A stretch of DNA of 36,764 nucleotides from Desulfohalobiaceae bacterium (GTDB lineage: Bacteria > Desulfobacterota > Desulfovibrionia > Desulfovibrionales > Desulfothermaceae). The stretch covers positions 1-36,764 of the forward strand of contig JAIPDR010000008.1 in the NCBI GenBank assembly GCA_021737615.1, given 5' to 3'. How positions within the stretch are numbered: position 1 is the first letter of the stretch; every line of letters begins with the position of its first letter. Of this stretch, positions 1-36,764 are shown piece by piece. A program made the position numbers and the translations under genes. The notes beneath the pieces were generated by a model that saw nothing but the letters and a program-made list of their open reading frames with translations, did no database searches and had not been told where the DNA came from.

Positions 1-191
1 CTGAGGAGGTGACTCAAAGTTTCTTTTTCGATCAAACTGGGCGTCTGCGGCCAGCGGCCGCGCTGACATAAAATCCGGGTTCAAATTAAACGCATTCTTT
101 TTTCTTGGCCCGCAAGCACGAACTTGAAACTGACTCGGTTTATCCGCTTTAGAAATGACTCGCCGGCTTATCATCGATTAGCTATACATTT
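1..191. other. Window edge, no gene seen
   Basis: This stretch lies downstream of the minus-strand diguanylate cyclase gene. I see no supported coding region. The only structure is a short inverted repeat near 49-63 (GCGGCC, 3-base spacer, GGCCGC), which has no T-run and is not a convincing terminator. Confidence 0.5.
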
Positions 192-1694
192 TTACCCGTA
201 GGTATTCTTGACCCTGCCCTCGGCATCGAGTTCCAGGCAGGCGATCCGGTTTTTACCCATATTTTTGGCCCGGTAAAGGGCCTTGTCCACGGCATTGAGC
301 ATGACTTCCCGGGGAGGGCTGTTCAAGCCAAGCATGGACGGCATAGAGGCCGCACCCACGCTCACAGTGACTATGTCGGTGTTGACGGCCTGCTCGTGCG
401 GAATTTTCAGGGCTGCTATGTCAAAACGTATTTTTTCGGCTACCCTGGCCGCTCCGCTGTAGTCCGTGTCCGGGAGGATGGCCAGAAACTCCTCACCGCC
501 ATAACGGCAGACGATATCCGCGGATCGACTCACCGCCTGTTTCAGGGTTTCGGCCACTTTCTTCAGGCACTGGTCACCGCTCATATGCCCGTAGGTGTCG
601 TTGTATAATTTAAAAAAATCGATATCCACCATGACCAAAGAAAGTTGCTGGGCCGCCCGTGTGGCCCTCTGCCATTCTCTTTGGAAAACCTTGTCAAAGA
701 GGCGCCTGTTGGCCAGACCGGTCAAATCGTCATGTTCCGAGCTGATTTCCAGCAGCCTGTTGTTCTTTTGCAGGGTTTCCTCGGCCAGTTTCTGTTCGGT
801 GATATCCAGGGCCGAACAGACGACGAACTCAACATTGCCGGCGTCATCGAACTGCGGGGTCTTGGTCAGCCGCAGCAATCGCTTCTCATTGCCGCTGTTG
901 GGGAACCACTCTTCAAACTCCAGCTCCTTTTTTCGTGCCTGGACCTGCTTGTTCTGGGCCACCCTGCGCCTGGCCGCATCTCCGGGCAGGATATCCTGCA
1001 GTCTTTGATATTCGATCTCCTCGGCCCGGTGACCAAGGAATTCGGCGTGAGCCCTGTTCACCTGACCATAGGTTTCGTTGTCCTGCATATACCAGACCTG
1101 GATCTGGATGTTGTCCAAGAGGAGCCTGAGTTCTTTCGACTGCCAGCGCTGGGCCATTTCGGAACGTACATAATCCGGCATGAGCCGGTATTCCTCTATC
1201 TTCGAGCTCAGGAGCTCTTCGTTTCTCTTCTGCCGGGAGACATCGATGATGACGGCAAAGACTACCATCTTTCCCCGGTACTTGACCGGAGCCGCCTTGA
1301 CTTCCACATCACGGATTTCACCGCAGTACAATTGATGCTTGTCGGAAAACCCCTTGCACCAGCCATTCTTGGCTCGATAAAGATCCTTGCGGAGCTGATC
1401 TTCGGTCAAGAGGCTCAAATCCCAGAACTTCATCCTGGAAAAATCATCCCGGCGGTAGCCATAGAAGTGGAGCGCTTCCTGATTGAAATTGCTGATTGCT
1501 CCGGAGACTGGATCCAGAAGGAGTTTAACGGTCTCATTGCTGAAAAAAATCCAATGATTGGACTCTTCACGCTCTTTCCAGTCCTGCTGCAACTCCTGGC
1601 AGCGCCTTCTTAACCTGGCGTTTTGTTCCAGAAGTTCCTGACGGGTTGGCTTGGGAGAGACGGTTTCTTCCAGGGTCTTCGCCTGATCGGCCAT
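192..1694 (-). CDS. PAS-PAS-GGDEF diguanylate cyclase
   Basis: Predicted diguanylate cyclase making the second messenger c-di-GMP from two GTP. The order is a short N-terminal coiled coil (about 15-45), two PAS sensor modules (about 47-155 and 190-305), a linker helix, and a C-terminal GGDEF domain (about 325-490). The active-site motif is GGEEF at residues 399-403, and the product-inhibition I-site RxxD (R390-S-A-D393) sits five residues before it. Both catalysis and feedback inhibition therefore look intact. No membrane segment or signal peptide is visible, so it is probably cytosolic with PAS-sensed input. The ATG at 1694 follows an AAAGGA ribosome site. It is last in the minus-strand EPS/exosortase series, 315 bp after the deacetylase, so co-transcription is uncertain. 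Its signal could feed the PilZ protein encoded at 12757-13893. Confidence 0.9.
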   Translation of the reverse strand: MADQAKTLEETVSPKPTRQELLEQNARLRRRCQELQQDWKEREESNHWIFFSNETVKLLLDPVSGAISNFNQEALHFYGYRRDDFSRMKFWDLSLLTEDQLRKDLYRAKNGWCKGFSDKHQLYCGEIRDVEVKAAPVKYRGKMVVFAVIIDVSRQKRNEELLSSKIEEYRLMPDYVRSEMAQRWQSKELRLLLDNIQIQVWYMQDNETYGQVNRAHAEFLGHRAEEIEYQRLQDILPGDAARRRVAQNKQVQARKKELEFEEWFPNSGNEKRLLRLTKTPQFDDAGNVEFVVCSALDITEQKLAEETLQKNNRLLEISSEHDDLTGLANRRLFDKVFQREWQRATRAAQQLSLVMVDIDFFKLYNDTYGHMSGDQCLKKVAETLKQAVSRSADIVCRYGGEEFLAILPDTDYSGAARVAEKIRFDIAALKIPHEQAVNTDIVTVSVGAASMPSMLGLNSPPREVMLNAVDKALYRAKNMGKNRIACLELDAEGRVKNTYG

Positions 1695-1772
1695 GGAGCT
1701 TCCTTTGGTCTCAGATGAAAGAGTTCTATTTCTATATGGATTATGAAAGTATCGTGAGCCTGTGGTTTATAA

Positions 1773-2003
1773 AGCCTGGGGCCTATACCGGCCGTCGGAT
1801 CGAATTCCATATCGAATGACCGCAGGCAAAAACCCGGCCTATGGGATCTTTCTTGCAAAAAGTACCTGGAAAAACAGTACTTGATTGTGCGGCAATGTCA
1901 AGAACAAGGCTTTGTTGTCTTTGTCCCCAAGGCAGGTATGGTCAGGCCCTGCTTTCCAGTTACCGGCCGGTGGTACAACACCGCTGGGTTAGCAAGGGCA
2001 TGA
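1773..2003 (+). pseudogene. Possible remnant of a NusG/RfaH-type (NGN) antiterminator
   Basis: An open frame of about 76 codons without a convincing start codon lies between the diguanylate cyclase and deacetylase genes, on the opposite strand. Its translation contains a Trp, then Lys-Lys, then Glu and Gln, ending in QCQEQGFVVFVPK. That spacing resembles the start of the NGN domain of NusG paralogues (W...K...E...L..QG..VF.P). The frame then stops soon after without the rest of NGN or a KOW domain. NusG paralogues commonly sit at EPS loci, which fits the setting. The stretch may equally be chance; this is pattern matching by eye only. Confidence 0.25.
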
Positions 2004-2009
2004 GGCAGG

Positions 2010-2936
2010 TTAGTTCCGGGAAACAAGCCGGTTCATCACCGCTTCGAGATAGTCTGAACACGAGACGAAGCGGCAAAAGGAAAACGATTTTACGAGCCGC
2101 TCAAGCTTGGCTCCTGTTTTGTCCAGGTTGACGTAATGCCTGAAGCCTAACTGCCAGGAAGCCTCTTTGACCCGCGGCTGCTCCGGATCGAACTCCCAGG
2201 GATGCAAATACAATGCATAGGCCCCATCCGTATTCAATATCCTTCTTACCCCCCTGACAAAGAGAAAAGACGGGATCAATCGGAAATATCCGCCGCCGCC
2301 CCAGGGAATGACTTTTTGCCCCAGACTCAGGTTGCTGAGCGGGAGTTCAAAAAAACCATCTCTGCATTGGATGGCGATTCCGTTCACGGAGGCACTGTTT
2401 CGGAAATCGACTTTGCCGTATCTGTGATGCAGGGCAAAGGAATTGTAGCTCGAGTCATATCGGTAGGCCGCCTTGTGAATCCGCTCCAGGACAGATTCAT
2501 TCACGGAAAAACTCGGGGCTCTGTAGCCGAGAACCTCCTGACCGCAGCAATCCTCCAAAAGAGCCTTGCTCTCGCGCAGGTCCAGATCGAGATCTGAACA
2601 ACTCATGTCGGAACAGAGTAAATGACTGTTCCCATGGGAAGCCACTTCATGACCCCTTTTCCGGATTTCCCTGACCAGTTCCGGACAGCGCCGGGCAACC
2701 CAGCCGAGCACGAAGAAGGTGGCCCGGATTTGATTGCGGTTGGCATAGGGTGTTGTATCTGGAGACAAGTCAGACTGCAGGCTGCAGGAGAGTTCATCAA
2801 GGCAATCCAGGACGCGGTGAGTGGACTTCTCCACTCGAAGCTCCCGTTCGTGCCAGGTTGCAGGTGGATTCCAGGGCCTTAAGTTTTCGACCTGAAACCA
2901 GTCCTCCACGTCTATGGTCAGCAGGATATGTTGCAT
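2010..2936 (-). CDS. Exosortase-system polysaccharide deacetylase (NodB fold, DUF3473 type)
   Basis: Predicted carbohydrate de-N-acetylase of the polysaccharide deacetylase (NodB, CE4) family, in the subfamily that accompanies PEP-CTERM/exosortase EPS loci. The N-terminus carries the TIDVEDWF metal-binding motif (residues 8-15). It is followed by the ATFFVLGW strand, the HEVASHGNSH motif with the metal-binding His residues, and the GYRAPSFS motif. The C-terminal third has the YLHPWEFD signature typical of the DUF3473-containing group. There is no obvious signal peptide, so it may act on cytoplasmic-side lipid-linked sugar or leave by another route. It follows the exosortase gene in the same direction after 206 bp. 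Length (308 residues) is normal. Confidence 0.9.
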   Translation of the reverse strand: MQHILLTIDVEDWFQVENLRPWNPPATWHERELRVEKSTHRVLDCLDELSCSLQSDLSPDTTPYANRNQIRATFFVLGWVARRCPELVREIRKRGHEVASHGNSHLLCSDMSCSDLDLDLRESKALLEDCCGQEVLGYRAPSFSVNESVLERIHKAAYRYDSSYNSFALHHRYGKVDFRNSASVNGIAIQCRDGFFELPLSNLSLGQKVIPWGGGGYFRLIPSFLFVRGVRRILNTDGAYALYLHPWEFDPEQPRVKEASWQLGFRHYVNLDKTGAKLERLVKSFSFCRFVSCSDYLEAVMNRLVSRN

Positions 2937-3014
2937 ATTAGCAGAAAGAATTTATACCACCCGCTCGAAGACTCGCTCGCGCTCACGGCGGGGCACGGCC
3001 TAAGAACTGGTTTT

Positions 3015-3110
3015 TTCGCCGCAGGCGAAGCAAGTGGCAGGGTGATCTGGCCGCAGGCCAGAGCGCACTGCCTTCTTTCCGGCGCCGTGTATCGCCGTGG
3101 TCGCCGTGGT
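3015..3110. repeat. Two GCA-loop mini-hairpins and a 9-bp tandem repeat
   Basis: The 206-bp gap between the exosortase and deacetylase genes holds two small perfect hairpins with the same three-base loop: TTCGCC-GCA-GGCGAA at 3015-3029 and TCTGGCC-GCA-GGCCAGA at 3046-3062. About 30 bp further on, CGCCGTGGT is repeated twice in tandem. Neither hairpin has a T-run in the direction of transcription, so they are not classic intrinsic terminators. They could influence mRNA processing between the two genes. Confidence 0.5.
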
Positions 3111-3142
3111 TAATACCCTTGTTTTTTTCTTACTTTTGACAT

Positions 3143-4021
3143 TCACTCACGGTGTTTCGCGTTGGGGGAACCAATTCTGCCAAGCACCGCATTCACGCCG
3201 AGGAGCATGACCAGGCCGAGCACGAAGACGATCCAGCCGGAAAAGTCGTGTATGAAGCCGTGGGCCACGCTGGCTCCGTAATGCCGGGCCAGAAAAGCCG
3301 TCCCGGTGAGGCGGAAGATGTTGCCTAACAGGGCGATGGGGGCCCCGGCCAGAAAAAGGATCCACTTTCTGCCCGCAGAGAGATCGGAAACAAAGGCCAG
3401 GAATGCACTCAAGGCCAGAAGGGTGGTCAGGGAGCGAAGTCCCGAGCAGGCATCCGCAACCTGAAGGGTGATGTTGGGCAGGGTCAGGATATTGCCCTCG
3501 CGCAAAATGGTCAGTCCCAGGCCTGAAACCAGATCGGCGGAGACCTTGGAGGCGAGTAAAGCCAGGGGAACGGCCAGTCTGTTCCAGATTATATCCGGCA
3601 AAGGGATCATGAAGACCAGGTAGAGTATCGGAACCAGACTCAATGCAGCTACCCGCCAACCCCAGAGATAGAGAACGCTGCCTATGAGAACCATGATCAT
3701 GGAAGTGCCCTGGAGGAAGTACTCACTGCCCACCCAGGCCGCGAAAAACTGCATGAGACCTAGTAGAATAAGCCCCAGGCCAATACTCGACGGCTTTTTG
3801 ACTGCCTGCTGCAGCCCCTCCCGCCGGGACCAAATCATGAATCCGGCCAGAAACGGGATGAAATAGCCGTGGGAGTAGTTCGGATCCCCGTTCCAGTCGC
3901 GGATAAGTTTTTTAATAACCGGAAAATAAAGGACGCAAAAGGATGCAGCCGGAAGAAGATAGAAGAGCAGGAGGCTTGACTGCATGGTCTTGCTCTGCTG
4001 CGTATGTGTCTGTTCATTCAT
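3143..4021 (-). CDS. Exosortase (PEP-CTERM sorting transpeptidase-like membrane protease)
   Basis: Multi-pass inner-membrane exosortase, the proposed sorting enzyme for PEP-CTERM proteins. About eight hydrophobic segments span the protein after the NYSHGYFIPF motif typical of the N-terminal region. The three conserved catalytic positions are visible: Cys in ADACSGLRSL (C192), Arg in NIFRLTGTA (R237) and His in HDFSGWIVF (H258), numbered from the ATG at 4021. An upstream in-frame GTG at 4063 would add 14 residues; neither start has a good ribosome site. The EpsI domain is separate here and encoded immediately upstream rather than fused. The likely substrate is the PEP-CTERM protein at 19452-20318, whose IPEPATMLLFG tail suits an XrtA-like enzyme, though the exact exosortase subtype cannot be fixed by eye. 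Confidence 0.93.
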   Translation of the reverse strand: MNEQTHTQQSKTMQSSLLLFYLLPAASFCVLYFPVIKKLIRDWNGDPNYSHGYFIPFLAGFMIWSRREGLQQAVKKPSSIGLGLILLGLMQFFAAWVGSEYFLQGTSMIMVLIGSVLYLWGWRVAALSLVPILYLVFMIPLPDIIWNRLAVPLALLASKVSADLVSGLGLTILREGNILTLPNITLQVADACSGLRSLTTLLALSAFLAFVSDLSAGRKWILFLAGAPIALLGNIFRLTGTAFLARHYGASVAHGFIHDFSGWIVFVLGLVMLLGVNAVLGRIGSPNAKHRE

Positions 4022-4138
4022 AAGATATTGACTACGGTTCAAGATAATACGCTTGTCCACCACTGCTCACGGGGATGAGCATAAAATAGGCAGGGAAACC
4101 CTGCCCGGTGATCTTGATCAAATTGTTCGGTCCAGGCC

Positions 4139-4789
4139 TTACCCAGGCAGATATTCCCGCAGCATCGGAAGGAGCCGGCTTGCGAAATCCTTGAGCATGG
4201 CTTCTTCTTTTTGAATGTCCTGGCCCGTATTGATAGCCACCAGCCGTATAAAAGCGCCGTCTGTTCTGTTTTTGAAAATCGAATCAATGACCCGGTAAAT
4301 CCTCTCCAGATATTCGTTGTGCAGGATTCTGCCCCGGCACTGGTACCAATACAGAGATACCTTTTTCTCCGCGCCCTTTTGAAGCAAAAGACGGTTCACG
4401 GTCGGCTCTTCTGATGAACCGGGAATCTTCAGAGGCAGCGGCTTGGTGTTGGCGATTTCCCAGCCTGACCCGGGCATGCAGTTCAAAGGGGAATGGTAGC
4501 CTTTGCTCCGGTCTGTGCGGGAGAAATAACTCACATAGACATTGATGGCCTGACCCTGGTCGTCTTTATAGTTCCTGAAGATATAATCATCCACCCCGAG
4601 CAGATCCACGATGTCCGCACCCATGGCCTGCGTCTCCGCCATCCGCCAGGAACCGATTCTACCGGGGATTCGGTCCAGGGTAATGGAAATCGGAGTTACG
4701 GCGTCCCTGGCAAAGCCATTGATCAACCCTGCGAACGACAAAAACAGTACGGCCAGAATCGTCGCTCTTAGTTTGGGAATCTGCAGCAT
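4139..4789 (-). CDS. epsI: EpsI family exosortase-associated protein (DUF3485)
   Basis: EpsI-type partner of exosortase; its biochemical role is not established. An N-terminal membrane anchor or signal segment (about residues 8-27) precedes a periplasmic domain carrying the family motif HSPLNCMPGSGWE and, later, a VSLYWYQCRGR segment. At 216 residues it is the usual length for a free-standing EpsI. It is encoded 16 bp after the beta-barrel gene and just before exosortase, so the three genes probably share a transcript. In other lineages this domain is fused to the C-terminus of exosortase, which supports a shared function at the membrane. Confidence 0.9.
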   Translation of the reverse strand: MLQIPKLRATILAVLFLSFAGLINGFARDAVTPISITLDRIPGRIGSWRMAETQAMGADIVDLLGVDDYIFRNYKDDQGQAINVYVSYFSRTDRSKGYHSPLNCMPGSGWEIANTKPLPLKIPGSSEEPTVNRLLLQKGAEKKVSLYWYQCRGRILHNEYLERIYRVIDSIFKNRTDGAFIRLVAINTGQDIQKEEAMLKDFASRLLPMLREYLPG

Positions 4790-4805
4790 GTGATTGTCTT
4801 GTTGT

Positions 4806-6122
4806 TTATTTGAAAAGAAAGGGTTTCGGGTGCAGGGACAGACTGAGTATTATCCTGTTTTCCTTGTATTCGCGGCGCTCCAGGTTTGAATCGACTATCC
4901 GATAGGTATCCTCCAGGCTCAGGACCGCCCATTCGCGCATCACCCAGTGCAGCGCGCCCTGAAAGGACCAGATGTCGTCCTCCCGGTTGTTTCGATCCGT
5001 GTACTCGTTTCGTCTGAAAATCACGGAAACATCACTGTCCAGACGCCTGCTCAGGGCGTGGGTAAGCCTGGCTCTGCCTTCATAATATTTGGTGAATCCA
5101 AGGTTCTCAGCCCCGAAATAAGTCTGTTCATAACCCGACCCTCCGGTGAATCTGATGGAGGTTCTGCGGCTGATGTCCCAGCCCTTGCTCAGATCGGCCT
5201 TTATGTATAAACCAGAGTTACTCCCGCTTTGCTCCCTGTCCCTAATATAGTAGCCGAGACCCAGGCCGAGATTCGTGTCTTCGGCAAACCTCCAGGCAAT
5301 CCCCAGCGAAGGATCGTAAACCTGGTAATCCTCAGTCTCTCCCGTGTGATCCAGCACAGTGTGGGTGTATTGGGCATAGCCGTCAAAAAATTTAGTGAAA
5401 TTGCGAACCACCCGCACACTCCCGGTCCACCTGTTGAAGGTATCCGTGTCCTTTTCAAACTCTCCGCGGGTGTATCTGGTTGACATGGTGAGCCCCAACT
5501 GAGGGGTCAACCAGTGGCTCACGTTGAAATACGGGGAATGTTCCCGGCTGTCCTCCACCCTCGGGCTCTGGTCCCAGAGGCGGTAGAACCTGTACCCGAA
5601 GTTCAGGTTGTCCTTTTTCCCAAAACGGTGGCTCAGATTAATGGTAGCAGCGTTCGAGGAGTGGGGCTCCCGATTCCGGCGGATAGTATAATCCAGTCTC
5701 TGATCCTCTGCCTGATCCGGGAATCTCAAGCGATAGTTCTCGGGGTCGTATGGCTTTTCGGTCCTGACAAAGGAATCTCTGACCGTCAGTACGGTTTGCT
5801 TGGCAACCTGGGCCCGATAGTTCAGATCGGCTGAATGCCGGACGGTATTGTTCTCCTCCCGGTCTGCATAATAGACAAATCCTGGGGAATAGCTCAAGTA
5901 CAGGTCCTGGGTCTTGCCCACCAGGTCCAGGGTGAGCCTCGGAGAGATGGCCGTGATCCATTCCGATTCCTCGTCATCTTCTGTAAGGCCCACGTTGTCC
6001 GTGTATTCCTCGCTGACGGTCAGACCGGGTCTCAAATAGACCTGCATCCTGGCCCAGGAGTACTGCACATCAACGAAGAGCAAACAACACAGAACAGTCA
6101 GAAAAAAATATACTGAATACAT
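4806..6122 (-). CDS. Exosortase/EPS-associated outer-membrane beta-barrel protein
   Basis: Predicted outer-membrane barrel of the kind found in PEP-CTERM EPS loci (putative beta-barrel porin/EpsL-like group). The ATG at 6122 gives a good signal peptide ending near SWA; an upstream in-frame GTG at 6173 adds 17 polar residues and is less likely. The mature protein is made of many alternating amphipathic strands with aromatic girdle residues and periodic charged turns, from RPGLTVSEEYTDNV onward. It probably helps EPS pass or attach to the outer membrane, which is inference from context. It ends in F-K rather than the usual terminal Phe. Upstream lies a 198-bp gap separating it from the export-protein gene, where a separate promoter could sit. 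Confidence 0.82.
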   Translation of the reverse strand: MYSVYFFLTVLCCLLFVDVQYSWARMQVYLRPGLTVSEEYTDNVGLTEDDEESEWITAISPRLTLDLVGKTQDLYLSYSPGFVYYADREENNTVRHSADLNYRAQVAKQTVLTVRDSFVRTEKPYDPENYRLRFPDQAEDQRLDYTIRRNREPHSSNAATINLSHRFGKKDNLNFGYRFYRLWDQSPRVEDSREHSPYFNVSHWLTPQLGLTMSTRYTRGEFEKDTDTFNRWTGSVRVVRNFTKFFDGYAQYTHTVLDHTGETEDYQVYDPSLGIAWRFAEDTNLGLGLGYYIRDREQSGSNSGLYIKADLSKGWDISRRTSIRFTGGSGYEQTYFGAENLGFTKYYEGRARLTHALSRRLDSDVSVIFRRNEYTDRNNREDDIWSFQGALHWVMREWAVLSLEDTYRIVDSNLERREYKENRIILSLSLHPKPFLFK

Positions 6123-6320
6123 AATGGTCCCTGGTTTATAGTTTGTCTTGGTTCTTTGATCTTTGATATCCACAATTCTCTTTTTCTTTCGTCAAATACT
6201 CAAAGCAGCTTTTTGCCATGTCTCCGGGCCAAAGAGGTTACAGCCTGAAGGTCAGCGACAACAGCAACCAATACATCTCCTATAAACCAACAACCGTCAA
6301 TAATCAACCCCTTTTCAACA

Positions 6321-6884
6321 TCAAGGCACAATGATGGCATCGTCTTTTTGCAGAATAATATTCTGATCTGAAGATTTTCCCGCTATTATCTTGTCAAAAT
6401 CGATAAAGATCCGCTTATCGCCTTCCGGGCTTCTCCGCAAGAGGATAATCTCATCCCTGTCAGCCCATTCCGTGAATCCTCCGACCTGGGAGATGGCCTG
6501 GACAAGAGTGAGCTCTTTTTGCAAAGGATATGCCCCGGTATTTGCGACCTCACCAATGACGTAAAATTGCTGGCTTATCTGGGAATCTACGATTACCGTC
6601 ACTTCCGGACTTTCGATATACTGGGAAAGGACTTCTTCAATCTCGGCTTTCAGTTCCATCGGGCTCCTCCCGGCAGCCTGGATGTCGTTCACAAGGGGCA
6701 AAGAAATCCTCCCGTCAACCCTTACTTTCAGCTTCCGGGTCAGGTTCTCCTCTTTCCAGACGTTGACTTCCAGGACATCACCCTTGCCGATCAGGTATTC
6801 CTCCGCCTTGAGAGCGGTGCCGGCCAATCCCAGGGTACAGTAGACCAAAAAAACAATAATTGCTTTCAAAATAAAGTGATGCAT
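6321..6884 (-). CDS. Wza-type polysaccharide export protein (Poly_export plus SLBB)
   Basis: Outer-membrane or periplasmic polysaccharide export protein of the Wza family, in the short form seen in exosortase loci. A signal peptide (about 1-27, ending ALKA) is followed by the Poly_export domain beginning YLIGKGDVLEVNVWKEENL and then an SLBB repeat containing FYVIGEVANTGAYPL and ISQVGGFTEWADRDEI. No lipobox cysteine is placed correctly, so unlike Escherichia coli Wza this seems not to be a lipoprotein; the short length (187 residues) also implies no C-terminal amphipathic helix barrel. The ATG at 6884 has a GGAGG ribosome site. The sugar transferase gene lies just upstream. Confidence 0.9.
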   Translation of the reverse strand: MHHFILKAIIVFLVYCTLGLAGTALKAEEYLIGKGDVLEVNVWKEENLTRKLKVRVDGRISLPLVNDIQAAGRSPMELKAEIEEVLSQYIESPEVTVIVDSQISQQFYVIGEVANTGAYPLQKELTLVQAISQVGGFTEWADRDEIILLRRSPEGDKRIFIDFDKIIAGKSSDQNIILQKDDAIIVP

Positions 6885-6957
6885 ACAGTGCCTCCATTAA
6901 CATCGGTTATCAAGTAGAGTCGTAAGTCGGTGAGTCAGCAGGCAAACCAAATCCTCA

Positions 6958-8352
6958 TCACCTCGCCCCGCCGCTGAACAAGACAGCCTTGACTGTCTTC
7001 AGAACGATAAACAGATCAAAATACAAGGAAAAATTTTTGATATAAAACAGGTCGTATTCCAATTTTCGCAAGGCATCCTTTTCCGAGCCGCCATAGCCGT
7101 AATTGACCTGGGCCCAGCCCGTGATTCCCGGTTTGAGCGAATGACGCTCCCCGTAATAAGGCAAAGTATTTGTCAGCTGTTCGACGAATTCCGGCCTCTC
7201 CGGCCTGGGGCCGACAAAACTCATTTCTCCCTTGAGGACATTCCAGAACTGAGGAATCTCGTCAAGGCGGAACTTGCGCAAGACTTTGCCCACACCGGTT
7301 GTCCTGGGGTCGTTTTCACTGGCCCAAACCGCTCCGGTACCGCCTTCTGCGTCATGACGCATGGTCCTGAATTTGACCATGCTAAACAGCCTCCCTTTCT
7401 CGCCTACCCGTTCCTGAACAAAAAAGACCGGTCCGGGAGAAGACAGCCTGACTGCCGCAGCTATAAAGAACATTACCGGAGAAAACAGCATAAGCCCGAA
7501 CAGGGATGAGGCGATATCGCACCCCCTTTTGCAGAACAAACCCAGTTTGTGCCTGTTGAAGCCGTCGGAGAAGATCAGCCAGCTGGGTGTGGTTTTGGTT
7601 GCCAGGATCTTTCCGCTCAAATGTTCGTAAAAGGACACCCCGTCCAGTATCCTGATCCCCTGCATCTTGCACTCCAGCAGGTTTTTGACCGGCGATTTGC
7701 CCCGCTTTTCCTCCAAAGCCATAATGATCTTACGAACCCCCAAGCGGTATGCCTCTGAACAGATCAGGTCATAGTCATTGTAAAGGCCGGCCTCTATTTC
7801 CTGGGCCAGACCGGAATCTCCGGGATTGGAAAAGACAGCTTCTATGGTGTATCCGGAATCGAAACTTTTTCTTACTTCCTGGGCTATCATTTTGGCCAGG
7901 TTGCTGTCCCCGATCATAAAAATTTTCTCGTTCATCAGTTGCCTTTGACAAAAAGCGAAATAGCCGATCCTCCAGGAAACCAGAAACAACAACACCAGCA
8001 GCAGCCCGAAAAAAACAATGCCCTGTCCCAGAATCAGACTGGGAAAGAGGAAATAAAGTGCGGCCAAAATGATGCAGGCGCTCCCTATAGCCTGCACAAT
8101 TCTCAGAATCAGATCCGCTATCCTCAACCCCGACCCGAAAGAATAGAGATCATTGTAATACAGGCTCATCTGCAAAACAAAGGTGACAATCAGGATCCTC
8201 ATCCACAGACTCTTATCCAGCGGCTGCTCCGGAATCGTTCCCTGGTACATGAGGTATATGGCCCCATAAAGCCCCAGGAAGATCAAACAGGTCTCACCCA
8301 GCAAGAAAAGCAGACTCCTGATGGAGTAATATTTGTTAAATATTTTCAACAT
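6958..8352 (-). CDS. Initiating sugar-phosphate transferase (polyprenyl glycosylphosphotransferase)
   Basis: Predicted to start EPS repeat-unit synthesis by moving a sugar-1-phosphate from a nucleotide sugar onto undecaprenyl phosphate. The N-terminal half has four hydrophobic segments (about 10-120) and a CoA-binding/Rossmann-like domain (about 140-260). The C-terminal catalytic domain (about 270-464) opens with a membrane-entering helix after KRGCDIASS. It then shows SSPGPVFFVQERVGE, FSMVKFRTM, LRKFRLDEIPQFWNVLKGEMS and FVGPRPERP, the signatures of the WcaJ/WbaP family. The end AVLFSGGAR resembles the exosortase-linked EpsB subgroup. It is the only sugar-assembly transferase in the window, so the rest of the repeat-unit machinery must be elsewhere. 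Confidence 0.93.
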   Translation of the reverse strand: MLKIFNKYYSIRSLLFLLGETCLIFLGLYGAIYLMYQGTIPEQPLDKSLWMRILIVTFVLQMSLYYNDLYSFGSGLRIADLILRIVQAIGSACIILAALYFLFPSLILGQGIVFFGLLLVLLFLVSWRIGYFAFCQRQLMNEKIFMIGDSNLAKMIAQEVRKSFDSGYTIEAVFSNPGDSGLAQEIEAGLYNDYDLICSEAYRLGVRKIIMALEEKRGKSPVKNLLECKMQGIRILDGVSFYEHLSGKILATKTTPSWLIFSDGFNRHKLGLFCKRGCDIASSLFGLMLFSPVMFFIAAAVRLSSPGPVFFVQERVGEKGRLFSMVKFRTMRHDAEGGTGAVWASENDPRTTGVGKVLRKFRLDEIPQFWNVLKGEMSFVGPRPERPEFVEQLTNTLPYYGERHSLKPGITGWAQVNYGYGGSEKDALRKLEYDLFYIKNFSLYFDLFIVLKTVKAVLFSGGAR

Positions 8353-8379
8353 ATATTTAAGAAAGTTATAACAAGAGGA

Positions 8380-9180
8380 TCACTTGTAACAGTACCCATA
8401 CCCGTATCCGGAAAGTTTGGCGGATTTATTCCGATAGTTATGATGGGACTTTTGATCTCCATTGAATATGAGCCCCAAAATTTTTTCCTTCTTGATTCTC
8501 TCCAGGGAGGTAGCCACTCTGTCCCTGGGTGTCTTGGCCCTTAATACCAGGAGGAAGACCCCGTCCACCTCGTTGGCGATGGCCAATGATTCAGGGGCCA
8601 TTTCAATCGGGGGGCTGTCAATAATCACATACCTGTCCGGATAACGATTCCTGATCTCCTGAATGAATTCCTTCATCCTATAGGAAGAAAGCAGTTCAGC
8701 CGGTTTCTCGATTTTTGTCCCCGCTGTGACCAGGGTGAGTTTTTTCAACGAGGTCTTCTGGAGCAGTTTCTCCAGGGGGATGTTCTCGGCCAGATGCTCG
8801 CTCAATCCCGGAGTATCTTCCTTGAATCCAAAGACCTTGCCCATTCTGGAATTTCGCAGGTCCATATCAACCAGAAGCACGTATTCGTCCAACCCCTGGG
8901 AAACGGTGACAGCCAGATTGCTGGCGGCAAAGGTCTTGCCCTCTCCGGGCAGTGAGCTGGTTACCTGTATGGTCCTCGGACTGCAGCCTTCCTGCGGCCG
9001 GATCAACTGGGAACGCAAAAAACGGAACTGCTCCGCAATGACTGAACCCGGCTTTCCCAAGACCACCAGTTCCCCCTGTGGATCAAACCCATAAGAGGGT
9101 GCAAGCGGCATAGCCTGCTCTGTTCCCGGCTGCCCGCTCTCCTCTTCGGCCTTCATCAGCGCTTCATAGATCTTGCCCAT
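8380..9180 (-). CDS. Exosortase-associated tyrosine autokinase (CpsD/CapB type)
   Basis: Bacterial tyrosine (BY) kinase that normally cycles phosphorylation with its Wzz-like partner to control EPS chain length. After an MGKIYEALMKAE start it has the Walker A motif SSLPGEGKT (about residues 75-83), the Walker A' motif VLLVDMDLRNS and the Walker B motif YVIIDSPP. The C-terminus is a tyrosine cluster, SGYGYGYCYK, with three Tyr in the last eight residues, which would be the autophosphorylation tail. The membrane adaptor half is separate and encoded just upstream as the chain-length protein, the two-gene arrangement of Gram-positive CapAB and many exosortase loci. The ATG at 9180 has a GGAAG ribosome site. 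Confidence 0.92.
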   Translation of the reverse strand: MGKIYEALMKAEEESGQPGTEQAMPLAPSYGFDPQGELVVLGKPGSVIAEQFRFLRSQLIRPQEGCSPRTIQVTSSLPGEGKTFAASNLAVTVSQGLDEYVLLVDMDLRNSRMGKVFGFKEDTPGLSEHLAENIPLEKLLQKTSLKKLTLVTAGTKIEKPAELLSSYRMKEFIQEIRNRYPDRYVIIDSPPIEMAPESLAIANEVDGVFLLVLRAKTPRDRVATSLERIKKEKILGLIFNGDQKSHHNYRNKSAKLSGYGYGYCYK

Positions 9181-9301
9181 TTTACTTCCACTTTTTTTAT
9201 TTGTTGTTCGTTTGCCGTTATTCTGACTCGATTTTTTCTTTCCAAAAGAAATCCCTGAATTTCAGAGACCATCCGGCATTCCAGCGAGCAAACAAACCGG
9301 A

Positions 9302-10798
9302 TCAGGACAGTCCCTGGTCCGTTACATTCTTTTCAGCAAAGGGCAGGCTGACCAAAACCTTGGTGCCCAGATACTCCTCCACTTCTTCGTGGTTATAGAA
9401 TGCCGGGTCCATGCTTTCCCTGGCATAAGCCAGGCCGCCTCCTATTCCGGCTCCCAGCACCAGAGCCATGATCATTATTTTATTGACATCCGGCGAGTAA
9501 GGTTTCTTGGGGGCGATCGCAGAGTCGATCACCCGAAACTGTTCTCCCTTCTGCCGCTTTTCCAGTTCTTCAGCCATCTGCGAGTTCAGTTTCTTGCTCA
9601 GAAGGCTTTGATACCTCTTGTTCACTGTTTCATAATCCCGCTGCAGGTTCTTGAGTTGAAGTTCCACTTCCGATGTTTTCTCTATCCGTTCCTGGTACCT
9701 TGCGATTTCGGCCTTGACTTGCTCGATTTCTTTTTCGTACCTGGAGATCCGGGCTCGTATCTTCTCAAGCTGAGGATTGGACGTGTCCTGTTGAGAAAAC
9801 CCGGAAACGGCCGTCCCGCCCTGAATCGAAGCATCCGTGGCGTTCATGGCCTTGTGCTGCTTCAGATTTTCGATTCTCCGCCTCAGAGCCCGGCAATCGG
9901 GATGCTTATCGGTATATCTGGTTTTCAGGATTTCCAGCTGCTGCTCCAGCTGTGCAATTCCAACAGGCTGATCACCCCCCTGCTCCTCGAGCATCATGGC
10001 CTGCTGCTTATCCATGTCCACCCGTTTCTCCAGGTTGTCCAGCTCCTGCCTCTTCTGGTTCAGGATGTCCAGATTGGATCCAAGCTGGCTTGGGAGCATG
10101 CCCATGTGCTTTCTTTTGAACGCTTCCAGGGCATTTTCTTTTTCAATCAAATCCTCGCGGATACGATCAACTTCATAATCCAGAAACCTGGTGGTCCCCA
10201 TGGCCATCTCCTCACGGACCTTCAAATTCTGCTCTATGAACTGGGAGGCCAGGGCGTTGGCCACCTGAGCCGCTACCTGTGGATCCTTCCAGGCAAATGA
10301 AATCTCAAAGGCCCGATTACCGCTTTTCAAGGAAATATCTATCTTGCTTCTGACGTTTCCAACCTGACTGACCCTGGAACGGTCCTCTTGTCCATTCTCC
10401 TCTTTGCTTGCCGCAGAATTGCTGCTGCCGATCAAGGCAAAGAGTTTTGCCTTGGCTTTCTCGAATACTTCCTGCAGCTTGTTTTTCTGCTGCGGTTGAG
10501 AGGCATCAAGTCCGAACTGTTCGATGACCCCCTCCAGGTTGGTCCGGCTGTTGACCTGCTGGGAAATCGTGCGCAGCCTGTTCTGCAGGCTCTCGGTGAC
10601 GGTCTGCTGGACATAGGCATCCGGCACTCTCTGGGATTCAACCAGGATAAGGGTGGAAGCCTTATACAGCTTGGGGCTCAGGGAGACATACACGGCTCCG
10701 GAGACCAAAGAAAGGGCCAGAGGGACGGCAATCCACCACTTCCGGCGCCAGATCAATTCCTTGTAGGGCTGAAACTCAATTTTTGGTATCTGTAACAT
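9302..10798 (-). CDS. Wzz-type EPS chain-length determinant, exosortase-system type
   Basis: Inner-membrane polysaccharide co-polymerase. One membrane segment lies near residues 19-40 (after LIWRRKWW) and a second near 440-460 (KIMIMALVLGAGIGGGLAY). Between them is a long periplasmic region with extensive coiled coil (about 180-400). The C-terminal tail is short and cytoplasmic and has no kinase domain, so the separate kinase encoded downstream is the expected partner. A DVNKIM segment follows the PYSP motif (KKPYSPDVNK) typical of Wzz proteins near the second membrane helix. The start overlaps the end of the upstream regulator gene by 23 bp, suggesting translational coupling. Confidence 0.92.
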   Translation of the reverse strand: MLQIPKIEFQPYKELIWRRKWWIAVPLALSLVSGAVYVSLSPKLYKASTLILVESQRVPDAYVQQTVTESLQNRLRTISQQVNSRTNLEGVIEQFGLDASQPQQKNKLQEVFEKAKAKLFALIGSSNSAASKEENGQEDRSRVSQVGNVRSKIDISLKSGNRAFEISFAWKDPQVAAQVANALASQFIEQNLKVREEMAMGTTRFLDYEVDRIREDLIEKENALEAFKRKHMGMLPSQLGSNLDILNQKRQELDNLEKRVDMDKQQAMMLEEQGGDQPVGIAQLEQQLEILKTRYTDKHPDCRALRRRIENLKQHKAMNATDASIQGGTAVSGFSQQDTSNPQLEKIRARISRYEKEIEQVKAEIARYQERIEKTSEVELQLKNLQRDYETVNKRYQSLLSKKLNSQMAEELEKRQKGEQFRVIDSAIAPKKPYSPDVNKIMIMALVLGAGIGGGLAYARESMDPAFYNHEEVEEYLGTKVLVSLPFAEKNVTDQGLS

Positions 10799-12188
10799 TA
10801 TTCAAACCATAGGTTTTTGTTTTATTCAACAATGACTTGTAACTTATGCACAGTAATTCCGCAGCCTTCTTCTTATTGCCCCTGGTTCTGGATATAGCCT
10901 TGTCAATAAGGTGCTTTTCCGCCATCTTCACGGCCTTCTCCGTTGTCTCTTTCAAACTGAACTCCTTGTTGTCCGGAAACAGATCGGCCGGGGTAAAATA
11001 GAGTGGTTTGAGACCGGTTTTTTCCAGTTTCATCTGGAGCTCTTCCAGTATCACCTCCTCGCTCTCCATGACGACCAGGGTTTTGATAATGTTTTCCAAT
11101 TCGCGGACATTTCCGGGCCAATGATAATGCTCAAGCATCTTTTTCAGTCTTTCAGACAGCCTTCGACTCTTTTTACCATACAAGCAGCTGTACTTTTCCA
11201 GAAAATAGGTGCACAGAATTTCGATATCCTCTTTTCGCTCTCGCAAAGGAGGCATCAGCAGAGAAATCACCGCCAGCCTGTAGTACAGATCGCTTCTGAA
11301 GCGTGATTTTGCGATCAGTTCCTTGAGCTTCGCATTGGTTGCCGCTATGATCCTGATATCGACCCAGATGTCTTCCTTGCTCCCAATCGGGGAAAACTCC
11401 CCGCCCTGGAGCACCTGTAGGAGCTTGGCCTGCATGTAAGAGTCCATTTCGGATATCTCGTCCAAAAAAACCGTCCCATTGGCCGCCAGCTGCAGCTTGC
11501 CCAATTTATCCTTCCAGGCGCCGGTAAAAGCCCCCAACTTGTACCCGAACAGTTCGCTCTCCAACAAAGAAGAAGGGACATTGGCACAGTTGATTTCCAG
11601 GTAAGGGTTCTGGTTTCTGGAAGAAAAATTGTGCAGGGTCCTGGCCACCACCCCCTTGCCTGTCCCTGTTTCACCCTGGATCAAGACCGGCAAATCGGTA
11701 TCTCCGACTCTCAGGATATTGCTTCGTATGGTTTTCATGGCCGCACTGGAGCCTACAACCAAAGGCTCCAAGACTCGCCCTTTGCCGTTGCCTTTATGTT
11801 TCTTTTCACCTCTGGGATCCAAACCCTGAGAGAGGGCCTGCTGAAACAGCCTTCCATCCAAGGGCTTGTGCAGCAGCCTGCAGCATTTCCGTTTGAGAGT
11901 GCTTTCCTGGTTACTGGAAAGAACTATGTAGGTTACCGCATCGTTTCCTCTGAATTTGTTCTCGACACATTCAAAAAGATCTTCTGTATCTACGACAACC
12001 ATCGCAGAAAGGAATTTTTCCGGATCGACTGCATCGGGTTCCTTGATAATGGTCTCCACCCCTGAATTAAGCTGCTCGGACAAATCTTTCAGGTATTTCC
12101 CGTAAGCCCTGTCTCTGGTAAATATAAGGATGTGATCCATTGGGTGATCGTTTTGTCTCGTTGCTGGTTTTTTACTTTGTTGTTTCAT
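10776..12188 (-). CDS. PrsR-like sigma-54-dependent transcriptional activator with atypical receiver
   Basis: Bacterial enhancer-binding protein of the PEP-CTERM-box regulator (PrsR) type. Residues 18-120 look like a response-regulator receiver: a conserved-position Asp (D67 in VVVDTED), Ser (S91) and Lys-Pro (K108) remain. The usual pair of acidic residues after strand 1 is absent (ILIFTRDRA), so ordinary phosphorylation is doubtful. The AAA+ domain has Walker A GETGTGKG (172-179), the sigma-54-contacting GAFTGA loop (219-224), Walker B VFLDEISEM and an FRSDLYYRL arginine-finger region. The C-terminus is a Fis-type helix-turn-helix (ISRTRGNKKKAAELL). Likely targets are RpoN promoters such as the one at 19136-19151. 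No PrsK-type sensor kinase is encoded nearby. Confidence 0.88.
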   Translation of the reverse strand: MKQQSKKPATRQNDHPMDHILIFTRDRAYGKYLKDLSEQLNSGVETIIKEPDAVDPEKFLSAMVVVDTEDLFECVENKFRGNDAVTYIVLSSNQESTLKRKCCRLLHKPLDGRLFQQALSQGLDPRGEKKHKGNGKGRVLEPLVVGSSAAMKTIRSNILRVGDTDLPVLIQGETGTGKGVVARTLHNFSSRNQNPYLEINCANVPSSLLESELFGYKLGAFTGAWKDKLGKLQLAANGTVFLDEISEMDSYMQAKLLQVLQGGEFSPIGSKEDIWVDIRIIAATNAKLKELIAKSRFRSDLYYRLAVISLLMPPLRERKEDIEILCTYFLEKYSCLYGKKSRRLSERLKKMLEHYHWPGNVRELENIIKTLVVMESEEVILEELQMKLEKTGLKPLYFTPADLFPDNKEFSLKETTEKAVKMAEKHLIDKAISRTRGNKKKAAELLCISYKSLLNKTKTYGLNNVTDTKN

Positions 12189-12325
12189 GCGAAAATTATG
12201 CCAGAGGGAAACGAGGAGCGGCCATCCCGATGAACCGCTGAAGCTTTTGAAATTCCGGCTTAGACCGTCTCGATGACCCGCCGGGCAACGGTCGATGCGG
12301 CTATTTCCTCAAAGACCACAGAGCA

Positions 12326-12411
12326 GGTGCAATAGACTCGGACCCCGAACGAGAACCCGGTCCTGAAACGGATTGCACACAAGAGCAAAAACTTGCATAT
12401 AAGATGCAATG
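12326..12411 (+). promoter_or_regulatory. Cluster of TGCAA half-sites, including a sigma-54-like element
   Basis: In the 568-bp gap between the PrsR-like gene and the PilZ gene there are repeated TGCAA/TTGCA half-sites: GGTGCAAT (12326-12333), ATTGCACAC (12372-12380) and the perfect inverted repeat TTGCAT-ATAAG-ATGCAA (12393-12409). The last element aligns without gaps to the -24/-12 promoter at 19136 (TGGCAC-AAATC-ATGCAATG), with identical ATGCAATG. It may therefore be a degenerate sigma-54 promoter for the PilZ gene, lacking one of the two invariant G residues, or a regulator operator. The rest of the gap shows nothing recognisable apart from the tandem repeat at 12660. Confidence 0.4.
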
Positions 12412-12659
12412 TTTTTTATTCCGGTTCAGGCTTGGGACAATCCTCTCACGATTTTTATGGTCTCTTAAGAAAAACATTGCCACTTTTATGAAACGAGTTT
12501 CTTTTAATGTCCTCTCTCAATACCGAATGACCTCCCCAAAAAAAGGGTGAAGCTTTCTCCACTTTAAAGCAAAAACAAACAATTTTAGAATATTATATTA
12601 AACAGCGGATTCCCGTATAACACATACCAAACCCTGGTTCTAAATTTGCATATCGAAAC

Positions 12660-12681
12660 CTTGAAGGATTCTTGAAGGATT
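12660..12681 (+). repeat. Perfect 11-bp tandem duplication
   Basis: CTTGAAGGATT occurs twice head to tail just upstream of the PilZ gene's ATG, in its presumed leader. It may be a replication-slippage product; effects on expression are unknown. Confidence 0.8.
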
Positions 12682-12756
12682 GTTTTCCGTTCTCCTGCTG
12701 AAAGAGTGTATTCAAACCGGCAAACACACGAGCAGGTCATTTATGAGCAGACCATT

Positions 12757-13893
12757 ATGGAACACATAGAAAAAAGAAAAGAGCCCAGGTTCCCTTTCTA
12801 TCTCCCTGTGGATTTGCACCGGATGAAAAAAGGCCCGGATCAGCAGGTTTCCGGAACAATCAACAATGTCAGCCTGAATGGCTTCAGGGCTCTTACCCAG
12901 ACTTGGCTGGCGGAAGGGGAAAGAATCATCTGCTCGTTCGATATCCCGGAAACTATGGAAAAATTCAAAAATGAGGGGATCATCAAATGGTGTTACAGCA
13001 ACGAACAGCACCATTTCGGCGTAGAATTAATGGAAGAGCAGATAATGGCATTGCCTTTGCAGAGAATGACCGAAGCCTTTTTTCGTCTGAAACCGGAATT
13101 CCCGGGAAGAACCGCAACTCACATATTGGATTTCGCCGCCCTGCACAAGAAATCGTATTCAGAAATATTCTGGGGAATGTTTTGCCGGCTATTTAATAAT
13201 CCGATGCAGTCGCAGTTGATCAGGTTATCCAGCGAGCTTCGCCTTGGAAAATTTCACATGAAAAGGATGCAAGGACGAGCCGGGGATCTGACTCTGGAAG
13301 AAAACACAAATGGATATCTCGCCGGTCTTGACGACACATTGAACAGGACGAGCCATACCCTGGACAGAATCATCCGCCTTTTCCAGCAGCTGTTCCAGGA
13401 GCAGGGCTGCCCGACACACGAAGATATTACAGAAGTTATCAGACTCAATGAAGTAGTCAGGGAAAAGGTGGCAAATTTTAAAGACATGCTGCACTCGGCC
13501 ATGCTTCACTCTGCAGAAAATATCGAGATACATACCCATGATATTCCGGTGATATTTTGTCAGCACTGGTCAATTGCTCTTAGCATCGATTTTCTTCTAT
13601 TGTTTTCGTATCAGTTTATCCTGTTTTTCGAAGCTAAAAAGATCAGGATCGAAACCGACAAAAAAAACAACCACATTGTCATAGGCTTCGCTAATGACGG
13701 CTCAAAGATTTTTGACATGGAAAAAATCCATCTGGACTCCGGGGCTAAGTCCTTTGAAAAACTCAAACCCAGGGACCAAAAAAGACTGGCCGCACTCCGC
13801 TGCGTCATAGACTTATGTCAGCCACTCAAGGCCAAAATAGCTTTTTATAACCAGTCAGGGAACAATCTGCTTCTCTTGAAAATCCCGACATAG
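12757..13893 (+). CDS. PilZ domain fused to a degenerate histidine-kinase-like module
   Basis: A probable c-di-GMP receptor. From the ATG at 12757 the N-terminus has a complete PilZ signature: RKEPR (RxxxR, residues 7-11) and NVSLNG (N/DxSxxG), followed by a beta-rich domain to about residue 110. The remaining 270 residues resemble a kinase core that has lost its catalytic parts. A helical stretch like a DHp ends in SHTLDRIIRLFQQL, then LNEVVREKVANFKDM leads into an ATPase-like fold with IRIETDKKNNHIVIGFANDG where a kinase has its G1 box. No phospho-acceptor H-box, N-box or G2 motif is visible. An in-frame GTG at 12706 would add 17 residues. It is divergent from the PrsR-like gene and may be its non-phosphorylating partner; that link is inference. 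Confidence 0.72.
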   Translation: MEHIEKRKEPRFPFYLPVDLHRMKKGPDQQVSGTINNVSLNGFRALTQTWLAEGERIICSFDIPETMEKFKNEGIIKWCYSNEQHHFGVELMEEQIMALPLQRMTEAFFRLKPEFPGRTATHILDFAALHKKSYSEIFWGMFCRLFNNPMQSQLIRLSSELRLGKFHMKRMQGRAGDLTLEENTNGYLAGLDDTLNRTSHTLDRIIRLFQQLFQEQGCPTHEDITEVIRLNEVVREKVANFKDMLHSAMLHSAENIEIHTHDIPVIFCQHWSIALSIDFLLLFSYQFILFFEAKKIRIETDKKNNHIVIGFANDGSKIFDMEKIHLDSGAKSFEKLKPRDQKRLAALRCVIDLCQPLKAKIAFYNQSGNNLLLLKIPT

Positions 13894-14005
13894 AATTTCT
13901 TAACCTTAACGATTTCCATTTTTTTTCCTGAAGGGAATATTTTTTATGAAGCAATACAGCATACAACATCTAGAATACGACTTGGCGGCCGGCAGGATTT
14001 TCAAT

Positions 14006-16435
14006 ATGAAAAGAATCGCTTTGATGCTTGTCTTGTTTTCTATTCTTTTCTTCTCGATTTCCTGCTCTAACAAAAATGAACAGTTTGAAGAACACCTGCG
14101 CAAAGGAAAAGAGAGTTTGCAGGCCGGAAAACTGAAGAAAGCGGAATTAGAGCTCAAAAACGCCCTGCAGATAAACGGGGAACACGCTGAAAGCTATTAC
14201 CTCCTGGGCGAATCCTTCCTGCGGCAGGGATCCGCCAGGTCGGCCATCCAGGCTTATCGCAAGGCGGTCGATTTTCAACCGGAACATACCGAGGCTCAGC
14301 TCAGGCTGGCCACCTTCTATTCAGCCGCAGGCAAAACAAAAGAGGCCATAGCCGCTTGTCAGGCGGCCTTAAAGCAGAACCCGGACAACATCAAAGCCCT
14401 GCTTCTCTATGCCAGGTCCTTGGCCCTGCAGGAAAATCATGTACAAGCAGTTGAAAAAGCTCGGGATATCCTTGCCAAAGACCCTGAGAACGTTTCGGCC
14501 CATATCCTGCTGGGGCAGAGTCTTGCAGCCTCAAAAGAATTGACGGCCGCGGAAAAGGCTTTCAAGGATGCGGCCCGGATCGATGAAAAGACCCCGAATC
14601 CCGATTATCAGCTGGTCAAACTCTATGCCCTGACAGGCAGGCACCAGGCGGCGGAAGAGACGTTGCAGCAGATCGTGCACGAATTCCCCGAGGATTCTGT
14701 CCATCACGTCAGCCTGGCCCGGTTTTACCTGAACCTGGGTAGTCCGGACAAGGCAGAGAGGGAACTGCTCAAAGGGATAGACAAGAACCCTGAAGGATCG
14801 AATCTCTACACTCTCCTGGCCAGGTTCTATATCCGGCAGAACCAAGTAGATCGGGCCAGGGAGGTCCTGATTTCAGCGGTTCGAAAAATTCCGGACAAAA
14901 TAGAGCCCCGGCTGAACCTGGGTAAATTCTACACGGCAGCCCACCAGTATGACCAGGCCCTGGAAACCTTCCGCAAGGCTGAACAAGTGTTTCCGGAGGA
15001 CCCGAGGCCCATCAGGGAAATAGCCCGGATTTACTACCGCACCGGCCAAATCCAGGAGGCAGAGGACAGGCTGGGAGACCTGACCGCCAAGGCGAAGGAC
15101 GACCCTTTTGCCAAAATCATGAAGGGCAGAATTCACTTGAAAAGGAGACAATTTGCCGAGGCCCAGACCATTTTCAGCGCATTGATCCGGGACTATTCCG
15201 AGAAAGAGGCCGATCTGCATCACTACCTTGCCCTGAGCAAATTCGGGCAGGGCCAGGAAAGGCAGGGTCTGGCCAGTCTGAAAAAGGCGCTTGAACTGAA
15301 CCCGAAACACCATCTGGCCAATCTTCTGCTCGGAGAGATCGAGCTGGAAGACAATGAACTGGCGTCCGCCAAAAAGCATTGTCAAAAAGGGCTGGAGGCA
15401 AATCCGGCGGATATCAGGGGGCATTTATTACGAGGCAGGATCGCCCTGGCCGAAAAAGACAGCCTGCAGGCGGAGAAGTCGTTCACGAAAATCACCCGGC
15501 TGGCCCCGGAGAATTCCATGGGTTACCTCCAGTTGGGCAAGCTGTATCTCCGGCAGAAAAACCATCAGCAGTCCTTGAACCAGCTCAGGCTGGCTTTGCA
15601 GAAAAACCCGCTGTCCACAGCGGCCATCAAGAATATTGTCCGGATTCATCTCCTTGAAAACGAACCGCAAGAGGCCCATAGGCTCTGCAAAAAACTCCTG
15701 CAGAACCACCCGGAAAACCGGAGGTTCAGATCTTTTATCCACACCACCCGGGCAAACGTTTACCTGCATCAGAAACAAGCGGATAAGGCCAAGCAGGCCT
15801 ATCAACAGGCCATAGCCGAAAATCCGGACTGGACCGCTCCCTACCTTGGCTTGGCGCGCCTGCATGCCAGCCTGCTGGAAATCGACCAAGCCATAGCCCA
15901 GTATGAAAAGGCGCATGAGCAATCACCCGGATTCATCCCGGCCATGATGAACCTGGCCGTCCTTTACGAGCAGGAGGGAGACCTGGATCTGGCCGAACAA
16001 TACTATCGAAAATGCCTTGCAGTAAACGAATCCTTCGCCCCGGCTGCGAACAACCTGGCTTATCTCATCCTGGAAAACGGCGGCAATGTGGACGAGGCCC
16101 TGGCTCTGGCTCAGACCGCCAAGCGGATTAATCCGGACGATCCGGGTACCAGCGATACCCTCGGCTGGATCTATGTCCACAAAAAAGCCTATATCAGCGC
16201 CATCGCCCAACTCCAGGACGCGGCCGAGAAACTGCCGAACAATCCAACCGTCTTGTATCATCTGGGAACCGCCCACTACAAGAACGAGAACCACCGGCAG
16301 GCCCGCGAACACCTCCTGGCCGCCCTGAAAAGCGGGCAGTCCTTTCCAGAGAGGCAGAAGGCTCAAGAGATGCTCCAGGAAATTGAAAACATGGGTGAAC
16401 TGTCGGCTGAAAAGGAAATAAGGGAAAAATCCTGA
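14006..16435 (+). CDS. prsT: PEP-CTERM system TPR-repeat lipoprotein (PrsT)
   Basis: Large secreted lipoprotein made of tetratricopeptide repeats, the PrsT protein of exosortase loci. From the ATG at 14006 a signal peptide ends at the lipobox-like FSISC, giving an N-terminal lipidated cysteine; an upstream ATG at 13946 would add 20 residues and disturb the signal. The mature protein is then almost wholly TPR units of 34 residues (for example AESYYLLGESFLRQGSARSA and similar units through to the end), about twenty in all. It probably acts as a periplasmic or outer-membrane scaffold in EPS secretion; its exact role is unknown. The ATPase gene follows after 30 bp in the same direction. Confidence 0.9.
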   Translation: MKRIALMLVLFSILFFSISCSNKNEQFEEHLRKGKESLQAGKLKKAELELKNALQINGEHAESYYLLGESFLRQGSARSAIQAYRKAVDFQPEHTEAQLRLATFYSAAGKTKEAIAACQAALKQNPDNIKALLLYARSLALQENHVQAVEKARDILAKDPENVSAHILLGQSLAASKELTAAEKAFKDAARIDEKTPNPDYQLVKLYALTGRHQAAEETLQQIVHEFPEDSVHHVSLARFYLNLGSPDKAERELLKGIDKNPEGSNLYTLLARFYIRQNQVDRAREVLISAVRKIPDKIEPRLNLGKFYTAAHQYDQALETFRKAEQVFPEDPRPIREIARIYYRTGQIQEAEDRLGDLTAKAKDDPFAKIMKGRIHLKRRQFAEAQTIFSALIRDYSEKEADLHHYLALSKFGQGQERQGLASLKKALELNPKHHLANLLLGEIELEDNELASAKKHCQKGLEANPADIRGHLLRGRIALAEKDSLQAEKSFTKITRLAPENSMGYLQLGKLYLRQKNHQQSLNQLRLALQKNPLSTAAIKNIVRIHLLENEPQEAHRLCKKLLQNHPENRRFRSFIHTTRANVYLHQKQADKAKQAYQQAIAENPDWTAPYLGLARLHASLLEIDQAIAQYEKAHEQSPGFIPAMMNLAVLYEQEGDLDLAEQYYRKCLAVNESFAPAANNLAYLILENGGNVDEALALAQTAKRINPDDPGTSDTLGWIYVHKKAYISAIAQLQDAAEKLPNNPTVLYHLGTAHYKNENHRQAREHLLAALKSGQSFPERQKAQEMLQEIENMGELSAEKEIREKS

Positions 16436-16465
16436 ACCACATGAAGCATACCCAGGGTTAACTAT

Positions 16466-18154
16466 ATGTACTTGGATTATTACGGATTGCAGAGGGAACC
16501 TTTTCACATCACCCCTGATCCCTATTTTTTCTACCTCAGCCAGAGTCACAAAGAGGCCTTTGCCTCCATGATCTACGGACTCAAAAACCGAAAAGGATTC
16601 ATAGCCGTCACCGGGGAGGTCGGTCTGGGAAAGACCACTGTGCTGCGCGCTTTTCTGGAACAGTGGACGAAAAAAGAAAAAATAAAGACCATCTTTATTT
16701 TCAATACCGATATTTCCTTTAAAGGGCTTTTGAAAATCATCCTGGAGGAGCTCGGGGTCGACATCCCTGTCCGGCTTGACAGCGCAGACAGCCGGCAGGC
16801 CGCGCCGGATGAAAAGGAAGCCATCTTCGAGTTGGTTCAGGTTCTGCACAAGGCCTTGATCAGGGAATACAAGGAAGGTCAAAACGTCATCCTCATTATC
16901 GATGAAGCCCAGAACATGCCGGTGGAAACCCTGGAGAGACTGAGGATGCTATCAAATCTGGAGACGACAAAGGACAAGCTCCTGCAGATCTTTCTTATCG
17001 GACAGCCCGAACTTGAGGCCAAGCTGGAAAAAACCGAACTCAGACAACTCAGACAGCGAATCGCCATCAGGACGACGCTCAAGCCTTTGAACAAAAAAGA
17101 GACGATTCATTATATCTCTTCGCGTTTGAAAAAATCCGGGGCCCTGGCCAATACCATCTTCAGTTCCCGGGCCCTGAACAAGATCTTCAAATACTCCAAA
17201 GGGACCCCCCGCAGCATCAATATACTCTGCGACAATGCGCTGGTAACCGGGCTTGGAACCGGCAAACAAAAAATCACTCCCAGGATCATCAAGGAAGTCC
17301 AGGCCGATCTCCAGGGCAGGAGGTCTAGGGCTTCCAGGAGGAAATTAAGTTACGCCTTTGTCGTTTTCCCGATTCTGCTGCTGATCCTGGGCTGGTTCTC
17401 TCCCTACAGAGAGCACGTCCTGACCGGTATCCAGGAACAGCCTCACTTTGCCAGAGTCTCTGACTCCTTTTCATTTCTGGAGACCCCTGGGAAGAGCCCG
17501 ATAACAAAGGATAAAGACGACCAGACTCCGCCTGCTGGGTCCACAGAGCAGTCAGACATTGCAGACAGCCCGGGAGAGAACGAAGCCTCCCGGTCCATTT
17601 CCGAGACTGTTTCCGATAAATCCGCGCCCCGGGAGCAGCCTGCGGCCCCTGTGCAGATTCCGGCTGAAAAGGTTTCGCAAAAACGATATCTTGTTTCCGG
17701 TGACACAAAACCTTCGGCTCCTTTGCGGCCGCAAAAAGGCATATCCGATTCGAGCCAAAAGAGGGACGGACAGGGGGAAATAGATGTTTTCGATCAGGAC
17801 AGGCCGGAAGCACCTGAAGAAAGAGAAGCCAGGGCAAAAGACCCGGACCGGACCCTATACCAGCGGCTCAGCCCGCAGGAAAAGTCGATCTACTCCCGCC
17901 TGGAAGCAGAAATTTCCGTCTTTTCCGAACTGTCGCCGACCCGCCGGAAGGTCCTGATTGCCATGGCCAAACAGACCACGGTCCAAGGTCTCATGACCTT
18001 CGACAAGATGCTTGCCGCCCTGGAACGGAAAGATTTCGAGGAAGCCGCAAATCAGATGATCTATTCCAGCTGGAGGGCCCGGGTCAAGGACAAGGCCGAC
18101 GAGCTGGCCGGAGTCATGAAAAACGGAGAATCAGACATTCAATTGCTTGATTAA
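16466..18154 (+). CDS. XrtA-associated ExeA-type ATPase with a T4-lysozyme-like C-terminal lobe
   Basis: Residues 1-270 are the exosortase-system AAA ATPase (ExeA/GspA family), starting MYLDYYGLQREPFHITPDP, with Walker A GEVGLGKTT (50-58) and Walker B VILIIDEAQN. One membrane helix follows (about 296-313). A 160-residue low-complexity Pro/Ser/Glu/Lys linker comes next, then a helical C-terminal domain (about 478-555). That domain matches the C-terminal lobe of phage T4 lysozyme-type muramidases in register: RRKVLIAM, GLMTF, MLAALERKDFEEAA, SSW and AxELA. The lysozyme N-terminal catalytic lobe (Glu/Asp/Thr) is absent, so hydrolysis is not expected. By analogy with GspA, which carries a periplasmic peptidoglycan-binding domain, this tail may bind peptidoglycan; that is inference. 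Confidence 0.85.
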   Translation: MYLDYYGLQREPFHITPDPYFFYLSQSHKEAFASMIYGLKNRKGFIAVTGEVGLGKTTVLRAFLEQWTKKEKIKTIFIFNTDISFKGLLKIILEELGVDIPVRLDSADSRQAAPDEKEAIFELVQVLHKALIREYKEGQNVILIIDEAQNMPVETLERLRMLSNLETTKDKLLQIFLIGQPELEAKLEKTELRQLRQRIAIRTTLKPLNKKETIHYISSRLKKSGALANTIFSSRALNKIFKYSKGTPRSINILCDNALVTGLGTGKQKITPRIIKEVQADLQGRRSRASRRKLSYAFVVFPILLLILGWFSPYREHVLTGIQEQPHFARVSDSFSFLETPGKSPITKDKDDQTPPAGSTEQSDIADSPGENEASRSISETVSDKSAPREQPAAPVQIPAEKVSQKRYLVSGDTKPSAPLRPQKGISDSSQKRDGQGEIDVFDQDRPEAPEEREARAKDPDRTLYQRLSPQEKSIYSRLEAEISVFSELSPTRRKVLIAMAKQTTVQGLMTFDKMLAALERKDFEEAANQMIYSSWRARVKDKADELAGVMKNGESDIQLLD

Positions 18155-18225
18155 TTTTCTGTGATCCGGGGGCCTGTTTTCGGTTTTGGAACCAGCTTGA
18201 AAGATTATCAAAGGGGTGTCGAGAA

Positions 18226-18921
18226 ATGGCTCTGAAACGAGTTGAAGAAATCGAGGCCGGCACCTGCGGCCAGGTACCAGCCTTAACAATGCCCGCCATC
18301 TTTCCATACGTTCTGCCCTTTTTTTTCTTTGCCCTGATCACTTATCTCGGTCCCCTGCTGGACCTGCCGGCAGTGGTGGCCTATCCGCTGAAAACCGTCC
18401 TGGTTGGCGCCAGTCTCATCTTTTTCTGGAGGCGGTTTCATGGGGAGATCAGGTGGCAAATGGACTGGCCGGCCGTTGCCGGAGGCATTCTGGTGTTTCT
18501 GGTCTGGATTCTGGCTGAAGGGCATTACCCGCAGCTGGCCGGCCAGGCCGGACGAACGCCTTTTTCCTTCGAGTCTCACCATACCTTTTTCTTCTATGTG
18601 CTTTTTCGTCTTCTGGGGGCGGCAGTTGTGGTTCCGATCATGGAGGAGCTGTTCTGGCGCTCCTTTGCCCTCAGGTTCTTGATCGATTCCGGCTTCAAGA
18701 AGATAGCTCTGGGGAGGTTCACCTGGTTTTCATTTCTGACCGTTTCCCTGGCCTTTGGATTCGAGCATCACCGCTGGCTTCCCGGGATTGCAGCCGGCCT
18801 GGTCTATGCTCTTCTCCTATACCGCAGCAAAAACCTCTTCTCCCCCATCCTGTCCCATGCCCTGACCAACCTGCTGCTGGGCCTTTATGTACTAAAGACC
18901 GGGCAGTGGGGTTTCTGGTAA
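18226..18921 (+). CDS. CPBP-family intramembrane glutamic protease, exosortase-associated
   Basis: Predicted inner-membrane CAAX-protease-like (CPBP/ABI) enzyme of the kind repeatedly found in PEP-CTERM loci. There are six to seven hydrophobic segments. The three family motifs are present: EELFWRSFALR (EExxxR), FGFEHHRW (FxxxH) and HALTN (HxxxN), so the active site looks complete. Substrate unknown. It lies 71 bp after the ATPase gene in the same direction and probably shares its transcript. At 231 residues it is of normal length. It could process secreted or lipoprotein components of the sorting system, but nothing in the sequence shows which. Confidence 0.88.
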   Translation: MALKRVEEIEAGTCGQVPALTMPAIFPYVLPFFFFALITYLGPLLDLPAVVAYPLKTVLVGASLIFFWRRFHGEIRWQMDWPAVAGGILVFLVWILAEGHYPQLAGQAGRTPFSFESHHTFFFYVLFRLLGAAVVVPIMEELFWRSFALRFLIDSGFKKIALGRFTWFSFLTVSLAFGFEHHRWLPGIAAGLVYALLLYRSKNLFSPILSHALTNLLLGLYVLKTGQWGFW

Positions 18922-19135
18922 GAAGATGGTCAAGCCCAAGCCACAGCCGACCCCAACCATCCCGCACAGCAAAGAACATTTTTTTAAATGGCTTACATAA
19001 CATGATGCAGTAAATTGCCATTACTTGTTCCTAAGAAGAACTGCCTTGCACACCGGTCAAAGCAACCCACAAGACAATCAAAATATTATCGTTTAAAAAC
19101 AATGTCTTACAAGAAAAGGATCTTTGGGTCCGATC

Positions 19136-19151
19136 TGGCACAAATCATGCA
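19136..19151 (+). promoter_or_regulatory. Sigma-54 (RpoN) -24/-12 promoter for the PEP-CTERM gene
   Basis: TGGCAC-AAATC-ATGCA matches the RpoN consensus, with the invariant GG (19137-19138) and GC (19149-19150) exactly ten bases apart. Transcription would start near 19162, giving a leader of about 290 nt before the ATG at 19452. The PrsR-like GAFTGA activator encoded at 10776-12188 is the obvious candidate regulator. TGCAA-type half-sites flank the element (19161-19167 and 19182-19190). Confidence 0.75.
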
Positions 19152-19182
19152 ATGTATTTGCTGCAAGCTGACCTTTTTCGTG

Positions 19183-19304
19183 ATGCAAAGAAAAGGGACA
19201 AAACCGCGTTCTCGCGTGGACAAAGCCAAACCCGCCGTGTGGCGGGAAGTGGAAGCCACGGGTTTCAAGAAGAAATCCGGGCTGCCGGGTGAAGCCGGCT
19301 TCAC
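19183..19304 (+). ncRNA. Structured mRNA leader, possibly a degenerate c-di-GMP-I (GEMM-I) element
   Basis: Between the RpoN promoter and the PEP-CTERM ATG lies a dense set of inverted repeats: CGCG-TTCT-CGCG (19205-19216), CCCGCC-GTGT-GGCGGG (19231-19246), GTGG-AAG-CCAC (19249-19259), and a perfect 16-bp palindrome GTGAAGCCGGCTTCAC (19289-19304). AAACCC (19228) can pair with GGGTTT (19260) only by breaking the second hairpin, so two folds compete. Segments like GGGACAAAACC, GGACAAAGCC and AAGCCACGGG appear in the order of GEMM-I core segments, but none matches the consensus exactly. It could instead be a dispersed structured repeat. The remainder of 18922-19451 has no supported gene. Confidence 0.3.
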
Positions 19305-19451
19305 ACACAGGGCTCAGCTGCACTTTAAAGACATCCGACTCAACTGGAGGAAGTATGCTTATTCGCGACCCCCCTTTAATTTCCGTTTAACTTGTGCAAA
19401 GTCAGGCTGCATATAGCATGAACCCGCAAACAATCCGAAAGGAGGAGAACC

Positions 19452-20318
19452 ATGAAACGTTTGACATTCAAGATCTTTCTAATACTTCTGTTATTGTGCT
19501 TTCTTGTTCCGAGCCAATCTTTTGCTTTTTTAACAAACTGGGCTATTGATTTCGATGGCGACGGCGACTTGACCACGAACACCCTCAACGTAAGTGAACA
19601 GGTTGACAATGCTGGAACCGCCTGGATTGACAACGACCCCGAAAGCAATTCATTTAATGAATGGGGGACTTTTTGGGCTCCTGGTGCTGACGGAGCACCA
19701 AACATTCCGAGCGGTTATGAGTTGACGGCCATTTTTACCGCCAGCGGGAGCCTTGACCCCGCCACTAACACAGCCAGCTTTGCCAGCGGAGCCTTAGATA
19801 TCTATGTCGATGATGCACTGAATTATGGGTCAAGTACCAGCATGGCGGATGGCATCTATTACGGCGCCAACGACGGAACCCTGATCGGCGGTTTTGATTT
19901 GACCGGCGGAAGCGGCGCGATTGATCCGGATAACAACGCCCCAAACGGGATACAAACTACCTTCTGGGAATCCAACTTCCTGGAAGAAGGCTACTGGTTT
20001 GACGAAAACGGTAACGACTTGTCCTTTTTAGACCCTTTCAGCTTCTTCACCGGGATTGCAACAACCAATGCTTCATGGTTGAACAACTTTGCGAATGCAG
20101 CTGCCCGCGACGAAATCTACTACGAATTCGCCGGAAATCCTGAAGGCCTTACAAACCCTGCTTTTCCACCAAATAACGTGGAAGATGGTTTATGGTTCTC
20201 CGGCAACGGTCAGTTCCGGGTAAACGTAATCCCGGAACCCGCAACCATGCTGCTCTTTGGTACCGGCCTGCTCGGGTTGGCCGGTCTCGGGCGGCGGAGA
20301 TTCTTCAAGAAAAGCTAA
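19452..20318 (+). CDS. PEP-CTERM surface protein (exosortase substrate, PepA-like)
   Basis: Secreted protein with a signal peptide (about 1-25, ending SFA) and a textbook C-terminal sorting tail: IPEPATMLLFGTG, a hydrophobic helix, then the basic RRRFFKK. Exosortase is expected to process it near the PEP motif. The mature body of about 230 residues is rich in Asp, Asn, Gly, Thr and aromatics, has only two Arg, and has no Lys, His or Cys. That fits an acidic, beta-rich extracellular matrix protein. Segments YELTAIFTASGSL, SGALDIYVDD and FFTGIATTNAS resemble flocculation-associated PepA-type PEP-CTERM proteins as I recall them; this needs a search. The ribosome site AAGGAGGAG is very strong. 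It has its own promoter and terminator. Confidence 0.92.
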   Translation: MKRLTFKIFLILLLLCFLVPSQSFAFLTNWAIDFDGDGDLTTNTLNVSEQVDNAGTAWIDNDPESNSFNEWGTFWAPGADGAPNIPSGYELTAIFTASGSLDPATNTASFASGALDIYVDDALNYGSSTSMADGIYYGANDGTLIGGFDLTGGSGAIDPDNNAPNGIQTTFWESNFLEEGYWFDENGNDLSFLDPFSFFTGIATTNASWLNNFANAAARDEIYYEFAGNPEGLTNPAFPPNNVEDGLWFSGNGQFRVNVIPEPATMLLFGTGLLGLAGLGRRRFFKKS

Positions 20319-20338
20319 TCACAGTCCAAACAGTTTTT

Positions 20339-20372
20339 AAAGGGGCGCCTGATACCGTTCAGGCGCCCCTTT
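20339..20372. terminator. Strong intrinsic terminator between convergent genes
   Basis: A perfect 14-bp stem (AAAGGGGCGCCTGA at 20339-20352 and TCAGGCGCCCCTTT at 20359-20372) with a six-base loop lies 21 bp after the PEP-CTERM stop codon. T-rich sequence follows on the plus strand, and TTTAAAAACTG follows on the minus strand. It probably ends both the PEP-CTERM transcript and the convergent six-gene operon that ends at 20407. Confidence 0.9.
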
Positions 20373-20406
20373 ATCGTTTCCGGGTCGATTGTCGGCTGAA
20401 ATTATC

Positions 20407-21522
20407 TCATCCTTTCTGTACATAGAATAAGAGTGTCTTTTCGATGGCGGCTTCAGCAACAAATCCCCCCTGGCCTGCAGCTGCCATGACCGACCGGGTT
20501 TGTCTGTTCTCGAAGACCCTGTTTCCCTGCAGGTAGTCAAAAAAGACAGGCAAGACCTTCATGGCTCGTTTGGCTTTGCCTGAGACCAGAAGAGCTATCA
20601 GCGGCAGGGCCGACCGGAACAACCACAGCGGTATGATCTTTGTTTTGGGTATGTTCCGACCGGCGGCTCTGAATGTGGATTGAGCCCTGCCCATGACTTC
20701 CATCAGATCCAATGCCATGTCCGGCCCTCCGCAGTGGTGCAGGACCCGGCCGGCTGTCTCCTCCTGCCGGCTCGACCAGGCAAGGGCTTTGGCCACGTAA
20801 TCCACGGGAACGATGTCCAGCAAGACCCCCTGCAGATCTGGTACAAAGCCCAGGGTCCTCCTGCCGGACAGAAATTCACAGATATGATAGAAGACCTGAA
20901 AATTGATGATCTTCCCGGTTTGCGAGTCACCGACAACCATGCTGGGGCGATGCATGGTGACAGGCAGGCCCTGCTCGGCATGCGGCCTGATATAGTCTTC
21001 AGCCTCTGCCTTGGCCTGCTCGTAAGTGTTGTGGAACTCTCTCTCTTCAATGATAAAGCGCTCAGGGATACTGCCCTGCATGCGTCCGCCGACCCCGACG
21101 GTGCTGACGAATTCCACCTTCTTTAGAGTTCCCTCTTCGCGGCACCTTCGGGCCAGTTCGATCACGTTCCCGGCCGAACCAAGGGCGGACCGCCTGGCCT
21201 CCTCCAGCGGCAGGTTCATACGTACATTGCCGGCGCAGTGGATGATATGGGTGCACTCCCTGCTAAGGGCCTCAAAATCCTTTTGCTCCAATCCGAAACA
21301 CGGTTCGGTCGCATCGCCTTGAAGCGGGACGATCCTCTCCTGAACATCCTGATATCCGAACCCCCAGAACGAGAGCAGTCCCTCGAATCTCTCCCGCAGG
21401 TGCCCTCTGTCCCCGGCCCTAAGCAAAAGTTTGAGCCTGGCCCCGGGAATATGCAGCAGTTCCGGGATCAGGGCCGCGCCGACCGCCCCGGTCGCACCGG
21501 TCACGAAATAGACATCAGTCAT
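20407..21522 (-). CDS. NAD(P)-dependent SDR, thioester-reductase/fatty-acyl-reductase-like
   Basis: Extended short-chain dehydrogenase of the NAD_binding_4 kind, a family that includes fatty acyl-CoA reductases and terminal thioester reductases. The nucleotide-binding TGATGAVG is at residues 8-15, the catalytic Ser/Thr is near 140-141 and the YxxxK motif is Y167-E-Q-A-K171. The region PVTMHRPSMVVGDSQTG and a VDYV motif for the bound substrate follow. The start ATG overlaps the stop of the ligase gene by 4 bp (ATGA), so translation is coupled and the reductase probably acts on the thioester or acyl-adenylate made by that ligase. The product (aldehyde or alcohol) is inferred, not shown. It is the last gene of the operon. 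Confidence 0.8.
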   Translation of the reverse strand: MTDVYFVTGATGAVGAALIPELLHIPGARLKLLLRAGDRGHLRERFEGLLSFWGFGYQDVQERIVPLQGDATEPCFGLEQKDFEALSRECTHIIHCAGNVRMNLPLEEARRSALGSAGNVIELARRCREEGTLKKVEFVSTVGVGGRMQGSIPERFIIEEREFHNTYEQAKAEAEDYIRPHAEQGLPVTMHRPSMVVGDSQTGKIINFQVFYHICEFLSGRRTLGFVPDLQGVLLDIVPVDYVAKALAWSSRQEETAGRVLHHCGGPDMALDLMEVMGRAQSTFRAAGRNIPKTKIIPLWLFRSALPLIALLVSGKAKRAMKVLPVFFDYLQGNRVFENRQTRSVMAAAGQGGFVAEAAIEKTLLFYVQKG

Positions 21523-23366
21523 GCTGTTATGACCTTGAGGCTTCCGTGTCCCTGCTGCCCGGCTTCGGCCAGAGCTTTCCTTCCCTGCTGCCCGGCTTCC
21601 GACAGGGCCGTGTAGAGATCATCAATGCTTTTTTTGTATTTCTCGCGAATCACCTGCCGGCGAAGCTTCAGGTTGGAAGTCAGCTCCCCCTTCTCAACAG
21701 TAAACGGCTCTGCGGTCAGTATGAGTCCTGCCGGTCGTTGATACCTGGGAAGGGCCTCGATTTCCCTCTGTACCTGCTGTTTGATTTTTGCAATGAATTG
21801 TTTGGGAATGAACTTTTGCCTGCCTTTCGTGCTGCAGGCCTCTTTGTTTGCTGCCTGGGAAAGATCTGGAAGCGGGACGACCAGGACAGCGATGAGATGT
21901 TTTCTATTGTCCCCGAATATGACCGCATGCTCCACAGACGGAATCGTTCGCAGCCGATCCTCGATGCCGGCCGGGGAAACCCTCCGTCCGGTGGAGGTCT
22001 TTATCATTTCCGAGCGCCGGCCGATCAGGTTTATAAAGCCATCGTCGTCAATGGCGGCCACATCTCCGGTATGGAGATATCCCCGGCTGTCCAGCTCTAC
22101 CTCTTCTGTTTCCCCGGTATAATAGGCAGTACACAGACCCTCCCCTTTCACCAGGACCTCTTTTTCCTTGGAAAGCAGAATCTCGTTTGCCGGCAACGGC
22201 TTGCCCACCGTCCCGAATTTATAGGCATAGGGCCGGTTTATGGCCATAGGCACGATATTCTCGCTGATGCCGTAAGCCTCCAGGATCAAAAGGCCCATTG
22301 CCTGAAACTTATCCAGAAGCCACTCCGGCATGGGGGCTGATCCGCTGACCATGAACCGGATCTTGCCTCCCAGTACCTTGCGGAGCCGTTTAAGAACAAG
22401 GGGATCGAGCAGGCTGTAGAGAAGGCTGTTGCCAAACTTCTCAGTCCGGTTTTCACGGACTGACCGGGCGCGTTCCTGGCCGACCCGGAGAGCGGAACCG
22501 ATCAGCCCGCGGACAGGGGCCGGTTTTTTCTGAATTTCTCGAATCAGACCTTCGTACACCTTTTCGAAAAAGCGGGGAACACCTATGAAGACGTCCGGTG
22601 TGATCTCCGGCAGCAGATCGAGAATCTTTCCGGGGTCGGTCACAAAAAAAGTGGATCCATTGATCATCACCGCGCAATGATTGATCATGCGCTGGAAAAG
22701 GTTGGACAGAGGCAGCCAGCAAACCAGCTTCGAACCTTCCCCCATGCCTGGAAAGGCCTCAACAATGACCCTGCAGGCCAGGACGGCCTGCCTGTGTGTG
22801 TAGCAAATGCCTTTGGGAGTCCCGGTCGTACCCGAGGTGAAGATGATCGTGGCCGCTGCCTCCGGAGAAGAGGCGTCGATATCTTCCCAGGTGCCTGCCT
22901 CCTGCTCAGCCCGTACCCGGCTCAGGGGGATGCAGTAGTGTCCGTCATCGCCTCGATCGTCCACAGCCAGGACAAACCGTAATCCGGATTTTGTCCGCTC
23001 ATCGAGCCTGTCCAGGTACCTTGCTTCCTGCACCACTAATGCCGAGACGTCCGCCCGCCTGATGATCGCGTTTACATTGTCTCCGGTCTCGCTCGGATCA
23101 ACGCCGACCACCACCCCTCCGGCCGAAAGAACGGCCATCTGGAGAAGCTCCCAGGTCTGCGAAGCCGGGGCCATGATGCCGATGTGCCCTCCCGGCCGCA
23201 TCCCCAGGCTGATGAGCCCCCGGACCAGGCTGCGAACGATTTGCCCTGCTTCTTCCCAGGTGGTAAAAAGCCAGTTGCCTTTCTCGTCGCGGACATAATG
23301 GGCCGGCGCCTGGGGCGTCTTTTGTATACGCTCCCTGAACAAGGCCGGAATAGTTTGAGCAGTCAT
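21519..23366 (-). CDS. AMP-forming acyl-CoA ligase (long-chain fatty acid type)
   Basis: ANL-superfamily adenylating enzyme of the long-chain (FAA1-like) group, activating a carboxylic acid as acyl-AMP and then a thioester. Motifs in order are the P-loop TIIFTSGTTGTPKG, the LEAYGISEN core, the YLHTGDVAAIDDDGFINLIGR hinge region (A8/A9) and GRRVSPAGIEDRL. The catalytic A10 lysine region is likely in the C-terminal part. At 615 residues it has the usual length for this group. The extreme C-terminus carries an 11-residue duplication. Its start overlaps the PP-loop gene by 4 bp and its end overlaps the reductase gene by 4 bp, so the three proteins are likely made in step. Confidence 0.9.
   Translation of the reverse strand: MTAQTIPALFRERIQKTPQAPAHYVRDEKGNWLFTTWEEAGQIVRSLVRGLISLGMRPGGHIGIMAPASQTWELLQMAVLSAGGVVVGVDPSETGDNVNAIIRRADVSALVVQEARYLDRLDERTKSGLRFVLAVDDRGDDGHYCIPLSRVRAEQEAGTWEDIDASSPEAAATIIFTSGTTGTPKGICYTHRQAVLACRVIVEAFPGMGEGSKLVCWLPLSNLFQRMINHCAVMINGSTFFVTDPGKILDLLPEITPDVFIGVPRFFEKVYEGLIREIQKKPAPVRGLIGSALRVGQERARSVRENRTEKFGNSLLYSLLDPLVLKRLRKVLGGKIRFMVSGSAPMPEWLLDKFQAMGLLILEAYGISENIVPMAINRPYAYKFGTVGKPLPANEILLSKEKEVLVKGEGLCTAYYTGETEEVELDSRGYLHTGDVAAIDDDGFINLIGRRSEMIKTSTGRRVSPAGIEDRLRTIPSVEHAVIFGDNRKHLIAVLVVPLPDLSQAANKEACSTKGRQKFIPKQFIAKIKQQVQREIEALPRYQRPAGLILTAEPFTVEKGELTSNLKLRRQVIREKYKKSIDDLYTALSEAGQQGRKALAEAGQQGHGSLKVITA
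21549..21599. repeat. Direct repeat of 18 bp with 33-bp period inside the ligase C-terminus
   Basis: TCCCTGCTGCCCGGCTTC occurs at 21549-21566 and 21582-21599. On the coding strand it encodes EAGQQG twice in an 11-residue period at the end of the acyl ligase, probably a small in-frame duplication. Confidence 0.85.
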
Positions 23367-24457
23367 AACTGGTTCCCCGTATCTTTGGAATATAACGGCG
23401 GATCATAAGCGCCTCTGGGCTGATTGATCCTGAGATCGTCCTCTTCAAGATCCAGCCACTTAAGGCTCCTGGCGACTTCCCGCCCCAGAAGTATCTTTTG
23501 CCTGATCATGACGTTCACCACCGGGGCCACGACCCTCCAATAGGTCCTGTTGGCCTTTCCTTCCCGGATAAGGGCTGAAAATTCAGGGTGATACGGATTG
23601 TAACCGAAATGTCTGAGATCGGAATACATAAGCAGCCAATTGATCGGATAATTGGTCAGGACTGGATTGGCATGTTTCTTTTTCGAGACAAGCCCTGCCT
23701 CGACAACCGCCTGCATAACCTCTTCCTGATTGTATGTCCAGGCGTGAAACGGAGCCAGGTATCTTGGAAACTCTGTGCCCCGCGGATAGCGATCAGGATT
23801 GAAGAACCTGCCGAGCTCTGATTCAGAAAATATCCCGGACTGCTTCAGGGCTGGCGGGCACCAGTCGGTTTCGCAGATAAGAATGCGGGAAAATTCGTAA
23901 AACATGCGCTCGGGTTCAGGCTGGCCCGGTGAATAACCCGCCAGAATCAAGGGAATGTCTTTTTCCAGGGCGATTCTGATGGCGTCCCCTTCAAACAGGG
24001 GCGCGTAGACATAGGATACGGTATAGACCGCGCCCCGTTCTTCCTGATTTTGCAGGAGGTAGCGAAACAGCTTTGTATAAAAACAAAAGGATGCACTGAA
24101 TGACAGATGATCGATGTCCAGAATGCGTAAGGCGCGTTGGATATTTTTCCAGGCCAGATCCGGTATGTTCACATCCGTGGTAAAAGCCAGGACGTTCAGG
24201 TCGTAATGTTTCTTCAATATATAGAGCAAATACAGGCTGTCCTTGCCCCCGCTGACCGGCACCAGGCAATCGTATTCTCCCCTGCCCCTGCACCGGGATA
24301 AGGCCTGTTCAAGATCAGCCTCTCGTTTCTGACGCTCCTGTTCGTCTCCTTGATTATCCTTGACTTGATAATCACGGCAATACCGGCAGAGCCCCTGCCT
24401 GTCAATATCCGCACCAGGCACTCTCGCCGGCAAAAGACAATTTTTACATGAAGTCAC
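23363..24457 (-). CDS. Zinc-ribbon PP-loop ATPase (N-acetyl sugar amidotransferase-like)
   Basis: Adenine-nucleotide alpha-hydrolase superfamily enzyme. The N-terminus has two Cys pairs (C4-x-x-C7 and C24-x-x-C27), a likely zinc ribbon. The PP-loop SGGKDS is at residues 69-74, followed by FTTDVNIPDLAWKN. This layout is that of the WbuX/LegI-like 'N-acetyl sugar amidotransferase' group, which adenylates a substrate carbonyl and adds nitrogen, usually from a separate glutaminase. No glutaminase gene is adjacent. In this operon the substrate could be an acyl or amino-acid derivative rather than a sugar; that is inference. It starts 33 bp after the exporter gene and overlaps the ligase gene by 4 bp. 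Confidence 0.75.
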   Translation of the reverse strand: MTSCKNCLLPARVPGADIDRQGLCRYCRDYQVKDNQGDEQERQKREADLEQALSRCRGRGEYDCLVPVSGGKDSLYLLYILKKHYDLNVLAFTTDVNIPDLAWKNIQRALRILDIDHLSFSASFCFYTKLFRYLLQNQEERGAVYTVSYVYAPLFEGDAIRIALEKDIPLILAGYSPGQPEPERMFYEFSRILICETDWCPPALKQSGIFSESELGRFFNPDRYPRGTEFPRYLAPFHAWTYNQEEVMQAVVEAGLVSKKKHANPVLTNYPINWLLMYSDLRHFGYNPYHPEFSALIREGKANRTYWRVVAPVVNVMIRQKILLGREVARSLKWLDLEEDDLRINQPRGAYDPPLYSKDTGNQL

Positions 24458-24490
24458 GCCTGATTCCCCGATCCGGTTACAGCCGGCATT

Positions 24491-26815
24491 TTAACACCTT
24501 CCTCTGTGTAAAGATAGCAGAGAAGGGAGCAAAAACAAGTCCCCGAGCATGGCTGTTATCATGATAAGGGCGCTCAGGGCGCCGAAATACATGGTGGGTG
24601 CAAAGCTGCTCAAAACCAGGACCCCGAAGCCGATGCAGAGGATGGAGGACGAAAGCACAATTGCCCGTCCCTTGATGAATATGCTCTCTCCGACCGCCTC
24701 TGAGACACTCCCGCCACGTTTCCTGACCCTGACGTATTGGGACAGAAAATGGATGGTGTCATCCACGGCTATGCCCAGGGCTACAGCTGCAATCAAGGCT
24801 GTGGCTGTGTTCAGGGGGATCCCGGCCAGACCCATGATGCCGAAATTGAGCACCAGGGGGAAACAGTTGGGAACAAGGCTCAACATCCCCAAAGGAAAAG
24901 AGGCCAGGGCAAAACACATGATAAGGGCCACAGCTCCGGTTGCCAGGACCAGGCTCTGAATCTGACCGGACACCAGGGCTTGAATGATATTCACGCTCTG
25001 CACCGCCTGGCCGGTCACCCGGACATTCAATTCCGGCGCCTCCATGCTTTGCACATAGTCCCGGATTTTGGAAATAATACGGGCTTGCTCGGCGGAGCTG
25101 TGCTCTTCGATTCTGGCCATGATCCGCATATGGTCATAGCCCCTGTTGATATACTCATCGATGTCGTCTGAGTCGTACAAAAGCAGATATTGCGAGATCA
25201 ATTCCCGGCTGTCGGGGATGCGGTAATATGCTGGGTCTTCATTGTGAAAAGACTCGTTCATGTCCTTGACAAAATGCGTGTAAGACATGGTTGAATCCAC
25301 GCCCGGCAACTCTTTTATATACGAATCCAGGGCATCGATCCTGCGCAAATGCTCGGGTTCCTTGAACCCGTCTCTTTGTTTGGATCGGACGGAGACATCC
25401 ACGACACCTATCCCGCTCAAGCGTTCTTCAACAAAGTTCACGGATTTTCTGATCCTGGAATTTTTATGAAAATACTCAATCATATTGGTTTCTACCTCGA
25501 TCCGGGTGGCTGCAACTGATGCTGCCAGCACGAGTAGCCCCCCGAGAAGCACAATCTTTCGGGCATGGGCCCCGACCTGTACAGTGCTGAACTTAAGGAA
25601 CCAATTCAAAGGTCCCGGGCTGCGGTCCTCGAAGTAGAGCTTTTCGGGTGGAAAGAACAAGATGAGCGGGGGCAGGAAGCAGAAGGCAAAGAAGAACTCA
25701 AAAACCATACCGGCCGCGGCCAGGCAGGCGAACTGCCTGATTGGTTCCAGATCGCTCACAGCCAGAGAGAGAAACCCTGCAGCCGTTGTCAGCGTGGTCA
25801 AAAAGCAGGGAACCGCCACCCGCTTCAGGACATGGCCCAGGGCCTGACCCTTGTCCGGGAACCTCCTCAGAACCGAATGCTGCATATGAGAAAAAATGTG
25901 AACCACATCGGCCAGAGACAGGGCCATGACCAGGGGCGGGACAATGGTCGTCACATTATTTATGGACATTCCCAGGATCCTGAACAGGCCCATGGTAGAG
26001 ACAAGACAGGCCGAGATCGTGGCCATGGCCAGAACGGTCAAGCGAAGGTTCCGAAAAAAAAGAAAGACCACAGCCGCAACAAGCAGATAGGTGATCGGAA
26101 TAAATCTGACCAGGTCCTTTTGCATGAATTGGCTCAGAGTGTAGTTGGTCACGGTCCAGCCGGCCAGGTGATAAGTGGTGTCGTCTTTCTGGGATTGCAG
26201 TATGCTGTGTGTTGCAGCCAAAAGCTCTTGTCTGTAGTTCGGATCTCCGGGTCGATCATGGACAAAGACGACTATGGCTGCCGTTCTGCCGTCCCTGGAG
26301 ATTATATTGTTGACATAGAGCGGATTGTCAGAAGCCTCCTTTTTGAGTTCGGCCAGTTTCGCCTCTGATTCCGGTATGTCCTTTAGAAATGAAGAGATGT
26401 AAAAATAGCCCTCTTCTCCGACTATATCATCCACGTTGGCCAGGCTGACCACATCCCGGACCAGTTCCGAGGACTCCAGTTTACTGGTGATCTTCTTGAT
26501 CAGGCCCAAGCTGTCCGGGGTAAAGATGTCTTGATGTTCAAAGGCGATGACAAAGAACTCGTCATTGCCGAAGACCTCCTTGAACTCTTCATAGAATTTC
26601 TGGTCCGGATGGTCCTTGAGTCTGAAGTAGTCCACGTTGCTCACCGTCCGCACAAAGGGGGCAAAGCTGCCGAAACCAGCGGCCACGATCAGGGAGAGGA
26701 CGAGGAAGAACCTGGGAAAACGGGTGATGAAATCCATTATACGGTGTATCGATGAGTCAATGCTATAAACGGCCTGAAGGGCATAGGGGCGAAAGGCTGG
26801 CCGGTCAATCGGCAT
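24491..26815 (-). CDS. MMPL/RND-superfamily exporter (HpnN-like lipid transporter group)
   Basis: Inner-membrane RND-type permease of the MMPL branch, with about twelve membrane helices in two repeats. The first helix is near residues 35-55, then comes a periplasmic domain. A bundle follows near 230-400 (VRFIPITYLLVAAVVFLFF, TIVPPLVMALSLADVVHIFSHM), then a second single helix near 420-440, a second periplasmic domain, and a last bundle near 640-770 (ALGIAVDDTIHFLSQY). The Asp residues in the two LADVVH and AVDDTIH helices are the family's proton-relay positions. At 774 residues it is typical of lipid-handling MMPL proteins. The ATG at 26815 was kept; ATG 26737 (MDFITRF) is a possible shorter start. 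The LolA-like gene immediately upstream supports lipid or lipophilic export. Confidence 0.88.
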   Translation of the reverse strand: MPIDRPAFRPYALQAVYSIDSSIHRIMDFITRFPRFFLVLSLIVAAGFGSFAPFVRTVSNVDYFRLKDHPDQKFYEEFKEVFGNDEFFVIAFEHQDIFTPDSLGLIKKITSKLESSELVRDVVSLANVDDIVGEEGYFYISSFLKDIPESEAKLAELKKEASDNPLYVNNIISRDGRTAAIVVFVHDRPGDPNYRQELLAATHSILQSQKDDTTYHLAGWTVTNYTLSQFMQKDLVRFIPITYLLVAAVVFLFFRNLRLTVLAMATISACLVSTMGLFRILGMSINNVTTIVPPLVMALSLADVVHIFSHMQHSVLRRFPDKGQALGHVLKRVAVPCFLTTLTTAAGFLSLAVSDLEPIRQFACLAAAGMVFEFFFAFCFLPPLILFFPPEKLYFEDRSPGPLNWFLKFSTVQVGAHARKIVLLGGLLVLAASVAATRIEVETNMIEYFHKNSRIRKSVNFVEERLSGIGVVDVSVRSKQRDGFKEPEHLRRIDALDSYIKELPGVDSTMSYTHFVKDMNESFHNEDPAYYRIPDSRELISQYLLLYDSDDIDEYINRGYDHMRIMARIEEHSSAEQARIISKIRDYVQSMEAPELNVRVTGQAVQSVNIIQALVSGQIQSLVLATGAVALIMCFALASFPLGMLSLVPNCFPLVLNFGIMGLAGIPLNTATALIAAVALGIAVDDTIHFLSQYVRVRKRGGSVSEAVGESIFIKGRAIVLSSSILCIGFGVLVLSSFAPTMYFGALSALIMITAMLGDLFLLPSLLSLHRGRC

Positions 26816-26899
26816 GTGGCTGGTTAAGAATCCTTCGGCGGTTTTTTCTGTTCACTGTTCTTCCCCAGGCCTCGTTCTTCCTGGCCCACCGGCCAGCAA

Positions 26900-27682
26900 C
26901 TACCAGCTTTCCAGATAACGTTTGGTGAAATAAGAGGCATTGATGTCCGTGTTGTAGGCGATCCGCTCAATACGGATAATCGTCTCGTGCCCGTCACGGA
27001 GGTCCTTCATGGAGTACTGCAAAGGTGTCCAGATGTCCTCGACCTTTTCCAGCCTGTCGACTTGGTAGGACTTGATATGAACTTGAGCGTCATTGAATAT
27101 TTCCATTTTCACGGGCAAAAAGATGTCTTTGGGGATCCAGGAGCGGATCAAGGTGTATTCAGACTCGGCCTTCGGCAGAGGCCTGGTTTCCAGCACCCGG
27201 CACTCGAGCCCTTTGACATTTTCTAGACCGGCAAGGGTATGCTCTGAATCGTCCACCGGACGCCGCTGCATATCCTCGTAGGTAAAGTCGGAATTGACGA
27301 AAGACCTGCCCTTCTGGCTGGTCACGATCCGCCTGGTTCGATTCAGAGCCGGCAGATACAGGAACTGCTCAGTCCGGCCTGCGCCCTTTTCCACGGAAAG
27401 GAATCCGGTCCCGGCTATATCCGGGGGTGAGGTAAACCTGATGAAGTTCCTGCGAAGACCGCTCTCCTGCTCCAGACTCAACCAGGTCATGTCCCGGATA
27501 CGCTTGTCCCCGCCCTCAGCCGCAAGGATCATGACCGCCTCGGATGCAAAATTGTCCCCGACGTAGCGGTCGTGGACCCTTCGGGCCAGTTCGCGGCCGC
27601 TGAGTCCGGTTTCGTCCTGGGCACTGGCAAGACAGGGGACCAGCCATATCAGGAGCATACAAATAAGTAGTACTCGTTGCAT
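26900..27682 (-). CDS. LolA-like periplasmic outer-membrane lipoprotein-sorting protein
   Basis: Periplasmic protein with a clear signal peptide (cleavage near SAQ, residue 21) and a LolA/LolB-like half-barrel. Characteristic segments are RNFIRFTSPPDIAGTGFLSV, FLYLPALNRTRRIVTSQKGRSFVNSDFTYEDM and the later YSMKDLRDGHETIIRI. This subfamily (often labelled outer membrane lipoprotein-sorting protein) is regularly encoded next to MMPL exporters. It is thought to ferry lipophilic cargo across the periplasm; here it sits 84 bp upstream of the exporter gene. It is not the housekeeping LolA, judging by context and the longer length (260 residues). Confidence 0.88.
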   Translation of the reverse strand: MQRVLLICMLLIWLVPCLASAQDETGLSGRELARRVHDRYVGDNFASEAVMILAAEGGDKRIRDMTWLSLEQESGLRRNFIRFTSPPDIAGTGFLSVEKGAGRTEQFLYLPALNRTRRIVTSQKGRSFVNSDFTYEDMQRRPVDDSEHTLAGLENVKGLECRVLETRPLPKAESEYTLIRSWIPKDIFLPVKMEIFNDAQVHIKSYQVDRLEKVEDIWTPLQYSMKDLRDGHETIIRIERIAYNTDINASYFTKRYLESW

Positions 27683-27725
27683 CGTCTATTCCAGTTGTTC
27701 ATTGCTGATTGTTTGCGTGTTGGTC

Positions 27726-28643
27726 TTACAGTCTCAAACCTGGGTAGGCCTTCAGGAAGTCACTTTTCTGCGGCTCGCTCAATCCCTTGAGAAGACTCGG
27801 ATCAAGGTCTATAAAATACTGCACTGTCTCCGTTTCCAGCCTCGATATCTGCACTGTCATCTGAAAAATGTCGGGATCGAAAAAGGGAATGTCTTTTCCC
27901 GGTTTCAGCCCGGTCATGCGGTAAAAATAGGCATACAAAGGAGTATCGAAGTCCAGTTCCTTGCAGATCTGCATCATCCGTTCCATGGCTTCCCTGACTT
28001 TTCCCCGCAATCCGACCGCAGGCGCTTCCACCCGAGCATATTTCCGTTCCGGCCCGAAAATCTCGAATGGGAACAAGTTCTTGTAGTAACGAACATGCCT
28101 CGGGTTCACGGCGATACAAACGTCGTCGACCTCTGTGTAGACCGAATACCAATACATGACCTGGACTAGATAATGAAAGATGTTCTTCCAGCGATGCTCC
28201 CTGGGCGTGGCCAGAGTCGAGAGTTCGACTATTTTCCGGCCCTGGTTCCGGAACCGGTCCAACTCCTTCCTGTAGATGCCGTCCATGGGCAGACCAAATG
28301 TCTTGCTGTCGAAAATTTCCGTTAAGGTGGAAATGACCGTCAAATATGATTTGGCGACAATGTGCGTGGTCTCCGGGAGAAGCGAATAGATTGAATAGAG
28401 CATCCCGTGCGAGGCGGGCCGTTTGATGTATTTCTTCTTGAAGTAGACTTCATAGACCAGGGAGAAGGCCTGGGCCAGTTCATCCCTGTTTTCAGCGAAT
28501 TTGACGGCCGGGCGGTCCAGACCCTCCAACTCGTTTGCCTGGATCCCGGAACGCTTGATCCTGACCGTACGCCGCCGCTCGTCCGTTATCAGTGTATCGT
28601 ACCGGGAGAGTATCTGCTTCATCTGCTCATGTTGGTCATACAT
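27726..28643 (-). CDS. PEP-CTERM/exosortase-associated N-acyltransferase (FeeM/LuxI-like GNAT fold)
   Basis: First gene of the six-gene operon. The fold is that of N-acyl amino acid synthases (FeeM) and autoinducer synthases. There is an N-terminal substrate-loading region (FAENRDELAQAFSLVYEVYF), then STLTEIFDSKTFGLPMD, the central IVELSTLATPREHRW stretch (E140) where relatives have an E-I/V-S-R motif, and NPRHVRYYKNLFPFEIFGPERKY. These enzymes join an acyl-ACP chain to an amine. Here Thr143 replaces the usual Arg of the ESR motif, so the donor or acceptor may differ. The family is known to travel with exosortase systems. Start ATG 28643 has no good ribosome site; ATG 28622 is an alternative. 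Confidence 0.83.
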   Translation of the reverse strand: MYDQHEQMKQILSRYDTLITDERRRTVRIKRSGIQANELEGLDRPAVKFAENRDELAQAFSLVYEVYFKKKYIKRPASHGMLYSIYSLLPETTHIVAKSYLTVISTLTEIFDSKTFGLPMDGIYRKELDRFRNQGRKIVELSTLATPREHRWKNIFHYLVQVMYWYSVYTEVDDVCIAVNPRHVRYYKNLFPFEIFGPERKYARVEAPAVGLRGKVREAMERMMQICKELDFDTPLYAYFYRMTGLKPGKDIPFFDPDIFQMTVQISRLETETVQYFIDLDPSLLKGLSEPQKSDFLKAYPGLRL

Positions 28644-29050
28644 TATTTTGACATGTAAAGAATAACATCGATCCAGTCAACATAAAATTTTTCCCGGACA
28701 AAATGAAGAGGATACAGGGCTGACCGCAGGGAAAACCTGAGGCAGAAAAGGGTCCGTCCGAGCCCGCTGCCTTTGAGTAATGCTTGAGCGACGGTTAGCA
28801 CGGCTATATACCGGCGCGAGGGTGATTTTAAAGATTGACAATGAACAGAGTACCGGTTTAAAATCTGCGAAAGTTAGGGATACGTTTTTCTGAAGGCGAT
28901 AAACTTAACACTTTCGAAGTCAAAAAATAGTATCCGATCCTATATATTTAAACCGCATACTGACCTGATTTTGGTTCTGCTGCAAACTATTTCATAATGA
29001 ATACCGGGGAATAAGGTAAGCAGGATCAGTATGATATAAAATAAGAGTCA
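28644..29050. other. Divergent intergenic region
   Basis: About 400 bp separates the acyl operon from the divergent acyltransferase-Crp gene. No gene is seen. The plus-strand promoter is listed separately. On the minus strand TTGACT (28675-28680, read in reverse) with a poor -10 near 28652-28657 is a weak promoter candidate for the operon. A regulator encoded at 29051 could bind here and control both directions; this is inference. Confidence 0.5.
28835..28864 (+). promoter_or_regulatory. Sigma-70-type promoter for the acyltransferase-Crp gene
   Basis: A perfect -35 box TTGACA (28835-28840) and -10 box TAAAAT (28859-28864) are separated by 18 bp. Transcription would start near 28871, about 180 nt before the ATG at 29051. 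Confidence 0.6.
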
Positions 29051-30256
29051 ATGCCGATCAATCTCAGAAGAGCCAAGAATACTGCGGAGAAAGACCTGGT
29101 GTATACTTTGCGGCACAAGGTCTTTGTCGAAGAAGAGCTGCGGTTCTTGAACCACTCTTCCCGAATCTACGATTTCTATGACAGCTTCGATGAAACCGTG
29201 AATATCCTGGCCTTTGACGGCGACAGACCGGTCGGCTCGATTCGGGTCACCCTGGATAATCCTGTCGGTCTGCCCGCGAGCGAGTTCTACGATTTCTCCG
29301 GCTATATCTCCAGGTTGCGCGGCAAATGCGCGAGCATCGGCTGGCTGTGCGTCCTGCACCGGTACCGCCGCCACCCCGGTCTGCTCATGGGCCTTCTCAA
29401 AATGGTCGTGCGGGAGATGCGACGAACCGATTGCCGGCACATCATAACCACGGTCCATCCGCCCATTTTTGAAATGCTCAAACATGGCTTCGGGGCCAGG
29501 GCCGTGGACAACGTGTTTGAATCCGGAGAACTCAAGGTCCCCATGCTCCCGGTGCACATCGATACCCACAAGGCGCCTCCAGGCGCCCTGGAGCCCTTCC
29601 GTGATCCGCCGAATCCGGTACTCGAAGAATCAATGGAACGACGTATCTACCACCGCAAAGAAGTTATTTTCAAACACGGTGAAACCGCCCGGGAAGCCTT
29701 TTACATCATGCGCGGCTCAGTCCGGAATCTTCCCCTTGGGCATAAAGCAATCAGCTGGAAGATGAAGCAAGGCCCCCTCGCACCGGATGATGAACTTTTG
29801 AGCAGAGGAGAAATCTTCGGCGTCCTGCCCCTCCTGGACAATGGACCGCGTGTTCACACCATGATACCCTACTCCCATGAAGTCGATGTCATGGTCTGGT
29901 CCATCGAGAACATCGAGAATCAGCTTCTGGAGTCACCGAAAAAAACCATGAAGGTCGTCCAGTCCTTCAGCAGGCGATTGCGGCAAAAAATCGAAGGAAA
30001 CGTGCGCCGGCCCAACGCGGCCGAGGTGGCCAATGTGCTCTTCGATGCTTCCGAGGAAGGGAAAAAGTCCGTGCGCAAGGACTGGCTGGGACGTCAATGC
30101 GGCATTTGGCCTCACAATCTGGAAGAGATCATCGCCTCCTGGACACACAGCGACATTATTCACCCGCAGAACGGATTCATCAATGTCACCGATGCACACC
30201 GACTGCACGCACTGGGAACCTTGACCAGGGAAACGGGACTGCATCCGCTCCACTGA
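29051..30256 (+). CDS. Acyltransferase (GNAT/autoinducer-synthase-like) fused to a Crp/Fnr-type regulator
   Basis: Residues 1-175 are a GNAT/FeeM-like acyltransferase, with an N-terminal YTLRHKVFVEEEL loading helix, the central strand SIGWLCVLHRYRRHPGLLMG (acyl-pantetheine-binding loop) and FEMLKHGFGAR. Residues 195-310 are a cyclic-nucleotide-binding-like beta-roll (RKEVIFKHGETAREAFYIMRG...FGVLPLLDNGPRVHT). The phosphate-binding-cassette Glu found in Crp is replaced by Val in FGVLPLL, so cNMP binding is doubtful. Residues 335-395 form a winged helix-turn-helix matching Crp (KDWLGRQCGIWPHNLEEIIASW, then GFINVTDAHRLHALG). This is an enzyme and a DNA-binding regulator in one chain. It lies divergent to the acyl operon and may sense acyl-ACP or product and control that operon; this is inference. 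Confidence 0.78.
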   Translation: MPINLRRAKNTAEKDLVYTLRHKVFVEEELRFLNHSSRIYDFYDSFDETVNILAFDGDRPVGSIRVTLDNPVGLPASEFYDFSGYISRLRGKCASIGWLCVLHRYRRHPGLLMGLLKMVVREMRRTDCRHIITTVHPPIFEMLKHGFGARAVDNVFESGELKVPMLPVHIDTHKAPPGALEPFRDPPNPVLEESMERRIYHRKEVIFKHGETAREAFYIMRGSVRNLPLGHKAISWKMKQGPLAPDDELLSRGEIFGVLPLLDNGPRVHTMIPYSHEVDVMVWSIENIENQLLESPKKTMKVVQSFSRRLRQKIEGNVRRPNAAEVANVLFDASEEGKKSVRKDWLGRQCGIWPHNLEEIIASWTHSDIIHPQNGFINVTDAHRLHALGTLTRETGLHPLH

Positions 30257-30337
30257 ATCCGGAACTTCAGGCTCCGGTGATACCGCAAAAATTTCCGGGT
30301 TAAGGCTTTGAAAACCAGGAAAAGAGGGATCCGGATA

Positions 30338-31879
30338 CTAAAAATAGTACTCCAGCCGCAGGTAGGCCTGATCGTTGTTGTCGTACTGCCCCATAAGGGT
30401 ATCCGGATTTCCTTCGAATACGTCCAACCCGATCTCAACCTCCAATGCAGGCTTGATTTGAACGAGCAGCCGGGGATTGAAGGCATAGGAACCGTCGCTC
30501 AGGAAATACAGACCCTCTAGGCCTGCCTCGGCTCTCCCCCGGAAAAACTCCCGGCTCAATTCCCAGCTGAGTCCCCAGTTGTCCTGTTCGAAATAGAGGA
30601 TATCCTCCTGGTGATCAAAGACGTGCTGATGCAGAACCTGGACATTGGCGTACCAGTCCTTTTTTCCGAGGTAGTCCAGTCCCAGCACTGAAAAAAGGCT
30701 TTGTCTGTCCACAGAGGTCAGATTATCTGTGAGAAAGGTCCGGGCATCGAAATAGGCGCTCTCACCCCGCAGGCCAAAGTCGCCAGCCGTGGTCTCGAAA
30801 TCCAGTCCAATCATCTGCGAACGCAGATACTTTGCCCGGACGACCTCACCGGTCACCACGGCCTGTGCAGCCTGCTCCTCCAGATTTTCAGCGTCGATCG
30901 CACCGCTGACACTGATGTTCTGCACCGGAAATTCGACAAAATGGGGCCTGGGGTCGTATCCGTACAAATAGCTCGCACCGATGTCCACCCGGCCGAGGGT
31001 CGTGGCCACCCTGGCTCCGAGGGATCCGTTTTCCAGGGTGTCGGCCGGTTCATCCTCGTCGACCCCGATATCCGCAAAGAAATCCCTGAAAGCCGGATTC
31101 ACGGGGCTGTCCCGGACATCTTCCTTGACATGTCTGAAAACAGCCCAGTCTGTCCCGAAAAAATCGAGCTTGTCCTCGCGGAAAAAAGGAATGTAGACAC
31201 CCTCAAGGGTCACGGCCTCCAGAAAGAGACGCGCCCTGAACATCCAGTTGGGCAGTTTGCGCTCCTCCCGGTCCGGGAAGGTAAAAAGCCTCAAATCCTG
31301 GGCATTGACGGCGTCCAGCGGGCTGATTTCATCCGTCTTTCCCCAGCGGACCAACTGCTTGCCCAGTCTGAGCTGAAGCGGCCCCTGACCCCAGTTCAAG
31401 TAGGCTTCGTAGATTTCCAGATCATAATCGTCCCGGCTCTCCTTCGGTCCGAACCAGAGATAGTCCGCGTCTCCGGAGAGAACCAGGTATGTCCTGCCGG
31501 CCTTCAAACCCGGAACCAGGACTGGTTCATCCTCGGGCAGGCTGTACCTGAGCTCCGCCCTGATCCTGTTTCTGAAGGCCCTCTCATCTTCGTTGCCCCT
31601 ATCGCCGTGCAGATCGTTTGCTCCGTATATCCTGGCGAAGCCGGAAAAGCGCAGGGCGCCTTCCGGCCACAAAGCTCCCGGACCATCGGCATCTTGTTCT
31701 CCGAAAGCGTCTTTTTTTTCAGCGGACGAATCAAAAATGATGGTCTGCTTACCGAATTCCGGATTATCTCGAATCGATACCTGCCCGGCCGCCGGGGCAA
31801 GCTCCTGAAAACAGAAGCATGAGATAATGACAATTATCACTGACAGGACAGGACATGCAATCCTGGACATTTCCGGCAT
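30338..31879 (-). CDS. DUF1302-type outer-membrane beta-barrel protein
   Basis: Predicted outer-membrane protein with a signal peptide (about 1-31, ending PAAG) and a large barrel ending in the LRLEYYF strand, whose terminal Phe is the Bam signal. The segment LQLRLGKQLVRWGKTDEISPLDAVNAQDL is diagnostic of the DUF1302-like family. Such proteins are often encoded with MMPL exporters and LolA-like periplasmic proteins, which are both present in the neighbouring operon. The three together would span inner membrane, periplasm and outer membrane. It converges with the acyltransferase-Crp gene and is not in the six-gene operon itself. Its gene is followed by a 214-bp gap before the ABC transporter genes. 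Confidence 0.82.
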   Translation of the reverse strand: MPEMSRIACPVLSVIIVIISCFCFQELAPAAGQVSIRDNPEFGKQTIIFDSSAEKKDAFGEQDADGPGALWPEGALRFSGFARIYGANDLHGDRGNEDERAFRNRIRAELRYSLPEDEPVLVPGLKAGRTYLVLSGDADYLWFGPKESRDDYDLEIYEAYLNWGQGPLQLRLGKQLVRWGKTDEISPLDAVNAQDLRLFTFPDREERKLPNWMFRARLFLEAVTLEGVYIPFFREDKLDFFGTDWAVFRHVKEDVRDSPVNPAFRDFFADIGVDEDEPADTLENGSLGARVATTLGRVDIGASYLYGYDPRPHFVEFPVQNISVSGAIDAENLEEQAAQAVVTGEVVRAKYLRSQMIGLDFETTAGDFGLRGESAYFDARTFLTDNLTSVDRQSLFSVLGLDYLGKKDWYANVQVLHQHVFDHQEDILYFEQDNWGLSWELSREFFRGRAEAGLEGLYFLSDGSYAFNPRLLVQIKPALEVEIGLDVFEGNPDTLMGQYDNNDQAYLRLEYYF

Positions 31880-31946
31880 AGTGCATCCAGCTGATTTTTT
31901 GCAGACATTTTCAAGCGATTTAAATACAGAAAATTCTGAGGAGATA

Positions 31947-32090
31947 ATGAAGAATTTTACCTCCCCGGGTACAGGACGTCAAGGAAAAGGAAGGCTTTTG
32001 CAGGTGATCGACTTGAAAAAAACGAGAACCAATCCCGGCACTGATTTTTCCAGGAAAGCGAGGCGCATTTATGACATGGTACTAAAATGA
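31947..32090 (+). CDS. Doubtful small basic protein of 47 residues
   Basis: A 47-codon frame starts at an ATG three bases after GAGGAG, a strong but closely spaced ribosome site. It occupies the gap between the DUF1302 gene and the ABC ATPase gene, on the other strand from both. The product would be rich in Lys and Arg (RKARRIYDMVLK end) with no recognisable domain. It may be chance. Confidence 0.18.
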   Translation: MKNFTSPGTGRQGKGRLLQVIDLKKTRTNPGTDFSRKARRIYDMVLK

Positions 32091-32093
32091 TTA

Positions 32094-32747
32094 TCAATTC
32101 TCTGATAATTTAAAGCGTCCATTTTCCATAAGCAGGAAGCTGTCGCTGACCCCTTCCAACCAGGACCGATCGTGGCTGACCAGGATGATCGTGGTTCCCC
32201 ACTTCTGCCTGGCGGCCAGCGAGGCCCGGCGGATCCGTTCTGTGCTCTCCTCGTCCAGATTGGCGGTGGGTTCATCCAAAAGCAGGACTGCGGGCTTGAG
32301 GACAAGTCTGGCCGCAAGGGCAACCCGCTGGGCTTCACCGCCTGAAAGCTGATGCCAGCTCCGTTCCGAGAAGTGTTCAGGCGGCAGCCCAACCAACTCC
32401 AACACCTGGTTGATTTTGGTCTTATGCTCTTTTTCACCCCGTACTTTCAGGCCATAGGCCACATTGGCCCGGACCGAGCGCTTGAGGAGATAGGGATTCT
32501 GGTCCAGGAGCGTGATCCTGCGCCTTATTCGGTCATCTCCGGTGCCGGCCTCCTTCCCCTGAAAGATGAGCCTGCCTGCAACCGGGTCTTCGAGAAGGGC
32601 CATGATGCGCAACAGGGTGGACTTGCCGCTGCCGTTCGGCCCGTACAAGCCGAGGATGCTCCCCCTTTCGACCTCCAGATGCTCGATGTCCAGCACAAGT
32701 CGGCCGGCATACCGCTGTTGAATATTCTCTAATCGATAAATGGACAT
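32094..32747 (-). CDS. tupC: ABC transporter ATPase, tungstate type (TupC-like)
   Basis: Short ABC ATPase of 217 residues. Walker A is GPNGSGKST (about 36-44), the Q-loop is at LLDQNPYLL, the signature is LSGGEAQRV, Walker B is VLLLDEPTANLD and the switch His is in LVSHD. It would energise the permease encoded upstream. The genes overlap at TGATG, indicating coupled translation. The pairing with a TupB-like permease points to tungstate (or molybdate) uptake, needed for tungsten or molybdenum enzymes in anaerobes. The ATPase alone would not fix the substrate. Confidence 0.83.
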   Translation of the reverse strand: MSIYRLENIQQRYAGRLVLDIEHLEVERGSILGLYGPNGSGKSTLLRIMALLEDPVAGRLIFQGKEAGTGDDRIRRRITLLDQNPYLLKRSVRANVAYGLKVRGEKEHKTKINQVLELVGLPPEHFSERSWHQLSGGEAQRVALAARLVLKPAVLLLDEPTANLDEESTERIRRASLAARQKWGTTIILVSHDRSWLEGVSDSFLLMENGRFKLSEN

Positions 32748-33442
32748 CAGTGTTCGATTCTATTTTTTAAAAAAAGCAGGGCCAGATTGACTCCAAAGGC
32801 GATCACCAGAAGGACGAGTCCCAGGGCGATTCCCAGGGCAAACTGACCTTTGTTCGTCTCCAGGGCAATGGCTGTGGTGATGGTTCTGGTGTACCACTTG
32901 ATGTTTCCGCCGACCATCATGGAAATGCCGACTTCGGAGACAATCCGTCCGTAAGCCGTGACCGCTGCCGCCAAAAGGCTGAACCTGGCCTCCCGGACCG
33001 TAGTCAGCAGGACCCTCTTTTTATCCGCGCCAAGTGTCAGAAGGGTCCTTGTGAGCCTCCTGTCCAGATTTTCCACGGCCGTCGCAGTCAGGGCCGTGAT
33101 GATCGGCAGCCCGAGAATGGTCTGCCCGATGGCGATCCCCGGCAGGGTGAAGAGCAGATCGAGCTGTCCCAGAGGTCCTCGCGACGAGATAAAGGTATAG
33201 ACCAGCAGACCGATGACCACGGTAGGAAAGGAGAGCAGGGTGTCCACCAGGAGCCGGATCCCCTTTTTGCCGGGGAACTGATAATGACCCAGCAGAAAGC
33301 CCAGTGGAACCCCGAAAAAGAGACTTGCGGCGATGGACAGGGAAGAGACCCTGAGGGTGCACCAGACCGCGGAATAGGTCTCCGGATGTCCGGAAAATAG
33401 AAAATCAAGGGCCTTGAGCAGACCCTGCCAGATGTAGTCCAT
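32747..33442 (-). CDS. tupB: ABC transporter permease, tungstate type (TupB-like)
   Basis: Inner-membrane permease with about five to six helices and the EAA-loop region LLTLGADKKRVLLTTVREARFSLL. The sequences FPTVVIGLLVYTFISSRGPLG and AEVG-like SEVGISMMVGGNIKWYTRTITTAIALETNKG closely resemble TupB tungstate permeases. The ATG at 33442 (MDYIWQG) is preferred. A longer frame to 33511 would begin MDSGLRRNDG, which is read out of a dispersed intergenic repeat and is not real coding sequence. No substrate-binding protein (TupA) gene lies upstream or downstream in the window. Confidence 0.85.
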   Translation of the reverse strand: MDYIWQGLLKALDFLFSGHPETYSAVWCTLRVSSLSIAASLFFGVPLGFLLGHYQFPGKKGIRLLVDTLLSFPTVVIGLLVYTFISSRGPLGQLDLLFTLPGIAIGQTILGLPIITALTATAVENLDRRLTRTLLTLGADKKRVLLTTVREARFSLLAAAVTAYGRIVSEVGISMMVGGNIKWYTRTITTAIALETNKGQFALGIALGLVLLVIAFGVNLALLFLKNRIEH

Positions 33443-33483
33443 TTTGCGTACTTTCAGTTCGTCAGTTGCCTCATTCTCTTGTC

Positions 33484-33511
33484 CGTCATTCCGGCGGAGG
33501 CCGGAATCCAA
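33484..33511. repeat. Dispersed palindromic repeat of the GTCATTCCGGC type
   Basis: ATTCCGGC (33488-33495) and GCCGGAAT (33500-33507) form a perfect inverted repeat with a GGAG spacer, flanked by GTC and CCA. This is the widespread intergenic element that produces false N-termini reading MDSGLRRNDG. Confidence 0.75.
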
Positions 33512-34120
33512 TCAGACGATGCCATGATATAAATCCTGCGGAGCCTGGATACTTCACTTTTGCAGACTGCGGATTCCGGGAAGAACAAAAACAAAGATGC
33601 TGATAAAGTTGTTTTTTGTCAACAAATAAGTCTATAAAAAAATTATGGACTATAAATTACCAAAAACAACATAGATCCAAAAAGGATCAGGAAGCGCTGA
33701 AACCGATGCTGCAATTAGATTGACTCATCCGGCCACTCCACAGTAGATCAAGCCCGCAGCTGGTCTTTAATTATTCCCGGCCTTGATCATCGAGTTGCCT
33801 GCGGGCCAGGTCTCTGTCATACCGGTTGACAGCCGCTGGCTTGGACATTGCCCAGCACTGGCATCTCTGATAGAGTCAAATTCTAGTCTTTGGGTATGGA
33901 TCGTCGGATCGGCAGGTTGGAGGGCAGAGGGCGCGGGAAGAAGAGAGAGGTCAGAGGTCAGCCCTGCCTCTGGCAGGCCTGACATATAATTAATTAATTT
34001 ATACAAGAATATTTAGACAGGCTATTATGTAATTGGGTTGAAGTCCGTAATTGCCAGTTTGATCGAGGCAGAAACTTCGAAAAAATGGCGATGGAGTTCT
34101 ACACGAGCTAGTCTTTATCT

Positions 34121-34154
34121 GTCATTCTGAGCGAGTCAGCGAGCGAAGAATCCC
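34121..34154. repeat. Dispersed repeat of the GTCATTCTGAGCG...GCGAAGAATC type
   Basis: GTCATTCTGAGCGAGTCAGC followed by GAGCGAAGAATCCC is the common bacterial intergenic palindromic element, here with an extra GAGTCAGC insertion relative to its usual short form as I recall it. Confidence 0.6.
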
Positions 34155-34217
34155 TTTTCTTCAGCAGGCCTGCTTTTTTTGAAAACAAATGAAGTTTCAT
34201 ACCAGTATCTATAATTT

Positions 34218-36020
34218 ATGCCAACGTCTGGTATAAGTCGAAACATGGCACACAAAACTACATACCGCTGGCTCGGCCTGCCGCCCTGGATCCTCATGGC
34301 TACGGCCCTGATCCTGATCCCGGTCCTTGCCTTCTGGACTTACACCAATCTGGCCAGGGAGAACCAATTCATAACCCGGCTCCTACTGGATAAGGGGACC
34401 GCCCTGATCAGGTCGTTCGAAGCAGGCACCCGCACAGGGATGATGGGCATGATGGGCATGCGTGCCGGGAGCTTCAGGGTACAGAGACTCCTCACTGAAA
34501 CGGCCCAGCAGCCCGATATCAGCTACATCATCCTGACCGACAGCCAGGGGGTCATTCTGGCCCACAACGACCCGGAAAGGATCGGCGACCGCCACGGACA
34601 GACCCTGAATCTGGAAACGATCGCCGCCTCCGGAGAGATCAACTGGCGAAGGATAGAGCATTCAGGATCAGCCGACACCTTTGAAGTTTTTCGCCGCTTT
34701 CTCCCGGCCCACGGTCCCCAGAGCAGGATGCATCAAAACATGATGCGGTCCAAACATCCCGACCGCCTTCCTTCAAGCAGAAAGGACCGCCCCTTGGGCG
34801 ACGAACAGATCATCTTCGTCGGTCTGAACACAAAATTCATTGATGCCGCTCTCAAAAGCGACACCCGGCATTCAGTCATCATGGGCCTGATCCTCATCCT
34901 GATCACCTTCGGAGGATTTTTTTCCCTGTTTTTGGTCCAGGCCTACCAGAGCACCAGGATAAACCTCTCCAGGATCAAGGCCTTTTCCGACAACGTCGTG
35001 GAAAAGATGCCCATCGGACTCATCACGGTTGATTCCGGGAACAGGATTGTTTCTTACAACCAGGCCGCTGAGTCCATATTGAAACCCTGGGTATCAGAAG
35101 CCATGATCGGAAAACAATTCCAAGAGGTTTTCCCGGCTCAACTCGCGGATCTCCTTCGCAGGACCGGCAGGCAAGATAAAGTGCTTCAGCAGGAAATCGA
35201 GGTGCCCGCCCCATCCGCGAAAAGACTCCCCATGGACATCAGCATTTCTCCCCTGGCAGACGACAACGGTGTGTCCCTCGGCCGGATCGTCCTTATCCGG
35301 GACCTTTCCGAAATTCAGGAATTGAAGAAAGAGATCGAAAAAAACAGACGCCTGGCCTCCCTGGGCAAACTCGCCGCCGGCATCGCTCATGAAATCAGGA
35401 ACCCCTTGAGCTCCATACGCGGTTTCGCCACCTTTTTCAAGGAGAGTTATCAAGGCCGGCCCGACTTTGAAAACACCGCTGAAATCATGATTCAGGAAGT
35501 GGATCGGTTGAACCGGGTCATCAACCAGCTCTTGGAGTTCGCCAAACCACTGGAAATAAATAAAAAAAACACATCAGTACCCAACCTCCTGCAACACTCG
35601 CTGCGCATGGTCGAACCTGAGGCCAGGACCAAAGGAGTCAGGGTAGAAAAGAAATTCGACCCGGCTCTGGATCCGGCTGCGCTTGACCAGGACAGGATCA
35701 ATCAGGTCCTGCTCAACCTCTATTTGAACAGCATTGAATCCATGCCTGAGGGAGGCCTCCTCACGGTCCGGGCGCAAGAAGATAAAGACCCGGAGAAGAT
35801 CCGCATCACCATCACTGATACCGGGGCCGGAATCAAGCAGGAGGACATGGTGCACATCTTCGACCCCTATTTCACGACGAAACAATCAGGGACAGGTTTG
35901 GGGCTGGCCATCTCCCACAAGATCGTGGAGGCCCATAACGGCGAAATCAGGCTTTCCAGCGAGCCGGGGCAAGGGACCACGGCTATCCTTATCCTGCCAA
36001 AGCAGAGTGAAAAGCAATGA
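34218..36020 (+). CDS. ZraS-like sensor histidine kinase with Met/His-rich sensor loop
   Basis: Two-component membrane kinase. The first helix is near residues 23-43, the periplasmic sensor spans about 45-215, the second helix is near 218-240, a PAS domain runs about 255-365, then come HisKA and HATPase. The phospho-acceptor is H391 in AAGIAHEIRNP. The N box (NLYLNSIESM), G1 (DTGAGI) and G2 (GTGLGLA) are intact. The sensor loop carries GMMGMMGM and later HGPQSRMHQNMMRSKH, potential soft-metal ligands. The partner regulator gene follows after 54 bp. The ATG at 34245 (MAHKTT) is an alternative start and fits the upstream TATAAT better. ZraS senses zinc or envelope stress in enterobacteria; here copper or another metal is possible. 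Confidence 0.87.
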   Translation: MPTSGISRNMAHKTTYRWLGLPPWILMATALILIPVLAFWTYTNLARENQFITRLLLDKGTALIRSFEAGTRTGMMGMMGMRAGSFRVQRLLTETAQQPDISYIILTDSQGVILAHNDPERIGDRHGQTLNLETIAASGEINWRRIEHSGSADTFEVFRRFLPAHGPQSRMHQNMMRSKHPDRLPSSRKDRPLGDEQIIFVGLNTKFIDAALKSDTRHSVIMGLILILITFGGFFSLFLVQAYQSTRINLSRIKAFSDNVVEKMPIGLITVDSGNRIVSYNQAAESILKPWVSEAMIGKQFQEVFPAQLADLLRRTGRQDKVLQQEIEVPAPSAKRLPMDISISPLADDNGVSLGRIVLIRDLSEIQELKKEIEKNRRLASLGKLAAGIAHEIRNPLSSIRGFATFFKESYQGRPDFENTAEIMIQEVDRLNRVINQLLEFAKPLEINKKNTSVPNLLQHSLRMVEPEARTKGVRVEKKFDPALDPAALDQDRINQVLLNLYLNSIESMPEGGLLTVRAQEDKDPEKIRITITDTGAGIKQEDMVHIFDPYFTTKQSGTGLGLAISHKIVEAHNGEIRLSSEPGQGTTAILILPKQSEKQ

Positions 36021-36074
36021 TCAAAATGAAACTCCTCTGTGAGTCTGTATAATCAATGGAGAGGCTGCGAAATC

Positions 36075-36764
36075 ATGAACAAAAAAGCCAAGATCCTGCT
36101 CGTGGACGACGACGCCGGGCACCGGGCCATGCTCAGGACCGTGCTCAGCTCGAGCGGCTATCACATCCAGGAGGCAGACGACGGCTCTACCGCCATCGAC
36201 ATGGTCCGCCGGGAGCCTTTCGATCTCATTTTACTGGACCTCCGGATGCTCAAGGTCTCCGGTCTGGAGGCCCTGACCGCCATCAAGGAGTACAATCCCG
36301 CTATTCCGATCATTGTCATGACCGCCTATGCTTCGGTGGAGACGGCAGTCGAAACCTTGAAGAGCGGGGCCTATGACTACCTGACCAAGCCCCTGGACAT
36401 GGATGAGCTGCGTCTGGTCATCGAGCGGGCCCTGGACCATGACCGGCTCCGCAAGGAAAACCTGCAGCTCAAAGAAAGCCTGAGTTCTCAGTTTGACCGC
36501 CAGAAGATCATCGGCCGCAGCCGGGCCATGGTCGATCTTCTGGAGACGGTCGCTCAAGTGGCCCCTTCCGAGGCCATCGTCCTCATCAGCGGTGAGTCCG
36601 GCACCGGCAAGGAAGTGGTTGCCGAAGCCCTTCACGCCAACAGCCCCAGAAAGGAAAAACCCTTTGTCAAGATAAACTGCGCCGCAATCACGGAAACTCT
36701 GATCGAGTCCGAGCTCTTCGGCCATGAAAAAGGCGCATTCACCGGAGCCCACCGGAAAAAAGAG
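36075..36764 (+). CDS. ZraR/NtrC-family sigma-54 response regulator (partial, runs off window)
   Basis: The ATG at 36075 opens an in-frame coding sequence that continues past the window end (230 codons visible). Residues 1-120 are a normal receiver, with the acidic group D11-D12-D13, phospho-acceptor D55 in LILLDLRM, Thr in IVMTAYAS and Lys in YLTKPLD. A linker helix leads to the AAA+ domain with Walker A GESGTGKE and the sigma-54-binding GAFTGA near the end of the window. The AAA+ remainder and the HTH are missing only because the window stops. It pairs with the sensor kinase just upstream. A ribosome site GGAGAGG lies about 13 bp before the ATG. Confidence 0.92.

Follow-up and report, generated by a model that had tools for sequence, protein, structure and literature searches.

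A conserved PP-loop, acyl ligase and reductase cassette in a possible acyl-lipid operon beside an exosortase locus of a Desulfohalobiaceae bacterium

The window considered here, the whole analysed stretch of 36,764 nucleotides from a Desulfohalobiaceae bacterium, is one complete contig of a draft genome (3.84 Mb in 280 contigs). Its open reading frames include a minus-strand run of six genes, 28643-20407, encoding a FeeM-type acyltransferase, a LolA-like carrier, an MMPL exporter, a PP-loop protein, an acyl ligase and an SDR. Gaps of 43, 84 and 33 bp separate the first four genes, and the last two junctions are 4-bp overlaps. All the frames of this run, with its gaps of 33-84 bp and two overlaps, are present as the initial annotation described them, and the family names that it gave are borne out by Pfam and NCBIfam profile scores. 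The PF21926, PF17131, PF03176, PF00501 and PF07993 calls on operon genes all exceed the Pfam gathering scores. A strong terminator had also been placed at the operon end. A 15-pair hairpin does lie there, at approximately 20337-20373, between the operon and a convergent PEP-CTERM protein gene; calculated with its flanks, its folding energy is about -37 to -39 kcal/mol for each strand, and it is a candidate terminator shared by the converging genes. The hairpin is absent from the list of a simple terminator scan, and its T-run is short on both strands. No RNA family of Rfam was found within the window.

The first operon gene (27726-28643, minus strand) encodes a FeeM-type N-acyl amino acid synthase. 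The PF21926 match (151.9 bits, cut-off 27) spans profile positions 1-156 of 158, and the product is homologous to the solved FeeM structure 2g0b (E 1e-9). Divergent from the operon is a gene (29051-30256, plus strand) for a FeeM-like acyltransferase fused to a Crp-type regulator (PF21926 70 bits, PF00027 28 bits). Both FeeM-type genes detected in this genome are on this contig. With the PEP-CTERM/exosortase acyltransferase model TIGR03694 (cut-off 112) the synthase gave no match and the fusion 16.3 bits. The fusion is possibly the regulator of the operon; the stretch from 28643 to 29051, searched for a palindromic Crp-type site, yielded a single palindrome, weak and imperfect. The same two-domain match occurs in G540, where it adjoins a DUF1302 gene, and in G794 and G876. 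It was found in none of 127 other genomes of the window's phylum.

The next two genes are of the transport type. One encodes a LolA_like periplasmic carrier (26900-27682, minus strand; PF17131, 190 bits) with a hydrophobic, signal-like N-terminus, and the other an MMPL/HAE3-type RND exporter (24491-26815, minus strand; PF03176, 110.9 bits), which scores 210 bits with TIGR00921, below its cut-off. A DUF1302 outer-membrane protein (30338-31879, minus strand; PF06980, 59.9 bits, cut-off 23.2) is encoded 1.7 kb outside the operon and is possibly the outer-membrane part of an export route. That this protein and the acyltransferase-Crp fusion flank the operon, as had been described, agrees with Pfam. 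The same three transport families occur in AmeABCD of Castellaniella, where an HAE3 pump, a DUF1302 protein and a LolA-superfamily protein form an export set (PMC6394551). In that set one cassette holds the pump, the DUF1302 protein and a pair of periplasmic LolA/chaperone-like proteins; the present locus has one periplasmic protein, a second not being found there, has its DUF1302 gene outside the operon, and includes biosynthetic genes.

The last three operon genes form a cassette. Its second gene (21519-23366, minus strand; PF00501, 178 bits) encodes an AMP-forming long-chain acyl ligase that is ACSL/FadD11-like. The best NCBIfam match is NF038343 (FadD11), below cut-off, and the P-loop and C-terminal Lys are invariant in 15 homologues. 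Phages gave acyl ligase matches at 24-30% only, which are uninformative. The exosortase A-associated ligases of TIGR03098 are likewise AMP-forming acyl ligases of exosortase loci, and their relatives adjoin the sister PP-loops described below; the window ligase differs in being ACSL-like, about 25% identical to them, and it scores 115 bits where the cut-off is 592. The third cassette gene (20407-21522, minus strand; PF07993, 165 bits) encodes an extended SDR of the thioester-reductase type. Its best PDB relative is the MxaA terminal reductase domain (4u7w, E 1.6e-38), its TGxxGxxG, ST and YxxxK motifs are invariant in 19 homologues, and with TIGR01746 it reaches 126 bits of the 213 set as cut-off. 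On the carboxylic acid reductase model NF041592 the ligase aligns to the adenylation part and the SDR to the reductase part. The two resemble the A and R domains of carboxylic acid reductase and of NRPS/PKS terminal reductases (MxaA, MxcG), catalytic motifs included, but are here separate proteins with no carrier domain.

The first cassette gene (23363-24457, minus strand) encodes a zinc-ribbon PP-loop ATPase. It has no Pfam match; the family that comes closest, TIGR03573 (WbuX / N-acetyl sugar amidotransferase), gives 117 bits, where its curated model requires 203. The conserved CxxC..GxCxxC and SGGKDS motifs (C4, C7, C24 and C27; S69-S74) fit the definition given for N-acetyl sugar amidotransferases, CxxC-Xn-[GN]xCxxC with SGGxDS (PMC10607449). 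An AlphaFold (AF2) model, with a pLDDT of 91.6, finds its best fold match, over the full length, in LpNASAT (8wex_A/8wex_B; TM 0.61-0.65, 367-376 columns, E about 1e-12); the tRNA thiolases TtuA and NcsA come next and are far weaker (TM 0.3-0.4). As judged from this model, the protein has the N-acetyl sugar amidotransferase fold. That fold is best known from sugar amidination. Nitrogen transfer thereby becomes a specific proposal, with sugar modification as a serious competitor.

The tetracysteine zinc motif, the SGGxDS PP-loop and the full-length fold are shared with WbpG, WbuX and LpNASAT (TIGR03573, 8WEX). Unlike these, the window protein is below the family cut-off, is about 20% identical in the fold alignment, is separated from the sister lineage by a long branch in the tree, and is partnered by an acyl ligase and an SDR in an operon without HisH/HisF. 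In a published EPS cluster with an N-acetyl sugar amidotransferase-type enzyme, HisF2 and HisH subunits adjoin it (PMC11340318, which concerns a sugar pathway and mentions exosortase). No HisH/HisF-type ammonia-supplying partner was found among the ten proteins scanned at 20407-33511. Likewise, His_biosynth and GATase are not in the 25 families commonest among 129 neighbours of other cassettes, a ranking compatible with single occurrences. Because of its score and the missing partners, the protein was not classed as a sugar amidotransferase.

A full exosortase/EPS locus was detected with NCBIfam profiles at 2010-20318, on the same contig as the six-gene operon. It contains an XrtA-type polysaccharide deacetylase, an exosortase (3143-4063, minus strand; TIGR02602, 187 bits, cut-off 105.6), EpsI, a TIGR03016 protein, an export protein, EpsB_2, a tyrosine kinase, a chain-length protein, a sigma-54 regulator, PrsT, a PEP-CTERM ATPase and a CAAX-like protease. 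The PEP-CTERM protein encoded convergently with the operon (19452-20318, plus strand; NF033554, 84.9 bits, cut-off 80) is of the flocculation PepA type. No acyl ligase or amidotransferase is among the genes scanned in this locus. EpsI and the exosortase are separate genes, EpsI first (3143-4789), and fused XrtD/XrtW models are the best or near-best match for both. Between the sigma-54 regulator and PrsT is a gene for 395 amino acids (12706-13893) without any NCBIfam match. A sigma-54-like -24/-12 site with one mismatch (19136-19151) precedes the PEP-CTERM gene of 19452-20318; across the window, sites of this kind are no commoner than chance predicts.

The cassette of PP-loop, ligase and SDR genes was complete in 23 of the 25 non-cyanobacterial genomes examined. 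Of the two incomplete cassettes, one is cut by a contig end and one (in Kiritimatiellae) is without a detected SDR. Gene order is near-constant in the 25, with a rearranged locus in Pseudoxanthomonas. For 18 non-redundant loci, the pairwise distance matrices of these proteins are correlated (Mantel r 0.82-0.86), and by this measure of sequence divergence the three genes co-evolve. The cassette is the conserved unit, and FeeM, LolA, MMPL and DUF1302 are variable partners. The initial annotation had proposed a six-gene system, and the families do co-occur elsewhere. For example, G241, a distant member of the same phylum, holds all six together with DUF1302 within about 23 kb: MMPL, PP-loop, ligase and SDR form one run, and LolA_like, DUF1302, a GNAT/FeeM-like gene and PEP-CTERM proteins are nearby. 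G1104 carries, in sequence, FeeM, LolA_like, PP-loop, ligase, SDR and PEP-CTERM protein, the first five ordered as in the window, with DUF1302 upstream and a MacB/FtsX pair downstream. The six families as a fixed system were rejected, however, because only the PP-loop-ligase-SDR part is constant.

The partners vary from genome to genome. FeeM/GNAT relatives lie within about 10 kb of the cassette in 11 of the 25 genomes, so that cassette and FeeM may not share a substrate. Exporters near the cassette, where present, are of the lipid/lipoprotein type: three genomes have MMPL there, 9-10 have MacB/FtsX permeases, and none has both. A DUF1302 protein is also encoded beside the cassette in G241, G1104, G1207 and G1209. 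Across whole genomes, PF21926 matches occur in all 24 other cassette genomes searched and in neither of two cyanobacteria that have the PP-loop gene alone; among 201 Methylococcales genomes, taken as background, 135 have some match and 103 one above the cut-off. A single genome of Kiritimatiellae (G444, L037) has fifteen FeeM-family matches, some within long open frames.

Sixty genomes drawn from the window's own genus, family and order yielded no PP-loop orthologue, which makes the cassette patchy and not lineage-wide. The distant G241 has an orthologue at 64%. A scan of named genomes gave matches in Methylomonas, Accumulibacter, Kiloniellales, Pseudoxanthomonas and Kiritimatiellae, as well as relatives at 51% in Nostoc and Microcystis; targeted searches added genomes in Methylococcales and the Accumulibacter family, and plasmids gave no match. 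In a tree, cassette PP-loops, including the two cyanobacterial relatives, are split from the other PP-loop homologues of the phylum by a branch of length 1.9 (support 92/95). The window copy is placed among Pseudomonadota copies and the Kiritimatiellae copy groups with Methylomonas, placements that suggest horizontal transfer. In Nostoc and Microcystis the 51% relative is surrounded by another conserved cluster (L041, 3561-11083; L042, 3799-11086) with a cupin, MAPEG, ThiF, a PLP lyase, GST and a haem-oxygenase-like protein.

The tie of the operon families to exosortase/EPS genomes that had been proposed is upheld both by the locus on the same contig and by genome counts. In Methylococcales an exosortase over cut-off is present in 9 of 9 PP-loop-positive genomes as compared with 125 of 201 overall (Fisher p 0.012), and in the Accumulibacter family in 9 of 10 as compared with 108 of 200 (Fisher p 0.018). 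With both groups pooled, 18 of 19 PP-loop-positive genomes have an exosortase. These p values ignore the relatedness of the genomes compared, and the link of cassette to exosortase is therefore a probable one of moderate strength. Only a minority of exosortase genomes have the cassette, which thus cannot be a general requirement for exosortase. The cassette genomes are mostly makers of an exosortase/PEP-CTERM coat, and the operon would probably serve that coat.

FeeM genes beside PEP-CTERM systems have been published (Craig et al. 2011, as cited in PMC11072679). The first operon gene is a clear member of these exosortase-linked N-acyl amino acid synthases (PF21926; Craig, Cherry and Brady 2011) and shares with them an exosortase genome, here with the exosortase on the same contig. 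What sets it apart is that its transcript also covers an exporter and an activation-reduction-amidotransfer cassette. In Methylomonas sp. LW13, mutating an exosortase-type N-acyl amino acid synthase impaired both formation of the polysaccharide band and gradient-culture growth (PMC11072679). The LW13 genome carries the cassette (L036); it is the acyltransferase, and not the cassette, that this result connects with the EPS layer.

The PP-loop homologues used as outgroup, from the same phylum and about 28% identical, form a sister lineage. In 19 of their 20 loci (L099-L118) an AMP-forming acyl ligase lies within about 5 kb, usually adjacent. These ligases are TIGR03098-like, 22-27% identical to the window ligase. 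Many of the loci have a polysaccharide deacetylase, and several carry exosortase, EpsI, EpsB_2 or XrtA-type deacetylase. From this pairing, the PP-loop protein with an acyl ligase looks like a recurrent accessory of exosortase-type systems, and this recurrence is the most informative new fact of the analysis. That the partners of the PP-loop protein are ligases of two only distantly related types points to an enzyme whose substrate or product is an acyl compound. A further step, which we regard as a long shot, would make the pair a general exosortase accessory with at least two independently evolved forms, whose nitrogen-headed lipid is, or is joined to, the acceptor for PEP-CTERM proteins cleaved by exosortase.

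The preferred reading, to which we give a probability of about 0.42, is that the operon makes, tailors and exports an acyl-lipid accompanying the exosortase/EPS surface layer. The analysis establishes gene content and order, the conservation of catalytic residues, the predicted PP-loop fold, co-evolution of the three cassette genes, and their co-occurrence with exosortase and FeeM; the pattern of synthesis, modification and export noted earlier finds support in the gene families. We infer the substrates, step order, product and transport direction as follows. FeeM would acylate an amine or amino acid with acyl-ACP as donor. A long-chain acyl acid, whether the N-acyl amino acid from FeeM or a fatty acid of separate origin, would be activated by the ligase with ATP, and the SDR would use NAD(P)H to reduce the activated thioester to an aldehyde or alcohol. 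The PP-loop enzyme, again with ATP, would place nitrogen on the acyl-amide or an acyl-derived carbonyl in an amidine- or amide-forming step. The lipid would then be flipped or extruded by MMPL and ferried across the periplasm by the LolA-like protein, and DUF1302 may pass it to or through the outer membrane.

A true nucleotide-sugar amidotransferase, making an acetamidino sugar for EPS as WbpG/WbuX do (PMC10607449), would account for the full-length match to 8wex. The ligase and SDR would then add an acyl or aldehyde decoration to that polysaccharide, and the product would be a decorated sugar with no free lipid. Sister PP-loops sit within EPS loci and an EpsB_2-type sugar transferase directly precedes the cassette in most Methylomonas loci, but the score under the TIGR03573 cut-off, the lack in the operon of the HisF2/HisH that adjoin such an enzyme in the known EPS cluster (PMC11340318), the absence of His_biosynth/GATase from the top shared neighbour families, and an acyl ligase as the constant PP-loop partner in two lineages make this unlikely. 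The thio-transferase version, ending in a thio-acid or thioamide lipid, is very unlikely. In its favour are TtuA/NcsA as next-best folds and, in cyanobacteria, the sulfur-relay-like setting of the PP-loop relatives with ThiF and a PLP lyase; TtuA/NcsA match far more weakly than 8wex, though, and the operon has no iron-sulfur or sulfur-relay gene.

Alignment of ligase and SDR to the two parts of NF041592, and the nearness of the SDR to MxaA, a terminal thioester reductase, would suit a carboxylic-acid-reductase route split over two proteins, with a fatty aldehyde or alcohol (a wax- or anchor-like lipid) as its product and the PP-loop enzyme acting on a separate step. We consider this quite unlikely, as no carrier-protein domain lies between ligase and SDR and the strict PP-loop linkage is left unexplained. 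Comparably improbable is that one transcript carries two independent units with no common product, FeeM-LolA-MMPL as maker and exporter of an N-acyl amine and the cassette as the other. Most Methylomonas cassettes indeed have no adjoining FeeM, LolA or MMPL; against this separation, the cassette recurs joined to FeeM-LolA in G1104 and to MMPL in G241.

A text search of open-access papers found no description of the PP-loop-ligase-SDR cassette; the one paper retrieved that names both exosortase and N-acetyl sugar amidotransferase concerns a sugar route with HisF2/HisH (PMC11340318). In two lineages, acyl ligases accompany an ATPase of the sugar-amidotransferase fold, and this suggests a reaction type not yet assigned to that fold. 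Because the cassette is compact, apparently mobile and present in cultured, genetically tractable Methylomonas, it offers a direct route to an exosortase-linked lipid or sugar modification.

Adjoining the locus on the far side from the exosortase genes, at 32094-33511, are genes that score below curated cut-offs and resemble TupB/TupC of a tungstate-type ABC transporter.
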